Part shown: positions 1 to 64,000 of the stretch, in pieces | Layout: every line of letters starts with the position of its first letter | How positions within the stretch are numbered: the stretch's first letter is position 1 | NCBI RefSeq assembly: GCF_006152065.1 | Contig: NZ_VDFW01000001.1 | Span: forward strand, 62,001-126,000 | DNA: 64,000 nt | Reading direction: 5' to 3' | Source: Amycolatopsis alkalitolerans | GTDB lineage: Bacteria > Actinomycetota > Actinomycetes > Mycobacteriales > Pseudonocardiaceae | Made by a program: the position numbers and the translations under genes | The notes under the pieces: generated by a model | Told to the model about the DNA's origin: nothing | The model's database searches: none | What the model saw: the letters and a program-made list of their open reading frames with translations, nothing else

Positions 1-76
1 TCTCGCCGCCATAGCAGCCCAGATCGGAGTAGCCGAGGTCGTCGACGAGTACGAGGACAACGTTGGGGCGGGGCAT
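1..76 (-). CDS. Sulfatase, N-terminal fragment cut by the window edge
   Basis: Only the first 25 residues lie inside the window. They read as a strand ending in [14 protein letters not shown], the usual N-terminal signature of the arylsulfatase family, in which the paired aspartates help bind the active-site calcium. A GAAGGG ribosome-binding site sits just upstream of the ATG. The gene starts 36 bp after the stop of the sugar permease, so it is probably the last visible gene of the ABC-transporter operon, where it could desulfate an imported or external sugar. The formylglycine-forming Cys/Ser motif is outside the window and cannot be checked. Confidence 0.75.
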
Positions 77-112
77 CGGGATCCCTTCGTGAAGGTTGCA
101 CCGGGCGCTGGG

Positions 113-958
113 TCAGCCCTTGACTGCGCCCGCGGTGAGGCCGGCCACGAGGTAGCGGTTGGCGACGACGGTGATGAGGATGATCGGCACGGCGGCCAGG
201 GTCCCGGCGGCGGCCATCTGACCCCAGGCGACCTCGTACGGCTGGACCAGGGAGGCGATGCCGACCGTAAGCGGCGCGGTCACCCCGCCCGAGGTCATGG
301 TCAGCGCGAAGAGGAACTCGTTCCACGCCATGATGCCGGTGAAGGTGCCGACGGCGGCGAGCCCGGGCTTGACCAGCGGCAGCATGATCGTCCGGAAGGT
401 GGCCGCTTCGGAGGCGCCGTCGATGAGCGCAGCCTCCCGGAGGGTGCTGGGAACCCCGTCGAAGTAGACCTTCATCAGCAGGGCGGCAAACGGCAGCTGG
501 AAGACCGTGTTGAGCACGATCAGGCCGAGGGTTCCGCCGATGAGCCCCAGGCTGGTCATCGTGGCGTAGAGACCCGGGACGAGGACCATGGGTGGGACAA
601 GCGGGAGGAACCCGGCCAGGATCAGCAGCGGAACGGTGGCCCAGCGCGGGAGAGGTAGCTGGGACAGCGCGTAGCCGGCGAGGGAACCGAAGACCAGGCA
701 CAGCAGCACGGTTCCCACGACGATGAGAAGGCTGTTGACCAGCTGGGCGAGCAGGGGGTTCCCGGGCGCCAGCAGGTCGGTGAAGTTGCTCAGGCTGAAA
801 CCGATCCGCACGCCCGAGCCGATGATGTCCTTCAGCGGCTGGAACGACAGGACGAGCATCCAGAGGATCGGTGCGAGCGTGGCGGTGACGGCCGCGATGA
901 GCACGAACTCCGCCAGCACGCCGATCGCGCCGCGGGCCGAGCGGCGGGGCTCAGGCAT
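113..958 (-). CDS. Carbohydrate ABC transporter permease (MalG-like)
   Basis: This 281-residue membrane protein has about six hydrophobic segments and the EAA loop of binding-protein-dependent permeases (REAALIDGASEAATF, followed by a conserved LPLVKPG). It matches the MalG/UgpE class of sugar ABC inner-membrane subunits and would pair with the permease just upstream. The start chosen is the ATG at 958, which overlaps the end of the preceding permease by 8 bp; longer readings run into a frame without permease character. No ATPase gene is present here. Actinomycetes often share one MsiK-type ATPase among several such transporters, which would explain the gap. Confidence 0.85.
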   Translation of the reverse strand: MPEPRRSARGAIGVLAEFVLIAAVTATLAPILWMLVLSFQPLKDIIGSGVRIGFSLSNFTDLLAPGNPLLAQLVNSLLIVVGTVLLCLVFGSLAGYALSQLPLPRWATVPLLILAGFLPLVPPMVLVPGLYATMTSLGLIGGTLGLIVLNTVFQLPFAALLMKVYFDGVPSTLREAALIDGASEAATFRTIMLPLVKPGLAAVGTFTGIMAWNEFLFALTMTSGGVTAPLTVGIASLVQPYEVAWGQMAAAGTLAAVPIILITVVANRYLVAGLTAGAVKG

Positions 959-1892
959 GTGCGGCCTCCCTGCCGGTCGCGAAGCGCCTGACGGCGGCGA
1001 AGATCCCACCGAGCAGGACGAAAACGATGATGATGGCGACGCCGATCGCGGCGCCGTAGCCGAACTCCAGGCGGTCGAAGAAGATCGTGCGGATGTCGAG
1101 GCTGATGAGGTTCGTGGCGTTGCCGGGGCCACCGTGGGTGAGCAGGTACATCTCGTCGAAGGCCTTCACGCACATCACGAGCCGGATGACCGCGGCGGTG
1201 ACGATGGCCGGGCGGATCATCGGCAGGACGACTTGCCGGATCACCCGCCCCTCGCCCGCGCCGTCCACGCGGGCCGCCTCGAGGACCTCCGGGTCGAGAG
1301 ACTGGAGTGCGGTGTAGACGAGCAGGAAGACCAGCGGGGCCCAGTGCCAGACGTCCACGACGATGATCGCGATCAGCGCTCCGGCCGGCTCGCCGAGCCA
1401 GCCCTGCTGCGGCAGTCCGAGCGCGGCCAGGACCTTGTTGACGAGGCCGATGGCCGGGCTCAGCAGGAGCATCCAGATCACGCTCACCACGACCGGGGCG
1501 ATCACCGTCGGCCAGATCAGCATCCGCCGCGCGACGCGGCGCATGAAGGGCGCCCGGTCGAGCATGACCGCCAGGAACGTGCCGAGAACCACGGTGAGCA
1601 CGACGGCACAGGCGATGAACACGATCGTCACCCCCACCACGGGTGCCGTGTCCGGGTCGGTGAAGATGCGGGCGAAGTTGCCAAGGCCGGCTGGCTGGTA
1701 CCGGAAACCGCCGTGCAGGATCGTGACGTTCGAGATGGACATCGTCACCAGCTGGACCATCGGGTAGATCCCGAAGACGACCAGGAACAGGGCGAACGGA
1801 GCCACCGCGACCAGGCCGAAGCGAGACCACCGGCGCTTGCGTGGCCGGCCGGCCGCGGGAGGGGACATGGCCGCGCGGACGCGGTCGCCCAT
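951..1892 (-). CDS. Carbohydrate ABC transporter permease (MalF-like)
   Basis: This protein of about 313 residues is a multi-spanning permease with the EAA loop LEAARVDGAGEGRVI followed by LPMIRPAI, typical of MalF/UgpA-type sugar permeases. It lies between the solute-binding protein (14 bp upstream) and the second permease (8-bp overlap), so the three are an operon. Two in-frame ATG codons, at 1892 and 1868, are both plausible and neither has a strong ribosome-binding site; the longer form is listed. It would form the heterodimeric channel with the MalG-like subunit. Confidence 0.83.
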   Translation of the reverse strand: MGDRVRAAMSPPAAGRPRKRRWSRFGLVAVAPFALFLVVFGIYPMVQLVTMSISNVTILHGGFRYQPAGLGNFARIFTDPDTAPVVGVTIVFIACAVVLTVVLGTFLAVMLDRAPFMRRVARRMLIWPTVIAPVVVSVIWMLLLSPAIGLVNKVLAALGLPQQGWLGEPAGALIAIIVVDVWHWAPLVFLLVYTALQSLDPEVLEAARVDGAGEGRVIRQVVLPMIRPAIVTAAVIRLVMCVKAFDEMYLLTHGGPGNATNLISLDIRTIFFDRLEFGYGAAIGVAIIIVFVLLGGIFAAVRRFATGREAAHA

Positions 1893-1906
1893 GGGCGCGA
1901 CAGCCG

Positions 1907-3277
1907 TCACTTCAGGTATCCCGCGTCCTTGACGACCTTCGTCACGGCATCCTGCAGGGCCGTCATGCCCGCCTCGGGGGCCAGCTGACCGGAGGCGATC
2001 TGGCTCAGGTACTTCTCGGTCTCGGCGGCCATCGCGGGCCCGAACGTCCACCGGATCGACGGCTTGACGTCCTTGATGGAGTCTTCGAGAGGTTTCAGGT
2101 AGGCGGCCGCCGTCCCCGCGGACGCTCCCGCCGACAGGGCGTTCCGGCGGGTCGGAATGCCACCTGCCTGCGTGAAGAGCGTCTGGCCCTCGTCGGAGAG
2201 AACCCACTTGATGTAGTTCAGGGCCGCGCGGGCCCGGTCGGGCGGGAGGCCCTTCGGAATGCAGAGGCTCCACGTGCCGCTGGTCGGCGCGGGAGTCCCG
2301 GTCGAACCGGCCGGTACCTCGGCGAATCCCACCGTGCCGGCGATCTGCGACTTGTCCTTGTTCTGGAACTGGCTCGCCGCCGCGGCCACCACGTGCGTCT
2401 GGGCCGCCTGGCCGCCTTGCATGAGGGAGATGACCTCGGCCTGGCCGACGGTCTGAGGCTGGGCGGGGCCGAGCTTGGCCAGTTCGCGGTAGACGGCCGC
2501 GGCCTTGCGGCCGGCCGGCGTGTCGACCGTCGGGGTCCAGTCTGTGCCCTCGTCCTCGAACCAGGTGCCGCCGTAGCTGTAGAAGACGGGCATGAACTCG
2601 TAGGTCACCGAGAGGCCGCTCTTCGTCGCCTGTGCCCGCGGGACATACCCGTAGCGAATCTTCCCTGACGCCATGGCCTGCCGACCGTTCGCGATCACCG
2701 CGTCCCAGGTCTTCGGCACGGACAGGCCCAGCTCGACGTAGATGTCCTTGCGGTAGACGAAAAGGTCCATGTTGCCGTTGATCGGGTACCCCATGACCTT
2801 GCCCTGGGGATCGGAGCTGCGCGTGGCAGCGTCCCAGAAGGGCAGGTTCGCGTAGCTGAGCACCTGGGGATCGATCGTGAAGCTCGAATCGACCGCGTCG
2901 AAGGGCTGGACCCACTGGTTGCCGTAGAACTGCCCGACGCCGAACTCGTCGAGCTGGAAGATGTCGAACGGGAAGTTGCTGCTCTGGACGGCGTTGGTCA
3001 TCTGCGTGTAGAGGCCGTCGTAGGGGAACTCGCGGAGAGTGACCTTGACCCCGGTCTTCTCCTGGTACTTCGCCGCGAGCTTCCGGTAGGCGTCCAGCCA
3101 CGGCGTCTGCGCCGTCGGGACGATGAGCTCGCTCCCGCCGGCAGCGTTTCCGCTCCCCAGAGCCCCGCCGCCGTTGCTGCAGCCGGCCAGGCCGCCCACC
3201 AGCGGGACAGCGGCGCCCGCACCCACGAGCTGGAGGAAGCGCCTGCGGCTGGTCTCGTGCGCACGGTCCTCAAACAT
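1907..3277 (-). CDS. Extracellular sugar-binding lipoprotein of an ABC transporter
   Basis: The 456-residue protein carries a twin-arginine signal (SRRRFLQ at residues 10-16), a hydrophobic stretch and a lipobox ending LAGC with Cys33 as the lipidated residue. The rest reads as a family-1 extracellular solute-binding protein (mature region beginning with GSELIVPTAQTPWLDAYRKL). It is therefore likely exported folded by Tat and anchored to the membrane. An AGAGGAG ribosome-binding site stands 7 nt before the ATG. It heads the operon with two permeases and a sulfatase, and an operator-like repeat lies about 25 bp upstream. The sugar cannot be named from sequence. Confidence 0.85.
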   Translation of the reverse strand: MFEDRAHETSRRRFLQLVGAGAAVPLVGGLAGCSNGGGALGSGNAAGGSELIVPTAQTPWLDAYRKLAAKYQEKTGVKVTLREFPYDGLYTQMTNAVQSSNFPFDIFQLDEFGVGQFYGNQWVQPFDAVDSSFTIDPQVLSYANLPFWDAATRSSDPQGKVMGYPINGNMDLFVYRKDIYVELGLSVPKTWDAVIANGRQAMASGKIRYGYVPRAQATKSGLSVTYEFMPVFYSYGGTWFEDEGTDWTPTVDTPAGRKAAAVYRELAKLGPAQPQTVGQAEVISLMQGGQAAQTHVVAAAASQFQNKDKSQIAGTVGFAEVPAGSTGTPAPTSGTWSLCIPKGLPPDRARAALNYIKWVLSDEGQTLFTQAGGIPTRRNALSAGASAGTAAAYLKPLEDSIKDVKPSIRWTFGPAMAAETEKYLSQIASGQLAPEAGMTALQDAVTKVVKDAGYLK

Positions 3278-3300
3278 GCCAATGCTCCTCTTTGAACAGT

Positions 3301-3331
3301 GGTTAGTTTGGTATGTATTCCGAACTTAACC
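3301..3331. promoter_or_regulatory. Inverted repeat before the sugar-binding protein gene, probable ROK operator
   Basis: GGTTAGTTTGG and CCGAACTTAACC form an imperfect inverted repeat about 25 bp upstream of the solute-binding protein start. Inside it, 3310-3325 (GGTATGTATTCCGAAC) resembles 4625-4640 upstream of the ROK gene (GGTATACCCTACGAAC): 11 of 16 positions agree, including both outer pentamers. A shared site is the expected layout for a ROK repressor controlling its own gene and the adjacent transporter. Confidence 0.5.
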
Positions 3332-3372
3332 GTAGGAGGGCTGGATCGCACATGTCAAGACGTGCGGGCCCG

Positions 3373-4599
3373 CTATTCGGCGAGCCAGGGCCTCAGGCAG
3401 AGGTCCTGCGTGGCGGATTCGATGCCGCCGGCCATGACAGCCGCGGCACCGAGCGTCGAGACGCGGATCTCGGCCCGGCCGTACCGGCCGCGGGTGCGTT
3501 CGAACTCCGCCCAGAAGGCGGGCATGATCAGCGGCGCGAGCGCGGTCAGGTGCCCGCCGAGGATCACGGCGCGGGGGTCGAAGATGCTCACCAGAGACTG
3601 GACGCTCCGGGCCAGGATGACGCCCTGCCGTGCGACCTCCGCCCGCATCGTGGCGTCCGGGTTCCGCAGCGAATCGAGCATGTGGGCCACGAAACCCGCC
3701 CCTCCGACGTCGCGTCCGGTGCCCATCGCCTCGGCGAGCGGGCCGAGCCCGACGTAGGTCTCGAGGCAGCCGGCCTTGCCGCAGAAGCACGGCCGGCCGC
3801 CCTGTTCGACGACCACGTGCCCGAACTCCGCACCCATTCCCCAATCGCCGTGCAGCACCTGTCCGTCGCGCTGGTACGCGCCACCGATGCCCACATCGCC
3901 GAAGAGCAGGAGGATGCCGTCCTCGGCCGGCCACCCGCCGGCCTTCCGCTCCGCGTGCACGGCCAGGTTCGCCAGCCGGTCGAGAGAGAAGGACACCCCG
4001 TTCCCCGCCAGCCGGTCGAGTTCCGGCACGACGGGCACGCCGCTCCACCCCAGTGCCTGGGACATGATCACGACCCCCGCCGACGCGTCCACGTAGGCCG
4101 GGCACCCGACGCTCACCCTGGCCAGCCGGGTTCCGGCCGAAGCGAGGAACCCTCGTGCCTCCTCGACGGTCTTGGCCAGGTCCGCCAGTACCTGGCCGGG
4201 ACTCATCCGCGAGCAGTCCACCTCGATGTCGCGGGAGAACACCGTCCGGCCCTGCAGGGAGGCGCACTCCAAGGCCGCGTGGTCGGCGGTGATCCGCAAG
4301 GTGCCGACCGCGAGGCGGGTGTCGTCCATCTCGAGCGCCCGGGCGGGGCGGCCGCCGGCCCGTCCCGCGGGAGTGAACCCGCTTTCGCGGATGAACCCGC
4401 GATCCTGGAGCTCGCCAACGATGTCGAGCACCGTCACCCGCCCGAGACCGGACGCCGTGACAAGGCCGCTGCGGGTGAGCGGGGCGTTTCCCCGCACCAG
4501 CTGCAGGACGCGGATCAGGTTGAACCGCCGGACGTCCCCGATGCTCGGGGGGCGGGCGGTTCCCGCTCGCTGGCCGGCCCCCCCGCGACCTCCGGTCAT
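3373..4599 (-). CDS. ROK-family transcriptional regulator (NagC/XylR type)
   Basis: This 408-residue protein has an N-terminal winged helix-turn-helix (about residues 20-80, ending in a wing rich in GRAGGRPA) followed by a ROK sugar-kinase-like domain. The ROK zinc signature is complete: His261 in GAEFGHV and CFCGKAGCLE at 271-280. The presence of the DNA-binding domain marks it as a repressor, not a sugar kinase. It lies directly upstream of the sugar ABC operon on the same strand, and its likely effector is the transported sugar or a derivative. Operator-like repeats stand before both transcription units. Confidence 0.85.
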   Translation of the reverse strand: MTGGRGGAGQRAGTARPPSIGDVRRFNLIRVLQLVRGNAPLTRSGLVTASGLGRVTVLDIVGELQDRGFIRESGFTPAGRAGGRPARALEMDDTRLAVGTLRITADHAALECASLQGRTVFSRDIEVDCSRMSPGQVLADLAKTVEEARGFLASAGTRLARVSVGCPAYVDASAGVVIMSQALGWSGVPVVPELDRLAGNGVSFSLDRLANLAVHAERKAGGWPAEDGILLLFGDVGIGGAYQRDGQVLHGDWGMGAEFGHVVVEQGGRPCFCGKAGCLETYVGLGPLAEAMGTGRDVGGAGFVAHMLDSLRNPDATMRAEVARQGVILARSVQSLVSIFDPRAVILGGHLTALAPLIMPAFWAEFERTRGRYGRAEIRVSTLGAAAVMAGGIESATQDLCLRPWLAE

Positions 4600-4620
4600 T
4601 CCCGCGCCGTCCTTTGCGTC

Positions 4621-4640
4621 GTTCGGTATACCCTACGAAC
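4621..4640. promoter_or_regulatory. Inverted repeat upstream of the ROK regulator, probable autoregulatory operator
   Basis: GTTCG and CGAAC form a perfect 5-bp inverted repeat with a 10-bp spacer, 21 bp upstream of the ROK start codon. The right-hand part matches the site in front of the sugar-binding protein at 3310-3325, including the terminal CGAAC, which supports binding by the same regulator. Confidence 0.45.
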
Positions 4641-4699
4641 AAAACGTTAGCGCAAAACCGGGATAAGCAGGCAGCCCGACCCAAACCTGCGACCGGCCG

Positions 4700-5255
4700 T
4701 TCCGCGGGCGAGCTGGGGCTGAGCTGGCGGCGACGTTGCGGGCCGGGGAGACGCTCGGGCTGAGCTACAGCAGGCAGATCGCCGCCATGGCGAGCCACGT
4801 CCGGCAGCTGCCCCGGTGCGACGTCGTCCAGCTGGCCGGTCATCTGCTGCAGGCGCACGACCCCGCGGGCCGCCCGGAGGTGGCGCGCCGCGTGGCGGCC
4901 GCCTCCGGGGGCTCGTGGTATCCGGTCTGCTGCCCGATGCTCGTCACCGACAGCTCGGTGGCCACGGCGTTGCGCCACCAGCCGGAGATCGCCGACGCGC
5001 TGGACCGCGGCCGTGCCGTCGACCGGGCCGTGGTGTCGATCGGCGCCTGGGGCGCGCCGAGGTCCCGCGGAGGTGCCGGAACTGCTGGCCGAGGCGCTCG
5101 GCGAGGTCTCGGGCCGCCTGTTCGACGCGGCGGGCCGCCGGATCGCCAGCCTGCTCGACGATCGCGTGGTCGCGCTGACGCTCGACGAGTTCCGCGCCCT
5201 GCCGCACGTCATCGGGTCGTTCGCGCTCGGCTGGCCAATGCGGGCCAGTGCGTGA
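4700..5255 (+). pseudogene. Remnant of a SorC-family sugar-responsive regulator
   Basis: The translation reads as the effector-binding domain of a SorC/DeoR-type sugar regulator: AELAATLRAGETLGLSYSRQ, then a hydrophobic core, then DRAVVSIGAWGAP. That frame loses similarity at about 5055. The continuation (EVSGRLFDAAGRRIASLLDD ... LTLDEFRALPHVIGS) is found in the next frame, so a frameshift lies near 5055. The N-terminal helix-turn-helix and the usual C-terminal segment are absent. The intact SorC protein at 26.8-27.8 kb shows the same order of motifs (EVLPLVGGLSAVD, VAVVGIGSFG, FFDAAGKPVHGPVDDRV). I judge this a decaying gene fragment. Confidence 0.65.
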
Positions 5256-5362
5256 TCGTGGCGCGGCCGTCGAAGTAGATGTCGCCGCATTCGAACGGCG
5301 CTCTCGTAATCCGCAGCGCCATCGCGAGACGAGCTGGGAAGGAACCATTGAGGGCGGCGACG

Positions 5363-5743
5363 TTAGGACGTGGCGTTCAGGCGATCGCCTTCGAGCACCG
5401 TCTCGAGATATTCGGCGATTGCGTCGCGGTTGCGGGTCAGGACGGCGATGCGCTCGGTCATCCGGTCGCGCTCCTGTTCCAGTGTGGCGATCATCTCCGG
5501 AGTTGCGTCAGAGAAGTGGATTACACGGGGCTTGTCGAGACACGGAAGGATCTGCTTGATGATCCGGGTCGGCAGCCCGGCGTCGAGCAGCCCTCTGATC
5601 TGTGTCACCCGGTCGACGGAGGCCTCGTCGTACTCGCGATAGCCGTTCGGTGAGCGTTCCGCGACGATCAACTTCTGCTCTTCGTAGTAACGCAGCAGCC
5701 GACGGGAGGCGCCGCTGCGCTCCGACAGCTCTCCGATACGCAT
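5363..5743 (-). CDS. MerR-family transcriptional regulator
   Basis: This 126-residue protein begins MRIGELSERSGASRRLLRYY, the classical MerR winged helix-turn-helix, followed by a helical segment (about residues 75-118) that would form the dimerising coiled coil. No C-terminal cysteine cluster or large effector domain is present, so a metal sensor is unlikely; the size fits small stress or drug-responsive MerR proteins. It starts 28 bp after the GntR gene on the same strand and may be co-transcribed with it. The target is unknown. Confidence 0.8.
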   Translation of the reverse strand: MRIGELSERSGASRRLLRYYEEQKLIVAERSPNGYREYDEASVDRVTQIRGLLDAGLPTRIIKQILPCLDKPRVIHFSDATPEMIATLEQERDRMTERIAVLTRNRDAIAEYLETVLEGDRLNATS

Positions 5744-5771
5744 GCGCCCTGCCTCGTATCTCTGGCTACGG

Positions 5772-6524
5772 TCACTTCAAACTTGCGTGAAGAAGATGCT
5801 CACGCAGGTAAGTCAGATGAGCAATGATTGCTTCCTCGGCCGCGTCGGGGTCGCGGCCTTCGATCGCCTTGATGATTTGCTGGTGTTGGCGCACGCTTTG
5901 CGTGCCCACCTTGGGGGACAGGTCCAGGTAGTGAACTGGCTCGGTCTCGCGGTGGAGTGCGTGAACGAAAGAGGCGAGAACCCGGTTCCCGGAGGCCTTC
6001 GCGATTGCCGCGTGGAACCGTTGATCCAGGTCGGGCACATCCGGATCGTCGACCGATATCGTCCGCTGCCGGTTGACGATCTCGCGGAGGGTCTGCAAAT
6101 CCTCGTCGGTGCGGTGTTCGGCGGCCAACCGCGTCGATGGGACCTCAAGGTACTGCCGGACCATCGCGACTTCGTTGGCGTCCACGCTACCCAAGGACAG
6201 CAGGTGGTGAAGGGACTCCTGGAGTTGCGTTCCCAAGGCTTCGTGGTTGACGCTCCGTACGAAGCTGCCACCACCAGCGCCGGGCTGCTTGTCGATGAGG
6301 TTCTGGGTAGACAGGGCACGGAGCGCCTCGCGCACCGTTGTCCGGCTCACCTCGAACTGCCGAGCCAGTTCAGCTTCGGGCGGCAGCCTCTCTCCGGGGC
6401 GGAGTTCGCCGGAATAGATCAGTTCGCGGATCTGCTCCTCGACCTGTTGGCGTGGTCGCACGACACGCCGACCGATCGGCCTGGACTGTCGCGCCTCCTC
6501 GCCGGTAGCCAGCGGCCTGGCCAT
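5772..6524 (-). CDS. FadR-subfamily GntR regulator with FCD domain
   Basis: This 250-residue protein has an N-terminal GntR winged helix (about 25-95; SGELRPGERLPPEAELARQF, SRTTVREALRAL) and a C-terminal all-helical FCD ligand-binding domain with the metal-binding type histidines (RFHAAIAKASGN). FadR-type proteins usually sense a carboxylic acid or acyl-CoA intermediate of the pathway they control. It is divergent from the dehydrogenase at 6749 and stands at the edge of the acyl-CoA catabolic region, so it is the best candidate to bind the motif shared by the promoters at 6.6, 10.0 and 22.3 kb. Confidence 0.83.
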   Translation of the reverse strand: MARPLATGEEARQSRPIGRRVVRPRQQVEEQIRELIYSGELRPGERLPPEAELARQFEVSRTTVREALRALSTQNLIDKQPGAGGGSFVRSVNHEALGTQLQESLHHLLSLGSVDANEVAMVRQYLEVPSTRLAAEHRTDEDLQTLREIVNRQRTISVDDPDVPDLDQRFHAAIAKASGNRVLASFVHALHRETEPVHYLDLSPKVGTQSVRQHQQIIKAIEGRDPDAAEEAIIAHLTYLREHLLHASLK

Positions 6525-6595
6525 GTGACCTCCCTCAGTCCTCGCAACTGTCGAACTTTAGCACTTGGTCCACAAGCAGTCGCAGAGGACAGCGG

Positions 6596-6623
6596 TTGAC
6601 AGGCACTAAATGTTGAATAATAG
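6596..6623 (+). promoter_or_regulatory. Candidate promoter and operator for the dehydrogenase/PrpD operon
   Basis: A perfect -35 hexamer TTGACA (6596-6601) is followed after 16 bp by TAATAG. The spacer ends in AAATGTTGAATAATA, which matches AAATGTCGAACAATA read on the minus strand at 22340-22326, upstream of the acyl-CoA operon. The combination of -35 box and shared downstream element suggests a common regulator, plausibly the adjacent GntR protein. Confidence 0.5.
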
Positions 6624-6748
6624 TCATGCTGTCTACTGCTGGTGGAAGGTCGCCCGAGCGCGGTCGGGCTTCGCCGGCCGGCACACGGGGGCACCGCTGC
6701 CCGGCCCCGGTGCACGATTCGATCCGTCTGGTCAGGATGGGGTGAACG

Positions 6749-7690
6749 ATGCAGGACATCGGCTTCGTCGGCGTGGGCACGATGGCGGCGCCTATGGTGT
6801 GGCGATTCATCGAGCGTGGCTGGCGAGTTCATCTGCTTGATCCCGCGCCCGAAGCAACCGCGCCCTTTCACGGCCACACGCAGGCGACGGTGCACGACGA
6901 CGTGGCTGCCTTGCTGCACAACGCAGGAGTTGTGCTCCTGAGCCTGCCCAGCCCGGCGATACTGGTCGAGGTCGCCAAGCGGTTGTCCGCCGCCACCGCG
7001 AACGTGGCGGAGCCGGCCGTCGTCATCAATACCTCGACGACCGGGCTGATCGCGACGCGTGAGGCCGCCGCTGAGCTCACCGCGGCCGGACTGTCTTTCG
7101 TCGACGCTCCAGTCAGTGGGGGTGCGGCAGGAGCGCGACGTGGTTCCCTCACCATCATGGTTTCGGGCGCCCCCAAAGTCGTTGCCCGTTGCACTTCAGT
7201 GTTCGAAGTCATCGGCGAACACGTGCTGCACGTGGGCCCTGAGCCGGCGCAGGCCCAGGTGATGAAGGTGGCCAACAACCTTCTCTCACTCGGCGCATTG
7301 GCAGCGACCGCCGAAGCGACAGCGTTGACGAGCAAGGCCGGAATTCCGCTCGACGTCGCCATTGACGTGCTGAACGTGAGCTCTGGTCGCAACTCGGCCA
7401 CCGCGGTGAAGTTCCCAGACGCGGTGCTGACTGGACTGTTCAATTTTGGTTTCCCCACTGAGGGCGCGCTCAAGGACGTCTCGCTCTTCGCGGAGCTCGC
7501 CAGTGAGTTGGGCGCCCCCGCGCCGTTGGCGAGTGCGGTAGCGGCTTGCTGGCGGCTGGCTGTCGACCACGGCTACGGGGAGCAGGATTGCACGCGCATC
7601 GCAACCATGTACGAGCAGATGGCCGGGTTACCCGTGCAGGGAACGAGTGGTGAGGCCATGGCAGACAAAACTCCCGAAATGCCGGCGTAA
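6749..7690 (+). CDS. NAD(P)-dependent beta-hydroxyacid dehydrogenase (3-hydroxyisobutyrate dehydrogenase family)
   Basis: This 313-residue protein has a Rossmann start (GFVGVGTMAAPM), the family substrate-binding motif DAPVSGGAAGA at 119-129 and the catalytic lysine in VMKVANNLL (Lys173). The family oxidises beta-hydroxy acids such as 3-hydroxyisobutyrate, tartronate semialdehyde precursors or 2-(hydroxymethyl)glutarate, and sequence alone does not fix the substrate. It is followed after 27 bp by the PrpD-like gene and is divergent from the GntR regulator. It probably acts on a branched or cyclic acid intermediate of the neighbouring pathway. Confidence 0.8.
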   Translation: MQDIGFVGVGTMAAPMVWRFIERGWRVHLLDPAPEATAPFHGHTQATVHDDVAALLHNAGVVLLSLPSPAILVEVAKRLSAATANVAEPAVVINTSTTGLIATREAAAELTAAGLSFVDAPVSGGAAGARRGSLTIMVSGAPKVVARCTSVFEVIGEHVLHVGPEPAQAQVMKVANNLLSLGALAATAEATALTSKAGIPLDVAIDVLNVSSGRNSATAVKFPDAVLTGLFNFGFPTEGALKDVSLFAELASELGAPAPLASAVAACWRLAVDHGYGEQDCTRIATMYEQMAGLPVQGTSGEAMADKTPEMPA

Positions 7691-7717
7691 GGGCGTGTCG
7701 GCGAATCGGAGGCTAGC

Positions 7718-9007
7718 TTGATCACTGACAGCACGCACCAGGACTCAAGCCTGGCACTGTGGCGGTCGGCTCGCGAGAGCGCGGACATGGCCGACGCCGC
7801 CACTCTCGAGCGAGCAGCTGGCTGCCTCGCCGTAGCACTCGCGGAAATGGTGGTGTCCGCCAGAACTCCGCAGCACTTCACCGCCGCGGAGGCTTTGGCC
7901 GGCGCTCCCGGTCCATGCACCGTTAGTAGTCTGACCGGCCGCGCGGCCCTCACCGGCGCGGTGACCGCCAACGCGTACCTCATGCACGCACGGCTCACCG
8001 ACGACTCGTTCCGGGTCGCCGCGCATCCTGGCTTGGCGGTTGTGCCGGTAGCCTTGGCTGCCGCTGAGCACACCTCTGGGCATGGCGCTGTTGATGGCGT
8101 TCGGCTGCTGCGTGCGGTGGTGGGCGGATACGAGTGTGCCTGCCAGCTCGCGGAACGTCTCTTGCCCGCGGTCTCCCGGCGAGGCTGGCGAGTCACCTCG
8201 GTCATCGCACCGCTGGCCGCTGCGGCCACCACGGCGTTGGTGCTGGGCTTGCCGGATGAGGTCGCCTCCGCGGCGCTCGGTTTGGCTTCTGCCGCCGCGG
8301 GCGGCCCGCTGGGAGTCGTGTCCACCAATGGCGACGGCTGGCGGCTGCAGCCTGCGCTTGCCGTCCAAGCGGGCGTGTCGGCAACCGTTGCCTCCATCGC
8401 CGGTCTGCGTGGGGGAGCAGATGCCTTGGGCGGAGCGCATGGACTGTACGCGCTGTTCGGTGGCGACGATGTAGAGCAGCCACAGCCGTTCGGTCAGGCC
8501 GCCGTCCACCGCGTCACCTTCAAGCGATATCCGGTGGCGATGTACGGACAGTCGATCTTCGACGCCATACGGGCGCTGCCGCCGATCGAGGGAAGTGTCC
8601 GGCGCATCACCGTGCGGCTGGCACCGTTCGCCGCCGGATACGGAGGAAATCAGCGTGCCGTCTCGACCGACTCCATCTCCAGCGTGGAGGGGATCACGGC
8701 GGCCGCGCTACGAACGTTCCAGCCTGGCCTCGCCAAAGACTTCAGCGCGAGCCAGGGACTCGTCGAGGTCCTCGGCGACCCGGCACTGCCGGAACTCACC
8801 GCGCAGATGCATCTCGAGGTCACCGACGGCCGTCTGTTCGAGCTGACGGGCAATGGCGATACCAGCAGCTGGGGTATTGCGGACTTCAGCCGTCATTGCC
8901 AGGAACGTCTCGGTGACGTGGGCACCCGGCTGTACGAGGCCACGACGACGTTGACCGAGGAGGCCGGCGTCGCCCGCCTCTTCGAGGTGTGGCGAGCAGC
9001 ACGCTGA
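7718..9007 (+). CDS. MmgE/PrpD-family protein
   Basis: This 429-residue protein reads along its whole length as MmgE/PrpD: an all-alpha N-terminal domain with the GAVTANAYLMHARLTDD segment, a HPG...VVPVALAAAE stretch, then the alpha/beta domain beginning FKRYPVAMYGQSIFDA. The family includes 2-methylcitrate dehydratase, cis-aconitate decarboxylase and iminodisuccinate epimerase. The spacing to the upstream dehydrogenase (27 bp) implies one operon. The usual DD of the substrate-binding region appears as DDS. Which dehydration, decarboxylation or epimerisation it performs cannot be told from sequence. Confidence 0.8.
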   Translation: MITDSTHQDSSLALWRSARESADMADAATLERAAGCLAVALAEMVVSARTPQHFTAAEALAGAPGPCTVSSLTGRAALTGAVTANAYLMHARLTDDSFRVAAHPGLAVVPVALAAAEHTSGHGAVDGVRLLRAVVGGYECACQLAERLLPAVSRRGWRVTSVIAPLAAAATTALVLGLPDEVASAALGLASAAAGGPLGVVSTNGDGWRLQPALAVQAGVSATVASIAGLRGGADALGGAHGLYALFGGDDVEQPQPFGQAAVHRVTFKRYPVAMYGQSIFDAIRALPPIEGSVRRITVRLAPFAAGYGGNQRAVSTDSISSVEGITAAALRTFQPGLAKDFSASQGLVEVLGDPALPELTAQMHLEVTDGRLFELTGNGDTSSWGIADFSRHCQERLGDVGTRLYEATTTLTEEAGVARLFEVWRAAR

Positions 9008-9080
9008 GTGCGAATTGAGCGGCGAACGGATCGTCGTTGCCCGGTTTCGCCCGCCATGTCGACGATCACGCTGCCTGATC

Positions 9081-9878
9081 TCATCCCCTCGAGGCCCGTG
9101 GCGTCTCGGGGACGACCACCGTCCCGCCGTCCACCACGATCGTGGCTCCGGTGGTACTGGCAGACCGGTCCGAAAGGAGAAACACGATGGCGGCGGCGAC
9201 TTCGTCCGGCTCGGACGGGCGGCCCAGGGGGACCGTGCTGTCGAGGATCTTCCTTGCCTCCGCTGGGGCGAGGCCGTCTTGCTCGCTGAGGCGTTCGACC
9301 CGCCGCTTGTATCGATCGGTCGCCGTCGTGCCGGGGACGACGGTGTTGACCCGGATCTTCCGCGGGGCGAGCGCGGCCGCGTAGTGCGTGGACAGCGCTT
9401 CCACGGCCGCATTGATGGCGCTCACGTGGGGCGACCGGGGCCAGTAGCGCTTCGACGCGATTCCCGAGATATTGACGACGCTCCCACCCTCGGGGAGGTG
9501 TTCGAGCGCTGCCTGTACGACGGCCTCATAGCCGAGGAGCTTGAGTTCGAACAGATCGGTCCACGCGGCCCTGTCCGGGTGGTCGAGATCGATGGAGAAC
9601 GCGGACGCGTTGTTGACGACGCCGTCCAGCGAGCCAAACCGCTCAACAGCGGCGGCCACCGCCATGCGCGCGCCATCAGGCTGCCGCAGGTCAGCCCGCA
9701 CGAACCCGGCCCGCGGATGCTCGCCCAATTCGGCAGCCGCCGTCTCGATCGACGAGGTGGTCCGCGCCGCGACGGTCACCCGCGCACCGTCTTCGAGCAG
9801 CAGCCGGGCGGCGGCCAGGCCGATCCCACGGGTGCCTCCGGTGACCAGATACGACCGGTTGCTGATCCCGAGATCCAT
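9081..9878 (-). CDS. SDR-family protein lacking the usual YxxxK catalytic pair
   Basis: The 265-residue protein is a clear short-chain dehydrogenase fold: TGGTRGIGLAAARLL nucleotide loop (13-27), NNAS at 89-92 and SVVNISGIASK. At the position where SDR enzymes carry YSASKAAV, this protein reads VSAINAAV, so both the tyrosine (Val152) and lysine (Asn156) are replaced. It may use a different mechanism, bind without catalysing, or be a scaffold-type paralogue. It is convergent with the PrpD gene and faces the operator-rich 9.9-10.2 kb gap. The SDR at 18.3-19.1 kb keeps the canonical residues, so this is not a general feature of the cluster. Confidence 0.78.
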   Translation of the reverse strand: MDLGISNRSYLVTGGTRGIGLAAARLLLEDGARVTVAARTTSSIETAAAELGEHPRAGFVRADLRQPDGARMAVAAAVERFGSLDGVVNNASAFSIDLDHPDRAAWTDLFELKLLGYEAVVQAALEHLPEGGSVVNISGIASKRYWPRSPHVSAINAAVEALSTHYAAALAPRKIRVNTVVPGTTATDRYKRRVERLSEQDGLAPAEARKILDSTVPLGRPSEPDEVAAAIVFLLSDRSASTTGATIVVDGGTVVVPETPRASRG

Positions 9879-10001
9879 TACGACCCCCCACCGACGCGGC
9901 GCACTGCCTCGGCCGCCGCCAACCGGATGTTCCGTCGAGTCTCTCGACTGTTATCGATGGTCACTTCTTCTCCTTGGCCTGCCGCACCGTCGACGCGTAA
10001 C

Positions 10002-10027
10002 GTTGGACATTAATCTGCATGTCCAAC
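10002..10027. promoter_or_regulatory. Perfect 9-bp inverted repeat, probable GntR operator
   Basis: GTTGGACAT and ATGTCCAAC are exact reverse complements separated by 8 bp. The right half resembles the elements ATGTTGAAT (6610-6618) and ATGTCGAAC (22338-22330, minus strand) at the other two promoters of the catabolic region, each likewise preceded at 8-9 bp by a TTGACA-like left half. This is the most symmetrical version of that motif and therefore the best candidate binding site. Confidence 0.6.
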
Positions 10028-10099
10028 ATCTGTCAACAGCGGTTGATCCGGAGACCGTGCGACCTGGTGCGTTGTGCTTCACGTCATATCTCCTTGACG

Positions 10100-10115
10100 T
10101 TCACATTTATGTGAA
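10100..10115. promoter_or_regulatory. Perfect 16-bp palindrome upstream of the isochorismatase-like gene
   Basis: TTCACAT and ATGTGAA flank a TT dinucleotide, giving 7-bp perfect arms 117 bp before the isochorismatase-like start. It differs from the GTTGGACAT repeat 73 bp away, so a second regulator may act here. No matching second copy was found elsewhere in the window. Confidence 0.4.
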
Positions 10116-10231
10116 GGTTCTGAACTGGGGTCATGCGGCAGAGTCCTCATTGACAAGGAGAGCGAATATTGGACAATTGCCCAGGTGTGTGAACGTGCGC
10201 CATTCGTGGTCCCGTCGTCGAGGAGGAAGAA

Positions 10232-10927
10232 GTGAGTGCAGTGAGCAAGCCGTGGGTCGGCGCCATCCCCGACGAGGACATCGCGAGCTTCGGGCGCGGG
10301 TTCGACCGCCAGGACCGCCCGATGGCAGCCGGCGTGCGCCCCGCGGTGCTGGTGGTCGACATGACTCGCGCGTTCGTCGACTCCACCTACGCGACCGGCT
10401 GGAGTGCGACCGGCTACCCCGCGGTGGACGCGAATGTGGAATTGCTCGGCGCGGCCAGGCAAGCACAGGTGCCGATCTTCTTCACCAAGGGCTACCCGGA
10501 GCAGGACGACCAGCTGCAGCCCGCCGAGCGCGGCCGCTGGAAGTCCAATGGCGCTCCCGCTCCACTGCCGGAGGGCACGCCCCCCGGGGATGTCATCGTC
10601 GAGAGCCTGGGTCCGCAGCCGGGTGACATTGTCGTCGACAAGGGCACGAGGCCCAGCGGGTTCTTCGGCACGCCCCTCATTTCCTACCTCGTTCATGCAG
10701 GATGCGACACCGTCATCGTCACTGGCATGACGACCAGTGGATGTGTGCGAGCCACCGTGCTGGACGCTTTCCAGTACAACTTCCACGTCCTGATCCCGTT
10801 CGAGTGCTCGGCAGACCGGAGCCAGATCTCGCACAAGGTCAGCCTCTTCGACATGCACATGAAGTACGCGGACGTGATCAGTCTCAACGAGACGATCGAC
10901 TACCTCCAGAAACTGCCGGGCGCCTGA
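10232..10927 (+). CDS. Isochorismatase-family cysteine hydrolase
   Basis: This 231-residue alpha/beta hydrolase has the complete catalytic triad of the family: Asp43 in VVDMTRAF, Lys137 in VVDKGTR and nucleophile Cys171 in MTTSGCVRATV, with the Thr-Ser-Gly turn before the cysteine. Family members cleave amides or carbamoyl groups (N-carbamoylsarcosine amidase, nicotinamidase, ureidoacrylate hydrolase) or vinyl ethers. The long N-terminal part and GTRPSGFFGTPL segment resemble the N-carbamoylsarcosine amidase branch, so an amide substrate is likely. It starts with GTG behind an AGGAGGA site, and the deacetylase-like gene follows 31 bp later. Confidence 0.82.
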   Translation: MSAVSKPWVGAIPDEDIASFGRGFDRQDRPMAAGVRPAVLVVDMTRAFVDSTYATGWSATGYPAVDANVELLGAARQAQVPIFFTKGYPEQDDQLQPAERGRWKSNGAPAPLPEGTPPGDVIVESLGPQPGDIVVDKGTRPSGFFGTPLISYLVHAGCDTVIVTGMTTSGCVRATVLDAFQYNFHVLIPFECSADRSQISHKVSLFDMHMKYADVISLNETIDYLQKLPGA

Positions 10928-10958
10928 CACTCGCCACCTCGATTGGATTGAAGAACGC

Positions 10959-11822
10959 ATGGAGCACGAGCTGTACCCGTATTCCCCGATCGCCTCCAGG
11001 CCGCCGTTGAGCTTCCCCAACGGGGCCCGGCTGGCGTTCTACGCCGGGCTCAACATCGAACACTTCCGCATCGGCACCCCGTTTCCGGGCACCGCCGGTA
11101 CTGTGCCGGATCCGATGTCCTACGGGTGGCGGGACTACGGGAACCGGGTGGGCATCTGGCGACTGATGGATCTGTTCGACGACGTCGGGATTCGCGCAAC
11201 CGGCATCATCAATTCCGAGGTGTGCACCGAGTATCCGGAGATCATCAAAGCCGGCGTCGAACGGAACTGGGCGTGGGTGGCGCACGGGAAGACCAACTCG
11301 ATCTTCCAAGCGGGCATGGCCCCGGACGAGGAGGAGCAGTTCCTGGCGGAGATGTTCGCCACGCTCGACGCCTCGCTCCCAGCCCGCCCGCGCGGCTGGC
11401 TCGGCCCCGGCCTCAACGAGACGTTCACTACCCCGCGACTGCTCGCCGAGGCCGGCCTCACCTACCTCCTCGACTGGTGCTGCGACGATCAGCCGTTCCC
11501 GCTGAACATTCCGGGCATGCTTTCGGTGCCATACGGGATCGATGTCAACGACTACGTGCTGTTCACGTCGAATCCCGCCCTGACCGGTCCCGACTACGAG
11601 CGGATCGTCCTGGACCAGTTCGAGCAGCTACTCGACGACTCAGCCACCACCGGCCGCGTACTGGCCCTGCCGCTGCACACCTTCATCGTCGGGCAACCGT
11701 TCCGTGCCAAGTATCTTGCGCGGGTGTTGCGCGCGATCACTTCGACTCCCGAGGTCTGGGTCTGCACAGGCGACGACATCGCTGAGCACTATGCGAGCAT
11801 CGGACCGGAACAAGCCACCTGA
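10959..11822 (+). CDS. Polysaccharide deacetylase-family protein (PuuE/allantoinase-like)
   Basis: This 287-residue protein shows the layout of the cytoplasmic PuuE-like NodB-fold hydrolases: an early LAFYAGLNIEHF strand, SYGWRDYGNRVGIWRL, the IIKAGVERNWAWVAHGKTNS region and the GLNETFTTPRLLAEAGLTYLLDW segment. There is no signal peptide, so it should act inside the cell on a small molecule and not on cell-wall glycans. It is paired with the amidase-like gene 31 bp upstream. Together the two could open and hydrolyse a cyclic amide, imide or ureide. The exact substrate is not deducible. Confidence 0.78.
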   Translation: MEHELYPYSPIASRPPLSFPNGARLAFYAGLNIEHFRIGTPFPGTAGTVPDPMSYGWRDYGNRVGIWRLMDLFDDVGIRATGIINSEVCTEYPEIIKAGVERNWAWVAHGKTNSIFQAGMAPDEEEQFLAEMFATLDASLPARPRGWLGPGLNETFTTPRLLAEAGLTYLLDWCCDDQPFPLNIPGMLSVPYGIDVNDYVLFTSNPALTGPDYERIVLDQFEQLLDDSATTGRVLALPLHTFIVGQPFRAKYLARVLRAITSTPEVWVCTGDDIAEHYASIGPEQAT

Positions 11823-11839
11823 GCACTTGTAGACGGACT

Positions 11840-11874
11840 GCGGAGGTGTGGGCGTTCCTGCCTCACACCTCCGC
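11840..11874. terminator. Bidirectional terminator between convergent genes
   Basis: GCGGAGGTGTG and CACACCTCCGC form a perfect 11-bp GC-rich stem with a 13-nt loop. It lies 18 bp after the deacetylase-like stop codon and 20 bp beyond the stop of the convergent CoA-transferase-family gene, so it can end transcription from both sides. There is no long T-run, as is common for terminators in high-GC actinomycetes. Confidence 0.7.
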
Positions 11875-11893
11875 GATGCCGGTAGCGGGAACT

Positions 11894-13018
11894 TCAGCGA
11901 GGCGACCAGACGGCTCCGGTGGGCAACGGGTCGAGCGCCGGGTAGCCGAGCGCACCGGGCGGCCGGCGCAGCGCGGAGTCCACGGGGCTCGGTAACGTGC
12001 CGACATCGAATCCCTCACCGATGAGCCGGTCGGTCGAATCCGTGTCCACCAGCCCGGATTCGACCGCCTCATCGAACGTGGCGACCACGACAGCACAGAT
12101 ATCCTCGCCGTCGAACACGGTGCGCCAGTGTTCAGCGGTGTGGGCGCCGATGCGCCTGGTCATCTCGGCGATGATCTCCTTTTCCCGGCCGCGTTCGTCG
12201 AGATATTCGGTCGGCAGATCCACCAGTGTGGCAAGCCGCTCCCAGAACTTGTCCTCCAGCGCCGCGACGGCCACGTGCCGCCCGTCCGACGTGCCGTAGA
12301 CCTGGTAACGCGGGCTGCCACCGGTGAGCAGTTCCTGACCCGGCACAGGCCATCCGCCGCCGCCCTGGTGAGTGGCGAAATACCCGTAGGCCAGCAGTTG
12401 CAGGTTATGGGTTATCGAGACGTCGAGGTGGCACCCGGCGCCGGTGGCGTCGCGCTGTCGTAGCGCGAGCAAGATGTTCATCACCGCCGGATAGGTTCCG
12501 GCGGCGATGTCGGCGAGCACTGTCGGTGGCAGCGGCGGTGTGCCCGTGCCGTCGGCGACGACGCCGAGCAAGCCCATCTCGGCCAGATAGTTCAGGTCGT
12601 GCCCGGCGCGAGCCGCGTTCGGCCCGTGCTGCCCGTACCCCGTGATCGAGCAGTAGATCACGCCAGGGTTGGCCGCGCGCACCTGGTCGTAGCCCAAGCC
12701 GAGCCGGTCGGTGACCCCAGGACGGAACTGCTCGACCACCACATCGGCTTTCGCCGCCAGCGCGAGCACCCGATCCCGCTCGGCCACGTTCTTGAGGTCG
12801 GCCGCATAGGCGCGCTTCCCGCGGTTGAGCACGGCGTAGTTGGCACTGGTGCCGCCCAGTCTGGGCTGGTACGTGCGCATCTCGTCGCCGCGCCCCGGTC
12901 GTTCGATCTTGATCACCTCGGCGCCGGATTCGGCCAGCAGCAGGGTCGCGAGAGGGCCGGGCAACAGGGTCGACAGATCCAGCACGCGCACCCCGGAAAG
13001 GGGACGGAGGGCGGTCAC
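11894..13018 (-). CDS. CaiB/BaiF-family protein, alpha-methylacyl-CoA racemase-like
   Basis: This 374-residue family III CoA-transferase fold begins LSGVRVLDLSTLLPGPLATLL. The segment GHDLNYLAEMG with His140-Asp141, and LTGGSPRYQVYGTSDGRHVAVAALE, are typical of the alpha-methylacyl-CoA racemase branch, which epimerises 2-methylacyl-CoAs instead of moving CoA. It is the last gene of the ten-gene acyl-CoA operon; its ATG overlaps the stop of the ligase gene. Epimerising an alpha-branched or ring-bearing acyl-CoA before dehydrogenation would fit the context. A true CoA-transferase role is the alternative. Confidence 0.78.
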   Translation of the reverse strand: MTALRPLSGVRVLDLSTLLPGPLATLLLAESGAEVIKIERPGRGDEMRTYQPRLGGTSANYAVLNRGKRAYAADLKNVAERDRVLALAAKADVVVEQFRPGVTDRLGLGYDQVRAANPGVIYCSITGYGQHGPNAARAGHDLNYLAEMGLLGVVADGTGTPPLPPTVLADIAAGTYPAVMNILLALRQRDATGAGCHLDVSITHNLQLLAYGYFATHQGGGGWPVPGQELLTGGSPRYQVYGTSDGRHVAVAALEDKFWERLATLVDLPTEYLDERGREKEIIAEMTRRIGAHTAEHWRTVFDGEDICAVVVATFDEAVESGLVDTDSTDRLIGEGFDVGTLPSPVDSALRRPPGALGYPALDPLPTGAVWSPR

Positions 13019-14709
13019 TTCGGCGCCTCGCTCCCGCGGGGCAGCCCGCCCTGGTCGGCTGCGACGAGTCCGCGGAGCTTGAACTTCTGGATCTTTCCGC
13101 TCTGCGTCGTCGGCAGCTCGTCGAGCAGCACGAGCCGCTCAGGCAGGTAGTGTTTGGACAGTCCGCGCGCCAGCAGGTAGTCACACAGCGCGGGCAGATC
13201 CAGGGTGCTGCCGGCGCGTGTGACGAGCACGGCACACGCCCGTTCGCCCAACCGCTCATCCGGGTAGCCGACGAGCGCCGCGTTGATCACCGCCGGGTGG
13301 TCGAAGAGCAGGGTCTCCACATCGGTCACCGGGATGTTCTCACCGCCCCGGATGATGATGTCCTTGCTGCGTCCACGAAGGGACAGCCAGCCGTGCTCGT
13401 CGATGCTCGCGGTGTCACCGGTTTTCAACCAGAGGCCGGGCAGGAACGACTCGTCCGTCGCATCTGGACGGTCGTAGTAGCCGAGCACCACGCCCGGGCC
13501 ACGCATCAGCAGGTGACCGGTCACGCCGACCGGAACATCGGCGCCCGAAGCGTCGACGACCCGCACCTGGGAGCCTGCGAAGATCGAACCGTCGGTGCCC
13601 TGGATCTGCGCCGGCTCCGCGGGCGTGCAGCAGCTCATGATGCTGCACTCGGTCATGCCCCAGGCCGGTGCGATGTACGCGCCGAGCGCTTCGCCCGCTT
13701 TCGCCGGCAGGGTCCTCGGGACCGAGGACCCTGCGATGACCAGGCATTCGAGTGGGCAGTCCGGATCATCGGCGAGCGGGGTGCGCATCATGTCCTGCAG
13801 GAACGTGGGCGCGCCGAAGAACGCGGTCACCCCTTCGTCGCGGATCACCCGGACGCCCCAGTTGGGCTCCCACCGGTCCACGTACACGCCGGTGCCCGCG
13901 AGATAGACGGTGAACAGGATCCCCCACACGTACCCGGTGTGATGCCCGACGGGCGAGGCGACCAGTTGGCGCATCGGGTCGCCGAACACCGTGGGCCCCA
14001 CGTGATCGGCAAGGGCCTGCACCGGGTAGAGCAGGGTGTCGTGGGTGTGCATAGCGCCTTTCGGCTCACCGGTGGTGCCCGAGGTGAAACCCAGATAGCA
14101 CAGCTCACCCGAGTCGCGCGGGTCAAAAGATCGGGTGGGCACATCGACAAACGAGGTCCACGCGTGCTCGCCCGGACCGAGCGCGGCCCCGTCGTCTCCG
14201 ATCACGACGATGTGTTCCAGGCTGGGGATCTCCTCGCGGAGGCGACGCGCGAGCGCGAGATGGTCGGTTGACCGCCACCGCCGGGGAATGACGAGCGCCT
14301 TTGCCTTCGCCCGCCGCAGGATCGCGATCATCTGGCGTTCCCCGTAGGAGACAGGGATGCCGGTGTAGACAGCACCGATCTCGTTGATGCCGAAGACGAG
14401 TGCGCAGTACTCGATCCAGTTCGGCAGCATGAGCGCGACGACGTCCCCCGCGCCGACGCCGATGGCGGCGAGCGCCGACGCGACGCGGTTGGCCTCGCCG
14501 TCGAATTCCCGATAGGTCAGGTGTGCTGTGGGCTCGCCCGCGCGGTGGCCGATCAGGGCGACGCGATCGGGATACCGGGCGGCGGCATCGGACAGCACGG
14601 ACCGGATCGTCTTGCCCGGCCACCAGCCGGCCGCCCGGAACTCCGCGGCATCGGCATCGGTGACCGGTGTGTACTGGCCGCGAAGTAGTTCCGCCAACGT
14701 CCGCGTCAT
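13015..14709 (-). CDS. Acyl-CoA synthetase (AMP-forming, ANL superfamily)
   Basis: This 564-residue ligase has the ATP/AMP signature YLGFTSGTTGEPKGAMH, the WGMTECS motif, the GLWLKTGDTASID hinge and the C-terminal SGKIQKFKLR with the catalytic lysine. It should activate a carboxylic acid with ATP and CoA through an acyl-adenylate. Its sequence is closest in feel to the cyclohexanecarboxylate/medium-chain acyl ligases (AliA type), but the acid is not identifiable. It overlaps both neighbours by 4 bp, placing it firmly in the operon and making it a candidate first step of the pathway. Confidence 0.85.
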   Translation of the reverse strand: MTRTLAELLRGQYTPVTDADAAEFRAAGWWPGKTIRSVLSDAAARYPDRVALIGHRAGEPTAHLTYREFDGEANRVASALAAIGVGAGDVVALMLPNWIEYCALVFGINEIGAVYTGIPVSYGERQMIAILRRAKAKALVIPRRWRSTDHLALARRLREEIPSLEHIVVIGDDGAALGPGEHAWTSFVDVPTRSFDPRDSGELCYLGFTSGTTGEPKGAMHTHDTLLYPVQALADHVGPTVFGDPMRQLVASPVGHHTGYVWGILFTVYLAGTGVYVDRWEPNWGVRVIRDEGVTAFFGAPTFLQDMMRTPLADDPDCPLECLVIAGSSVPRTLPAKAGEALGAYIAPAWGMTECSIMSCCTPAEPAQIQGTDGSIFAGSQVRVVDASGADVPVGVTGHLLMRGPGVVLGYYDRPDATDESFLPGLWLKTGDTASIDEHGWLSLRGRSKDIIIRGGENIPVTDVETLLFDHPAVINAALVGYPDERLGERACAVLVTRAGSTLDLPALCDYLLARGLSKHYLPERLVLLDELPTTQSGKIQKFKLRGLVAADQGGLPRGSEAPK

Positions 14710-15746
14710 GTCCTGTCCTTCCCGGAATCCGTCCTCGGATGTCCGGCTAGCTCGGACGCCGCGGCGCGGCGCGCGCCCGCCACGTCGGCTGCGGCGCGCA
14801 GCGAGACCGCGTCGCGAAGCAGGCGTTCCACCGGGTACTCGGCGAGGTACCCGTAGCCCCCGTGGGATTGAACCGCCAGGGCACAGGTGTCGATTGCCTG
14901 CTCACACAGCGAGTCGAGCACCGCCGCGGCCTGCCAGGCCGAGCAGTCCCGGGGTCGCAGCACCTGCCGCAACGCCGTCGTGGCCGCGCCCGAGGACAGG
15001 AACAAGGCGTCGCGCACTGTCGGCAAGGCGGTAAGCGGTGCGCCGAACTGTTCACGTTGCGCGCTGTAGGAGAGCGCGGCCTCTGCCGCAGCGTCCGCGA
15101 TTCCCGCGGCGATCGCCGCCGCTCCGAGCCGCAGCCGGATCCGTGCCGCGGTCGTGTCGACACCGGCTCGGGTCACGTCCGCTTCCCGCACCGCCTCGGT
15201 CGTCTCGGCGGACACGGTCAGCGCACCGTCGAGGCCGGTGCGCCGCAAAGGCTCGAACCGCAACGCCTCGGCGGGGATGACCCGGGCCGAACCTTCACCG
15301 AGCAGGATGACGTGTGGTCGCTCGCCGGCCGGATCCAGCCGGTCGATCCGTCCCGACAGCCACCCGTCTCGTGCCGTCATGTGCACCACCGCCGACGACT
15401 GGTCGAGCACCGCCACCGCCGAGTCACCCGCCCGGATAGCGGCGGAGAGTTCGCTGTCGCCGACAACGTCCACCGCCGCATGAGCCTGAACCGAAGCCCA
15501 GGCGAGGGCGGCCCAGCTCCGGCCGAGACGGGCGAAGGCAATGGCGGCGAGCTCGTCACCCGCAGGATCGCCATCCATCGTCGCGCCCAGAGTCCACACA
15601 CCGAGCTCAGCCAGGCGCCGCCGGAGGACCGCGATGTCAGCAGGATGCTCGTCGGCGGGCAGGTGGCCGGCGTCCGCGACGACGGCGGAGAGCATGTCCT
15701 GCAGATCGGTCTGCTCCGTGGTCAGCGCCGGCGCGTGCCGGGTCAC
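14706..15746 (-). CDS. Acyl-CoA dehydrogenase, divergent short form
   Basis: The protein is 346 residues, shorter than the usual 380-400. The C-terminal domain is recognisable (SAQREQFGAPLTALPTVRDAL and HGGYGYLAEYPVERLLRDA), while the N-terminal and middle domains are weakly conserved and Ala-rich. Enzymes of this kind often pair with a canonical acyl-CoA dehydrogenase as alpha/beta subunits, as in steroid and cyclic-acid catabolism of actinobacteria; the partner could be the gene at 19059-20288. I start it at the GTG at 15746, which overlaps the upstream hydrolase stop (GTGA). Confidence 0.75.
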   Translation of the reverse strand: MTRHAPALTTEQTDLQDMLSAVVADAGHLPADEHPADIAVLRRRLAELGVWTLGATMDGDPAGDELAAIAFARLGRSWAALAWASVQAHAAVDVVGDSELSAAIRAGDSAVAVLDQSSAVVHMTARDGWLSGRIDRLDPAGERPHVILLGEGSARVIPAEALRFEPLRRTGLDGALTVSAETTEAVREADVTRAGVDTTAARIRLRLGAAAIAAGIADAAAEAALSYSAQREQFGAPLTALPTVRDALFLSSGAATTALRQVLRPRDCSAWQAAAVLDSLCEQAIDTCALAVQSHGGYGYLAEYPVERLLRDAVSLRAAADVAGARRAAASELAGHPRTDSGKDRT

Positions 15747-16522
15747 GACCAGAACCTTTCCGGATCGGGTTGCCGCCGCTCGGCGAAGGCGTCGTTCACC
15801 TCGTGCGCTTCCTTCGTGGTGAGGTACACGCTGAGGTACTGGTCGTGCGCCATCCTGGCCTGCCCGGACACGCCGTTGTGCCGGCCGGAGAACGCCGACT
15901 TCAACGCGCCGAGTGCCATCGGGCTGCGGCTGGTGAGCTCCCTCGCGACCTCGGCCGCGCGTGCCGGCAGCTCGGCCGCGGGCACGACCTCGTTGACCAG
16001 TCCCATGTGCAGCGCCTGCTGGGCGGAGTACTTGCGGTTGAGGTACCACATCTCCTTCGCGCGCTTGCGGCCGACGGTGTCTTCCAGGTACCAGCTGCCG
16101 TATCCGGCGTCGAAGCTGCCCACCATGGGACCGACCTGGCGGAACACGGCGTGGTCTGCGGCGATGGACAGGTCGCACACGGTGTGCAGCACGTTCCCGC
16201 CACCGACCGCGAACCCGTTGACCGCGGCCACGATCGGCTTCGGGATCGTGTCGATCGCCTGGTAGACGTCGACGATCGGCAACACCTGGGACTGGTCGAG
16301 CGAGGTGATCTCGTCGTGTTCCCCGCCGATACAGAAGAACTTCTCACCGGTTCCGGTGAGCACCGCGGCCCGCGACGCGGGATCGAGGCGGAACCGCTGC
16401 AGCGCGTCGAACAGTTCCACGCACGTCTGGTGGCGGAACTTGTTGCCCGCCTCCGGCCGGTCGATCCTGATCGTCACGACCGGACCATCCGTGGCGACGG
16501 CGATATCGGTGTACTCGATCAT
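15743..16522 (-). CDS. Crotonase-fold ring hydrolase, BadI/MenB-like
   Basis: This 259-residue crotonase has the oxyanion-hole strand FFCIGGEHDE (residues 62-71), NGFAVGGGNVLHTVCDL, and crucially MVGSFDAGYGSWYLEDTVG (133-151) with KEMWYLNRKYSAQQALHMGLVNEVVP. The GSFDAGYG motif and the C-terminal NDAFAERRQPDPERF are the marks of naphthoyl-CoA synthase (MenB) and of 2-ketocyclohexanecarboxyl-CoA hydrolase (BadI), not of ordinary enoyl-CoA hydratases. With no menaquinone genes around and a full set of acyl-CoA oxidation genes beside it, a BadI-like hydrolytic ring cleavage is the better reading. Confidence 0.78.
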   Translation of the reverse strand: MIEYTDIAVATDGPVVTIRIDRPEAGNKFRHQTCVELFDALQRFRLDPASRAAVLTGTGEKFFCIGGEHDEITSLDQSQVLPIVDVYQAIDTIPKPIVAAVNGFAVGGGNVLHTVCDLSIAADHAVFRQVGPMVGSFDAGYGSWYLEDTVGRKRAKEMWYLNRKYSAQQALHMGLVNEVVPAAELPARAAEVARELTSRSPMALGALKSAFSGRHNGVSGQARMAHDQYLSVYLTTKEAHEVNDAFAERRQPDPERFWS

Positions 16523-17400
16523 GAAGCCTTCTCCTGGCCGGTACGGAATCCCTGCCCGGTCTTCTTGCCGTGAAATCCGGCGGCGACCATCTGCCGCAGC
16601 AACGGCGGCGGCGCGAACCGGGGATCCAGGGTCGCGTCGTAGGCACTCTGCGTCGCGTGGTTGTGCACGTCCAGCCCGATGAGATCGAGGAGTTCCAACG
16701 GGCCCAGCTTGTAACCCAGGCCGAGACGCATAGCCGTGTCGAGATCCTCGGCCGTGGCGAGATCCCGGTCGTACTCGGCGATCACGTCGTTGAGGTAGGG
16801 CATGAGCAGGTAGTTGACCAGGAACCCCGGGCGGTCCTTGACGACGACGGGCTCCTTGCCGAGTTCGCCGACAAAGGCCGCCAGCCGCTCGACGACGTCG
16901 GCGCCGGTCTGCAGGGCACGTACGACCTCGACGACCTTCATCAACGGTGCCGGGTTGAAGAAATGCAGGCCCGCGAAGCGCGCAGGATGGGGCACTGACG
17001 CGGCGAGATCGGTCACGGGCAGCGCCGAGGTGTTGGTCACGATCAGCGCGTCGCCGGCGACCACCTCCGCGACCGCGCGGAACAGCGCCCGCTTCACCTC
17101 GGCGCGCTCGGTCACCGCTTCGATCACCAAATCGCTGCCAGCAAGCTCGGCGGTCTGGGTGACGGGCCGGATACGGGCGAGCGTCTCGTCCCGCTTGGTC
17201 TCCGTGAGCTTGCCTCGTTCCACCCCGCCGTCCAGAAATGCCCGCAGCGCCGCGAGCCCGGCGTCGATCCTCTCCTGACTGGTTTCCAGGACCGTGACCT
17301 CGTGCCCCGTCATGGCGGTGACCTGTGCGATACCGGAACCCATCGTGCCCAGCCCCAGCACGGCCACTCGTTTGATGTCAGACATGCGATCCTCGCTCAC
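16519..17400 (-). CDS. 3-hydroxyacyl-CoA dehydrogenase (first of two)
   Basis: This 293-residue NAD-dependent dehydrogenase has the Rossmann loop GLGTMGSGIAQ, the catalytic histidine in HFFNPAPLMKVVEVV and the C-terminal RPGFLVNYLLMPYLN dimer domain. It oxidises a 3-hydroxyacyl-CoA to the 3-oxo form. Start and stop overlap both neighbours. A second, clearly homologous dehydrogenase lies immediately upstream; the pair probably arose by duplication and may handle different chain or ring substrates. An internal ATG at 17385 is an alternative start. Confidence 0.85.
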   Translation of the reverse strand: MSEDRMSDIKRVAVLGLGTMGSGIAQVTAMTGHEVTVLETSQERIDAGLAALRAFLDGGVERGKLTETKRDETLARIRPVTQTAELAGSDLVIEAVTERAEVKRALFRAVAEVVAGDALIVTNTSALPVTDLAASVPHPARFAGLHFFNPAPLMKVVEVVRALQTGADVVERLAAFVGELGKEPVVVKDRPGFLVNYLLMPYLNDVIAEYDRDLATAEDLDTAMRLGLGYKLGPLELLDLIGLDVHNHATQSAYDATLDPRFAPPPLLRQMVAAGFHGKKTGQGFRTGQEKAS

Positions 17401-18275
17401 GAACCGAACAGCCGGTTGTCGTCGTAGGTGTAGAAGCCGCGGCCGGTCTTGCGCCCGAGATCGCCCGCGGCGACCATCCGCTCGACCATGGGCGGCGGGA
17501 AGAAGCGCGGATCGCGCAACTGCTCGTAGAGCCGCGTAGCCACCTGCTGATGGATGTCCAAGCCGACCACATCGAGCAGCCTGAACGGTCCCATCGGATG
17601 ACCGAGCGCGCCCGTCACGGCGGTGTCGATGGACTCCTTGGTGCCGAGCCCCGCGTCAAGCGCGTGGATGCAGCTGTTCTCCCAAGGGATCAGGAAGCGG
17701 TTGACGATGAAGCCGGGGCGGTCCTTGGTGACCACGGTGGTCTTTCCCACCGCGGTCAGGAATTCCGTTGTCGCGTCGTGTGCCCAGCTTGCCGTGTGGC
17801 GGCCGTCGGCGACCTCGACCAGCTTCATCAGGGGCGCCGGGTTGCAGTAGTGGGTACCGACGACTCGCTCCGGTCGCCTCGATCCCGAAGCGATCGCGGT
17901 GACCGACAAGGTCGAGGTGTTGGTGTGGAACAGGGTGCGCTCGCCGACGATGCCGTCGAGCTCACCGAACAGCTGTTGCTTCGCGCCCAGGTCCTCGTAG
18001 ATCGCCTCGATCACCACCTCGGCGTCAGCGAGATCGGGCAGGTCGGTGGTTCCCTCGATCCTGGCGGCCGCCTGCCGGGCTTCCTCCGGCGCCATCTTGC
18101 CCAGCCGCACGCTCTTGTCCAGGAACCCGCGCACCGTGTCGAGACCGCGCTCGAGGTTGCTCTGGCTGAGGTCGTGGATGATGGTTCGACAGCCGGCGCG
18201 CACGGCGACGAGGGCGATTCCGGACCCCATGGTCCCGGCGCCGAGCACCGCCACGATGGGCTCTTTCGTTGTCAC
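17397..18275 (-). CDS. 3-hydroxyacyl-CoA dehydrogenase (second of two)
   Basis: This 292-residue enzyme shows GAGTMGSGIALVAVRAG, catalytic HYCNPAPLMKLVEVAD and DRPGFIVNRFLIPWEN, collinear with the adjacent paralogue. The start is set at the GTG at 18275 because AGGAG stands 8 nt upstream and the resulting length equals that of the paralogue. A longer reading from 18329 would add 18 residues without family similarity. It follows the SDR gene by 31 bp, the largest gap in this operon. Confidence 0.83.
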   Translation of the reverse strand: MTTKEPIVAVLGAGTMGSGIALVAVRAGCRTIIHDLSQSNLERGLDTVRGFLDKSVRLGKMAPEEARQAAARIEGTTDLPDLADAEVVIEAIYEDLGAKQQLFGELDGIVGERTLFHTNTSTLSVTAIASGSRRPERVVGTHYCNPAPLMKLVEVADGRHTASWAHDATTEFLTAVGKTTVVTKDRPGFIVNRFLIPWENSCIHALDAGLGTKESIDTAVTGALGHPMGPFRLLDVVGLDIHQQVATRLYEQLRDPRFFPPPMVERMVAAGDLGRKTGRGFYTYDDNRLFGS

Positions 18276-18306
18276 GTTGTTCACTCCTGTTCGGGGCTCG
18301 CGGTCC

Positions 18307-19062
18307 TCATCGGACAGATTGACCACCATCGATGACGATGGTTTCGCCGGTCACGAAGGCAGAGGCTTCTCCGGCAAGCAGGAGCAGCCACGGCGTGATT
18401 TCCGCCGGCTCGCCCATACGGCGTGCCGGGATCGCCTTGAGCACCCGCTCGGTCGCCTCCGCGTCGGCTCGCAACTCGGCGTTGAGCGGGGTGGCGAAGT
18501 AGCCGGGCGCCAGCGCGTTGACCGTGATGCCGTACCGAGCCCATTCGATCGCCATGGATTTGGTGAACGCGATCACTCCGGCCTTGGACGCCGAGTAGGC
18601 CGCATGATTGGCCACGCCCTGCAGGGCGAAGTTGGACGCGATGTTCACGATCTTGCCGGACCGCGCGGGCACCATGTACCGTCCGGCTGCCCTGGTGGCC
18701 AGGTAGACCCCGCGCAGGTTGGTCGCGATGACCCGGTCCCACTCCTCCGGTTCCTGCTCGAGCAGTGGTGTGCTCGCGACGATGCCGGAGTTGTTCACCA
18801 GCACGTCCAGCCGACCGAAGGCGTCCACAGTGGAATCCACGAGATGGTTCACCGCATCGGCGTCGGTGACGTCGGTCGGGCAGGCCAGCGCCTCCCGCCC
18901 GAGTTGTGCCTGCTCCTTGACGAACGTGTCCAGCTCCGCGGCGCTGCGGGCGGCCACGCACACCCGGGCGCCGGCCTCGGCCAGTGCCTCGGCCATGGCA
19001 CGGCCGAGCCCTCGCCCGGCCCCGGTGACGATGGCCACCTTGCCTTCGAGTGATGCCGTCAT
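18307..19062 (-). CDS. SDR-family hydroxyacyl-CoA/alcohol dehydrogenase (BadH/FabG-like)
   Basis: This 251-residue classical SDR has TGAGRGLGRAMAEAL, NNSG, and the canonical YSASKAGVIAF active site, with APGYFATPLN downstream. In alicyclic acid degradation an SDR of this type (BadH) oxidises the 2-hydroxycyclohexanecarboxyl-CoA that BadI then opens. The operon position between an acyl-CoA dehydrogenase and the hydroxyacyl-CoA dehydrogenases fits that step. A role as a generic 3-oxoacyl reductase cannot be excluded. Confidence 0.8.
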   Translation of the reverse strand: MTASLEGKVAIVTGAGRGLGRAMAEALAEAGARVCVAARSAAELDTFVKEQAQLGREALACPTDVTDADAVNHLVDSTVDAFGRLDVLVNNSGIVASTPLLEQEPEEWDRVIATNLRGVYLATRAAGRYMVPARSGKIVNIASNFALQGVANHAAYSASKAGVIAFTKSMAIEWARYGITVNALAPGYFATPLNAELRADAEATERVLKAIPARRMGEPAEITPWLLLLAGEASAFVTGETIVIDGGQSVR

Positions 19063-20288
19063 CGCAGGCCTCCCAAGGTACGCGCGGTGTCGCGGGCGAT
19101 GAGCAACCGCTGCACCTCATTCGTGCCGTCGTAGATCTGAGTCACCTTGGCGTCCCGCAGGCACCGCTCCACGCCGAGTTCGGCCAGGTCGCCGTAGGGC
19201 CCGAGGATGCGCATGGCTTCGCGGGCGGCATGCCAGCCGAGGTCGGTGCAGGACTGCTTCATCATGCCGATCTGCCCGGCCGACGGCGTTCCGGAGCGGT
19301 CGACCTGCCGAGCAACGCTGAAGAGCAGCAGCCGGCCCTGCAGGACCTGACCCCGCAACGTCGCGAGAGCGAACGCCTGCTCGTCCGGCAACCGCGATCC
19401 GTGCAGCCGGGTCAGCGCACGCAGCGTGCGCGCGTACGCCGCGCGCGCGATTCCCACTCCCTGTGCGGCCGCGCTGATCCGGGATTTGATCACCGAGTTC
19501 AGCACGACTCGCCAGCCGCCGCCGGGCTTTCCCAGCAGGTGATTCGCGGGTACCTCGACCTCGTCGAAGAAAAGTTCGGCGGTAGTCGACCCGTGCATGC
19601 CGAGTTTGGCCAACGGGGTGCCCCTGGATAGTCCCGGCCAGCGCCCGTCCAGCACGAAGGCGGTCACGCCGTCGCGACCGAGCGACCGGTCGATGGTGGC
19701 GAAGCAGATGATCACGTCGGCCTTGTCGCCCGTCGTGATGAACGTTTTGGCGCCACTGAGCCGGTACCCGTCCGGGTGTGGGGTGGCAACGGTCCGCAGG
19801 CTCGCCACGTCACTGCCGGCGTTCGGTTCGGTGATCCCGAGCGCGCCGTAGGTTTCGCCGCACAGCAGGCCCGGGATGTAGCGCCCGGCCAGCTCGTCCG
19901 ATCCCGCGATCATGATCGGGTACGCGGCGTGCATCTGTGTCATGTAGACAAGGGCCGTCGCGGCGCATCCCGCGCTGATCTCTTCCATCGCGGCGGCATA
20001 GGCGGTGTGGGTATCGCCTGTGCCGCCCAGGCGTTCCGGGAAGATCAACCCGGCCAGGCCGGCCTTGGCCAGCGCCTGGTAGCTCTCGTGCACGAACACG
20101 TGATCCCGATCCGCGGCGGCCGCCCGCGGCGCCACCTCGTGAGCCACCACGTCGCGCACCGCCGCCCGCACCGTCCGCTCTCGCTCGTCGAGCAGCGCGT
20201 CGGCGGCGGACTCGTCGAGCGCCTGGTGCAGTGCGAGATAAGCCTGGGGATCGCGGTCGATGTCCAGTGCCGCTGTCGCGATGGTCAT
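19059..20288 (-). CDS. Acyl-CoA dehydrogenase, canonical
   Basis: This 409-residue flavoenzyme has GALGITEPNAGSDVASLRT in the FAD domain, FFDEVEVPANHLLGKPGGGW, and the C-terminal YDGTNEVQRLLIARD, whose glutamate is the usual catalytic base. It should insert a 2,3-double bond into an acyl-CoA, passing electrons to ETF. The start and stop overlap the hydratase and SDR genes by 4 bp. It may pair with the divergent dehydrogenase at 14706-15746. Confidence 0.85.
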   Translation of the reverse strand: MTIATAALDIDRDPQAYLALHQALDESAADALLDERERTVRAAVRDVVAHEVAPRAAAADRDHVFVHESYQALAKAGLAGLIFPERLGGTGDTHTAYAAAMEEISAGCAATALVYMTQMHAAYPIMIAGSDELAGRYIPGLLCGETYGALGITEPNAGSDVASLRTVATPHPDGYRLSGAKTFITTGDKADVIICFATIDRSLGRDGVTAFVLDGRWPGLSRGTPLAKLGMHGSTTAELFFDEVEVPANHLLGKPGGGWRVVLNSVIKSRISAAAQGVGIARAAYARTLRALTRLHGSRLPDEQAFALATLRGQVLQGRLLLFSVARQVDRSGTPSAGQIGMMKQSCTDLGWHAAREAMRILGPYGDLAELGVERCLRDAKVTQIYDGTNEVQRLLIARDTARTLGGLR

Positions 20289-21073
20289 GCCCGCACCCCG
20301 AACTCCGGCCGGCGCTTCTGCTTGAACGCGGCGACCCCCTCGGTGGATTCGGAACCGCCGATCGCCATCGCCGCGAGCCTCGTCTCCAGCGCCAGACCGA
20401 CGTCAAGCGGGCTGTCCAGCCCGGCATCGACCGCGTCGAGAATCGCCCGGCAGGCCGCGGGGCCGCGCGTCGCGACTTCTCTTGCCACGTCCAGTGCGAA
20501 CGGCATCAGCTCGCCCGGCTCGACCGGGGGCGCGACCGCGATGCCGAGCCGATAGGCGCGGTTGGCGTCGATACGGTGACCGGTGAGCATCACGTGGCGC
20601 GCGACTGCGGGCCCGGCCACCCGGGCGAGGCGCTGCGTGCCGCCATACCCGGGAATCAGCCCGAGTCCGGCCTCGGGCAGCCCGAACGCCGCAGTTGTCG
20701 AGACGACCGCGAAGGAGCAGGCAAGTACCAGCTCAAAACCGCCACCGAGGGCAAGGCCGTTCACCGCGGCGATCACCGGCACGGGGGATCGTTCGATGCC
20801 ACGGATGATCGACTGGCCGGCGCGCATCAGGGGAGCTGCGTCCTCGGCGTCGAGGTTGGCCAGCTCGTCCAGGTCGGCGCCCGCACTGAACGCTTTTTCG
20901 CCCGTGCCCGTGAGCACGATGGCGCGCGTCGTTCCCGATGCGGCCAGCTCGGCGATCTGGTCGCCGAGCCGTTGCAGGATCGCCGAGTTCAGCGCATTGT
21001 GCACCGTCGGGCGATCGATCCGTACCGTGGCGATCGCACCATCGCGTTCCACGGCAATGAATCCCTCACTCAT
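20285..21073 (-). CDS. Enoyl-CoA hydratase/isomerase
   Basis: This 262-residue crotonase has EKAFSAGADLDEL, NGLALGGGFELVLACSFA and FGLPEAGLGLIPGYGGTQRL, in which the glutamate residues of active hydratases are present. It should hydrate the 2,3-enoyl-CoA formed by the acyl-CoA dehydrogenase (BadK-like step in an alicyclic pathway). I take the ATG at 21073, which overlaps the preceding CoA-transferase stop by 8 bp, over an upstream ATG at 21097 deep within that gene. Confidence 0.83.
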   Translation of the reverse strand: MSEGFIAVERDGAIATVRIDRPTVHNALNSAILQRLGDQIAELAASGTTRAIVLTGTGEKAFSAGADLDELANLDAEDAAPLMRAGQSIIRGIERSPVPVIAAVNGLALGGGFELVLACSFAVVSTTAAFGLPEAGLGLIPGYGGTQRLARVAGPAVARHVMLTGHRIDANRAYRLGIAVAPPVEPGELMPFALDVAREVATRGPAACRAILDAVDAGLDSPLDVGLALETRLAAMAIGGSESTEGVAAFKQKRRPEFGVRA

Positions 21074-22286
21074 CGCACTCCGTGTCCTTTGAATCACCGT
21101 CTTCGATCGCGCCTCGCTCGATCAGACGGGCGATCTCACTCTTGCTGAAGCCGTGTTCGGCCAGCACCTCGACCGTGTGCTCGCCGAGGTCGGGGAAGCG
21201 TGTGTTGCGCACCTCCGGTATCGAATCGAGCCGGAACGGGCTGCGCACGCTGCACATCGCCCCGTCCGTGCCGGGAACCGCGAGAAGGTTCTCGCGGGCC
21301 AGGACCTGCCGATCCGTGACCACTTCGGATAATCGCTGGACGAGCGAGCACGGGATGCCGGCGTCGGCGAGTACTCGCTGCCATTCGGCGGCTGTTCGCG
21401 TGGCAATCCGGGCTCCCACCAGGCCGACCAGTTCCTCGCGGTGGGCGCGCCGGCCGGCGTTGTCCACCAGGTCGGCCCGCTCCGCGAGATCGGGAAGGCC
21501 GATCGCGACACAGAATCGCCGCCACATGGCGTCGTTGCCGACCGCGATCACGAGATCGCGATCGGCCGCCGAGAACGACTGGTAGACGGCCAGCACCGAG
21601 TCCGCCCCTCCGCTCGGCGCTGGCTCCGGTTCTCCCGCGAGATAGGCGGCGATCCGAGGGGCCATCACGGCGAGATCGGCGTCGAGCAGGGACACGTCGA
21701 CCAGGTCGCCGACACCCTCTTCCCGCTGCCGTACCACCGCCGCACTGACGGCCAGAGCGGCGCACATGCCGGTCATCACATCGGAGAGCGCAGTCGACAC
21801 GCGCTGCGGCGAGTCGGCCTTGGCGCCGGTCACCGACATCAACCCGGATCGAGCCTGCGCGGCGAGATCGTAGCCGGGCAGGGTCCGGTCCGGACCGTCC
21901 AGCCCGAACCCCGACATGGCGCAGTAGATGAGGTGGGGAAAGTCCGCCCGAAGCCGTTCATGGTCGAGATCGAGGGCCTCCAGCTTGCCGGGGTTGAAGT
22001 TCTCCATGAACACGTCCGCCTTGCCGATCAGCGTGCGCAGCGTCGCCAACCCCTCCGGATCCCGCAAGTTGATCACGACGGACCGCTTGTTCCGGTTCGC
22101 GGAGGCGAACCACGCCGAAGCGGACCCGACGAACGGCGGACCCCACCACCGGGCGTCGTCTCCGGCGCCCGGCCGCTCCACCTTGATCACGTCGGCACCC
22201 AGATCAGCCAGGTACATGGATGCCGTCGGGCCCGCGTACGACGTCGTCGTGTCGACAACCTTGAGACCGGTGAGCGGGCCACCCAT
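21066..22286 (-). CDS. Family III CoA-transferase (CaiB/BaiF)
   Basis: This 406-residue protein begins GLKVVDTTTSYAGPTASMYL and has KVERPGAGDDARWWGPPF, RNKRSVVINLRD and the catalytic aspartate in PGYDLAAQARSG. This is the standard CoA-transferase branch that moves CoA from a donor acyl-CoA to a carboxylate. It is the first gene of the operon. The ATG at 22286 is chosen because GGGGGAGG stands a few bases upstream; an ATG at 22337 would place the start inside the promoter-like element. Confidence 0.8.
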   Translation of the reverse strand: MGGPLTGLKVVDTTTSYAGPTASMYLADLGADVIKVERPGAGDDARWWGPPFVGSASAWFASANRNKRSVVINLRDPEGLATLRTLIGKADVFMENFNPGKLEALDLDHERLRADFPHLIYCAMSGFGLDGPDRTLPGYDLAAQARSGLMSVTGAKADSPQRVSTALSDVMTGMCAALAVSAAVVRQREEGVGDLVDVSLLDADLAVMAPRIAAYLAGEPEPAPSGGADSVLAVYQSFSAADRDLVIAVGNDAMWRRFCVAIGLPDLAERADLVDNAGRRAHREELVGLVGARIATRTAAEWQRVLADAGIPCSLVQRLSEVVTDRQVLARENLLAVPGTDGAMCSVRSPFRLDSIPEVRNTRFPDLGEHTVEVLAEHGFSKSEIARLIERGAIEDGDSKDTECDE

Positions 22287-22323
22287 CGACGCCTCCCCCT
22301 GTCCTTTCACCCACATCCCCTGT

Positions 22324-22352
22324 ATATTGTTCGACATTTATCAGTGTGTCAA
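22324..22352 (-). promoter_or_regulatory. Candidate promoter/operator of the ten-gene acyl-CoA operon
   Basis: On the minus strand TTGACA (22352-22347) is followed after 17 bp by CAATAT (22329-22324), with TATACA just beyond. The element AAATGTCGAACAATA within it repeats almost exactly the AAATGTTGAATAATA that follows TTGACA at the 6.6-kb promoter. The box overlaps the stop codon of the transporter gene, giving the operon its own control although the two run in the same direction. Confidence 0.5.
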
Positions 22353-23692
22353 GACGTCGCCGTTTCCGCTCGCGGCTCGTTCTCCTCGGCGGGCCGTCCA
22401 ACCTGCCTGATGTCATCGCGATAGGACTCTCGCGCAACGAGGACCGCGATCACGGTCGCGATGCCGCCAACGATGATGTACACGGCCAACGGCCACGCAT
22501 TGCCCGCCAACGACACCAGCGCGGCAGCCACGAACGGCACCGGCCCACTCCACACCATGCTTCCGACCTGGTAACCGATCGCGGAACCGCTGTACCGCAA
22601 CCGCGTGTCGAAGAGTTCAGGCAGGAACGAGGCCATCGGGCCGTAGGTCAGCGTATGCACAACCGGGAGCGCAATCACCAGCGCGACGATGATTGCGATG
22701 GCGTTGCCCGTGTTCAGCAGCCAGAAGAACGGGAAGGCCGTCACCATGGCAAGCACGGCACCAGCGAGCAGGACAGGTCGACGGCCGTATCGGTCGGCGA
22801 GGACAGCCACCCGCGGAATGGTGAAAACCTGCACCAGCCCGGCGATACACACCGCCAGCAACATGGTGCCGCGCGTCGCGCCGGCTCGCTGGACGCCGTA
22901 GCTCAGCGCATACACGGCCGACAGATAGAACACCACACTGTTGACGGCCATCGAGAAGATCGCGATGAGCAGGGGCTTGCCGGCCCGGCGGACCACTTCG
23001 CCTGCCGGGAACCTCGACACCTCGCCGCGGTCGAGAACTGACTGGAACGCGGGCGACTCCGTCACCTTCAGCCGGATGTAGAGGCCCAGGATCACCAGAA
23101 CGGCGCTGGCCAGGAAGGGAATGCGCCAGCCCCAGCTCATCATCGCGCTCTGCGGCAGCAAACCGACGAGATAGAAGGACACCGTGGCCAGCACGAGCCC
23201 GGCCGGCACCCCCCGCTGCGGCCAGCTGCTGTAGAACGCCCGCCTCCCCGGCGGCGCGTGCTCGACAGCCATCAGGACGGCGCCGCTCCACTCGCCACCG
23301 ATGGCCACACCCTGCAGGACGCGGGACACAACCAGGAGAAGGGGGGCCCAGATTCCGATCTGCGCATAGGTCGGCAGCAACCCCACCATGGCTGTTCCGG
23401 TACCCATCATCACCAGACTCAGCACCAGCATCGCCTTGCGTCCGAGCCGGTCGCCGAAGTGGCCGAAGATGACCCCGCCCAGTGGTTTCGCGACGAACGC
23501 GACCGCGAACGTGGCGAACGCGGCGAGCGTGCCAGCCAGCGGATCCAGCGACGGGAAGAAGATCTTGTTGAAGACCAGCGCTGCGGCCGTGCTGAAGATG
23601 AAGAAGTCGAAGAACTCGATGACGGTGCCGATGAAGCTCGCGAAGGCGATCCTGCCGACCGGCACGCCGGAAGATGGGGTTCGACTAGCCAT
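22349..23692 (-). CDS. MFS transporter, metabolite:H+ symporter (MHS) family
   Basis: This 447-residue protein has 12 predicted membrane segments and opens with the MHS family signature SFIGTVIEFFDFFIFSTAAALVF, then PLGGVIFGHFGDRLGRKAML and GEWSGAVLMAVEHAPPGRR. MHS transporters (ShiA, ProP, KgtP types) take up carboxylates, betaines or aromatic/alicyclic acids with protons. Its place upstream of a CoA-activating catabolic operon makes it the likely uptake system for the acid that the operon degrades. A degenerate copy of the GTTGGAC repeat lies about 80 bp before its start. Confidence 0.83.
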   Translation of the reverse strand: MASRTPSSGVPVGRIAFASFIGTVIEFFDFFIFSTAAALVFNKIFFPSLDPLAGTLAAFATFAVAFVAKPLGGVIFGHFGDRLGRKAMLVLSLVMMGTGTAMVGLLPTYAQIGIWAPLLLVVSRVLQGVAIGGEWSGAVLMAVEHAPPGRRAFYSSWPQRGVPAGLVLATVSFYLVGLLPQSAMMSWGWRIPFLASAVLVILGLYIRLKVTESPAFQSVLDRGEVSRFPAGEVVRRAGKPLLIAIFSMAVNSVVFYLSAVYALSYGVQRAGATRGTMLLAVCIAGLVQVFTIPRVAVLADRYGRRPVLLAGAVLAMVTAFPFFWLLNTGNAIAIIVALVIALPVVHTLTYGPMASFLPELFDTRLRYSGSAIGYQVGSMVWSGPVPFVAAALVSLAGNAWPLAVYIIVGGIATVIAVLVARESYRDDIRQVGRPAEENEPRAETATS

Positions 23693-23964
23693 GATGCCGT
23701 CCTTCTGCTGATTCCCTGCACGTTCGTTGCATTAACGGAGAACCGTAGGTTATTCGTCCTTCATGTTCAAGGTCCAACCTTTAGCAGGCGCAGAGCGTTC
23801 CGGGCGTCCTGCGGATCTGACCGCGGATGAGGCTTGACCTTCTCACCGGTGTGATGGACCGGCCCACCGATCCCGTCAGCACGTGAGCGCATAACTGGCG
23901 GCCTTCGCGCCGTGCTCGGCGGTCACTCGCCAGAACTGGGTCAGGGCGCCTACACGATCCGGAT
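23693..23964. other. Intergenic region upstream of the MHS transporter
   Basis: The gap between the transporter start and the end of the phosphoglycerate-mutase-like remnant holds no convincing gene. Two short inverted repeats occur: AACC-GTA-GGTT at 23741-23751 and AAGGT-CCA-ACCTT at 23769-23781. The minus-strand reading GTTGGACCT (23778-23770) resembles the GTTGGACAT half-site at 10002. These may form the transporter's control region. Confidence 0.35.
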
Positions 23965-25085
23965 TCAGCGGTCGATGTGCAGATGTTCGGGGGTGTCGGC
24001 CAGCGCGGGTACCGGGCGGGTGGTGATGCGGTGGCCGAGGAAGACGGGCCGGTTGGCATGCCCGAGCAGCAGCGGCAGCAGTTCCTCGGCCCGGATCGGG
24101 CCGTACCAGCCGTGGCGGGCGGGCCATTCGCCGAATTGCTGGACCTCGTCTGGCCGCACGGTCGGACCGGCCACGGTGAGCGGGGTCGGGTCGGCGGTGT
24201 GCAGGACTCCATGCGTAGACGGGGTGGCGTGGTCCCCGGTCACGGCCACGACCGCCCGCTCGGCGAGCGAACCGAGGCGTGCCAGGCCTCGGTCGGCGGC
24301 TTCGAGGACTTCCCGCTTGGCGTGGGGGTTTTTCGTGTGGCCGGCCTCGTCGGTAGCCTTGGTGTGGACGTGCACGAACCGGGCACCGCCGGTGATGAGT
24401 TCCTCGACCGCGTCGAGACGGGCCGCGAGGTCGGTCGCCAGATCGTTGACCGGCGGAAGGTCGACAGAGGTCATCTCCAGCGCCGCGGCCAGCCCGCGAT
24501 AGAGACGGGTGCTGGTGACCGCCGCTCCGCGGATACCGATCTGTTCGGTGAAGGACGGGATCGCGTCCCGGACACCGGCCCATTTGGTGGTCAGTGCGTC
24601 CAGCGGCGGCAGACCTCGGATGCGGCGGTCGGCGTTGGTCGGGCTATCGAGCAGACATTCGCGTGCCGCGTGGAGGACATCGCGCAGCGTCGCCGCAAAT
24701 CCCTGCCCTTCCGGCGTGGTCGGCTGCGGTCGCAGGCAAGGATGGAAGGTTTCGAAGAAGGGATCGGAGTCGGTGACGGCCGCGCTGGTGTGCCCGGGTG
24801 CGAGCAGCAGTGCCTCGCCGCGCGCTCCGAGTGGTTCGAGTCGGACACCCATGCCGTCGAGTACCGGCCGTCGCTCGGCAAGTAGCGCGCCCGCGTCGGC
24901 GTCGCGTCAGTGCGTCCAGCGCGCCCGGTGATCCAGAGCCGGTCTCCCTCGCGACAGGATGTGCGCAGCGAGGCGTGCACGATTGCGGTGTGCAGGGGGA
25001 TGTCGAGCCCTGCGCCGAGTCCTTCGAGGACGGCTCGTCCGGGGAAGGCCACGTCGTTGAAACCGAACATGGCCGGGCGCGACAT
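23965..25085 (-). pseudogene. Broken ApgM-type phosphoglycerate mutase relative
   Basis: The C-terminal 295 residues (VRLEPLGARGEALLLAPGH ... FVHVHTKATDEAGHTKNP ... VVAVTGDHATPSTHG) read as the archaeal-type cofactor-independent phosphoglycerate mutase, with metal-binding Asp/His residues in TDEAGH and TGDHATP. The part before it, MFGFNDVAFPGRAVLEGLGAG ... LWITGRAG, lies in another frame; the break falls near 24905, where the correct continuation is RDADAGALLAERRPVLDG. The N-terminal phosphatase-like start with the metal-binding DGLGD motif is missing altogether. It lies about 100 bp after the EI gene on the same strand. Truncation plus frameshift indicates a pseudogene. Confidence 0.68.
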
Positions 25086-25185
25086 GGCCACCGGCGGCCG
25101 CGTCGCCAGTTGATCCCCACGTATGGAGGGTTTACGCGGAACGCACCGAGAAACTGCCGCGTCCCGAGCGACGAGGCGACCCCAC

Positions 25186-26805
25186 TCAAGCAGCGCCGGT
25201 GAACGAAGGAGCACCGGCCAGTGCCGATTTCGCGGCGATCACGCATTCGGTGAGCGTGACGGTGGCAAGGCTCGACCCGACGACCTGGATCGCCGGCGGG
25301 TTCATCGAGAGGCTGGTCATCCCGAGCCCCGCGAGCACCTGAGCCAGCAGCGGGTCCGCCGCGGCTTCGCCGCAGACTCCGGCCGGTTTGCCGCAGTCGC
25401 GCGCAGCCACGCCGATCAGCTCGAGCAGCCGCAGGAGTGCGGGCTGCCACGGGTCGTTCAGGCTCGCCACCGCGCCGAGTTGACGGTCCGCGGCGAAGGT
25501 GTACTGCGCGAGATCGTTGGTGCCGGCGGAGACGAAGTCGACCATCTCCAGGATCTCCCGGGCGGCCAGCGCCGCCGCCGGAATTTCGATCATCGCGCCC
25601 ACTCTGGCGATTCCGGCGGCCCGGGCGTGGCCGGCGAACCAGGCGGCTTCCGCCGCGGTGGCCACCATCGGTGCCATCACCGAGACGTCCGCCCCGGAGT
25701 CCTGCGCGGCCAGTGCGATGGCTTCGAGTTGGCGGTCGAGGACGTCCGGCCGGTCGAAGGCCACCCGGAGCCCGCGCACACCCAGTGCGGGATTCGGCTC
25801 GGGGTCGGGTGCGAGGAAGGCGAGCGGCTTGTCGGCCCCGGCGTCAAGAGTGCGCACGACGACCGGCTTCCCGGCGAAGGGCTCGAGAACGGGAGCGTAT
25901 GCGGCACGCTGTTCCGCGACGGACGGTTCGGTGAGTGCGCTGAGAAAGCAGAACTCCGTGCGGAACAGCCCGACGCCTTCGGCACCCGCGGCTGCCGCGG
26001 CGTGGGCGTCGGCGGTGGAACCGACGTTGCCGAGCACCTTCACCCGGTGCCCGTCCGCGGTCGTGCCCGTCCCGTCCCACTCCGCGACGGCACGTCGTTC
26101 CGCGGTCACCACGGCCGCCCGGGGATCCATGGTTTCGACGGCTCCGGTGTCGCCGTCGACGAGGAGTGCCCCGGCTTCGAAACTCAGCAGGCCGCGCACC
26201 GCGACGACGGCGGGAATTCCCAGTGCCCGCGCGAGAATCGCGGTGTGGCTGGTCGGCCCGCCCTCTTCGGTGGCCAGGGCGAGGACCTTGGCTGGATCGA
26301 GGCCGGCGGTGTCGGCCGGTGCCAGGTCCCTGGCGATCAGCACGCTCGGGGCGGACAGGTCCGGCACACCCGGTGCCGCGACGCCGAGCAGTTCCGCCAC
26401 GATGCGATCCCGGACGTCCTCGATGTCGCGTACGCGCTCTGCCAGGTAGCCGCCGGCCGCGGTCAGGGTCCGGGTGAAGCCCCCGGCGGACTCGTACACC
26501 GCACGCGGGGCGGGCAAGTTCTCGGTGACGACAAGCCGTTGTGCTTCGCCGATCAGGGCTGGGTCCGTCGCCATGAGCGCGGTCGTCGCCAGGATGTCAG
26601 CCATGTCGCCGGTGGCGGTCGCGGCGAGGGTTTCGAGCCTGGCGGCCACGGTGCGCACAGCCGGGGCGATGCGCGCCGTTTCCGTTGCGGTGTCCGCCGG
26701 CGCCGGGCCGCGTGGGGGCTTCCCGAGCGGTTCCGCGACCCGGACGACAGGTCCGCCGGCCCGGCCCGGGCTCACGCCGACGCCGGACAGCCTTGTTTCC
26801 GACAT
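25186..26805 (-). CDS. ptsI: PTS enzyme I (phosphoenolpyruvate-protein phosphotransferase)
   Basis: This 539-residue enzyme has the swivelling phosphohistidine domain with His187 in GGPTSHTAILARALGIPAVV, and the PEP-binding barrel with GVGLFRTEF, SAGTNDLAQYTFAADR and the active cysteine in GVCGEAAADP. It autophosphorylates from PEP and passes phosphate to HPr in the cytoplasm. It is the last gene of the HPr-SorC-EI operon, which is divergent from the glucitol-type PTS genes. A locus-specific EI and HPr is notable, because actinomycetes usually keep these as separate housekeeping genes. Confidence 0.92.
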   Translation of the reverse strand: MSETRLSGVGVSPGRAGGPVVRVAEPLGKPPRGPAPADTATETARIAPAVRTVAARLETLAATATGDMADILATTALMATDPALIGEAQRLVVTENLPAPRAVYESAGGFTRTLTAAGGYLAERVRDIEDVRDRIVAELLGVAAPGVPDLSAPSVLIARDLAPADTAGLDPAKVLALATEEGGPTSHTAILARALGIPAVVAVRGLLSFEAGALLVDGDTGAVETMDPRAAVVTAERRAVAEWDGTGTTADGHRVKVLGNVGSTADAHAAAAAGAEGVGLFRTEFCFLSALTEPSVAEQRAAYAPVLEPFAGKPVVVRTLDAGADKPLAFLAPDPEPNPALGVRGLRVAFDRPDVLDRQLEAIALAAQDSGADVSVMAPMVATAAEAAWFAGHARAAGIARVGAMIEIPAAALAAREILEMVDFVSAGTNDLAQYTFAADRQLGAVASLNDPWQPALLRLLELIGVAARDCGKPAGVCGEAAADPLLAQVLAGLGMTSLSMNPPAIQVVGSSLATVTLTECVIAAKSALAGAPSFTGAA

Positions 26806-26821
26806 GCGTCACGCCTTCCGC

Positions 26822-27775
26822 TCAGGTGGCGATCTCGTCGAGCAGTGCCCGGGCCAGGGCCCGGTCGCAGATCAGTACGTCGAGAACGCCGGTGTGCAGT
26901 GCGCCCAGCGTGCCGCGGGTCTTCTCGGTCCCTGCCGCGACGCCGGCGACGAGGCCGATTCCGGCGAGGTCGGCGAGGGTCACGCTGAGCACCCGGTCGT
27001 CGACCGGGCCGTGGACGGGTTTGCCTGCCGCGTCGAAGAACCGGGCGCAGAAGTCCCCGACGGGGTCGCCACCCTCGAACTGGGCACGCTCCTCCGACGT
27101 CAGTTCGAGTGCCGTCAGCAGCGCAGCGGACGATCCGACGCCGAAGCTGCCGATGCCGACGACGGCGACGTGCACATGCCGCGACTTTTCCAGGGTGTCC
27201 CCGATCGACGGTTCGGCGAGCAGCACGTCCCGGCCCGCCTTGGAGGTCAGCAGGGCGGGTGCGTGCAGCCGCTGGAACCGGCCACCCAGCCGGCCGGCGA
27301 GGTCGCGGACGAGTTCCTCCCCCGTGATCGCGGAGTCGACCGCCGACAGCCCGCCGACCAGCGGTAGCACCTCGACGTCGAGTGCGGTGTCGTCCGGGAC
27401 CTGTTGCACGACCGCCTGCACGGTCCGGCCCCAGGAGATCCCCACCCGCTGCCCGGAGTGGAGGTTCTCCAGCAACCAGCGCGCGCCGAGATCCCCCACG
27501 CGCGGAAGTGGCCGGTCTCCTGCCGGGGTCTCGGCGACCCGGCAGTCGCGCAGCCCGAACCGGGCCACCAACTCGCTTTCCAGGTCGAGATCGCGGCCGG
27601 CCGGGTCGTTGATGCGGATCTGGACGATGCCGCGTTCCCGCGCGGCGGTCAGCATCCGCGACACGCTGGACCTGCTCACCTCGAGTATCTCGGCGATCTG
27701 GTGCTGGGAACGGCCTTCCTCGTAGTACAGCCGCGCCGCCTTGACCAGCAGTTGCTGCTCACGGGGTGGCGGCAT
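26822..27775 (-). CDS. SorC-family sugar-binding transcriptional regulator
   Basis: This 317-residue protein has an N-terminal helix-turn-helix (LYYEEGRSQHQIAEILEVSR SSVSR region, about residues 15-45) followed by the SorC effector domain (VGISWGRTVQAVVQQVPDD, EVLPLVGGLSAVDSA, VAVVGIGSFG, DFCARFFDAAGKP). SorC proteins bind phosphorylated sugars or sugar alcohols, here plausibly the product of the adjacent PTS. Its ATG overlaps the HPr stop (TGATG). It is the best candidate to bind the 16-bp inverted repeats at 28115, 30682 and 30764. Confidence 0.87.
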   Translation of the reverse strand: MPPPREQQLLVKAARLYYEEGRSQHQIAEILEVSRSSVSRMLTAARERGIVQIRINDPAGRDLDLESELVARFGLRDCRVAETPAGDRPLPRVGDLGARWLLENLHSGQRVGISWGRTVQAVVQQVPDDTALDVEVLPLVGGLSAVDSAITGEELVRDLAGRLGGRFQRLHAPALLTSKAGRDVLLAEPSIGDTLEKSRHVHVAVVGIGSFGVGSSAALLTALELTSEERAQFEGGDPVGDFCARFFDAAGKPVHGPVDDRVLSVTLADLAGIGLVAGVAAGTEKTRGTLGALHTGVLDVLICDRALARALLDEIAT

Positions 27776-28038
27776 CAGGAGTCCACAGTGGACATCAGCT
27801 CGGCCAGTTCCGCGAGGGTGGCGTCGGCGCCGTCGCCGTCGGCGCTGATCACGACCTCCTCGCCGTGCCCGATCGCCAGGCTGAGCACGGAAAGCATGCT
27901 CCGCGCGTCCACCGGGTCGGCGCCGGGCCGGGCGATCGACACCGGTCCGGCGTGCTTCGCGGCGGCCTTGACGAACTGGCTCGCCGGCCGGGCGTGCAGG
28001 CCGACCAGGGACGCGACCTTGACCTTGATCTCGGGCAT
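27775..28038 (-). CDS. ptsH: PTS phosphocarrier protein HPr
   Basis: This 87-residue protein has the phosphorylatable His15 in VGLHARPASQFVKAA and a serine at position 47 in SMLSVLSLAIGHGEEV, where regulatory phosphorylation occurs in other HPr proteins. The start at 28038 gives the normal HPr length; an upstream in-frame ATG would add a Cys-rich, non-homologous extension over the operator. It is the first gene of the minus-strand operon HPr-SorC-EI, so the general PTS proteins here are regulated with the sugar-specific part. Confidence 0.9.
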   Translation of the reverse strand: MPEIKVKVASLVGLHARPASQFVKAAAKHAGPVSIARPGADPVDARSMLSVLSLAIGHGEEVVISADGDGADATLAELAELMSTVDS

Positions 28039-28114
28039 TCCGCTCCTTTGCCGCAGGGCTTGTGATCCGCTGGACCGGCATGTTACACACATCACTGTCA
28101 AACGTGAAGAGCAC

Positions 28115-28130
28115 CTGCACAAATGTGCAG
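28115..28130. promoter_or_regulatory. Perfect inverted repeat between the two PTS operons, probable SorC operator
   Basis: CTGCACA and TGTGCAG flank AA, a perfect 7-bp inverted repeat in the 131-bp gap between HPr and the IIC gene. Two near-copies (14 of 16 positions each) lie upstream of the DXR-like gene at 30682 and 30764. Its position allows control of both divergent PTS operons. Confidence 0.7.
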
Positions 28131-28169
28131 ATCACGCTGGTCATGGGGGCCGTGCAAGGAGGAAGAATT

Positions 28170-28805
28170 ATGGCGGAGCTTGCTGTAATGGCGCAGCAGG
28201 CGGACACCGGGTCCAGTTCCGGTCCCCTCGGTGTCCTCGAGTGGATCGGCACGCACTTCATCGGACTGTTCACCGCGTCCGGCAAGCAGTTCGTGAGTCT
28301 GGTGACGGGAATCCTGCCCACCCTGATCGTGCTGCTCACCGCGATGTACGCGATCACCACGATGATCGGCGAGCAACGGGTCACGAGAGCGGTGCGGTGG
28401 TCGGCCCGGTGGTGGATCACCCGCTACACGATCATGCCGATCCTGGCCGTGCTGATGCTGACCAACCCGATGGCCTACTCGTTCGGCCGGTTCCTGCCCG
28501 AGCGGCACAAGCCGGCGTTCTACGACTCGGCCGTGTCGTTCGTGCACCCGGTGACCACATTCTTCCCGTACGCCAACGCCGGCGAGCTGTTCGTGTGGCT
28601 CGGCGTCGCGAACGGCGTGACACAACTGGGCATGTCGACCGTGCCGCTGGCCCTGCGTTACTTCCTGGTCGGCATCGTGGTGATCTTCATCCGGGGTGTG
28701 GTGACCGAGCGGATCACGGCGTTCATGATCAAGCGCACCGGTCGCGCCGAGGTGTTCGCGGACTTCGACCGCCAGTTCGAAGCGGCGAAGGCGGGTGCGA
28801 AATGA
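28170..28805 (+). CDS. srlA: PTS glucitol/sorbitol-type transporter IIC subunit
   Basis: This 211-residue membrane protein reads as the glucitol-family IIC (GutA/SrlA): SSGPLGVLEWIGTHFIGLF, a hydrophobic core and the characteristic SFGRFLPERHKPAFYDSAVSF and FPYANAGELFVWLGVANG. It forms the translocation channel with the IIBC subunit. GGAGGAAG lies 7 nt before the ATG at 28170. The next gene overlaps it by 4 bp. The glucitol family also moves other polyols, so sorbitol should not be assumed as substrate. Confidence 0.87.
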   Translation: MAELAVMAQQADTGSSSGPLGVLEWIGTHFIGLFTASGKQFVSLVTGILPTLIVLLTAMYAITTMIGEQRVTRAVRWSARWWITRYTIMPILAVLMLTNPMAYSFGRFLPERHKPAFYDSAVSFVHPVTTFFPYANAGELFVWLGVANGVTQLGMSTVPLALRYFLVGIVVIFIRGVVTERITAFMIKRTGRAEVFADFDRQFEAAKAGAK

Positions 28806-29836
28806 CCGAGACCCACGTTTCCCGCGCGGTGTTCGTCCGGCCCGGTGACGGCGGCTGGGGCAAAGGCCTCCTGCTTCGGGTGGACGGTAAGCGCGACAAG
28901 GTGATGTCGGTGACCGGCGGTGGCATCCACCCGGTGGCCGCCCGGATCGCCGAGTTGACCGGAGCGGAAGCGGTCGACGGTTTCCACACCACGGTGCCCG
29001 ATGACGAGGTGGTGGCGGCGGTGATCAACTGCGGTGGCACCGCCCGGATCGGGGTCTATCCCCGCAAGGGCATCCCCACCGTGGACGTCTACGCGGGCGC
29101 GCCCGGCGGCCCGCTGGCGAAGTTCATCACCGAGGAGCTGTTCGTCTCCGCGGTGGGCGTCGGCGAGGTGGCCGAGTCCGAAAGCGACGGTCCGGCAGCC
29201 GGCACCGCGCCGCCGAAGGTGCCGCCACGTGGGGAACGTCCTTCGGTGCGCGAAGTCGCGGCCACCGTCACCGGCGGCGACTCGACCGGTTTCGGCCGGG
29301 CCTTCAACAACGTGTCCGGCGTGTTCGTGAAGTTCGGGTCGGGCGTGGGCTCGTTCGTCAACACCATGCTGGCCGCCGGGCGGCAGACCGTCGACCTGAC
29401 GCTGACCACGATCCTGCCCTTCATGGCCTACGTCAGCCTGCTGCTGGGCATCGTGAACTACACCGGGGTCGCGCGGGGAATCGCCCACGTCCTCTCGCCG
29501 ATCGCGAGCAATCCGCTCGGGCTGATCGTGATCTCGCTCGTCGTGTCGCTGCCGTTCCTGTCCCCGATCCTCGGGCCGGGCGCGGCGATCGCCCAGGTGG
29601 TCGGCACCCTGATGGGCGGCCAGATCGCGATCGGTGCGCTGCCGGTTCAGTACGCGCTGCCGACGTTGTTCGCGATCAACGGCCAGGTGGGCTGCGACTT
29701 CATCCCGGTGGGTCTGGCGCTGGGCGAGGCGAAGCCGGAAACTGTCGCGGTCGGCACCCCCGCGGTGCTGATCAGCCGGCTCCTGACGGCTCCGCTCGCG
29801 GTGCTGATCGCGTGGGCCGCGAGCTTCGGACTCTGA
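28802..29836 (+). CDS. srlE: PTS glucitol/sorbitol-type transporter IIBC subunit
   Basis: This 344-residue protein has an N-terminal IIB domain with the phosphorylated cysteine Cys77 in VVAAVINCGGTARIGVYPRKG, a linker rich in Ala/Glu/Pro (about 115-150) and a membrane IIC' domain (LTTILPFMAYVSLLLG, SLPFLSPILGPGAAIAQVVG, FAINGQVGCDFIPVGLALGEA). It accepts phosphate from the IIA protein and phosphorylates the polyol during import. It is translationally coupled to the IIC gene. Confidence 0.88.
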   Translation: MTETHVSRAVFVRPGDGGWGKGLLLRVDGKRDKVMSVTGGGIHPVAARIAELTGAEAVDGFHTTVPDDEVVAAVINCGGTARIGVYPRKGIPTVDVYAGAPGGPLAKFITEELFVSAVGVGEVAESESDGPAAGTAPPKVPPRGERPSVREVAATVTGGDSTGFGRAFNNVSGVFVKFGSGVGSFVNTMLAAGRQTVDLTLTTILPFMAYVSLLLGIVNYTGVARGIAHVLSPIASNPLGLIVISLVVSLPFLSPILGPGAAIAQVVGTLMGGQIAIGALPVQYALPTLFAINGQVGCDFIPVGLALGEAKPETVAVGTPAVLISRLLTAPLAVLIAWAASFGL

Positions 29837-29842
29837 TGAGGT

Positions 29843-30226
29843 ATGGACATGACTGTTTACTACGAGAGCACGATCTTGCGATCCGGCGCGGAAGCACAGG
29901 ACATGGTGGACGGTGGGGTGGTCATCCTCTATGCGGACCCGATTCCCGACGCGCTGGAAGAGGTGAGCGTCGTGCACGCGCCGGTCGCGATGCCAGGGCG
30001 GGATGTGCGTGTCGGCGACATCTTCCGGATCGGGGAGGCGGAGATCGAGCTGATCGCGGTCGGTGAGCGGGCGGACGAGAACCTGCGCACGCTCGGGCAC
30101 ATCGTCGTCTATCTCAATCCGGACGACGGCACGACGTTGCTTCCCGGCGCCGTGCACGGCCGGGGTTCGGTGTCGTTGCCGGCCTCGGGGGCGAGGTTGT
30201 CGCTGAGTGGAGGGGGGCTGCCGTGA
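29843..30226 (+). CDS. srlB: PTS glucitol/sorbitol-type IIA subunit
   Basis: This 127-residue soluble protein has His86 in ENLRTLGHIVVYLNP, matching the phosphorylated histidine of glucitol-family IIA proteins, and VHAPVAMPGRDVRVGDIFRIG upstream. It relays phosphate from HPr to the IIB domain. The start is the ATG at 29843; an in-frame ATG at 29849 is nearly as good. The stop overlaps the GutM GTG start. Confidence 0.85.
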   Translation: MDMTVYYESTILRSGAEAQDMVDGGVVILYADPIPDALEEVSVVHAPVAMPGRDVRVGDIFRIGEAEIELIAVGERADENLRTLGHIVVYLNPDDGTTLLPGAVHGRGSVSLPASGARLSLSGGGLP

Positions 30227-30612
30227 GCTGGCAGGTCGCGTCATTCCTGATAGCCGGGTTCGTGGTGGCGGGCTTCCTGAGCTACCGGCAGCACGCGCGG
30301 TACGCGCAGGTGGTGAACGCGGTCGCGGACGAGGAGAACCGCAGCGGGGCGCTACTCGTGACCGGCCGCGCGAAGGGCAAGTTCCGTGGTGCGGTGGTGC
30401 TACTGGTGATCGACCGCCGGCGGCACCTGGTGACGCGGGCACTCGCGATGGAGGGTGCTTCGGTGTTCGCCCGGTTCCGGGAGCGCCCTGAACTCCTCGG
30501 CCCGGTCGGCTCCGTCGAAAGCCGGACGGCTTCGAAAGCGACGGCCAAAGCGGTGAAGGAAGCGCTGACGATGGCTTCCCGGGCGACGGCGGGACAGCGC
30601 GCGGCCGCCTGA
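30223..30612 (+). CDS. gutM: GutM-like glucitol operon activator
   Basis: This 129-residue protein has an N-terminal membrane helix (SFLIAGFVVAGFLSY) followed by a soluble region QHARYAQVVNAVADEENRSG ... GKFRGAVVLLVIDRRRHLVTRALAMEG, the layout of GutM/SrlM, the co-activator of glucitol operons. It starts with GTG (30223) after a GGAGGGGGG site. Its membrane anchor suggests it senses PTS state near the transporter. It is the last gene before a strong terminator. Confidence 0.8.
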   Translation: MSWQVASFLIAGFVVAGFLSYRQHARYAQVVNAVADEENRSGALLVTGRAKGKFRGAVVLLVIDRRRHLVTRALAMEGASVFARFRERPELLGPVGSVESRTASKATAKAVKEALTMASRATAGQRAAA

Positions 30613-30626
30613 TGCCGCTCGCGCAC

Positions 30627-30665
30627 AAGCCGGCTTTCTCCGAGGCAGCAGGAGAAGGCCGGCTT
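30627..30665 (+). terminator. Terminator of the PTS transport operon
   Basis: AAGCCGGCTTTCTCC and GGAGAAGGCCGGCTT pair along 15 bp with a single G-T wobble and a 9-nt loop, starting 15 bp after the GutM stop. It separates the PTS genes from the DXR-like operon, which must therefore have its own promoter between about 30666 and 30790. Confidence 0.75.
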
Positions 30666-30681
30666 CTCTCGTTTCACGTTG

Positions 30682-30697
30682 GCGCACAAATGTGCAG
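30682..30697. promoter_or_regulatory. Second copy of the SorC-type operator, upstream of the DXR-like gene
   Basis: GCGCACAAATGTGCAG matches the perfect repeat at 28115-28130 in 14 of 16 positions, including the 14-bp core GCACAAATGTGCAG apart from its first two bases. It lies 17 bp beyond the PTS-operon terminator and about 98 bp before the DXR-like start, in a position suited to control of the second operon. Confidence 0.65.
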
Positions 30698-30763
30698 ATG
30701 AACCAGAGCCTTGTGCGGACTCGACGACACGTGGTACCAAATAGTCACTGAAGTGCAGATGAA

Positions 30764-30779
30764 GTGCACATTTATGCAG
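30764..30779. promoter_or_regulatory. Third copy of the SorC-type operator, next to the DXR-like start
   Basis: GTGCACATTTATGCAG matches the reverse-complement form CTGCACATTTGTGCAG of the 28115 site in 14 of 16 positions. It lies 15 bp before the DXR-like ATG and just before its ribosome-binding site, 82 bp from the second copy, so binding at both sites could loop or block transcription. Confidence 0.58.
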
Positions 30780-30794
30780 ATGGAAGGTATCGAG

Positions 30795-32099
30795 ATGAGC
30801 TACGTCGATCGGCTGCGGGCGCGCGAGCGAGAGCTGGGTCGCCCGGTCCGGATCGGGCTGGTGGGTGCGGGCCAGATGGGGCTGGGATTCGTCGCGCAGG
30901 CCGGCCGGATCGACGGGATGGAGGTCGCCGCCATCGCCGACATCGCACCGGAGCGCGGCGTGCGGGCGTTCGCGCGGGCCGGCCGCCATGATGTGCTCAC
31001 GGGCACCGGCGATCTGTCCACGGCGGTGGCGCAGGGCCGGCCCGTCGTCGTCACCGACGCGCTGGCCCTGACCGGGTTGCCGATCGACGTGATCGTGGAC
31101 GCGAGCGGAGTGCCCGAAGTCGGCGCCCAGGTCGCGTTCAGCGGGCTGCTGGCCGGCAAGGACGTCGCGCTGCTCAACGTCGAATGCGACGTGACCGTCG
31201 GCCTGCTGCTGTCCACAATGGCCACCGGGCTCGGCCGCGTCTACACCGTGTGCCGGGGCGACGAACCCGTCGAGTGCAAGGCTCTCGTGGACTACGCGCG
31301 CGACATCGGCTTCTCCGTGATCTGCGCCGGCAAGGGCAAGAACAACCCGCTCGACCCGGCAGCCACCCCGGCGTCCCTCGCCGGCCAGGCGGCGGTGAAG
31401 GGCATGAACCCCCATATGCTCGCCAGTTTCGTCGACGGCTCGAAGACGATGATCGAAATGGCCGCGCTCGCCAACGGCGCCGATCTGAAGGTGGCCAGGC
31501 GCGGCATGACCGGGCCGTATTCCACAGTGGACGGACTGTCCTCGGTCTTCCGGCCGGTGGCCGACGGCGGGCAGCTGACGGAGACCGGTGTCGTCGACTA
31601 CTGCACGGGCCCGGTCGCCCCTGGCGTGTTCGTGATCGGCCACACCGAGGATCCCGTCGTCGCCGAAGAGATGGCTTATCTCGGGATGGGCCCGGGCCCC
31701 TACTACACCTTCTACCGGCCGTATCACCTCGCCAGTGTCGAGGCGCCGCTGTCCGTCGCGGAAGCGGTGCTCGACCGCAAGCCGAGCCTCGTCCCGGTGG
31801 CGTGGAACGCGGAGGTGCTCGCCACGGCGAAGCGGGACTTGCGAGCCGGCGAGCTCATCGACGGCATCGGGGGCGAAACCGTGTACGGCATCACCGATTC
31901 GGCCGAGGCCGCGCGCGCCGGCGACCACGTACCGCTCGGCCTGGCCGGCGGGGCCCGCGTGCTGCGCGACGTGCCGGCCGGAACCGTGCTGACATCGGCG
32001 GACATCGCCGTCGACGAGACCACCACGATCGCGTCCCTCCGCCGGCTGCAGGATCGCCTGCTGCTCGGTGAGCCGGTGCGCGACCTGATCGCGGCCTGA
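30795..32099 (+). CDS. DXR-like (DRL) SAF-domain oxidoreductase, homoserine-dehydrogenase fold
   Basis: This 434-residue protein has an N-terminal Rossmann domain (RPVRIGLVGAGQMGLGFVAQ), a central homoserine-dehydrogenase-like catalytic region (DVALLNVECDVTVGLLL, VICAGKGKNNPLDPAATP, SFVDGSKTMIEMAALANGA) and a C-terminal SAF domain (VLRDVPAGTVLTSADIAVDE). This is the architecture of the DRL family first described in Brucella, whose members interconvert 1-deoxyxylulose 5-phosphate and methylerythritol 4-phosphate in place of classical DXR. The ATG at 30795 has GGAAGG upstream. It heads an operon with TPP/lipoyl enzymes and an IspD-like protein. Other branched-sugar oxidoisomerases share this fold, so the substrate is inferred. 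Confidence 0.75.
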   Translation: MSYVDRLRARERELGRPVRIGLVGAGQMGLGFVAQAGRIDGMEVAAIADIAPERGVRAFARAGRHDVLTGTGDLSTAVAQGRPVVVTDALALTGLPIDVIVDASGVPEVGAQVAFSGLLAGKDVALLNVECDVTVGLLLSTMATGLGRVYTVCRGDEPVECKALVDYARDIGFSVICAGKGKNNPLDPAATPASLAGQAAVKGMNPHMLASFVDGSKTMIEMAALANGADLKVARRGMTGPYSTVDGLSSVFRPVADGGQLTETGVVDYCTGPVAPGVFVIGHTEDPVVAEEMAYLGMGPGPYYTFYRPYHLASVEAPLSVAEAVLDRKPSLVPVAWNAEVLATAKRDLRAGELIDGIGGETVYGITDSAEAARAGDHVPLGLAGGARVLRDVPAGTVLTSADIAVDETTTIASLRRLQDRLLLGEPVRDLIAA

Positions 32100-32111
32100 A
32101 GGGGAAAACCG

Positions 32112-33074
32112 ATGGATCTGGTCGGCGACGCCGAACCCGCCCGGCATGCCCTGGTCACCATGTGGACGATCCGGCGCTTCGAGGAAGCGGTCGACGATCT
32201 GTTCGCGCGTGGCCTGATGCACGGCACGATGCACCTCTCGATCGGCCAGGAAGCGGTGCCGGTCGGCGCGTGCCTGGCGCTGGGGGACGGCGACTACATC
32301 ACCTCCACCCACCGCGGGCACGGCCACTGCATCGCCAAGGGCGCGCGCCTGGCGGAGATGATGGCCGAGTTGCTCGCCAAGGAGACCGGCTACTGCCGTG
32401 GTCGTGGCGGGTCGATGCACATCGCGGACGTCGCGACCGGGAACCTCGGCGCGAACGGCATCGTCGCGGGGGGTGTCCCGATCGCCGCCGGAGCGGGGCT
32501 GGCCGTGAAGATGCGCGGGGGGCGCGAAGTCGTCGTCAGCTTCTTCGGGGACGGCGCGGTCAACGAGGGCGCCTGGCATGAAGGCGTCAACCTGGCCGCG
32601 ATCTGGGACCTGCCGGTGGTCTTCGTATGCGAGAACAACCACTACGGCATGTCGATGCCGGTCAATCGTGCGTTCCGGGTGAAGGAACTGTCCGAACGGG
32701 CCGCCGCGTACGGGATTCCCGGGACGACGGTGGACGGCAACGACCCGCAGGCCGTGCACGACGCGGTCGCCGACGCGGTGGCGCGCGCCCGCGCGGGCGA
32801 GGGACCGACACTGGTCGAGGCGATGACCTACCGCTGGAAAGGCCATTCCAAAAGCGACAAGAACCTGTACCGCACCCGCGAAGAGATCGAGCACTGGCGC
32901 GAGCGCGACCCGATCGCGCGCTTCGAACGGCGGGTGTCCGCCACGCTGGGGGAGCAGGAGATCCAGGCGTGCCGGGACGAAGCACGTGACCTGGTCCGGG
33001 CCGCCGTCCGGGCGGCCAACGCGGCACCCGACGCCACGGCCGACTCGCTGATTGAGGCGGTGTACGCCAAATGA
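32112..33074 (+). CDS. TPP-dependent dehydrogenase E1 alpha subunit (acetoin dehydrogenase type)
   Basis: This 320-residue protein has the thiamine-diphosphate motif [20 protein letters not shown] ending in CENNHYG, and [36 protein letters not shown], typical of AcoA and of short PDH E1 alpha chains. It would cleave the carbon chain next to a ketone and pass the two-carbon unit to lipoyl-E2. It sits 12 bp after the DXR-like gene and overlaps E1 beta by 4 bp. A branched-chain or pyruvate dehydrogenase activity is the conventional alternative, but length and gene order favour the acetoin-dehydrogenase class. Confidence 0.82.
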
Positions 33075-34075
33075 CCGCCACCCTTGCCGAAACGCGGACC
33101 ATCACCTACGCCGAGGCCGTGCGGGAGGCGCTGGCCCAGGCGATGGCCGGCGACGACCGCGTCTTCCTCCTCGGGGAGGACGTCGGGACCTACGGCGGTG
33201 CCTTCGGGGTCACCGGCGACCTGGTGCACCGCTTCGGTGAGGAGCGGGTTCGTGACACGCCGATCAGCGAACTGGGCATCGTCGGCGCCGCGGTGGGGGC
33301 GGCGCTGGCGGGCATGCGCCCGGTGGTGGAGATCCAGTTCTCCGACTTCACCGCCCAGGCCATGGACCAGATCGTCAACCAGGCGGCGAAGATCCACTTC
33401 ATGCTCGGCGGTGCGGCGACCGTGCCCATGGTGCTGCGCGCCCCGAGTGGTTCGGGCACCGGCGCGGCCGCCCAGCACTCGCAGAGCCTGGAGGCATGGT
33501 TCGCGCACGTTCCCGGGCTCAAGGTGGTGATGCCGGCGACGCCGGCCGACGCGAAGTCGTTGCTGCTGGCCGCCATCGCCGATCCCAACCCGGTGATCGT
33601 GCTGGAGCACAAGCTGCTCTACAAACAGCGCGGACCGGTGCCGGAGGCCGCCACGCCGACCAGGCTCGGCGAGGCGGCCGTGCGCCGCGGCGGCGCCGAC
33701 CTGACCATCGTGGCGACCGGGGTGATGGTGTCCCGGTCGCTGGAGGCGGCCGAGCGGCTCGCCGGGGACGGCATCGACGCGAGCGTGCTCGACCCGCGGA
33801 CCCTCAAGCCGCTCGACGCGAAGACCATTGTGGACAGTGTGATCGGGACCGGGCGGGTGTTGCTGGTGCAGGAGGCGCCCAAGACCGCGGGGTTCATGGC
33901 CGAGGTGGCCGCGACGATCGGCGAGTCCGCCGCGTTCGGGCACCTGCGTGCCCCGATCGCCCGGCTGTGCGGCCTCGATGTGCCGATTCCCTATGCGCCG
34001 CAACTGGAACGCGCCGCCGTCCCGCAGGTGGACGACATCGTGCGCGAGGCGGCAGAACTGGTGCGGAGGTGGTGA
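33071..34075 (+). CDS. TPP-dependent dehydrogenase E1 beta subunit (acetoin dehydrogenase type)
   Basis: This 334-residue transketolase-like protein has [66 protein letters not shown] and [16 protein letters not shown]. These are the features of AcoB/PdhB subunits, which complete the TPP site with E1 alpha and carry the pyrimidine-activating glutamate. It overlaps E1 alpha and is coupled to E2 (TGATG). It functions as an alpha2beta2 E1 with the preceding gene. Confidence 0.85.
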
Positions 34076-35160
34076 TGAAGGAGACGCCGCTGGTCATGCC
34101 CAAGCTGTCCATGACCATGACCGAGGGCGTCCTGGTCGGCTGGCGCAAAGCCGAAGGCGACGAGGTGCGCGCGGGCGACGTCGTGTGCGAGGTGACGACC
34201 GACAAGGTCGACATGGAGGTCGAGGGCAGCGTTGACGGCACGCTCATCCGGATCGTGGCGCAGCCGGAGGACGTCGTCGCGGTCGGTGAGCCGATCGCCT
34301 ACCTCGCCACCACGGCCGATGACCTGCTCGACGGCGTGTTCGACGGTCCAGTGGAAGCGGAGGCCGTCCCGGAACCGGAACTGGTGGAAGCGACGCCCGC
34401 CCGATGTGAAGTCGGGCAAGCCGCCGCACCGCCGGGTTGGATTCCGGCGGTGCCAGCGGCGCGGAACGCCGCCGCCGAGCGCGGGCTCGACCTCGCCACG
34501 GTCACTCCCAGCGGGCCGGGAGGCACGATCCGCCTCGCCGACCTGCCGCCGGTCCGGCCGCGGCGCAGCCCTCGTACGGCGATCGCGCGGCGGATGTCGG
34601 CCAGTGCGGAAGTGCCGCAGTTCGTGCTGTACCGGGACCTTGACCTGGTCCCGTCACCGCACGGCTGGACCACGATGTTCGTCCGGGCCTTCGCCAAGGC
34701 GTTGCGCCGGCATCCGGAGCTGAACGCCGAGTGGGCCGACGGGCAGGTGCGGTCGCACGACCACGTGGGTGTCGCGGTCGCCGTCGACACCGAACGCGGC
34801 CTGCTCGCCCCCGTGCTGTCCGATCCGGACCTCGACGATCCCGGCGCCCTGCGCGAGCGGATCGGCGACGTGGTCCGCCGCGCCCGCGCCGGCAAGCTGG
34901 CTCTCGGGGAGATGTCCGGTGGCACCACGACGGTGTCGAACCTGGGCGGGTTCGGTGTGGACGCGTTCCAGGCGCTGCTCAGCCCGCCACAGGCCACCGC
35001 GCTGTCGCTGGGAGCGGTGCGGCAGCGGGTCGTACCCGTGCCGGGCGGCATCGGGGTCGCGTTGCGCTGCACGGTCGGCCTCACGATCGACCATCGTGTC
35101 GCGGACGGGGCGGACGCCGCCCGGCTGCTGGGCACCTTGAATGAAGTGTTGGCCTGCTGA
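34075..35160 (+). CDS. Dihydrolipoamide acyltransferase E2 subunit
   Basis: This compact 361-residue E2 has one lipoyl domain with the lipoylated Lys44 in TTDKVDMEVEG, a peripheral-subunit-binding domain (about 121-157, PAARNAAAERGLDLATVTPSGPGGTI is its core) and a catalytic domain ending in IDHRVADGADAARLL with His340 and Asp344. It would transfer the two-carbon unit from E1 to CoA, giving acetyl-CoA. No E3 dihydrolipoamide dehydrogenase lies in the operon, so the housekeeping E3 must be used. The ATG shares one base with the E1 beta stop. Confidence 0.85.
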   Translation: MKETPLVMPKLSMTMTEGVLVGWRKAEGDEVRAGDVVCEVTTDKVDMEVEGSVDGTLIRIVAQPEDVVAVGEPIAYLATTADDLLDGVFDGPVEAEAVPEPELVEATPARCEVGQAAAPPGWIPAVPAARNAAAERGLDLATVTPSGPGGTIRLADLPPVRPRRSPRTAIARRMSASAEVPQFVLYRDLDLVPSPHGWTTMFVRAFAKALRRHPELNAEWADGQVRSHDHVGVAVAVDTERGLLAPVLSDPDLDDPGALRERIGDVVRRARAGKLALGEMSGGTTTVSNLGGFGVDAFQALLSPPQATALSLGAVRQRVVPVPGGIGVALRCTVGLTIDHRVADGADAARLLGTLNEVLAC

Positions 35161-35885
35161 TGCGCCACCTGGTGAAGCGCGCGGCCGCCGTCGTCTTGGC
35201 CAGCGGCGCGGGTACCCGGGTCGGTGCGGGCGTGAACAAGGTCTTCCTGCCGCTTGCCGGGCGCCGGGTGGTTTCGTGGTCGCTCGAGGCGTTCGCCCGG
35301 GTCGAGGCGATCGGACCGCTGCTGCTGGTCGCCCGGCCGGAGGACGGAGACCTCGTCCGATGGGTGCTCGACCGCGAGGTCAACGGTCCCGTGGTCGAGG
35401 TGGTCCACGGTGGACGGACCAGGCAGGAGTCGGAACTGCGGGCGTTGCGGCATCTCGCCGAGCGGATCGACCGTGGCGCCGTGGACATGGTGCTGATCCA
35501 CGACGGAGCCCGTCCGCTCGTCAGCCCGGCGTTGATCGCCGGCGTGTTGCACGAGGCACGCGAACACGGCGGGGCGATCCCGGGTCTGCCGGCCCGCGAC
35601 ATCGTCGCGGTCGCCCCCGACGGGGCAGCGCTGGGTGCACGTCCGTCGGCGTCATTGGTCCTCGCCCAGACACCGCAGGCTTTCCGGGCCGCGCCGTTGC
35701 TGGAGGCCTACGAGGCAGCCGCGCGAGAGGGGTTCGACGGCACCGACACCTCGTCGGTGATGGAGAGGTTCTCGTCGGTTCCCGTGCGATGGATCCGGGG
35801 CGAGCAGGAGAACCTCAAGGTGACCTACCCGCGCGACCTCGTGGTCGCCGAACATGTCCTGGCATCGGTGGACTACCGCAGGTGA
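35160..35885 (+). CDS. IspD-like cytidylyltransferase
   Basis: This 241-residue nucleotidyltransferase follows the IspD pattern: VVLASGAGTRVGAGVNKVFLPL with the CTP-binding Gly-rich loop and lysine, the VLIHDGARPLVSPALI segment, LAQTPQAFRAAPLLEAY, GTDTSSVMERF and ENLKVTYPRDLVVAE with a conserved lysine. IspD makes CDP-methylerythritol from CTP and MEP; TarI-type relatives act on ribitol 5-phosphate. Translational coupling to E2 (TGATG) ties it to this catabolic operon and suggests a second, pathway-specific copy. It could salvage the imported polyol phosphate into isoprenoids or a CDP-polyol. Confidence 0.78.
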   Translation: MRHLVKRAAAVVLASGAGTRVGAGVNKVFLPLAGRRVVSWSLEAFARVEAIGPLLLVARPEDGDLVRWVLDREVNGPVVEVVHGGRTRQESELRALRHLAERIDRGAVDMVLIHDGARPLVSPALIAGVLHEAREHGGAIPGLPARDIVAVAPDGAALGARPSASLVLAQTPQAFRAAPLLEAYEAAAREGFDGTDTSSVMERFSSVPVRWIRGEQENLKVTYPRDLVVAEHVLASVDYRR

Positions 35886-35894
35886 GGAACGAGC

Positions 35895-36245
35895 ATGAGC
35901 AAAATCGAGAATGCGGGCCTGGAATGCTCCCGATGCGGTACGGAGACGGCACACGACGTCGCATACGCCGGCCGTCTGCTGGTGAAGGTCACGTGCACCC
36001 GGTGCGGCAAGACGATCGAGCGTGACCTGCGCGCGGAGTACCTCGCCGACCTGGGCCGGCGGGTGGTCACGAAGCCGAAGCGGATGTTCAAGCGGTTCTG
36101 CCGGAATCCGCTGGGTTACGCCGGTTCCCTGCCGAAGACGGTGCCGGCCAAACCGATGGAACTGCTCTCCGACGTCAGGCTGGTCTGGGACGCGGCCCGC
36201 ACCGCGCCGCACGGCGTGCGGGGTCGTCAACCCGGCCGGCGGTAG
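35895..36245 (+). CDS. Small zinc-ribbon protein of unknown function
   Basis: This 116-residue basic protein carries two CxxC pairs (LECSRCGTE and VTCTRCGKT) that would form one zinc ribbon in the first 40 residues, then a helical region RAEYLADLGRRVVTKPKRMFKRFCRN. I do not recognise a characterised family. It starts 9 bp after the IspD-like gene and appears to be the last gene of the operon, so it may be a regulator or assembly factor tied to that pathway. Confidence 0.62.
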   Translation: MSKIENAGLECSRCGTETAHDVAYAGRLLVKVTCTRCGKTIERDLRAEYLADLGRRVVTKPKRMFKRFCRNPLGYAGSLPKTVPAKPMELLSDVRLVWDAARTAPHGVRGRQPGRR

Positions 36246-36331
36246 GCCGGTGCTTCGGGGCGATGAGTTTGCCTGCTGGCTGAAGTCTTCCACTGTGACG
36301 CTTGGTGAGAAGCCCGACGTAGGAGGCCAGG

Positions 36332-36916
36332 ATGCGCAATCCGATTCGGTTGTATATGTCGATGTCGCTCGACGGCTACATCGCGGGCCCGGACGATCGA
36401 CCGGGTCAGGAACTCGGGCGCGGCGGGGGACGGCTGTTCAACTGGCTCGACGATCGGGAGTCCGACGGTCCCAGCGGACGGGTTTATCGCGAGGCGCTGG
36501 CGACCGGCGCGCTGATTTCCGGGCGGCGGACGTTCGAACTCGCCGGGCGTTGGCAGGGCGACCACCACGGTGGTGTGCCGATCTTCGTCCTCACCCACCA
36601 GGTGGCTGAGGGGGACGTGCCACCCGGCCACGCGCGGTTCGTCACCGATGTCGAGGACTGCGCCCGTCGGGCTCGCGCGGCGGCCGGTGACCGGCCGGTC
36701 ATGGTCCATGGGGCGGGCGCGGCCCAAGCGCTGCTGCGAGCGGGGCAGCTCGACGAGATGGAGATCCACCTGGTTCAGGTCCTCCTCGGCGACGGCCGGC
36801 GACTGTTCGACCACCTCGGTAGCGACCACATCGAACTCGACCTCGTGCGCCGGCTCGAAGACCGAGACGTCACGCACCTGCGCTACCGAGTGCGCCGACC
36901 CGGCGAGGCCGCGTGA
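36332..36916 (+). CDS. Dihydrofolate-reductase-like (RibD C-terminal) protein
   Basis: This 194-residue protein opens with RLYMSMSLDGYIAGPDDRPG and ends VQVLLGDGRRLFDHLGSDHIELDLVR, the pattern of the RibD_C/DHFR-like reductases common as several copies in actinomycetes. GTAGGAGG precedes the ATG closely. It lies upstream of a MarR regulator in the same direction, with a direct repeat between them, so it may be part of a stress-responsive pair. The substrate is unknown. Confidence 0.78.
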   Translation: MRNPIRLYMSMSLDGYIAGPDDRPGQELGRGGGRLFNWLDDRESDGPSGRVYREALATGALISGRRTFELAGRWQGDHHGGVPIFVLTHQVAEGDVPPGHARFVTDVEDCARRARAAAGDRPVMVHGAGAAQALLRAGQLDEMEIHLVQVLLGDGRRLFDHLGSDHIELDLVRRLEDRDVTHLRYRVRRPGEAA

Positions 36917-36937
36917 AAGCGCGCGCCCCCAATTACC

Positions 36938-36965
36938 TTTACACTGACAATGTTTACATCGACAA
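36938..36965. repeat. Tandem direct repeat upstream of the MarR gene
   Basis: TTTACACTGACAA (36938-36950) and TTTACATCGACAA (36953-36965) agree in 11 of 13 positions and are 15 bp apart, about one and a half helical turns. This AT-rich island in GC-rich DNA, 73 bp before the MarR start, may be its operator. Confidence 0.4.
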
Positions 36966-37037
36966 CACACGATAGGCGGCAGACAGGCGGTCCTGCTCCC
37001 CGACGCAACGCGGTCGGTCGATGCAGGGCGGCTGGCG

Positions 37038-37526
37038 ATGGGCGTGGGGGCCGTGATGGGTCGAACGAGACAGGTCGGCCGAGGCGCGAAGGGCTCGACC
37101 GCGTTACCCCTGGGCAGGGTGCTGGGTCACGTCGAACGACACACCACCCGGCTCATCGAGGGGGAGATCGCGCACCAGGGGCTGACCGTGGATCAGTGGC
37201 GCGTGCTGGACATTCTCGCCGACGGCGAAGGTCACCCCATGTCGGAGCTCGCTGGAACGATCGTGGTGCCCGGGCCGACCTTGACCAAGATCGTCGACAA
37301 GCTGGTCGACGCCGCGTTGGTGTACCGGCTGGTCGATGACCGTGATCGTCGGCGCGTGCTGGCGTTCCTGTCCAAGAAGGGGCAGCAGGTGCACGCCGAT
37401 CTCGCGCCGGTGGTGGCGAACATCGAGCAGGACATAGTGTCGCGGCTGGGGTCTGACGGCTCCGTGCTGGTTGAGTTGCTGGGGGAGCTGGCGCGGCAGT
37501 ACGCCGGAGACAGCGCCGGCTACTGA
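37038..37526 (+). CDS. MarR-family transcriptional regulator
   Basis: This 162-residue protein has a winged helix core GLTVDQWRVLDILADGEGHP MSEL, VVPGPTLTKIVDKLVDAALV and the wing VDDRDRRRVLAFLSKKG, which is the MarR signature DxRxxxxxLT region. Helices at both ends form the dimer interface. In-frame ATGs at 37038 and 37056 are both possible. MarR proteins respond to small aromatic or oxidising molecules. The genes on either side (RibD-like upstream, glycolate regulator downstream) do not fix its target. Confidence 0.82.
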   Translation: MGVGAVMGRTRQVGRGAKGSTALPLGRVLGHVERHTTRLIEGEIAHQGLTVDQWRVLDILADGEGHPMSELAGTIVVPGPTLTKIVDKLVDAALVYRLVDDRDRRRVLAFLSKKGQQVHADLAPVVANIEQDIVSRLGSDGSVLVELLGELARQYAGDSAGY

Positions 37527-37665
37527 GCCCGTCCCGCTCGGGCGAAACGTCTGCTGTTCGCCGGGTGCGTCCATAGGAAACGGGACTCATCTCGGGCATC
37601 CCGATGTGTAGCCTGACAACGGTGAGATACGACTGAGATGTCTCTGGTCGGCCAGGGAGGCGACG

Positions 37666-38325
37666 GTGGCGAACGGGCGCGTGGGTGCGAAGGATCGTGC
37701 GCTGACCTATGTGAAGAAGCAGGTGCTTTCCGGCGCCTTCGCCGGGGGCGAGCTGATCAGCGAGGGCGAGGTCGCCGAGTCGCTCAACATGTCGCGCACA
37801 CCCGTCCGGGAGGCGTTCCTGCGTCTGGAGGCCGAGGGCCTGCTGCGGTTGTACCCGCAGCGTGGCGCGCTGGTCGTGCCGGTGTCGCCGGACGAGGTGC
37901 GCGCGGTGCTGGAGGCGCGGCTGGTGCTGGAGCAGTTCGCGGCCGGCAAGGTCGCCGCGTCCGGTCGGGCGGGGCGCGATGCGGTCTTCGCCAAGATGGA
38001 ACTCCACATAGGACGGCAGCGCGCCGCGGACGTCACCGTGGACCCCGACGAGTTCCTCGAGGCCGATCGCGCGTTTCACACGGTGCTGGTGGAGGCTGCC
38101 GCGAACCCGATCCTGGGCTCCGTGTACGACTCGCTGCGTGATCGGCAGATGCGGATGGTGGGTGAGTCGGTGATCCAGGCGCCCGGCCGGATCGAGACGA
38201 TCCTGTCGGAGCATCTCGAAATCGCGAAGACGGTGCAGGCCGGCGATGCCGAAGGAGCGCTGGCAGCCGTGAAGCGGCACCTGGCCAGCACCGGCAGGAC
38301 GCTGGGTATGGCGATCGGGTCCTGA
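37666..38325 (+). CDS. GntR-family (FCD) regulator, probable regulator of glycolate oxidase genes
   Basis: This 219-residue protein has a GntR winged helix (VKKQVLSGAFAGGELISEGE, SRTPVREAFLRLEAEGLL) and an FCD domain (ADRAFHTVLVEAAANPILGSVYDSLRDRQ). It begins with GTG at 37666 behind a GGGAGG site. It lies 154 bp upstream of glcDEF in the same direction, the place occupied by GlcC-type regulators, and an inverted repeat in between could be its binding site. The effector is probably glycolate or a related 2-hydroxyacid. Confidence 0.8.
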   Translation: MANGRVGAKDRALTYVKKQVLSGAFAGGELISEGEVAESLNMSRTPVREAFLRLEAEGLLRLYPQRGALVVPVSPDEVRAVLEARLVLEQFAAGKVAASGRAGRDAVFAKMELHIGRQRAADVTVDPDEFLEADRAFHTVLVEAAANPILGSVYDSLRDRQMRMVGESVIQAPGRIETILSEHLEIAKTVQAGDAEGALAAVKRHLASTGRTLGMAIGS

Positions 38326-38426
38326 ACGGACTCCCGGCGAACCATCGACGGCACCTGTCGCGCCGGGCCACCGTCCCGGAAATCTGCCGTCGGTCTTGTG
38401 CGGGACCGGTCCATCTCGTTAGCCTC

Positions 38427-38442
38427 AACTTGTATCTAAGTT
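38427..38442. promoter_or_regulatory. Inverted repeat upstream of glcD, possible GntR operator
   Basis: AACTT and AAGTT flank GTATCT, and the core ATCTAAGT recurs at 38455-38462 just before the gene. The repeat lies about 37 bp before the chosen glcD start. Position and symmetry suit the adjacent GntR regulator, but there is no third copy to support it. Confidence 0.4.
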
Positions 38443-38479
38443 GCATGCGAATCTCATCTAAGTGGTGGAGGTGGCGACG

Positions 38480-39928
38480 ATGCCGCACAGGCTGCGGGGG
38501 GAGTTCGTCGCGGCGCTGGGCGTGGACGCCGTGGTGGACGACCCGGTCGAGCTGCGCATGTACGAGTGCGACGGGTTGACCGGTTTCCGGGTGGTGCCCT
38601 CGCTGGTGCTCCTTCCGCGTACCGCGGAGGCCGTCGCGGCGGCGGTCGGGATCTGCGCCCGCGAACGCATTCCGTTCGTCGCGCGCGGCGCCGGCACCGG
38701 GTTGTCCGGTGGTGCGCTGCCGGTCGCCGACGGTGTGGTGATCTCCTTGCAGCGCTTGCGTTCCATCGTCGAGATCGATCCGGTGAACCGCCGCGCGGTG
38801 GTGGAACCGGGCGTGACGAACCTGGACATCAGCCGCGCGGCGGCGCCCTACGGCCTGTATTTCGCGCCGGATCCCTCCAGCCAGCAGGTGTGCACGATCG
38901 GCGGGAACGTCGCGGAGAACTCCGGTGGCGCGCATTGCCTCAAGTACGGCTTCACCGTGCATCACATCCTTTCGGTCGACGTGGTGCTGCCGGACGGGAC
39001 CAGCACGGTGCTCGGTGGCGACAGCCCGCACGTCGGCGGGTACGACCTGCTGGGCTCGTTCATCGGTGCGGAGGGCACGCTCGGGATCGTCACGCGGATC
39101 ACGGTCAAGCTGCTGGCCAAGCCGGCCGCGGTCAGGACGCTGGTCGCCGACTTCCCGTCGATCGAGCGGGCCGGCGACACGGTGACCGCGATGATCTCCG
39201 CGGGGATCGTGCCGGCCGCGGTGGAGATGATGGACGCGGTGGCGATCGAGGCGGTGGAGGCCGCCGTGGCCGCGGGCTATTCGCGGGACACCGCGGCCGC
39301 GCTGATCATCGAGCTGGACGGCCCGGCCGGCGAGGTCGCGGTGCAGTTCGCGGAGGTGGAGCAGCTGTGCCGGGACCACGGCACCACCAAGCTGCGCAAG
39401 GCCGCCGACGCGCAGGAGCGCGCGGTGGTGTGGAAGGGGCGCAAGGCGGCGTTCGCGGCGGTGGGGCGGATCAGCCCGAACTACATCGTCCAGGACGGGG
39501 TCGTGCCGCGGACGTTGCTCACCACCGCGCTCACGAAGATCGCGGAGATGGCCGCGGCCGCCGGCCTGCGCGTGTCGAACGTTTTCCATGCCGGGGACGG
39601 GAACCTGCATCCGCTGGTGCTCTACAGCGAGGCGGCCGGTGAGGCGGAGCGGGCGGAGGAGCTGTCGCGCGCGATCGCGGAGCTGTGCGTGGAGCTCGGC
39701 GGGTCGCTGTCGGGGGAGCACGGGATCGGCACGGACAAGGCGTGTTCGATGCCGCGCCAGTTCAGCGCGGACGATCTGGCGACGATGGCCCGGCTGCGCG
39801 CGGCCTACGACCCGCACGGCATCTGCAATCCCGGCAAGCTCTTGCCCACGCCTCGGCTGTGTGGCGAGAAACCGGGCGTCTACCGGCCTCATCCGCTCGA
39901 AGCGGCCGGCGTGATCGAACGGATGTGA
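38480..39928 (+). CDS. glcD: Glycolate oxidase FAD subunit GlcD
   Basis: This 482-residue protein is an FAD-linked oxidase of the PCMH/VAO family: VLLPRTAEAVAAAVGIC, the FAD-binding PFVARGAGTGLSGGALP, GGNVAENSGGAHCLKYG, SFIGAEGTLGIVT and the C-terminal VFHAGDGNLHPLVLY and GSLSGEHGIGTDK. It oxidises glycolate (or D-lactate) and passes electrons through GlcE/GlcF. The ATG at 38480 with GGAGGTGG upstream is preferred to the GTG at 38462. GlcE follows with a 4-bp overlap. Confidence 0.87.
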   Translation: MPHRLRGEFVAALGVDAVVDDPVELRMYECDGLTGFRVVPSLVLLPRTAEAVAAAVGICARERIPFVARGAGTGLSGGALPVADGVVISLQRLRSIVEIDPVNRRAVVEPGVTNLDISRAAAPYGLYFAPDPSSQQVCTIGGNVAENSGGAHCLKYGFTVHHILSVDVVLPDGTSTVLGGDSPHVGGYDLLGSFIGAEGTLGIVTRITVKLLAKPAAVRTLVADFPSIERAGDTVTAMISAGIVPAAVEMMDAVAIEAVEAAVAAGYSRDTAAALIIELDGPAGEVAVQFAEVEQLCRDHGTTKLRKAADAQERAVVWKGRKAAFAAVGRISPNYIVQDGVVPRTLLTTALTKIAEMAAAAGLRVSNVFHAGDGNLHPLVLYSEAAGEAERAEELSRAIAELCVELGGSLSGEHGIGTDKACSMPRQFSADDLATMARLRAAYDPHGICNPGKLLPTPRLCGEKPGVYRPHPLEAAGVIERM

Positions 39929-41103
39929 GCGCGGTGACCGCCACGGCTTCGACCGTCATGCATCCGTCCACAGTGGAGGAATTGCGCGACGCGATCGCCG
40001 GTACCGGGAAAACTCATCCGAGGCTGCTGGTCGCCGGCACCGGCACCGCCACCAGCTGGGGTGCGCCCGCCGCGCCTGCCGACGCGATCATCGACACCAC
40101 GAAGTCGACCGGTGTGCTGCGGTACAACCCGGCCGACATGACGATCGCCGTGCGTGCGGGCACACCGCTGGTGGCCATCCAACAGGTACTGGCCGAACAC
40201 CACCAGCGCGTGGCGTTCGACCCGGCGCGCGCCGCCCGCGGCGCCACCGTCGGCGGTTTGCTGGCCACCGCGGACGCCGGGCCGCTCCGTACCGGTTACG
40301 GCAGCCTGCGGGACCTCGTGATCGGGGTGACGGTGGTGCTGTCGGACGGCACGGTGGCCCGATCCGGGGGGCACGTGATCAAGAACGTCGCCGGCTACGA
40401 CCTGGCGAAGCTGTTCCACGGCTCGCTCGGCACGCTCGGCGTCGTCGCCGAGGTGGTCCTGCGGCTGCACCCGCTGCCGCGCGCGACGTCCACGGTCGCC
40501 GTCGAAGGCTCCGCCGAGGACGCCTTCGCCGTGACCGGCAAGGTCGTCGAGGCCGGGCTGGAAGCGGCGGCGCTGGAATGGTGCGACGGCCGGTTGCTGG
40601 TCAAGTTGGAAGGCACCCCGGACGGCGTCACCGAGCGTGCCGGTGCGGTGTGCGCGATCGCCGCGGACGCCCAGGTCCTGTCGGAAGACGAGGCCGATCG
40701 CGCCTGGGCGGGCGTCGCGGCAACCGCCGAGGGCGGCTCGGGCTCCACCGTGCTGCGCATCGGCACCCTGCCCACTGCCGGTCCCCGCGCCGTGGGAAAG
40801 ATCCTGGCCCTCGCCGGCGAGTCCGGGATCGCCGCGAGAGTGTCCAGTTCGGTGCAGATCGGCGTGCACACCGTGCACCTGAGCGGGGGAGCGCACGACG
40901 AGCTGCTGTCGTTGGCGCAGCAGGAGTTCGGTGCGGCGGTGACGGTGCACCGCCGCGACGGGCTCGGGCCGTCGAGCGGGTGGGGGCCGCCGCCGCCCGC
41001 GGTCCGGGTGATGCGGGCGATCAAGCGGCAATTCGACCCGGCGGGCCGCTTCGGCGCGGGACGGTTCGCGCCGTGGCTGGACGATGAGGAGCACCCGTCA
41101 TGA
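39925..41103 (+). CDS. glcE: Glycolate oxidase FAD-binding subunit GlcE
   Basis: This protein of about 392 residues is shorter than GlcD, with the same FAD fold: LLVAGTGTATSWGAPAAPAD, ARAARGATVGGLLATADAGP and the GHVIKNVAGYDLAKLFHGSLGTLGVVAEVVLRLHP region typical of GlcE. The start is taken at the GTG overlapping the GlcD stop (GTGA); a GTG 9 bp later is also possible. It overlaps GlcF by 4 bp, so the three are translated as one unit. Confidence 0.85.
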   Translation: MSAVTATASTVMHPSTVEELRDAIAGTGKTHPRLLVAGTGTATSWGAPAAPADAIIDTTKSTGVLRYNPADMTIAVRAGTPLVAIQQVLAEHHQRVAFDPARAARGATVGGLLATADAGPLRTGYGSLRDLVIGVTVVLSDGTVARSGGHVIKNVAGYDLAKLFHGSLGTLGVVAEVVLRLHPLPRATSTVAVEGSAEDAFAVTGKVVEAGLEAAALEWCDGRLLVKLEGTPDGVTERAGAVCAIAADAQVLSEDEADRAWAGVAATAEGGSGSTVLRIGTLPTAGPRAVGKILALAGESGIAARVSSSVQIGVHTVHLSGGAHDELLSLAQQEFGAAVTVHRRDGLGPSSGWGPPPPAVRVMRAIKRQFDPAGRFGAGRFAPWLDDEEHPS

Positions 41104-42425
41104 CCCAGGATCTCGGCCCGCGCACCACGGGGTCGTTCGACGATCACCATCCGCCGCGGCGGGACCTGCTCGACGAGTGTGTCCACTGTGGATTCTGCCT
41201 GCCGGCGTGCCCGACGTATGCCGTCACCGGCGAGGAGATGGAGTCGCCGCGTGGCCGTATCTATCTGATGGATCTGGCCGCTCGTGGCGAGATCGGTCTC
41301 GACGAGGCGTTCGGCAACCATATCGACTCGTGCCTCGGCTGCCTGGCCTGTGTCACCGCGTGCCCGTCGGGAGTGCAGTACGACAAGCTGATCGAGTCGG
41401 TGCGGCCGCAGGTGGAACGGCATGTCCCGCGCGGGTTTCTCGACAAGCTGTTCCGCAAGCTGATCTTCGCGCTGTTCCCGTATCCCCGCCGGCTGCGGCT
41501 GGCCGCGCTCGGCGGCCTGCTCTACACGCGGCTCGGGATCCGGGCGCTGGTCCACGGTCTTGGCCTCACCAGGTTGCTGCCACCACGCCTGCGTGCGCTC
41601 GAGGCGCTGCTGCCGCCGGTGACGCTGCGGGCGCTGTTCTCGTCGGTGCCGGAGAAGACGCTCAACCCGGGCAAGGCGCGACTGCGCGTGGGGCTGCTGG
41701 CAGGGTGCGCGAACCGGGTCTTCTTCGGGGACGTCAACGCGGCCACCGTCCGGGTGCTCGCGGCGGAAGGTTGCGATGTCTATGTGCCGCAGGACAACCA
41801 GTGCTGTGGGGCGCTGTCGATGCACGCCGGCTACGAGGACGACAGCGTCGAGCGCGCCAAGGCGACCATCGACATGTTCGAGCGCTATCAACTCGACGTC
41901 GTGGTCGCGAACGTGGCGGGCTGCGGCTCGGTGTTGAAGGAGTACGGCGACATCCTGGCCGGTGTCCCGGACTACGCGGAGCGGGCGAAGGTCTTCGCCG
42001 CGAAGGTCAGGGATATCAACGAGCTGGTGGCGGACCTGCCCGCACAGGCCGAGCGCAATCCCCTCGCCCTGAACGTCGCCTACCACGACGCGTGCCACCT
42101 CGCCAACGCCCAGCGGATTCGCAGCCAGCCTCGCGAACTACTGCGCAGCATCCCCGGGCTGTCGGTGTCCGATATCGCCGAAGCCGAGCTGTGCTGCGGT
42201 TCCGCGGGGATCTACAACCTGGTCCAGCCGGCCAAGGCCGAAGAACTCGGCCGGCGCAAGGCCAGGAACCTCGCAGACGTCGAACCGGACGTCGTCGCGA
42301 CCGCGAACGCGGGCTGCCTCCTGCAGATCCGCCGGTTCCTGGACAAGGGAATCCCGGTCGTGCACCCCATCCAGCTGCTCGACGCCTCCATTCGGGGTGT
42401 GGACAGCCAGGGTGGCCGATCCTGA
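41100..42425 (+). CDS. glcF: Glycolate oxidase iron-sulfur subunit GlcF
   Basis: This 441-residue protein has two 4Fe-4S clusters near the N-terminus (CVHCGFCLPACPTYA and CLGCLACVTACPSG) followed by two CCG domains (QDNQCCGALSMHAGY and AELCCGSAGIYN) typical of GlcF/LldE electron-transfer subunits. It carries electrons from the FAD subunits to the quinone pool at the membrane. It closes the glcDEF operon. Confidence 0.9.
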   Translation: MTQDLGPRTTGSFDDHHPPRRDLLDECVHCGFCLPACPTYAVTGEEMESPRGRIYLMDLAARGEIGLDEAFGNHIDSCLGCLACVTACPSGVQYDKLIESVRPQVERHVPRGFLDKLFRKLIFALFPYPRRLRLAALGGLLYTRLGIRALVHGLGLTRLLPPRLRALEALLPPVTLRALFSSVPEKTLNPGKARLRVGLLAGCANRVFFGDVNAATVRVLAAEGCDVYVPQDNQCCGALSMHAGYEDDSVERAKATIDMFERYQLDVVVANVAGCGSVLKEYGDILAGVPDYAERAKVFAAKVRDINELVADLPAQAERNPLALNVAYHDACHLANAQRIRSQPRELLRSIPGLSVSDIAEAELCCGSAGIYNLVQPAKAEELGRRKARNLADVEPDVVATANAGCLLQIRRFLDKGIPVVHPIQLLDASIRGVDSQGGRS

Positions 42426-42515
42426 AACCGTCCGCCACTAGCGCGGGATCGGCGGCGCCGGACTACGTCAGGGGCGTGTCAGGCCGGTGTCAGGACGGCC
42501 GGTGACAGTGGCCGC

Positions 42516-43460
42516 ATGACAGAACTGGCGATTATGGCTTCCGGGCTACGGAAGGCATACCAAGACAAAGTCGTGCTTGACGGCATCGATCTGAACGTCG
42601 GTGCGGGCACGGTCTTCTCCTTGCTCGGTCCGAACGGGGCCGGCAAGACCACGACCGTGAACATCCTGAACACGTTGTTGAAGCCCGACGCCGGGACAGC
42701 GCGCGTCGCCGGACACGACATCGCGTCCGAGACCAAGGCGGTTCGCGCGGCGATCGGGGTCACCGGTCAGTTCGCGTCGGTCGACGATCTGCTGACCGGG
42801 GAAGAGAACCTGCGGTTGATGGCGGATCTGAACCATTTGGGGACCGGCGAGGGCAAGCGGATCGTCGACGAACTGCTGAACCGGTTCGAACTGGCGGACT
42901 CGGCACGCAAGACGGCCTCGACCTACTCCGGCGGCATGCGGCGGAAACTCGATCTGGCGATGACGCTGGTCAGCAGGCCACGGATCATCTTCCTGGACGA
43001 GCCGACGACGGGACTGGATCCGCGCAGCCGGCGGACGATGTGGACGATCGTCCGTGAGCTGGTGGCCGACGGGATCACCATTTTCCTCACCACCCAGTAT
43101 CTCGACGAAGCCGATCAGCTCGCCGACCGGATCGCGGTGCTCGACCACGGCAAACTGGTCGCCGAGGGCACCCCGGACGAGCTCAAGCGGCAGATTTCCG
43201 GTGGCCACGTGCGGCTTAGGTTCCCCGACGCCGCGCGGTTGGTAGCGGCGGCGCGAGTGCTGACCGATGCCACCCCGGACGAAGAGAACCTGACCCTGCG
43301 GGTGCCCAGCGACGGTGGGCTGAAATCGTTGCGGACCCTGCTGGATCGGCTCGACGAGTATGCGATCGACGTCGAGGAGTTCTCCGTGCACATGCCGGAC
43401 CTCGACGATGTTTTCCTTGCCCTGACCGGCCACGCGAGCATGGAGGCGAGCACCCGATGA
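42516..43460 (+). CDS. ABC exporter ATP-binding protein (DrrA-like)
   Basis: This 314-residue ATPase has Walker A GPNGAGKTTTVNIL, signature YSGGMRRKLDLAM, Walker B IIFLDEPTTGLDPRSR and the C-terminal extension of the daunorubicin-resistance DrrA family (LPLEI-type regulatory tail, EEFSVHMPDLDDVFLALTG). It powers export of a hydrophobic compound, or antibiotic self-resistance, with the overlapping permease gene. The AfsR-type regulator and P450 nearby suggest a secondary-metabolite or drug-response context. Confidence 0.87.
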   Translation: MTELAIMASGLRKAYQDKVVLDGIDLNVGAGTVFSLLGPNGAGKTTTVNILNTLLKPDAGTARVAGHDIASETKAVRAAIGVTGQFASVDDLLTGEENLRLMADLNHLGTGEGKRIVDELLNRFELADSARKTASTYSGGMRRKLDLAMTLVSRPRIIFLDEPTTGLDPRSRRTMWTIVRELVADGITIFLTTQYLDEADQLADRIAVLDHGKLVAEGTPDELKRQISGGHVRLRFPDAARLVAAARVLTDATPDEENLTLRVPSDGGLKSLRTLLDRLDEYAIDVEEFSVHMPDLDDVFLALTGHASMEASTR

Positions 43461-44218
43461 GTACCGTTTCAGGGCCGTTGACCGATGCGGCGATCATGTT
43501 GCGCCGCAACGTCAAACACACCCTCCGGAACCCGGTCGCCATTTTCAACGCGATCCTGTTCCCGGTCGTCATGATGTTGATATTCGTGTACGTGTACGGC
43601 GGCGCTTTCAGCGTCGGTGCCGACTACATCGATTACGCGACACCGGGCATGCTCATGATGGCCGTCAGCTACGGGCTCAGCGCCACCGCGACGGCCGTGA
43701 GCGAAGACATGACCAAGGGGGTCATCAACCGGTTCAAGGTCATGGATGTCTCCCGCGGCGCGGTATTGACCGGTCATGTCGTGTCCACTGTGGTTCGCAC
43801 GCTGGTCGCGCTGGCGGCCATCATCGGGGTGGCCTTCCTGCTGGGCTTCAGGCCGTCCGCGACCTTCCCGCAGTGGCTCGCCGTGATCGGCATCCTCGTG
43901 CTGACGGTTTTCGCGGTCAGCTGGCTCACCATCGCTTTCGGACTGGCCGCGAAAACGCTGGAGTCGGCCGGGTTCGCCACCGTACCGCTGATCATGCTGC
44001 CCTTCCTGAGCAGCGCGATCGTTCCGGCGGACAAGATGGGCCCCGGAATCCGCCAGTTCGCGGAGTACCAGCCCTTCACCCCGATCATCGAAACCCTGCG
44101 CGGGCTGTTCAACGGCACCCCGTCCGCCGGCTACGCGATCGCCGCGATCGCGTGGTGCGTCGGGATCGCGGTCGTCGGTTACGCGTGGGCCCGCGCGAAG
44201 TTCACCAAGCGAGCGTGA
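43457..44218 (+). CDS. ABC-2 type exporter permease (DrrB-like)
   Basis: This 253-residue protein with about six membrane spans has the DrrB features LRRNVKHTLRNPVAIFNAILFPVVMMLIFVYVYGGA-type N-terminus (43496 on), YIDYATPGMLMMAVSYG, and FLSSAIVPADKMGPGIRQFAEYQPFTPIIETLRGLF. It forms the membrane part of the exporter and overlaps the ATPase gene by 4 bp. Its end overlaps the end of the convergent AfsR-type gene by 17 bp. Confidence 0.86.
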   Translation: MSTVSGPLTDAAIMLRRNVKHTLRNPVAIFNAILFPVVMMLIFVYVYGGAFSVGADYIDYATPGMLMMAVSYGLSATATAVSEDMTKGVINRFKVMDVSRGAVLTGHVVSTVVRTLVALAAIIGVAFLLGFRPSATFPQWLAVIGILVLTVFAVSWLTIAFGLAAKTLESAGFATVPLIMLPFLSSAIVPADKMGPGIRQFAEYQPFTPIIETLRGLFNGTPSAGYAIAAIAWCVGIAVVGYAWARAKFTKRA

Positions 44219-47200
44219 CCGCGGCCAGCTCACGCCAGTCCGCCTGCGCCCCTTCCCACGTCGCCTCGGTGAACCGCGTGTCACCGAGGCGACGCCGTGC
44301 GGTCTGCTCGATCCGCGCGGCGTCCGGTTGCGAACGATCCGGCTGGCCGCGCACTCCGGCGCTCGCCGCGAGCAGCCGCGCAGCCTGCTCGTACTGTTCC
44401 TGACGCAGCGCCAGATCCGCGACCCCGACGAGGACCTGTGCGTTCAGGAGCGCGCTCCCGTGTTCGGACGCCGCCCGGAAGGCCGCGACGCGGTGTTCAC
44501 GGGCTTCGCCGAGATCCTCGGCAAGGTAGCCGAGCAGGTCTTCGGTCAGCGCCCGGACCTGCGCCCGTTCGGCCGCCTTGCCCAGCATGGCCGTCGCGAC
44601 CTCGAGTTGCCGGCGCGTCTGCTCGGCGTCGCCGCTCCAGCGGGCGAGTTCCGCCTTCGACAGGGCCAGTTCGGTCAGCGCCCCCGGCCAGGCGACCCGT
44701 TCCGCGGACCGCTGCGCCTCGGCCATCGCCGCGGCGCTCGACTTCTCGTCCCCGGCCAGCCAGTACAACTGTGCCTGCCGCGACCGGAACCGCACGACAT
44801 CCTCGACGGCAAAGACTTCGGTGACGACCGCGATCGCCTGTTCGTAGTACTCGCACGCACCGGCGAACTCGCCGCGCATGGCCATTCGATCCGCGAGTTC
44901 GGTCAGGGCGAAGGAAATACCCCACCGTTCGCCCAGCGCGCGAAACTCGCTGAGCGCCTTCTCGAGATCGGCGTCCGCGTCACGGCTGTCGTGGCCGACC
45001 ATGATCCGCATCTTGCCGAGCTGCAGCCGGGCCAGTGCGCGCACCCACGGGTCCTCGTCGGTGAGCAGCGGTTCCCACGCGGACAGGTAGGCGTCGGGCG
45101 CCTGCACCAGGCGTTCCAGCGCGGCGACGAGCGCCACCGCGGGGTGGCGGTGCTGGATACGCCGGCCGATCTCGTACACCTCGTGGATCCACTCCGCGGC
45201 CTGGCTCTGGTCACTTTCGCGCCCGGAGGTCAGGAATCCCGTGACGAAGGCGTACACCGTGGCCCGGAACTCGTCGGCCACCTCACCGGGCACCGCAGCG
45301 GCCGCCAGAAGCAGTTCGTTGCCCTCGACCTTGTGCCCGGCGAGCCACCAGTACCAGCCCGCGGCCGCCGCGAGCCGCATCGCCGGGCCTGCCTCACCGG
45401 CCGCGAGCGCAGCGCGCATCGCGGCCGCGATGTTGTCGTGCTCGGCCTCGAGCGTGGCGAGCCAGTCCAATTGGCCGGCCCGGCGAAGTTGCGGCTCCGC
45501 GGTTTCCGCGAGTTCCGTGAAATACTCGAGATGCGCGCGGCGTGCCAGCTCCGATTCCCCGGCCTCCGCGAGCCGCTGCCCGGCGTATTCCCTGATGGTG
45601 CCGAGCATCCGGTAACGCGGCGCCCGATCGCCCTCGGCGACCACCAGCGATTTCTCGGTCAGCGCGGCCAGCGACTCCTCGACCGTATCCGGTGCGCAGA
45701 CCCGCTCGGCCGCTTCCAGGCTCGCTCCGCCCGAGAACACGGAAAGCCGGCGCAGAACCACCCGCTCGGCGTCGGTGAGCAACTCCCAGCTCCAGTCGAT
45801 CACCGCACGCAGTGTCCGGTGCCGTGGCAGCGCGGTACGGCTGCCGCCGGTCAGCAGGCGGAACCGGTCGTCGAGCCGGTCGGCGAGCTGATCGAGGGAC
45901 ATCGTGCGCAGTCTGGCCGCGGCGAGTTCGATGGCCAGCGGCATCCCGTCGAGCGCCCGGCAGACGCGCGCCATGGTCGACAAGGTGTGCTCGTCGGCTA
46001 TGTTTTTCTCACCCCCCTGCCCTGTGGGCCCACCCCCCATGAGGTCCTCGCGCACCGCGCCGGCGCGGTCCCGCAGCAGCCGGACTGCGGGGGCGGACTC
46101 GATTTCGCCGGGTTCGGCGTCCTCGGCCGGCAGGGCCAACGGTGGGACCGGCCGCAGTGCCTCGCCGGTGATGCCGAGCGGTTCCCTGCTCGTCGCGAGG
46201 ATCCGCAGCCACCGGCATTCACCGAGCACGCGATACGCGAATTCCGCCGCCGACTCGATCACGTGCTCGCAGTTGTCCAGGATCAGCAGCGCATCCCGCT
46301 CGCGGAGCGCCGCGATGACCCGGTCCGTGGGCTCGGCGTCCGGCACGTCGCCGAGAAGTGCATCCCGAAGCCCGAGCGAGGCGAGCGTCGCCTGTGAGAC
46401 GTCATCGTCGGCGCCGATGGCCGCGAGTTCGACCAGCCAGGCCCCGTCCGGCAGGTCACCGAGCAACGTGCGCGCGGTTTCCGTGGCCAGCCTGGTCTTC
46501 CCCGCGCCGCCCGGTCCGATCAGGGTGGTGAGCCGGTGTTCGGCGATGAGTTCGCGGACCGCGGCGACCTCGGTGTCCTTGCCGACGAAGCTCGTCAGTT
46601 CGGCACGCAGGTTGGTCGCCCGGTTCTCCTGCCGCCGTCCCCCCTCGCCGCGCAGCAGCGCGACGTGCAATGCGGACAGCTCCGGTGAGGGGTCGACGCC
46701 CAGCGCGTCGGCCAGGGCTTCCCTCGTGCGCTCGTACACGAGCAGCGCTTCGCTGTCGCGGCCGGACGCGACGAGGGCACGCATCAACGCGGCGACAAGC
46801 CGTTCCCGCAGCGGATGCGTGGCCACGAGGTCGGTCAGTTCCGTGACCAGTTCCGCTCCGTGGCCTGGACCGGTCTCCGCGTCGAACCGGTCCTCCATGG
46901 CCGTCAGGCGTAGCCCTTCGAGCCGGGTGACCGCCGCGTCGAACGCTCCGCTCTCCTGCAAACCGATGTCCTGCATGGCCGCACCGCGCCACAGGGCGAG
47001 GGCCTCGCGCAGCCGTCGTGGATCCTTGTCCTGGCGGGCCTGCCCGACGAGGCGTTCGAACCGCACGGCGTCGACGGCGTCGGGCGCCACCCTCAGCCGG
47101 TAGCCGTCGGGCTGCCCGTCGACCGCCCCGGCCGGCAGCACCTTCCGCAGCCGGGAAACCAAGCGTTGCAGGGCATTCGCCGCGTCGGATGGCGGGTTTT

Positions 47201-47357
47201 CACCCCAGATCCAGTCGACGAGCGTCGCCTTTCCGACCACGCGACCCGGTTCGAGCGCGAGTGCGGCGAGCAGCCCGCGCAGCCGGGCGCCCGGCACGTC
47301 GGCCAAGGCGCCGTCGTCCGTGCGCACCTCGAATGGTCCGAGCATCCCGACCTGCAC
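44202..47357 (-). CDS. AfsR/SARP-type regulator with BTAD, NB-ARC ATPase and TPR-like domains
   Basis: This 1051-residue protein begins with an OmpR-like DNA-binding domain (VGMLGPFEVRTDDGALADVP), then the bacterial transcriptional activation domain (about 95-240), an NB-ARC ATPase with Walker A LIGPGGAGKTRLATETA and Walker B LLILDNCEHVIESA, a winged helix and a long helical C-terminal repeat region. It matches the AfsR class that integrates signals and activates secondary-metabolite genes. It is divergent from the P450 gene (111-bp gap) and convergent with the exporter, so one or both are likely targets. Confidence 0.87.
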   Translation of the reverse strand: MQVGMLGPFEVRTDDGALADVPGARLRGLLAALALEPGRVVGKATLVDWIWGENPPSDAANALQRLVSRLRKVLPAGAVDGQPDGYRLRVAPDAVDAVRFERLVGQARQDKDPRRLREALALWRGAAMQDIGLQESGAFDAAVTRLEGLRLTAMEDRFDAETGPGHGAELVTELTDLVATHPLRERLVAALMRALVASGRDSEALLVYERTREALADALGVDPSPELSALHVALLRGEGGRRQENRATNLRAELTSFVGKDTEVAAVRELIAEHRLTTLIGPGGAGKTRLATETARTLLGDLPDGAWLVELAAIGADDDVSQATLASLGLRDALLGDVPDAEPTDRVIAALRERDALLILDNCEHVIESAAEFAYRVLGECRWLRILATSREPLGITGEALRPVPPLALPAEDAEPGEIESAPAVRLLRDRAGAVREDLMGGGPTGQGGEKNIADEHTLSTMARVCRALDGMPLAIELAAARLRTMSLDQLADRLDDRFRLLTGGSRTALPRHRTLRAVIDWSWELLTDAERVVLRRLSVFSGGASLEAAERVCAPDTVEESLAALTEKSLVVAEGDRAPRYRMLGTIREYAGQRLAEAGESELARRAHLEYFTELAETAEPQLRRAGQLDWLATLEAEHDNIAAAMRAALAAGEAGPAMRLAAAAGWYWWLAGHKVEGNELLLAAAAVPGEVADEFRATVYAFVTGFLTSGRESDQSQAAEWIHEVYEIGRRIQHRHPAVALVAALERLVQAPDAYLSAWEPLLTDEDPWVRALARLQLGKMRIMVGHDSRDADADLEKALSEFRALGERWGISFALTELADRMAMRGEFAGACEYYEQAIAVVTEVFAVEDVVRFRSRQAQLYWLAGDEKSSAAAMAEAQRSAERVAWPGALTELALSKAELARWSGDAEQTRRQLEVATAMLGKAAERAQVRALTEDLLGYLAEDLGEAREHRVAAFRAASEHGSALLNAQVLVGVADLALRQEQYEQAARLLAASAGVRGQPDRSQPDAARIEQTARRRLGDTRFTEATWEGAQADWRELAAVTLAW

Positions 47358-47468
47358 CCGGCTGATTTTGCCATGCGGCGCCGGGCGGCATCGTGTCCGA
47401 GCCGTGTCAGGCCCATGTCAGGGCTCCCGGCGATGGTGGCCGTACCAACCGCCACGAAAGGAAATCCG

Positions 47469-48692
47469 ATGAGTCGAACGGTTCCGGTCCCGCACGGCCT
47501 TCCCATTGATCGCGACGCGGGCCCCTTCGACCCGCCCACCGCGATCACCCGGCTGCGGGCGGCTCGTCCGGTCAGCCCGCTGGTCTTCCCCGACGGCCAC
47601 GAGGGCTGGCTGGTCACCGGCTACGACGCGGTCCGCCAGGTCATGGCCGACACCCGGTTCAGCTCGCGCCAGGACCTCGGCGTCATCCACGTGCCGTACG
47701 AGACGCCCGGCATGCCAGCCCCCACCGAACCGTCGCCGCAGGTGCCGGGCCTGTTCATCGCCATGGATCCGCCGGATCACACCCGGCTGCGGCGCAAGCT
47801 CACCGGCGCCTTCACCGTGATGCGCATGAAGCAACTCGAAGAGCACATCACCGACATCGTCGGGCGGCAGCTGGACAGGCTGGCGGGCCTGACCCCGCCG
47901 GTCGACCTGGTGCAGGAGTTCGCGCTGCCGGTGCCGTCGCTGGTGATCTGCGAACTGCTCGGCGTCCCCTACGCGGACCGGGCGACGTTCCAGGTCAACT
48001 CCGCGAAGTTCCTGGTCAAGGACCAGTCGCTGGAGGAGAAGATGGCCGCGCTGGGCGCGCTGAACGGGTACCTGGCCGGACTGGTCACGAGCAAACGCGC
48101 CGAGCCCGGCGAGGACATCCTGTCCGATCTGGCCCGCCAGGACGACCTCAGCGTCGAGGAGCTGACCGGCATCGCCTTCCTGCTGCTGCTCGCGGGCCAC
48201 GAGACCACCGCCAACGTGCTGGCGCTGGGCACCTTCGCGTTCCTGGAGCATCCCGGGCAGCTGGCCGAACTGCGCGCCAACCCGGACCTGCTCCCTGACG
48301 CCGTGGAGGAAATCCTGCGCTACCTGCCCGTTGTCGACGTCCTTTATCGCTACGCCACCGAGGACGTCGAAGTCGGCGGCGAGACGATCGGCAAGGGGTC
48401 GACGGTCGTCGTCTCGCTGCTCGCCGCCAACCACGACCCCCGTCGTTTCGACGGCGACCCCCTGGACGTCCACCGCAAAGCCCGCGGTCACCTGGCCTTC
48501 GGCCACGGCGCGCACCAGTGCCTCGGCCAGCAACTGGCGCGGATCGAGCTGCGCGCCGGTTTCGGGGGACTGCTGCGCCGGTTCCCGGAGCTCCGCCTCG
48601 CCATCCCCGCCGGCGAGGTGAAACTCAAGGCCGACATGAACATCTACGGCGTTCACGAGCTGCCGGTCACGTGGACCGCGGTGCGCCGTTGA
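47469..48692 (+). CDS. Cytochrome P450
   Basis: This 407-residue soluble P450 has the I-helix oxygen motif LLLLAGHETTANVLALG, the K-helix EEILRYLP (ExxR as EILR), and the heme loop LAFGHGAHQCLGQQLARIEL with the cysteine ligand. It lacks a membrane anchor and would need separate ferredoxin and reductase. The ATG at 47469 follows GAAAGGAAA. It is divergent from the AfsR-type regulator, which probably controls it. The substrate is unknown; the CYP107/CYP105-like class typical of actinomycetes hydroxylates drugs and polyketides. Confidence 0.9.
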   Translation: MSRTVPVPHGLPIDRDAGPFDPPTAITRLRAARPVSPLVFPDGHEGWLVTGYDAVRQVMADTRFSSRQDLGVIHVPYETPGMPAPTEPSPQVPGLFIAMDPPDHTRLRRKLTGAFTVMRMKQLEEHITDIVGRQLDRLAGLTPPVDLVQEFALPVPSLVICELLGVPYADRATFQVNSAKFLVKDQSLEEKMAALGALNGYLAGLVTSKRAEPGEDILSDLARQDDLSVEELTGIAFLLLLAGHETTANVLALGTFAFLEHPGQLAELRANPDLLPDAVEEILRYLPVVDVLYRYATEDVEVGGETIGKGSTVVVSLLAANHDPRRFDGDPLDVHRKARGHLAFGHGAHQCLGQQLARIELRAGFGGLLRRFPELRLAIPAGEVKLKADMNIYGVHELPVTWTAVRR

Positions 48693-48722
48693 CTCGTCCC
48701 GGGTCTTCGGTTTCGCCGGCGG

Positions 48723-49919
48723 CTACCGCAGGTCCGGATTCCGCTCCAATGCGGACAGGGCGAGCATCACCTGGGGCCACACGCTCACGTCGGCCAGGTC
48801 GAGACCGGTGAGCGTGCGGACCCGCTGGAGCCGGTTGAGCACGGTATTTCGGTGGCAGTACAGGGTTTTCGCCGCGCGCAGGGACGAGCCGAGCCCGTGG
48901 ACCCAGGCCTGGATGGTGTGCAGTAGATCGTCGCGTTCGGGCGCGGGTAGCTGCAGCAGCGGGCCGAGGGTGGTGGTGACCAGCCGCTGGGCGAGGTCGG
49001 GGGAGCTGAGCAGCAGCGCGTCGGGCAGGCACTCGTCGACCGTCATCGCGGCCGGTTGGTGCGGTGGCAGCGTCGCCATCGCCAGGGTTGCCATCCGGTA
49101 GCCGGTCCGGGCCTCACTCAGCCTGTCGAACGCGGGGGACAGCCCGATCCGCGCGGCGGCGGGAAGCCGCAGGATCGCGGCGACGTCGGCGGGCGTGGTG
49201 CCCGCCGCGGGTATGACACCGACGTGCAACCCGGCGCGCAGCTGCCAGGTCGAGTGGATTCCGTGCTGCTCCAGCATCCTGGCCAGCGGCGCGGCCGTGC
49301 CGCGGTACGGAACCGCGTCCTCGGCGACGACGATCAGGAAGCGCCCGTGCCCCTCCAGCCGCAGGGCGCGGATGGCTTCGGCTTCCACCTCCGTGGCTCG
49401 CCCGTCCAGGAGCGCGTCGATGATTTCGCCGAGGTACCGGTCGGCGCCGCCGAGTAGTTCCCGTTCCACCTGCTGGTAGGTCGCGGCCATCTCGATCGAG
49501 AACCGCTCGGTCACGCCCCAGATGTCACTGGTGTGCCGTACCAATTGCCGCAACCCGGCCGCGTCGTCGTCGCCCGCGCGCTGCGCGAGGTCGTGCCAGA
49601 GGATCTGCCCGCCGTTGTGCCAGGCCTGCAGCACCCACTCCAGCGGGCAGCGCTGGTTGGCCCGGCGGGTGCCGGTCGCGCGGGCGGTCTGCAGGAGTTC
49701 GGCCGAGCTCGGCACCGTCCCGCGCAGTGACTGGAGCATGTTGCCGAGATTGTCGTGACAGGACCGCCACAGATCGTCCTTGGGCACCGGGCCCGTCGGA
49801 TCGTAGACGTCGTCCCACATCTCGTTGACCAGCTGATCGGCCAGGTCGGGGAGCGCGTGCAGGGACCGGCCGGCAAGCTCGGCAAGCCAGTCGTCCGGGG
49901 TGAAGGCCATCGTCGTCAT
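48723..49919 (-). CDS. PucR-family transcriptional regulator (CdaR-like, C-terminal HTH)
   Basis: This protein of about 398 residues has a long N-terminal sensing region, a GGDEF-like linker (LVVAEDAVPYRGTA-type strand in the middle) and the C-terminal PucR helix-turn-helix LRAAKTLYCHRNTVLNRLQRVRTLTGLDL. PucR-type regulators control purine, aromatic and other catabolic genes. It is divergent from the molybdenum hydroxylase genes across a gap of about 225 bp, which makes that pair its natural target. The ATGs at 49919 and 49910 are preferred over an upstream ATG at 49985, whose extension is Thr-rich and unlike the family. Confidence 0.83.
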   Translation of the reverse strand: MTTMAFTPDDWLAELAGRSLHALPDLADQLVNEMWDDVYDPTGPVPKDDLWRSCHDNLGNMLQSLRGTVPSSAELLQTARATGTRRANQRCPLEWVLQAWHNGGQILWHDLAQRAGDDDAAGLRQLVRHTSDIWGVTERFSIEMAATYQQVERELLGGADRYLGEIIDALLDGRATEVEAEAIRALRLEGHGRFLIVVAEDAVPYRGTAAPLARMLEQHGIHSTWQLRAGLHVGVIPAAGTTPADVAAILRLPAAARIGLSPAFDRLSEARTGYRMATLAMATLPPHQPAAMTVDECLPDALLLSSPDLAQRLVTTTLGPLLQLPAPERDDLLHTIQAWVHGLGSSLRAAKTLYCHRNTVLNRLQRVRTLTGLDLADVSVWPQVMLALSALERNPDLR

Positions 49920-50146
49920 CGTGTTCGTCCTGGTCCACGGCTTTGTGGTCGGTGTCGTCGCAGCGGCGACGCGGCTCATTCTCACAGGCGACCGTTCACT
50001 CTGCAGGGTGAACCTCGGTGGGTACGCCCAGTGTTACGGCTTGATTCCTGTGCGGATTGCCCTGGATTCCCGAAGCGTGTATGAACATCATCCTCCCAAC
50101 GCGCAAGACGGGACGACACGCGTCCGTCCTTTGGAGAGGATCAACG

Positions 50147-52495
50147 ATGACCGCTCACGACCCCCGTGACGGCGAGCCCCAGCCGAAGACCACCGACCGG
50201 CGGCGGTTCCTGGGGTACCTGCTCGCCGCGCCCACTCTGGTCGCCGCCGCACAGCTCGGCGACACGCTGCTCGGTTCGAGCCGGGCCTCGGCCGCCGTAC
50301 CGTCGGGGCCGCAGCCCTCGGATATCGTCGACCTCAACGACATCCTGACCGACGCGACGCTGGCCACCGCGAACCTGATCACGGTCACGATCAACTCCGA
50401 CGGCACGGCCTCGTTCGCCATGCCGCGCTGCGAGTCGGGGCAGGGCATCACCACCTCCACGGCCATGCTGATCGCCGAGGAACTCGATCTGCCGGTGGAG
50501 AAGGTGCATGTCACCCTCGCGGACGCGCGCCCGGAGCTGATGTTCAACCAGGCGACCTATGGTTCGAACACGACAATCTCGACCTTCACCCCGTTCCGGG
50601 TCGCCGCCGCGCTCGCGCGGCAGCGCCTGCTGGAAGCCGCCGCGATCGAACTCGGCGATACCGTCACCAACCTCACCACCAGGGCCGGCACGATCATCGC
50701 CGCGTCCGGACTGTCGACGTCCTACGCTTCGCTGGCCCAGAAAGCGGCGACCTCGGTGTCCAAACAGGTCTCGGTCACGCTCAAACCGCGATCGGAGTTC
50801 AAGGTCATCGGCAAGCCCCACAGCCGGGTCGACGCGCTGGAAGCCGTCACCGGCCGCAAGGGCTACGCGATGGACCTCGCGGTCCCGGGTGCCAAGCCGA
50901 CGCTGATCTGCCGCGCGCCCACGATCAACGGCACGGTCAAGGCGGTGCGCAACGCCGCCGAGGTCCGTGCGATGCCGGGTATCACCGACGTTGCGGTGAT
51001 CTCCACCGGCGTGGCCGTCCGCGGCGAGACGTTCGGCCAGTGCGTCGACGCCGTGCGGGCGCTCAAGGTCAGCTGGGGACCGGGCAGTGTGGACGGTGAG
51101 TCCGACGACACCATCCTCGCGAAGCTGAAAGCGGCCGAGATCCCGCTCGTGGTGCCGAACCTGCCGCCGCTGACGAAGACGATCGAGCAGGTGTTCACCT
51201 TCTACTGGAAGAGCAACAGCGCGCTCGAACCGCAGACCGCGGTCGCCGACGTGCGTGACGGGCACGCCGAGGTGTGGGCCTGCATGCAGACCCCGATCTT
51301 CGCCCAGCAGATGATCGCGCAGAAGCTCGGATTGCCGCAGGGCGCGGTCAAGGCACACGTCGTGCAGGGCGGCGGCGCGTTCGGGCGGCGGATGTTCCCC
51401 GACGTCATGGTCGAAGCCGCCGAGGCGTCGCAGAAGATGGGCAAACCGGTCAAGCTGATGTGGCACCGCACCGACGAGTTCCGGTACGGGCGCGTGCACC
51501 CGATGTGCATTTCCCGGGTGCGCGCGAGTTACCTGGCCGGCAACGTGCTTTCGTTCGAGCAGCGGCACACCAGCGTCGCCACCGACTACACGATGGCGCT
51601 CGGCGAGATGATCACCGCGGACGCGGCCAAGCTCGTGCCGCTGGGGCTCGGCAACTTCGCGGAGTATTCGCAACCGGTGTTCGAGACCACCGCCAACGTG
51701 CCCTACAACTTCGGCGCGGTCACCCAGGTGCTCAACGAGATCTTCCAGTGGGACACCTTCCACACCGGCAGCAACCGCAACCTGTACAACCCCGACGTGG
51801 TCACCGCCGTGGAGCTGATGGTCGACCAGCTGGCCGGCGCGATGGGCCAGGACCCGTACCGCTTCCGCCGGTCCTTGCTGAAGGATCCCCGCGCCCGGGC
51901 CGTGCTGGACAAGGTCGCCCAGGCCGGCCGGTGGGGGCGCCCGATGCCGCGCGGAACGGCGCAGGGCATCGCCCTGCACACCGAGTACAAGGGCGCCACC
52001 GCGGCGCTGGTCGAGATCGACGCCCGGCCCCAGACTTCGGGCCGCGAGGTTCGCGACGGGGTCACCGGCCCCCGGGTGACCAAGGTCGTCTTCGCGATCG
52101 ACGCAGGGTTGCCGATCAACCCGCGCGGCCTGGAAGCCCAGATGATGGGCGGCACCATGGACGCCATCGGGCAGGTGCTGACCGAGAGCCTGCACCTGAA
52201 GCACGGCACCTTCCTGGAAGGCAGCTGGGACAACTACTTCTACCCGCGCCAGTGGAACACCCCGCCCGAGATGCAGATCATCGTCATGCCGCCGACCACG
52301 GGTGAACCGGGCGGGGCCGGCGAGTTCGGCGTCGCGGCGTCGAAGGCCGCCACCGCGAGTGCGCTCGCGCGGGCCACCGGATCCCTGCCGACCGAGTTCC
52401 CGGTCAACCACAACGGTCCGCTCGCCTTCGAGCCACTGCCCACCGTGCCGTCCATCCCGCAGTCCCCGACTGACGGCCTGCGCTACGCGTACTGA
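50147..52495 (+). CDS. Tat-exported molybdenum hydroxylase large subunit (IorB/xanthine dehydrogenase family)
   Basis: This 782-residue protein has a twin-arginine signal (TTDRRRFLGYLLAAPTLVAA, about residues 15-35) and the molybdopterin-binding domains of isoquinoline 1-oxidoreductase beta subunits: RCESGQGITTSTAMLIAEEL, VVQGGGAFGRRMFPD, GEPGGAGEFGVAASKAATA with the catalytic glutamate in the GEPGG segment. It should hydroxylate or oxidise an aldehyde or N-heterocycle outside the cytoplasmic membrane. The start at 50147 has GGAGAGG upstream. The 2Fe-2S subunit follows 11 bp later. There is no FAD subunit, as is usual for the IorAB type. Confidence 0.87.
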   Translation: MTAHDPRDGEPQPKTTDRRRFLGYLLAAPTLVAAAQLGDTLLGSSRASAAVPSGPQPSDIVDLNDILTDATLATANLITVTINSDGTASFAMPRCESGQGITTSTAMLIAEELDLPVEKVHVTLADARPELMFNQATYGSNTTISTFTPFRVAAALARQRLLEAAAIELGDTVTNLTTRAGTIIAASGLSTSYASLAQKAATSVSKQVSVTLKPRSEFKVIGKPHSRVDALEAVTGRKGYAMDLAVPGAKPTLICRAPTINGTVKAVRNAAEVRAMPGITDVAVISTGVAVRGETFGQCVDAVRALKVSWGPGSVDGESDDTILAKLKAAEIPLVVPNLPPLTKTIEQVFTFYWKSNSALEPQTAVADVRDGHAEVWACMQTPIFAQQMIAQKLGLPQGAVKAHVVQGGGAFGRRMFPDVMVEAAEASQKMGKPVKLMWHRTDEFRYGRVHPMCISRVRASYLAGNVLSFEQRHTSVATDYTMALGEMITADAAKLVPLGLGNFAEYSQPVFETTANVPYNFGAVTQVLNEIFQWDTFHTGSNRNLYNPDVVTAVELMVDQLAGAMGQDPYRFRRSLLKDPRARAVLDKVAQAGRWGRPMPRGTAQGIALHTEYKGATAALVEIDARPQTSGREVRDGVTGPRVTKVVFAIDAGLPINPRGLEAQMMGGTMDAIGQVLTESLHLKHGTFLEGSWDNYFYPRQWNTPPEMQIIVMPPTTGEPGGAGEFGVAASKAATASALARATGSLPTEFPVNHNGPLAFEPLPTVPSIPQSPTDGLRYAY

Positions 52496-52506
52496 AGGAG
52501 AATCCG

Positions 52507-52983
52507 TTGCCACAACACACTTTCCGGCTCAACGGTAAGCCGGTCACCGTCGACTGCGCGGGCGATGTGCGCCTGCTCTGGGTGCTGCGCGACCTGCTCG
52601 GCGTCACCGGCCCGAAGTACGGCTGCGGCCTCGACGTGTGCAAGGCCTGCACATGCCACATCAACGGCAAGGCGTTCAACCCGTGCTCGGTGCCGGTGTC
52701 GCAGATCAAGGAAACCGACGAGATCACCACGATCGAGGGCCTGCCGGCGACCGTCGGGAAGGATCTGCACCCGATGCAGCAGGCGTGGCTCGACTTCGAC
52801 GTCGCGCAGTGCGGCTACTGCCAGCCCGGGCAGATCATGGCCGCGGTCGCCAAGGTACGGCAGGCGCGTGCGGCGGGGCACGAGATCGGCGAAGCCGACC
52901 TCGACGAGATCCGCAACGTCTGCCGGTGCGGCACCTACCACCGCATCCGGGAGGCGATCAAGGCCGGCGCCAAGGACATGTGA
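52507..52983 (+). CDS. 2Fe-2S small subunit of the molybdenum hydroxylase (IorA-like)
   Basis: This 158-residue protein has the plant-type ferredoxin cluster YGCGLDVCKACTCHINGKAF NPC and the second, CO-dehydrogenase-type cluster QCGYCQPGQIM with NVCRCGTYHRIREAI. It transfers electrons from the molybdenum centre. It starts with the rare TTG codon, supported by GAAGGAGA 7 nt upstream. It has no signal of its own, so it is presumably carried through the Tat pathway with the large subunit. Confidence 0.88.
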   Translation: MPQHTFRLNGKPVTVDCAGDVRLLWVLRDLLGVTGPKYGCGLDVCKACTCHINGKAFNPCSVPVSQIKETDEITTIEGLPATVGKDLHPMQQAWLDFDVAQCGYCQPGQIMAAVAKVRQARAAGHEIGEADLDEIRNVCRCGTYHRIREAIKAGAKDM

Positions 52984-53099
52984 GTCGAGGTCAGCCGGCG
53001 AGGATGCGGCCGGGGCGCGGGCATCTTCGCCACCTCCAGCGGTGCCGGCGGTACGAGGTCCACGCCCGGCCGATCCCTCCACTGTGGACCAGCGGCGAC

Positions 53100-53534
53100 C
53101 TAGATGTAGTAGTCCACGATCGCCACGTGGATGCTGTTGCTGCGGACCCGGATCTCCAGCATGGACGCCGTGTTCCGCGGCCAGCTGACGGTGCCCTGGC
53201 CGCTCGCGCCGCAGCCCAGCCCCTGCCACTTGTCGGGGTTACGGGCCTTGCCCATCCGGCCCTCGACGCAGGCGCTCTGGTTCGTGCCGGCCTGCGCGCT
53301 CCACTGGATCGTGAGCCGGCCCTTCCAGTTCGCCGAGTCCGGGCTGGTGTACGAGCATTCGTCGGACACCGGGCCGAACTTGAACGGGGCGCCGCTCGCG
53401 CGGCTGTGGCACAGGGTCGCCGCCTGGCTTTCGCCCGCGGTGGCGACGACCGTGCCCGCTGCGGCCGTCAGCACGAGCAGGGCCGCCGACAAGATTTTGA
53501 CTGAATGTCGCAGTGGTTCGTTTATTATTGACAT
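53100..53534 (-). CDS. Small secreted cysteine-containing protein, function unknown
   Basis: This 144-residue protein has a classical Sec signal (VKILSAALLVLTAAAGTVVA then GESQA, cleavage predicted near residue 40) and a mature domain of about 100 residues with four cysteines that could form two disulfides. No catalytic motif is seen. The ATG at 53534 is preferred; an upstream ATG at 53555 would delay the signal peptide. Actinomycetes secrete many such small beta-rich proteins, and the neighbours give no hint of function. Confidence 0.68.
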   Translation of the reverse strand: MSIINEPLRHSVKILSAALLVLTAAAGTVVATAGESQAATLCHSRASGAPFKFGPVSDECSYTSPDSANWKGRLTIQWSAQAGTNQSACVEGRMGKARNPDKWQGLGCGASGQGTVSWPRNTASMLEIRVRSNSIHVAIVDYYI

Positions 53535-53662
53535 GAATCGAAAGGTACAGACCACGCGGATGGTCCGCCTCGGCCAAACGGCCGACCCCGAATGGGCGAT
53601 CGGCCGATCCGGTGGCGCTGTCGCGGACGGCGCCGCTGCGCTGATCGGTCCGCCAAGCGCGG

Positions 53663-54310
53663 TCAGCCGGCGAGGATGCCGGTGAGGACCTTCAGCGCGC
53701 GGTCGCGGTGCTCGTCGAGTTCCGCGATCACCTCCTCGACTGCTTTGCGGCGGACCGCGTCGAGGATCTTGTCGTGGGCGCCGATCGTCTCCTCCCGCTC
53801 CTCCGGCGAGTTGTAGTACATCGCGCGGTACGCCTCGGTGGAGTCCCAGAGCAGCCGGATCACGCGCAGCGTGTGCGGTTGGTCGGGCGACTCCAGCATG
53901 CCGAAGTGGAACCGGCGGTTCGCCGCCAGTTCCGCGGCCACGTCACCGCGCCGGGCGGCCTCGGCGCAGTCGCGGGCGGCGAGGGCGATGCGTTCGACGG
54001 CGTCCTCGTCCAGGGTGGGCAGGGCGTGGCGCACCGCGCGCTCTTCCAGTACCTGCCGCAGCGCGTAGATCTCCCGCAGATCGGCCGTATGCAGCTCGGT
54101 GATGAAGTACCCCCGCCGCGGCCGGTAGACGACCTGCCCTTCCTGCTCGAGCGCGCGCAGCGCCTCGCGAACCGGCGCGACGCTCACCCCGAGGCTGCCG
54201 GCAATCTCCTCCTGGCCCACCCGCTGCCCGGGCCGGTAACGCCCGGCGACGATCGCCCGCCGCAACTCGTCGAGTGCGTGCTGCGCGGTCGTTCCCGGCC
54301 CCTGCGTCAT
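53663..54310 (-). CDS. GntR-family (FCD) regulator of the glutarate module
   Basis: This 215-residue protein has a GntR winged helix (AGRYRPGQRVGQEEIAGSLG, VSVAPVREALRALEQEG) and an FCD domain with NRRFHFGMLESPDQPHTLRV. It lies 8 bp after the glutaryl-CoA dehydrogenase gene, the typical place for an autoregulated repressor. The perfect 26-bp palindrome in the divergent promoter at 55.5 kb is its probable operator, and glutarate or glutaryl-CoA its probable effector. Confidence 0.84.
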   Translation of the reverse strand: MTQGPGTTAQHALDELRRAIVAGRYRPGQRVGQEEIAGSLGVSVAPVREALRALEQEGQVVYRPRRGYFITELHTADLREIYALRQVLEERAVRHALPTLDEDAVERIALAARDCAEAARRGDVAAELAANRRFHFGMLESPDQPHTLRVIRLLWDSTEAYRAMYYNSPEEREETIGAHDKILDAVRRKAVEEVIAELDEHRDRALKVLTGILAG

Positions 54311-54318
54311 CGAGCCGG

Positions 54319-55479
54319 TCACCGGAACGCGTCGATCCCGGTCAGCGCACCGCCGATGACCAGCGAATGCACGTCCGCGGTGCCCTCGTAGGTGACCACC
54401 GACTCGAGGTTGTTCATATGCCGGATCACCGGGTACTCCAGCGTGATCCCGTTCGCCCCCAGCACCTGCCGCGCGGTCCGGGCCACGTCCAGCGCCGCGT
54501 TCACGTTGCCCAGCTTGCCCATGCTCACCTGCTCCGGGCGCAACTTCCCGGCGTCCTTGAGCCGCCCGAGATGCAGCGCGAGGATGGTCGCCCGGTTGAC
54601 CTCCAGCGCCATCGTCGCGAGTTTCTGCTGCTGGATCTGGAAACCGCCGATCGGCCGGCCGAACTGGACGCGGGTCTTGCTGTAGTCGATCGCCGCCTCC
54701 AGGCAGGCCCGGGCGGCACCGGCCGCGCCCCAGATGATCCCGTACCGCGCCTCGCTCAGGCAGGAAAGCGGGCCCCGCAACGAAGTCGCGCCGGGAAGCT
54801 GTGCCGAGGACGGCAGGCGGACGTCGTCGAGGACGAGTTCGGACGTGATCGACGCGCGCAGCGACAGCTTCTTGTGGATGTCGTTGGTCGTGAAACCCTT
54901 GGTGCCCTTGGGGACCAGGAACCCGCGGACGCCCTCGTCGGTGCGCGCCCAGACGACCGCGACATCCGCGAGCGAGCCGTTGGTGATCCACATCTTCCGT
55001 CCATTGAGGACCCAGTCCTCGCCGTCACGCCGGGCGGCGGTGCGCATCGAAGCCGGGTCCGAACCGGAATCCGGCTCGGTGAGGCCGAAGCAGCCGACCG
55101 CTTCACCGGCGGCCATGCGCGGTAACCACTCCTGCTTCTGCTCCTCCGAGCCCCACCGGTGGATCGCGAACATCGCCAGCGAACCCTGTACCGACACCAT
55201 GCTGCGGATCCCGCTGTCCCCAGCCTCCAGTTCGAGGCACGCCAGCCCGTACGCGGTGGCGCTCGTCCCGGCGCAGCCGTAGCCCTCCAGATGCATGCCG
55301 AGCACGCCCAGCTTGCCCAGTTCGCCGATCAGGTCCCGCGGGATCCGCCCCTGCTCGAACCAGTCTCCGACCTCGGGCACTATCCGGTCGCGGACGAATG
55401 CCCGCACCGTGTCCCGGATGTCGCGCTCCTCGTCGGAGAGGAAGTGATCGACCGAGAGGAAGTCCAGCGGGGTGGTCAT
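54319..55479 (-). CDS. gcdH: Glutaryl-CoA dehydrogenase
   Basis: This 386-residue acyl-CoA dehydrogenase shows features of the glutaryl-CoA branch: AGDSGIRSMVSVQGSLAMFAI with the arginine that binds the distal carboxylate, GCFGLTEPDSGSDPASM, and the C-terminal VTYEGTADVHSLVIGGALTG with the catalytic glutamate. It oxidises and decarboxylates glutaryl-CoA to crotonyl-CoA, the exit step for lysine, tryptophan, pimelate and glutarate. The ATG has AAGGAG upstream. It is divergent from a CoA-transferase that can supply glutaryl-CoA. Confidence 0.84.
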   Translation of the reverse strand: MTTPLDFLSVDHFLSDEERDIRDTVRAFVRDRIVPEVGDWFEQGRIPRDLIGELGKLGVLGMHLEGYGCAGTSATAYGLACLELEAGDSGIRSMVSVQGSLAMFAIHRWGSEEQKQEWLPRMAAGEAVGCFGLTEPDSGSDPASMRTAARRDGEDWVLNGRKMWITNGSLADVAVVWARTDEGVRGFLVPKGTKGFTTNDIHKKLSLRASITSELVLDDVRLPSSAQLPGATSLRGPLSCLSEARYGIIWGAAGAARACLEAAIDYSKTRVQFGRPIGGFQIQQQKLATMALEVNRATILALHLGRLKDAGKLRPEQVSMGKLGNVNAALDVARTARQVLGANGITLEYPVIRHMNNLESVVTYEGTADVHSLVIGGALTGIDAFR

Positions 55480-55522
55480 TCGCGTCTCCTTGACCTCGTG
55501 CGGGAGGCACCCTAGCCTACTG

Positions 55523-55548
55523 ATCATCGATTTTCGAAAATCGATGAT
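55523..55548. promoter_or_regulatory. Perfect 26-bp palindrome in the divergent glutarate promoter
   Basis: ATCATCGATTTTC is followed immediately by its exact reverse complement, giving a 26-bp palindrome without spacer. It is centred between the divergent gcdH and CoA-transferase genes, 44 bp and 14 bp from their starts. A GntR gene at the end of the gcdH operon is the likely binder. Its closeness to the plus-strand start suggests a very short or leaderless mRNA there. Confidence 0.75.
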
Positions 55549-55561
55549 TGGATGCTCGCAT

Positions 55562-56716
55562 ATGCCGACCGCTCTTGACAACCTCCGCGTGCTGGACTTC
55601 TCCCGGGTGCTGGCCGGGCCGTTCGCCACGATGCTGCTGGCCGATCTGGGCGCCGTCGTGACCAAGGTCGAGCGCCCCGGCACCGGCGACGACACCCGGT
55701 CCTGGGGCCCGCCCCACGACGAGCACGGCCAGGCGACCTACTTCCAGGCGGCCAACCGCAACAAGGACGCGATCGTGCTCGACCTGTCGGACCCGCGCGA
55801 CCGGGCCGAGGCGCGGCGGCTGGCGCTGGCCGCCGACGTGGTGGTCGAGAACTTCCGCCCGGGGCTGATGACGGAGTTCGGCCTCGGCGAGGAGCAGCTG
55901 CGGCCGGGCAACCCGGGCTTGATCTACTGCTCCATCACCGGTTTCGGGCGCGGCGCGGGTGCGCGTCTGCCCGGCTACGACCTGCTCGTCCAGGCGCTCG
56001 GCGGGCTGATGAGCATCACCGGGGATCCGGCGGGCGAGCCGCAGAAGGTCGGCGTGGCGGTGATCGACGTGTTCGCCGGGTTGTTCGCCGCCACAGGCAT
56101 TCTCGCCGCGCTCCACCACCGGACGCGCACCGGCGAAGGGCAGCGGATCGACGTGGACCTGCTGTCGAGCCTGCTCGCCGCGCTGGTCAACCAGGCCAGT
56201 TCCTACACCTCCGCGGGTGTCGTGCCGGCCAGGATGGGCAACCAGCACCCGAGCATCGCGCCGTATGAGCTGCTGCCCTGCGCCGACGGTGATCTCGTGC
56301 TCGCGGTCGGGAACGACCGCCAGTTCGCCGGACTCTGCCGCGTGCTCGGCGCCCCGGGGCTCGCCGACGACGAGCGGTTCGCCACGAACGCGGCCCGCGT
56401 AGGGAACCGCGCGTGCCTGCGTGCGGAACTCGTTCGCCTGCTCGCGGACCGCCGGGTGGCGGCCTGGGTCGAGGAGCTGACGGCGCGGCGCGTTCCGGCA
56501 GGGCAGGTCAACGACATCGCGGGCGCCTTCGCGCTCGCCACGGAACTCGGGCTCGCCCCGACCGTCGAGTTGCCGCGCACCGGCGGCGGCACCGTGACCC
56601 TGCCGCGGAACCCGATCAATCTCTCCGTGACGCCACCGGTTTACCGGTCCGCGCCGCCGGATTTGCCGGAGAGAGCGCGGACTTCGGGGACCCGCCACCG
56701 TGGATCGCGGCGGTGA
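55562..56716 (+). CDS. Family III CoA-transferase, probably glutarate CoA-transferase
   Basis: This 384-residue protein has NLRVLDFSRVLAGPFATML, KVERPGTGDDTRSWGPPH, NRNKDAIVLDLSD, the catalytic aspartate in LPGYDLLVQALGG, and GVAVIDVFAGLFAATGILAAL. It is the form found beside glutaryl-CoA dehydrogenase in many organisms (SUGCT/GcdG type), where it moves CoA from succinyl-CoA to glutarate. The ATG at 55562 lies right after the palindromic operator and no clear ribosome-binding site is visible. Confidence 0.8.
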   Translation: MPTALDNLRVLDFSRVLAGPFATMLLADLGAVVTKVERPGTGDDTRSWGPPHDEHGQATYFQAANRNKDAIVLDLSDPRDRAEARRLALAADVVVENFRPGLMTEFGLGEEQLRPGNPGLIYCSITGFGRGAGARLPGYDLLVQALGGLMSITGDPAGEPQKVGVAVIDVFAGLFAATGILAALHHRTRTGEGQRIDVDLLSSLLAALVNQASSYTSAGVVPARMGNQHPSIAPYELLPCADGDLVLAVGNDRQFAGLCRVLGAPGLADDERFATNAARVGNRACLRAELVRLLADRRVAAWVEELTARRVPAGQVNDIAGAFALATELGLAPTVELPRTGGGTVTLPRNPINLSVTPPVYRSAPPDLPERARTSGTRHRGSRR

Positions 56717-57012
56717 ACAGCAGATTCCCACCCGGAACTGATGAACCACGCCCGGAAAAAGCATCCGTCAGTGGCTCCTGCCACGGCGCGGCCCCGACGT
56801 CTGCACTCGAAAGGGTGAAGATCTCCGCTGGAATGCTGCTCAAATGATGACCGCTCGCCCGTTCGTCGCTGAGGCGTTGCCGGTTACCGCAGCCTCCGCT
56901 CGGTGACGCGGCGAACCGCGTCCGGCCCGGGCACTATGGATTCGCGACCGGCTGGCAAAGGAGCGACCTCAGAACGCAGACCCACTCGCCAGAATGAAAG
57001 AAGGCTCCGAGT

Positions 57013-57330
57013 TTGGTCACCGTACCCCCCGATCCGGCCGGCGTGCCAGAGGACCATCCGATCCGGAGCCGGCGACCGGTCATCTTGAACGACAAGTTCT
57101 TCGCCGAGGCCAAAATCGAGAGCGACGCGCCCTTCGAGGCGCCGCCGCTTCGCCGCCGGCATGGCCGCCCGCGAGTGCTTGGCGTGGTCACCGGGGTGTG
57201 GGCGTTCGTCGCGGCGAGCGGGCTGGTGGTGTTCGCGATCCTGCAGTCGGTCGTGCTGAGCGCGGTGGCGGTGTCCGCGCTGGTGCTGGCGAAGGCGGTC
57301 GATCACTGGACCCGGCGGGCGGTGACCTGA
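57013..57330 (+). CDS. Small membrane protein of unknown function
   Basis: This 105-residue protein has a polar, proline-rich N-terminal half and two hydrophobic segments at the C-terminus (GVVTGVWAFVAASGLVVFAI and VVLSAVAVSALVLAKAV), so it is probably an integral membrane protein with a cytoplasmic tail. The start is uncertain; TTG at 57013 is listed because AAGAAGG lies upstream. It is alone between the glutarate module and the FAD oxidoreductase. The 296 bp before it (56717-57012) contain nothing I can identify. Confidence 0.5.
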   Translation: MVTVPPDPAGVPEDHPIRSRRPVILNDKFFAEAKIESDAPFEAPPLRRRHGRPRVLGVVTGVWAFVAASGLVVFAILQSVVLSAVAVSALVLAKAVDHWTRRAVT

Positions 57331-57412
57331 CCACCGTCGTGACCACCCGCGGCAACCGGACTCACCGGACGCGGTGGTTTGCCCAGCTCTTCTGATGGGG
57401 TAAACCCGACTG

Positions 57413-58861
57413 GTGCCCGGTGATGTCGTCGTGGTCGGCTCGGGGCCCAACGGGCTCGCCGCCGCCGTGCTGCTCGCGCGCGCCGGGCTGCGCGTCGAGG
57501 TGCGCGAAGGAGCGGACCAGTTGGGCGGCGGTATGCGGTCCAAGGCGCTGTTCGACTCCGGGATCGTGCACGACGTGTGCTCCGCGGTGCATCCGCTCGC
57601 CGTCGCGGGGCGCTTCTTCCGCGAGTTCGATCTGCCGGGCCGCGGGGTCGAGATGTGCCAGCCCGAGATCGCCTACGGTCATCCGCTCGATGGTGGCCGC
57701 GCGGCGCTGGCGTACCGGAGTCTCGACCGCACGTGCGAGGCGCTCGGCCTGGACGGCCCGCGTTACCGGATGCTGATGGCGCCCCTCGTCGCGCATTCGC
57801 GGGCCGTGGCGGACGCGCTGCTTTCCGATCTCCGCTCCGTTTCGTGGGCGCTCGCGTTGTTGCCGTTCCGGGTCCTCGCCGCCGGGAACCCGCGTTTTTT
57901 TCGGACGGAGGAAGGGAAAGCCCTGCTTACCGGCGTCGCCGCGCATACCGGGGGCAGGCTGCCGCGCCTCCCGGCCGCAGGCATCAGCCTGCTGCTCGGT
58001 CACCTCGCTCATACGACGGGCTGGCCCGTGCCACGTGGCGGCAGCCAGCGGATCGCGAACGCACTGGCCGACGATCTCCTCGACCACCGCGGGATTATCC
58101 ACATCGGACAGCCGGTGACCGATCTGCGGGAGCTGGGCGAGTTCCGTGCCGTGCTGCTGGACATCGGGCCGCGCAACCTCCTTGACATCGCTGGAAATCT
58201 CCTGCCCGACGGTTACCGGCGAGCCCTTGAGAAGTACCGGTACGGCCCCGGCTCGGCGAAGGTCGATTTCCTGGTGTCCGAACCGGTGCCGTGGGCCAAC
58301 CCCGAACTGAGCCGGGCGGGGACGGTGCACGTGTGCGGGGACCAGGCAGCGGTGTACGCGAGCGAAAACGCCACGGTACAAGGGCAACTGTCGGACGAGC
58401 CGTACGTGCTGGTGACCGACCCGATGGTCGCGGACCCGAGCCGGGGCCTGCCAGGGAAGCGGCCGGTGTGGGCGTACTGCCACGTGCCGAACGGGGATCC
58501 GCGCGATGTCACCGGCCTGATCCGCCGCCAGATCGAGCGGTTCGCACCAGGGTTCTCCGACACTATCCTGGCCAGCCGCGGCACGAATGCCGTGCAGCAG
58601 AACGAATACAACCCCAACTACGTCGGCGGCGACGTCTCGGCCGGTGCGCTCGACCTACGCCAGGTCCTCGCCCGGCCGGCGCTGAGGTGGAACCCGTACC
58701 GCACCCCGCTGAACGGCGTCTACCTGTGCTCGGCGGCGACCCCGCCCGGTCCGGCCGTGCACGGGATGGGCGGGTACCACGCGGCGAAATCCGTGCTGCG
58801 CGACGTGTTCGGCATCAGCGAGTTGCCGTCACTCGCGCCGGACGAGGAACGGGTCCAGTAG
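57413..58861 (+). CDS. FAD-dependent oxidoreductase, phytoene-desaturase/amine-oxidase-like
   Basis: This 482-residue flavoprotein begins with the dinucleotide-binding DVVVVGSGPNGLAAAVLLARAG, followed by EVREGADQLGGGMRS, and ends with YLCSAATPPGPAVHGMGGYHAAKSVL, the C-terminal FAD contact of the CrtI-like family. It starts with GTG. No carotenoid genes are nearby, and actinomycetes contain several such genes of unknown role, so I give no specific reaction. Its 3' end overlaps the convergent membrane-protein gene by 33 bp. Confidence 0.8.
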   Translation: MPGDVVVVGSGPNGLAAAVLLARAGLRVEVREGADQLGGGMRSKALFDSGIVHDVCSAVHPLAVAGRFFREFDLPGRGVEMCQPEIAYGHPLDGGRAALAYRSLDRTCEALGLDGPRYRMLMAPLVAHSRAVADALLSDLRSVSWALALLPFRVLAAGNPRFFRTEEGKALLTGVAAHTGGRLPRLPAAGISLLLGHLAHTTGWPVPRGGSQRIANALADDLLDHRGIIHIGQPVTDLRELGEFRAVLLDIGPRNLLDIAGNLLPDGYRRALEKYRYGPGSAKVDFLVSEPVPWANPELSRAGTVHVCGDQAAVYASENATVQGQLSDEPYVLVTDPMVADPSRGLPGKRPVWAYCHVPNGDPRDVTGLIRRQIERFAPGFSDTILASRGTNAVQQNEYNPNYVGGDVSAGALDLRQVLARPALRWNPYRTPLNGVYLCSAATPPGPAVHGMGGYHAAKSVLRDVFGISELPSLAPDEERVQ

Positions 58862-60298
58862 TCCTGGCACCGCGTCGTGCGCGAGCGCGATGGCTTCCGC
58901 GGTAGGCAGATCGGGGCAGGTGTAGTGCTGCCGCCCCGCCGCGGTGGTCGCCGTGAGCGAGACGAGCCCGGCGCGGCGCTGGAAGAACGACCGGTGCACG
59001 ACCCAGCCGATCACCCCGTCCGAAGACAGCATGTACCGGCGCCGCACGAGGCTGCCGTTCCGGAACACCAGACGGCGCCCGAGCAGCACATGGCCCAGAT
59101 TGCGGTACCGGTCCTCGGCCAGCAGCGCGCCGGCCGGGAACAGGGCGAGTGAGATCTGCCAGGGCAGGGCGGGCCAGCGCGCGAGCCACCACAGCAGTAC
59201 GAGGACGCCGGTCACGATTGCCGCGAAGGCGAACGCACGCGTGTAGCGGCGGCGGTGGGCTCGGGGGCCGTGGCCGGCAAGCTCGTGCACCGTCGGATCG
59301 GCGTCACCGATCACCTCGCCCGCGACGCGGCGCGCCTCGGCGAGCGGCGCGGGCGGCAGCAGGACCGATCCGCCGTGCTCGGCGCCGCGGCCGACGCGCA
59401 GGCCGGTGGTGATCGCCATGCAGCGGGCCCCGCCGGCCGCGCGCAGCAGGAGCGGCTCGCTGATCTCCGCGCCTCGTAGCCGCCGGACCTCGATCGTCGT
59501 CGAGCGGCTGGTGAGCAGGCCGCGCGTGACGTGCAGCGTGCCGTCCACGCGCACCAGCCGGAAGTTCCAGAACGCGAGGATGTACGCGAGCGCGGACAGG
59601 ACGGCGACGAGCACCACGGCGAACACGGTGATCTCGCCGACCGCGACCGGCACCGGTAGCGACGCGAGCTGGCCGATGACCGATCGCAGCAGGCCGAATT
59701 CCTCGGGGTCGAGCCTGGTTTCGTTGAACAGGTTCGCGAGCGACCCGACGACGACACCGATCGTCGCGATCCCGGACAAGGTGAACGGTCCGAATCGGAC
59801 CCAGCTCGGCGAGAGCTGGGCGACGGTGGTGCCCTCGGGCGCCGCCCGCTCGACCGGGGCCGTGCGGTGCAGGAGTTCTTGGCGCAGCGTCGCGGCCGCC
59901 GGGGTGGCGAGCGCGTCGAGGGTGACGCCTTCGTCATGCCGGTCCGAACGGCCGGTGCCGATGACGACCCGGCTCAGGCCGAGGACCCGTTGCAGCGGAT
60001 GCGCCGTCAGGTCGACCGAGCGGATCCTGTCCCGCGGCACGGAAAGTTCGCGCCGGCGAAGCAGTCCCCGGCGGACGCGGACGTGTGTCGGGGTGAGCTG
60101 GTAGGTCGTGGTGAACCAGCGCAGCAGCCCGCCGGCCACGGCAAGGCCGAGGCCGACGAGGGTCCAGATGTGGCCCTGGCCGTTGCTGCCGATGAACAGC
60201 ACGCCGATGAGCACGGGCAGGAAGCGGACGATCTCCTGGACCGGGTGCACGGCGAGCATCTTCGCGCTCAGGCGGTGCCAGGGCAGTGGCTCGGTCAC
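58829..60298 (-). CDS. Membrane protein with repeated bPH2 (YdbT-like) domains
   Basis: This protein of about 489 residues alternates paired membrane helices with three bacterial PH-like domains (for example YQLTPTHVRVRRGLLRRREL, PRDRIRSVDLTAHPLQRVLGL and VHVTRGLL-type strand in the middle region). It corresponds to Bacillus YdbT, which acts with the smaller YdbS in resistance to bacterial toxins and in membrane homeostasis. It starts at a GTG overlapping the preceding short PH gene, its obvious partner. Confidence 0.82.
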   Translation of the reverse strand: MTEPLPWHRLSAKMLAVHPVQEIVRFLPVLIGVLFIGSNGQGHIWTLVGLGLAVAGGLLRWFTTTYQLTPTHVRVRRGLLRRRELSVPRDRIRSVDLTAHPLQRVLGLSRVVIGTGRSDRHDEGVTLDALATPAAATLRQELLHRTAPVERAAPEGTTVAQLSPSWVRFGPFTLSGIATIGVVVGSLANLFNETRLDPEEFGLLRSVIGQLASLPVPVAVGEITVFAVVLVAVLSALAYILAFWNFRLVRVDGTLHVTRGLLTSRSTTIEVRRLRGAEISEPLLLRAAGGARCMAITTGLRVGRGAEHGGSVLLPPAPLAEARRVAGEVIGDADPTVHELAGHGPRAHRRRYTRAFAFAAIVTGVLVLLWWLARWPALPWQISLALFPAGALLAEDRYRNLGHVLLGRRLVFRNGSLVRRRYMLSSDGVIGWVVHRSFFQRRAGLVSLTATTAAGRQHYTCPDLPTAEAIALAHDAVPGLLDPFLVRRE

Positions 60299-60789
60299 GT
60301 GGCGTCCCCGACGGTCGCCTGCGTGCGGGTCGCGAGATCGGCGGCGAGCCGCTGCGCGGTGTCGAGGTCCAGGCCGTGGATATGCACGGGGCCGCGCGCG
60401 GAGGCCGTGGTGACGGTCAGGTTGGCGAGGCCGAACACGCGCTCCAGGGGACCGCGTTCGGTGTCGACGGTCTGGATCCGCGAAACCGGCGCGATCCGGC
60501 GTTCCTGGTTGAACCAGCCGGACTGGGTGTAGACGACCTGGTCGGTCGTCTCCCAGCGGTGCACGCGGTAGCGCCATTGCGGCATCACGAGCAGGTGCGC
60601 GACGGCGAGCACGAGCGTCACGATCAGCGCGATCGCCAGCGGGGTTCCGCCGTCGCCGACGGCGAGCCACAGCAGCTCCGCGACCAGCGGGACGGCCCAG
60701 CCCAGGCCCGCTCTGGTGGTCCAGAACAGCACCGCGCGGCGGCTCACCAGATTGGCCGGCGCCCGGAGATCCAGCACAGGTTCACTCAC
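60295..60789 (-). CDS. Small bPH2-domain membrane protein (YdbS-like)
   Basis: This 164-residue protein has two N-terminal membrane helices (GLGWAVPLVAELLWLAVG and LAIALIVTLVLAVAHLLVM) followed by one bPH2 domain (WETTDQVVYTQSGWFNQERR, VSRIQTVDTERGPLERVFGL). It is the YdbS partner of the larger downstream protein, whose start it overlaps by 4 bp. The pair probably forms a membrane complex of unknown biochemical activity. Confidence 0.82.
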   Translation of the reverse strand: MSEPVLDLRAPANLVSRRAVLFWTTRAGLGWAVPLVAELLWLAVGDGGTPLAIALIVTLVLAVAHLLVMPQWRYRVHRWETTDQVVYTQSGWFNQERRIAPVSRIQTVDTERGPLERVFGLANLTVTTASARGPVHIHGLDLDTAQRLAADLATRTQATVGDAT

Positions 60790-61022
60790 ACGCCCACTCT
60801 GCCAGCTACCCCCACCCCGTGCCCCCGACCCGACCCCACTTGCCCCCCGCGAGCCGGGCTCTCGCCGCCCGCGAGTCCGGCTTTGGCTGCGGGTGAGTCG
60901 GGTTTTGGCTGTGGGTGAGTCGGGCGTTCGGCGCGCGTCGCGAGGAGTCGCGACAGCGGGACGGTGGCTATGCGGGTTCCGCGCGGTCCTGCATGCCGAG
61001 CCGTAGATGCTCGATGTGGTAA

Positions 61023-61205
61023 ACGGCCATCGCGGCGACGTTCATCCTCGGGCTCGTGCTGTGGGACATCCTCGGCCGGTTGCCGTTGCCGCTGGGCGTC
61101 GCGGGCCACGAGGGCTCGACGATTCTGGTGGCGCTCAACGGGTTGCGCTTGTTGCGGAAGTCGGCGTGGAGGTGCGCCAGCCCCTCGCCCGACCACCACC
61201 CCTGA
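61023..61205 (+). pseudogene. C-terminal remnant of a heavy-metal P-type ATPase
   Basis: The frame from 61023 reads TAIAATFILGLVLWDILGR, then LPLPLGVAGHEGSTILVALN, then GLRLLRKSAWR, ending at a TGA at 61203. This is the last membrane helix pair and HEGST tail found at the end of P1B-type metal-transporting ATPases. A TAA stop lies directly before it and no ATPase domain, phosphorylation DKTG motif or metal-binding helix exists upstream, where the bPH2 genes begin on the other strand. It is best read as the scar of a deleted transporter gene. Confidence 0.6.
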
Positions 61206-61238
61206 TGGGCACGCTTCGCGTGGCTAGTCTCATGGCCC

Positions 61239-62630
61239 ATGCCACACATGTCGCCAGAGGAGTTCCGGCACTACGGCAAGCAGGTCGTCGACTGGATCGC
61301 CGACTACCTCGCCGGGATCGAGCAGTACCCGGTGCGCTCGCGGGCGCGGCCGGGCGAGGTGCGCGCGATGCTGCCGGCGCATCCGCCGGAGCGGGGCGAG
61401 CCGTACGAGCAGGTGCTCGCCGACATGGACCGGGTGATCCTGCCCGGTATCACGCACTGGCAGCACCCGAACTTCTTCGCGTATTTCCCGGCGAACGCGA
61501 GCGGCCCCGGCATCCTGGGGGACCTGCTTTCCTCGGGCCTCGGTGTGCAGGGCATGGTGTGGGCGACGAGCCCCGCGTGCACAGAACTCGAGACGGTCGC
61601 CGTCGACTGGCTCGCGGAATTACTGGGGCTGCCGGACCATTTCCGGACCGACTCGGCCGGCGGCGGCGTGATCCAGGATTCGGCGTCGAGCGCCGCGCTC
61701 GTCGCGGTGCTGGCCGCTTTGCGCCGCGCCGAGGGGACCACAAAGCGGATCTACGTTTCCTCGCAAACGCATTCCGCGCTCGAGAAGGCCGCGCGGATCG
61801 CCGGAATCGGATCGCAAAACGTGCGGACGGTGGACGTTCACCCCGAAACGCTGGAGATGGATCCCGCGCGGCTGCGAACCCTGATCGACGAGGACGTGGC
61901 CGCGGGCCTGACCCCGGCGCTGGTGTGCGCGACGATCGGCACCACGTCCACGACGGCGATCGATCCGGTGCGGGCGATCGGCGAAATCTGCCGGGAACGC
62001 GGGATCTGGCTGCACGTCGACGCGGCATACGCCGGTGTCGCCGCAGTGTGCCCGGAACTGCGGTGGATCAACGACGGCGTGGCCGAGTACGTCGATTCCT
62101 ATGCCACGAACCCGCACAAATGGCTGCTGACCAACTTCGACTGCGGCGTGCTGTGGGTCCGCGACCGCGCACCGATGATCAACGCGCTGTCGATCCTGCC
62201 CGAGTTCCTGCGCAACGCGGCGACCGAGTCGGGTCAGGTGATCGACTACCGGGACTGGCAGGTGCCACTCGGCCGGCGGTTCCGGGCGCTGAAGCTGTGG
62301 TCGGTGATCCGCTGGTACGGCGCGGAGGGTCTGCGGGAGCACATCCGCACCGGGATCGCGCTGGCGCAGCGGTTCGCCTCGTTGGTGGCCGCGGAGCCCG
62401 ATTTCGAGGTGCGCGGGCACCATCCCTTCGGCCTGGTGTGCTTCCGTCCACTTCGGACGGACGTGCTGGAGTTGATGGAGCGGGTGAACGCCTCGGGCGC
62501 GCTGTATCTCAGCCACACCAAGGTGGGCGACGAAGTGTGGCTGCGGATGGCGATCGGCGCTCCCACGACGACGGAGGCACATGTCGACGCGGCGTGGGCG
62601 GCCTTGCGGGCGGCGGCTCAGTCCAGGTAG
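61239..62630 (+). CDS. PLP-dependent aromatic L-amino acid decarboxylase
   Basis: This 463-residue group II decarboxylase has the pyridoxal lysine Lys294 in YATNPHKWLLTNFDCG, His178 in SSQTHSALEKAARIAG, Asp261 in HVDAAYAGVA, and ITHWQHPNFFAYFPANASGP near the start, all typical of tryptophan/tyrosine/DOPA decarboxylases. It would convert an aromatic amino acid to an amine such as tryptamine or tyramine. In-frame ATGs at 61239 and 61248 are both possible. It is convergent with the TetR gene, with a 13-bp overlap. Confidence 0.88.
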   Translation: MPHMSPEEFRHYGKQVVDWIADYLAGIEQYPVRSRARPGEVRAMLPAHPPERGEPYEQVLADMDRVILPGITHWQHPNFFAYFPANASGPGILGDLLSSGLGVQGMVWATSPACTELETVAVDWLAELLGLPDHFRTDSAGGGVIQDSASSAALVAVLAALRRAEGTTKRIYVSSQTHSALEKAARIAGIGSQNVRTVDVHPETLEMDPARLRTLIDEDVAAGLTPALVCATIGTTSTTAIDPVRAIGEICRERGIWLHVDAAYAGVAAVCPELRWINDGVAEYVDSYATNPHKWLLTNFDCGVLWVRDRAPMINALSILPEFLRNAATESGQVIDYRDWQVPLGRRFRALKLWSVIRWYGAEGLREHIRTGIALAQRFASLVAAEPDFEVRGHHPFGLVCFRPLRTDVLELMERVNASGALYLSHTKVGDEVWLRMAIGAPTTTEAHVDAAWAALRAAAQSR

Positions 62631-63148
62631 GCGCTCAGCGTCAGATCCAAGGTCATCAGCAGATCCCGGTCGGCCAGCCCGCCCCACAACCACAGTTCCG
62701 CCAGCCCGTGCAGCGCCGCCCACAGCGAGGCGGCCAGGGCGCGCGGATCCGTCCCCGCACGCCAGCCCGCCGCCTGCGCGTCCGTGACCAGCTTCGTGAA
62801 CCGGGCGAAAACCGCCTGGTCCAGTTCCGCCGTGTCGATGAGGTCGTGCCGGAACATCAGTTCGAACATCGCCGGGTTGCGCTGCGCGAACTCGACGTAG
62901 GAGCGGCAGGCGGCGAGCAGCCGCGCCCGCGCGCCGCGCGAAGGCAGTTCCGCCTCGGCAAGTTCGGCGAAACCTTCGCTCGCCACCGCCGAAAGCAACT
63001 CCGCCCGGCCGGTGAAATGCCGCAACGGCGCGCCATGCGACACACCCGCGGCTCGCGCGATCCGCCGCAGCGTGACCGCCTCGACGCCTTCGTCGGCGAG
63101 GAGCGCGACCGCGCTGGAGATCAGGCGCCGCCTGGGATCGCTGTCCAC
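62618..63148 (-). CDS. TetR-family transcriptional regulator
   Basis: This 176-residue protein has the TetR helix-turn-helix (RRRLISSAVALLADEGVEAV, LRRIARAAGVSHGAPLRHF) and a C-terminal WHG-type effector domain (LWAALHGLAELWLWGG). It begins at a GTG inside the 3' end of the SGNH hydrolase gene (28-bp overlap), so the two are probably co-transcribed. The perfect palindrome at the window's right edge, upstream of the hydrolase, would suit an autoregulatory TetR operator. Confidence 0.84.
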   Translation of the reverse strand: MDSDPRRRLISSAVALLADEGVEAVTLRRIARAAGVSHGAPLRHFTGRAELLSAVASEGFAELAEAELPSRGARARLLAACRSYVEFAQRNPAMFELMFRHDLIDTAELDQAVFARFTKLVTDAQAAGWRAGTDPRALAASLWAALHGLAELWLWGGLADRDLLMTLDLTLSAYLD

Positions 63149-63927
63149 GGGTTCAGTTCGTCGGCCAGCACGGGCAGGAGTTCGGGGCGTTTCGGCGCGA
63201 ACCCGTCGCCGGGCGAGCGGCCGACGAACCAGTTGCGCGTGCGCGTCGCGGCGGCGGGCAGCACCTCCCGCGCCATCCACCGCACATGCGCCCGCACCCC
63301 CGGGTGCAGCGGGTCGCCGGGCAGCGGTTCGAGCCAGGCCGGTTCGACCGGGACGCCCAGCCGGGTCAGCAGGTGCGCGGCCAGCCGCCGGTGGCCCGGC
63401 TCCGACAGGTGCAGCCGGTCCGGGCCGAAATACCGCAGGTCGTGCACGTCCTCTTCGGACAGTTCGACCAGTGTGGCGCCGTACTGCCGCGCCGAAGCCC
63501 GGACCGCCTCGTTCAGCGCCTCGATCCGCGGCCGGACACGCAGCACGCCGGGCATCCGGCTGGACACGTCGCTCAGGGTGAACACGACGACGGTGGGCAC
63601 GGACCTGGTCAGGATGCGGATCGCGCCCTCGACCCGTTTCGCGACGATGTCGGCGCGGAAATGCCTGGTCATGACGTCGTTCGCGCCGCCGAACAGCGCC
63701 ACGAGATCGGGCTGGAGGTCGAGCGCGGACGGGATCTGCTCGACGATGATCTGGTCGAGCCGCCGCCCCCGGACGCCGAGGTTGGCGTACCGGAGCCGGG
63801 GGTTGGCGGTGGCGAGGGTGGCCGCCGCCAGGTCCGCCCAGCCCCGGTACGTGGTGCTGCCCGGGTACGGGTCGTGCAGGCCCTCGGTGCAGCTGTCCCC
63901 GAGGGCAATGAACCGTTCGTACTGCAT
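63121..63927 (-). CDS. SGNH/GDSL-family hydrolase
   Basis: This 268-residue protein has the block I serine in FIALGDSCTEG (Ser12), block III in LVALFGGANDVM and block V in GPDRLHLSEPGHRRLAAHLL with the Asp-His pair. No signal peptide is present, so it is probably cytoplasmic. The family hydrolyses esters, thioesters and acyl groups of many kinds, and the substrate here is unknown. It is transcribed with the TetR gene. Confidence 0.85.
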   Translation of the reverse strand: MQYERFIALGDSCTEGLHDPYPGSTTYRGWADLAAATLATANPRLRYANLGVRGRRLDQIIVEQIPSALDLQPDLVALFGGANDVMTRHFRADIVAKRVEGAIRILTRSVPTVVVFTLSDVSSRMPGVLRVRPRIEALNEAVRASARQYGATLVELSEEDVHDLRYFGPDRLHLSEPGHRRLAAHLLTRLGVPVEPAWLEPLPGDPLHPGVRAHVRWMAREVLPAAATRTRNWFVGRSPGDGFAPKRPELLPVLADELNPWTAIPGGA

Positions 63928-63978
63928 TCAGGTCTCCGTCATGAGTTGTTCACCCAAGAGACCTTGGTATCAAAAGAA

Positions 63979-63993
63979 GTAGACAGTGTCTAC
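63979..63993. promoter_or_regulatory. Perfect palindrome upstream of the SGNH/TetR operon, probable TetR operator
   Basis: GTAGACA and TGTCTAC flank a single G, a 15-bp perfect inverted repeat of the size and symmetry of TetR-family operators. It lies 52 bp before the hydrolase start. The gene on its other side is outside the window, so it may control a divergent target such as an efflux pump. Confidence 0.6.
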
Positions 63994-64000
63994 GGGGACT

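Follow-up and report, generated by a model that had tools for sequence, protein, structure and literature searches.

The window, by which we mean the whole 64,000-nucleotide stretch of Amycolatopsis alkalitolerans DNA that was analysed, carries on its minus strand an operon of eleven co-directional genes, lettered A to K and running from 23692 to 11894. Nine of the ten junctions between neighbouring genes overlap, by 4–32 bases with the starts as listed, and a gap of 11 bases lies between transporter A and CoA-transferase B. The unit extends further left than 11894, to position 5772, and comprises the following features:

5772–6524, minus strand: GntR/FCD regulator (Pfam GntR and FCD)
6749–7690, plus strand: linked accessory gene, beta-hydroxyacid dehydrogenase of the 3-hydroxyisobutyrate type (Pfam)
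7718–9007, plus strand: linked accessory gene, MmgE/PrpD family protein (Pfam)
9081–9878, minus strand: linked accessory gene, short-chain dehydrogenase (SDR) (NCBIfam; L001, L040, L115 and L116 at 70–74%)
10000–10029, no strand: two facing operator-like sites between the divergent 9081–9878 and 10232–10927 genes (perfect 9-base inverted repeat; motif matches)
10232–10927, plus strand: isochorismatase-family hydrolase, amidase-like (Pfam; nearest solved structures N-carbamoylsarcosine amidohydrolase and others, 121 bits)
10959–11822, plus strand: PuuE-like hydrolase of the polysaccharide deacetylase family, imidase-like (PuuE model, 102 bits)
11894–13018, minus strand: K, racemase-like family III protein (Pfam CoA_transf_3; His140 and Asp170)
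13015–14709, minus strand: J, AMP-forming acyl-CoA ligase (best model AliA, 446.3 bits against a cut-off of 792.3)
14706 to about 15752 (start uncertain), minus strand: I, presumed beta subunit of an acyl-CoA dehydrogenase (motifs; model with mean pLDDT 89.9)
15743–16522, minus strand: H, third-clade MenB/BadI-like crotonase (tree, residues)
16519–17400, minus strand: G, 3-hydroxyacyl-CoA dehydrogenase (NCBIfam and Pfam)
17397–18329, minus strand: F, 3-hydroxyacyl-CoA dehydrogenase (NCBIfam and Pfam)
18307–19062, minus strand: E, short-chain dehydrogenase (SDR) (NCBIfam and Pfam)
19059–20288, minus strand: D, presumed catalytic alpha subunit of an acyl-CoA dehydrogenase (NCBIfam and Pfam, motifs)
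20285–21097, minus strand: C, enoyl-CoA hydratase (NCBIfam and Pfam)
21066–22337, minus strand: B, family III CoA-transferase (best solved relative succinate–hydroxymethylglutarate CoA-transferase, 273 bits)
22349–23692, minus strand: A, MHS family symporter (TIGR00883, 430 bits, slightly below the cut-off of 443.45)
23770–23780, minus strand: operator-like site upstream of the operon (one mismatch to ATGTTGGACMT)

The minus-strand reading frames that an earlier note on this DNA had described at 11894–23692 are present with the families it gave them, as are the GSFDAGYG motif in the crotonase at 15743–16522 and the overlapping genes behind the MHS transporter, which form nine overlapping pairs. 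The leftward reach of the unit to 5772 is missing from that note. NCBIfam and Pfam family scans found no thiolase gene among the genes of 5772–23692, and the best NCBIfam matches of F and G are PaaH-like models. The alpha-methylacyl-CoA racemase MCR of M. tuberculosis has a His/Asp pair 30 residues apart, and K of the window carries His140 and Asp170, a pair at the same spacing. In the PDB, racemases head the matches of K at 185–186 bits, together with one formyl-CoA transferase at 184.8. The racemase signature GHDxNY is present in 25 of the 29 K rows with at least 55% identity, but in only 1 of the 17 rows at 45–55%.

We then compared the operon with the bad-ali genes of cyclohexanecarboxylate degradation, since the earlier note had read it as the full AliA/AliB/BadK/BadH/BadI set. 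This reading failed wherever it was scored: H reached 216.5 bits on the badI model TIGR03210 (curated cut-off 467.6), D 111.8 on the AliB model (575.35) and J 446.3 on the AliA model (792.3), whereas the bad-ali cluster of a Haematobacter plasmid, scored as a control on the same NCBIfam models, passed all three cut-offs with 480.7, 606 and 795.4 bits. The badI cut-off is strict, as the BadI proteins of two clusters of the bad-ali type, from Marinobacter and Cupriavidus, miss it with 457 and 448 bits; H scores about 230 bits below these two. The BadH model TIGR03206 lies outside the best 25 models listed for E (lowest shown 192.6 bits), while the control SDR, with 362 bits, is also below the cut-off of 431.2, and no BadK model is among the 25 listed for C. 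Within its own genome H is the best TIGR03210 match, still below the cut-off. Among 296 sampled genomes of the class, with 8 candidates scored per genome, a BadI-like protein at E 1e-110 or better occurs in one, below the cut-off, and an H-type protein at E 1e-90 or better in four, the own genome included. Since the hydrolase, dehydrogenase and ligase fall far below cut-offs that the control passes, and since H belongs to a third clade (see below), the operon is, by its sequence, not the Ali/Bad set.

The two systems nevertheless have their enzyme types in common: like the bad-ali clusters of R. palustris and Aromatoleum sp. CIB and the chcpca cluster of Rhodococcus aetherivorans BCP1, the operon encodes a ligase, a dehydrogenase, a hydratase, an SDR and a BadI-like hydrolase. 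It adds genes for a CoA-transferase, a racemase-like protein, paired hydroxyacyl-CoA dehydrogenases and a second dehydrogenase, and its unit has a GntR regulator where bad-ali clusters have MarR or TetR. The operon could be a divergent but genuine cyclohexanecarboxylate pathway to pimeloyl-CoA, finished by a glutaryl-CoA dehydrogenase encoded at 54 kb, given that the five reaction types are identical, that AliA is the best ligase model and that bad-ali clusters are known from rhodococci (available portions of PMC5906575 and PMC9795900). Sequence comparison gives good support for the 54-kb protein as a glutaryl-CoA dehydrogenase, solved enzymes of this kind being its nearest structures (594.6 bits), but we found no link between it and the operon in this analysis. 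Given the scores far below the BadI, AliB and AliA cut-offs, the separate clade of H, and the actinobacterial bad-ali clusters, which in the available portion of PMC9795900 have a TetR-like regulator and neither CaiB nor paired hydroxyacyl-CoA dehydrogenase genes, we regard such a pathway as improbable.

H was placed in a 48-row maximum-likelihood tree, which holds 35 of the 83 H-type rows in the alignment and was built without R. palustris BadI and EchA20. The 35 H-type rows form one clade (support 100/100, stem 1.04), the four BadI rows another (99/98) and the four MenB rows a further one (100/99); two relatives lie outside. H is thus in neither the clade of BadI nor that of MenB, the two references against which the earlier note had suggested placing it, and on this tree it is a member of a third clade of MenB/BadI-like crotonases. 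The earlier note had named clustering with MenB and a role in menaquinone synthesis as grounds for giving up its reading; H does not cluster with MenB, and a separate MenB in the genome speaks against such a role. H lies below both curated MenB cut-offs (253.6 bits against 342.7, and 267.5 against 380), and its next-best relative in the own genome, 43% identical, sits on a long branch within the MenB clade, so that the genome, judged by this placement, encodes a separate MenB of its own. With this separate MenB grouping with MenB, albeit on a long branch, menaquinone synthesis was set aside as the role of H.

The available portion of PMC3637252 describes Asp-163 of MenB as catalytically essential and a hydrogen bond between Tyr-97 and Tyr-258. 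H has the fold family and the equivalents of Ser-161 and Asp-163 in common with MenB, the latter invariant in all 83 H-type rows, which include near-identical loci. It differs from MenB not only in its clade but also in the loop segment with the G-x-Y of MenB and BadI, which is deleted in 83/83 rows, and in the Tyr-258 column, which holds Leu in 82 rows and Arg in one. H of the window has Leu in this column and no Tyr in the stretch G67–P82. A Tyr elsewhere in the loop is present in 51 of the 83 rows (17/49 actinobacterial, 34/34 proteobacterial), and one alignment places it at the BadI Tyr. The idea that both MenB tyrosines are lost throughout the clade was accordingly rejected, and of the two only the loss of Tyr-258 is general. 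Tyr-258 is also absent from L108 and L109, two unplaced proteins outside the H clade. Several residues, among them Tyr87, Asp91, Arg128, Glu147, His215 and Arg223, are the same in every H row and differ from those of the BadI and MenB rows.

Because Leu stands in the Tyr-258 column of 82/83 rows, H may not perform retro-Claisen hydrolysis. The same residue would suit a beta-oxidation pathway acting on a branched linear (di)carboxylic acid, in which H would be a hydratase, isomerase or thioester hydrolase, and so would the closeness of B to dicarboxylate CoA-transferases, the PaaH-like best models of F and G and the thiolase genes near some relatives. This would, however, leave the window unit without a thiolase and give H a hydratase role already filled by C, and the Ser/Asp pair of MenB is retained in 83/83 rows of H; we consider such a beta-oxidation unlikely, though a contender to be taken seriously. 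Beta-oxidation of linear fatty acids was set aside, as the window unit has no thiolase, even though relatives have one nearby.

D and I share out the motifs of a single acyl-CoA dehydrogenase between them. D keeps the base motif YDGTN and has lost the R-x-Q-F-G segment, while I keeps R-x-Q-F-G and GGYGY and has no base motif. Across 47 actinobacterial loci, both are found in 41, D alone in one, neither in five and I alone in none, and 21 of the 22 dehydrogenases of the proteobacterial clusters carry both features in one protein, the remaining one being cut short. Motifs are missing from the D rows of L020 and L021 owing to an unreadable stretch or a reading frame problem, and the motif segment is absent or broken in the I rows of L009 and L022. 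In alpha2beta2 steroid dehydrogenases, as described in the available portion of PMC11153573 (see also PMC8399759), the base and the isoalloxazine site belong to one subunit, and contacts to the ADP moiety of FAD come from the other. D and I follow this pattern, with the base motif and the FAD-ADP contact motif in separate subunits encoded by paired genes, and thereby resemble, at the level of genes, the heteromeric steroid dehydrogenases IpdE1–IpdE2 and ChsE. Given these complementary motifs, the co-occurrence in 41/47 loci and the one-protein counterparts in Proteobacteria, I appears to form, as beta subunit, a heteromeric acyl-CoA dehydrogenase with D. The "divergent second dehydrogenase" of the earlier note is indeed present and divergent, but is better recast as a presumed beta subunit than as a separate enzyme. 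The model of I (mean pLDDT 89.9) has the full acyl-CoA dehydrogenase fold. In its fold ranking, homomeric dehydrogenases stand above the steroid heteromers, with the 6wy8 chains 12th and 16th and 4x28 47th among the best 50 listed; in a second ranking, 6wy8 and 4x28 are outside the best 50 listed.

Of the best 47 actinobacterial loci, 42 have the genes B, C, F, G and H side by side in one cluster or region, so that the arrangement is not due to chance, and eight have A to K in identical order. In Proteobacteria, homologues of H (51–56% identity) lie within rearranged clusters, and Rhodococcus opacus plasmids carry a minimal B, C, F, G, H form that adjoins a pair of other CoA-transferase genes. 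Public records name the H gene set only as "enoyl-CoA hydratase-related", and our literature search, which reached few subscription journals, found no published description of this cluster. The neighbours of the cluster differ between loci, suggesting that the core gene set probably serves several ring acids. A thiolase lies near the cluster in several relatives (neighbour family c11, identified from one member, in 10/80 loci), L016 has HsaC-like and HsaA-like neighbours, with the same families in L017, L023 and L033 (4/80 loci), and L030 has a class I CoA-transferase gene, with the same family in L038 and L003; these counts are approximate, since locus genes were called by a GC3 heuristic.

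The HsaA/HsaC-like and class I CoA-transferase neighbours, among other things, would suit a steroid-like or terpenoid ring pathway, in which H would work on a fused or bulky ring as EchA20 does. For the steroid ring hydrolases EchA20 and ScdY, a MenB-related crotonase has been proposed to open a ring by a retro-Dieckmann reaction, a role like that envisaged for H. Steroid degraders have heteromeric acyl-CoA dehydrogenases (available portions of PMC11153573 and PMC8399759), and EchA20 is, in the available portion of PMC5380842, the only M. tuberculosis EchA that clusters with MenB. The window unit, however, is without other steroid genes, with HsaA-, HsaC- and class I CoA-transferase-like genes absent from 5772–23692; HsaA/HsaC-like neighbours are confined to just four of 80 loci, and EchA20 is outside the sampling of the tree. 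We hold this pathway to be quite improbable.

Homologues of the GntR/FCD regulator are found in 36 of the 47 actinobacterial loci (42.6–83.9% identity), 30 of them at 60% or more. In several loci the region upstream of the operon contains the motif ATGTTGGAC(A/C)T, and the window has matches to it at 10000, 10019 and 23770. Of 42 loci, 12 carry the exact form TGTTGGAC ahead of the operon, with 14 matches against 0.34 expected, counts that are not independent because the motif was picked from these same upstream regions; the 42 exclude L017, a duplicate of L016, and loci with no upstream gene or fewer than 150 bases upstream. The window, L001, L002 and L004 have the looser form only. With up to one mismatch, ATGTTGGACMT matches three times in the window, a number reached by none of 100 shuffles. 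The long motif WTGTTGGACMTT is not found in exact form anywhere in the own genome (reversed control, 2 and 1), and a palindrome of two TTGGACA halves, also tried, is not enriched in the window (one match against a shuffle mean of 1.05).

On balance, we lean towards a catabolic regulon under GntR control that serves a cyclic carboxylic acid, with D and I as a heteromer and H as the ring hydrolase. The sequences themselves show the gene content, its conservation, the third clade, the complementary D and I motifs and the linked accessory genes; from these we infer the chemical steps, the D–I complex and the regulation. A would import the acid, which would become a CoA thioester through ligase J, or through CoA-transferase B reusing the CoA of the dicarboxylyl-CoA product. 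K might epimerise the alpha carbon of the acyl-CoA. An alpha2beta2 dehydrogenase of catalytic D and FAD-ADP-binding I would desaturate the acyl-CoA, C would hydrate the enoyl-CoA, and E, F or G would oxidise the resulting alcohol. H would then hydrolyse the ring C–C bond of the cyclic beta-ketoacyl-CoA, giving an open-chain dicarboxylyl-CoA. The ring opening is supported by the fitting family content, by a unit without a thiolase and by the MenB Ser/Asp pair retained in H; to this extent the evidence agrees with the earlier note, both on the five reaction types and on a more complex ring acid that is opened by hydrolysis. The conserved regulator and the operator-like motif speak for the regulon. 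Against the ring opening we count the thiolase genes near relatives, which suit ordinary beta-oxidation, and against the regulon as a whole the rarity of the K signature at 45–55% identity, the lack of the long motif in the own genome and the rank of homomers above steroid heteromers for I. If the regulon is as we propose, H would represent a third lineage of ring-cleaving crotonases, with an altered active site, and the "enoyl-CoA hydratase-related" gene set an overlooked route for opening alicyclic acids. The split dehydrogenase of actinobacteria and the one-protein form of Proteobacteria would, in turn, make the origin of heteromeric acyl-CoA dehydrogenases testable.

As to the starting compound in the window version of the regulon, a cyclic imide or related amide is our guess, the acid being first released from the imide by the imidase-like and amidase-like enzymes. 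PuuE relatives include cyclic imidases (available portions of PMC9304392 and PMC3084791). The 10959 protein belongs to the sequence family of PuuE allantoinase and the cyclic imidase HxnM, and its gene adjoins the amidase-like gene, but it reaches only 102 bits on the PuuE model (cut-off 424.6) and 77–79 bits against PuuE in the PDB. The five accessory genes (6749, 7718, 9081, 10232 and 10959) are absent from most loci, each being found in 1 to 5 of 47 within the fetched flanks. They are linked, in other orders, in L001 (5/5), a Streptomyces NBC_01727 plasmid (five), L116 (four) and L040 (four). A PuuE-like homologue at E 1e-60 or better occurs in 13 of 44 H-holding genomes, and only in that of L001 is it near the H-type gene; in one further genome roughly 17 kb separate it from the gene of an H relative with 46% identity, and linkage is otherwise confined to the Streptomyces NBC_01727 and Aminobacter plasmid records. 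As the PuuE-like gene is so rarely near H, a cyclic imide is a weak proposal for the clade overall. It is tempting to speculate on a pathway new to the literature, in Actinomycetota and Pseudomonadota. Its first enzymes would be a PuuE-like imidase and a half-amidase, which would open a cyclic imide; the cycloaliphatic acid so released would be cleaved by a new MenB/BadI branch that works without Tyr-258 (in window H, lacking both MenB tyrosines), and in actinobacteria a split heteromeric dehydrogenase, here outside steroid catabolism, would supply this cleavage step. This full scheme is unlikely to hold. Homologues of the 6749 gene lie near the operon in L001, L040, L098/L115 and L116 (65–71%), and those of the 7718 gene are linked in L001, L040, L115 and L116, the nearest solved structures of the 7718 protein being cis-aconitate decarboxylases and an epimerase (32.7–44.1 bits). 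The same accessory gene types surround the H cluster of the Aminobacter plasmid, where four of the five match at 36–50% identity.

At several loci of other genomes, the cluster around H, the BadI/MenB-like crotonase gene, has genes for putative aromatic-ring enzymes as neighbors. In one of them (L016), genes for an HsaC-like extradiol dioxygenase and an HsaA-like monooxygenase lie on its flanks, and clusters of these flanking genes are also present in L017, L023, and L033, which suggests that in these strains an aromatic ring is removed first.

L016 2954-4216 and 11543-13000, HsaC-like and HsaA-like flanking genes

At its H locus, Celeribacter indicus (L110) carries one hydroxyacyl-CoA dehydrogenase gene where other Proteobacteria have instead the hydroxyacyl-CoA dehydrogenase gene F plus a short second gene. 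On a Sphingomonas JE1 plasmid (L109), the BadI/MenB relative falls outside all three clades (H-type, BadI, and MenB), and the further genes encode a CoA-transferase, an acyl-CoA dehydrogenase, a hydratase, MmgE/PrpD, and two NAD(P)-dependent oxidoreductases. On plasmid pROB02 of Rhodococcus opacus B4 (L097), the cluster is cut down to B, C, F, G, and H and is adjoined by two CoA-transferase genes, not of family III, for which an NCBIfam search at E 1e-40 gave no match. In Cupriavidus basilensis (L099), H lies ~5 kb from a type II 3-dehydroquinate dehydratase gene.

L110 13051-14565, single hydroxyacyl-CoA dehydrogenase, 504 residues
L109 4836-12837, Sphingomonas JE1 plasmid cluster
L097 7133-8820, paired CoA-transferase genes
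L099 8539-8982, type II 3-dehydroquinate dehydratase gene

The leftmost genes in the window apparently bear no relation to the operon. Separately, a plasmid database predicts an OXA-type beta-lactamase in L116 at 100% identity; the record's label is hypothetical protein.

Window 113-4599, genes for ABC transporter permease, solute-binding protein, and ROK family protein
L116 30754-31350, predicted OXA-type beta-lactamase gene
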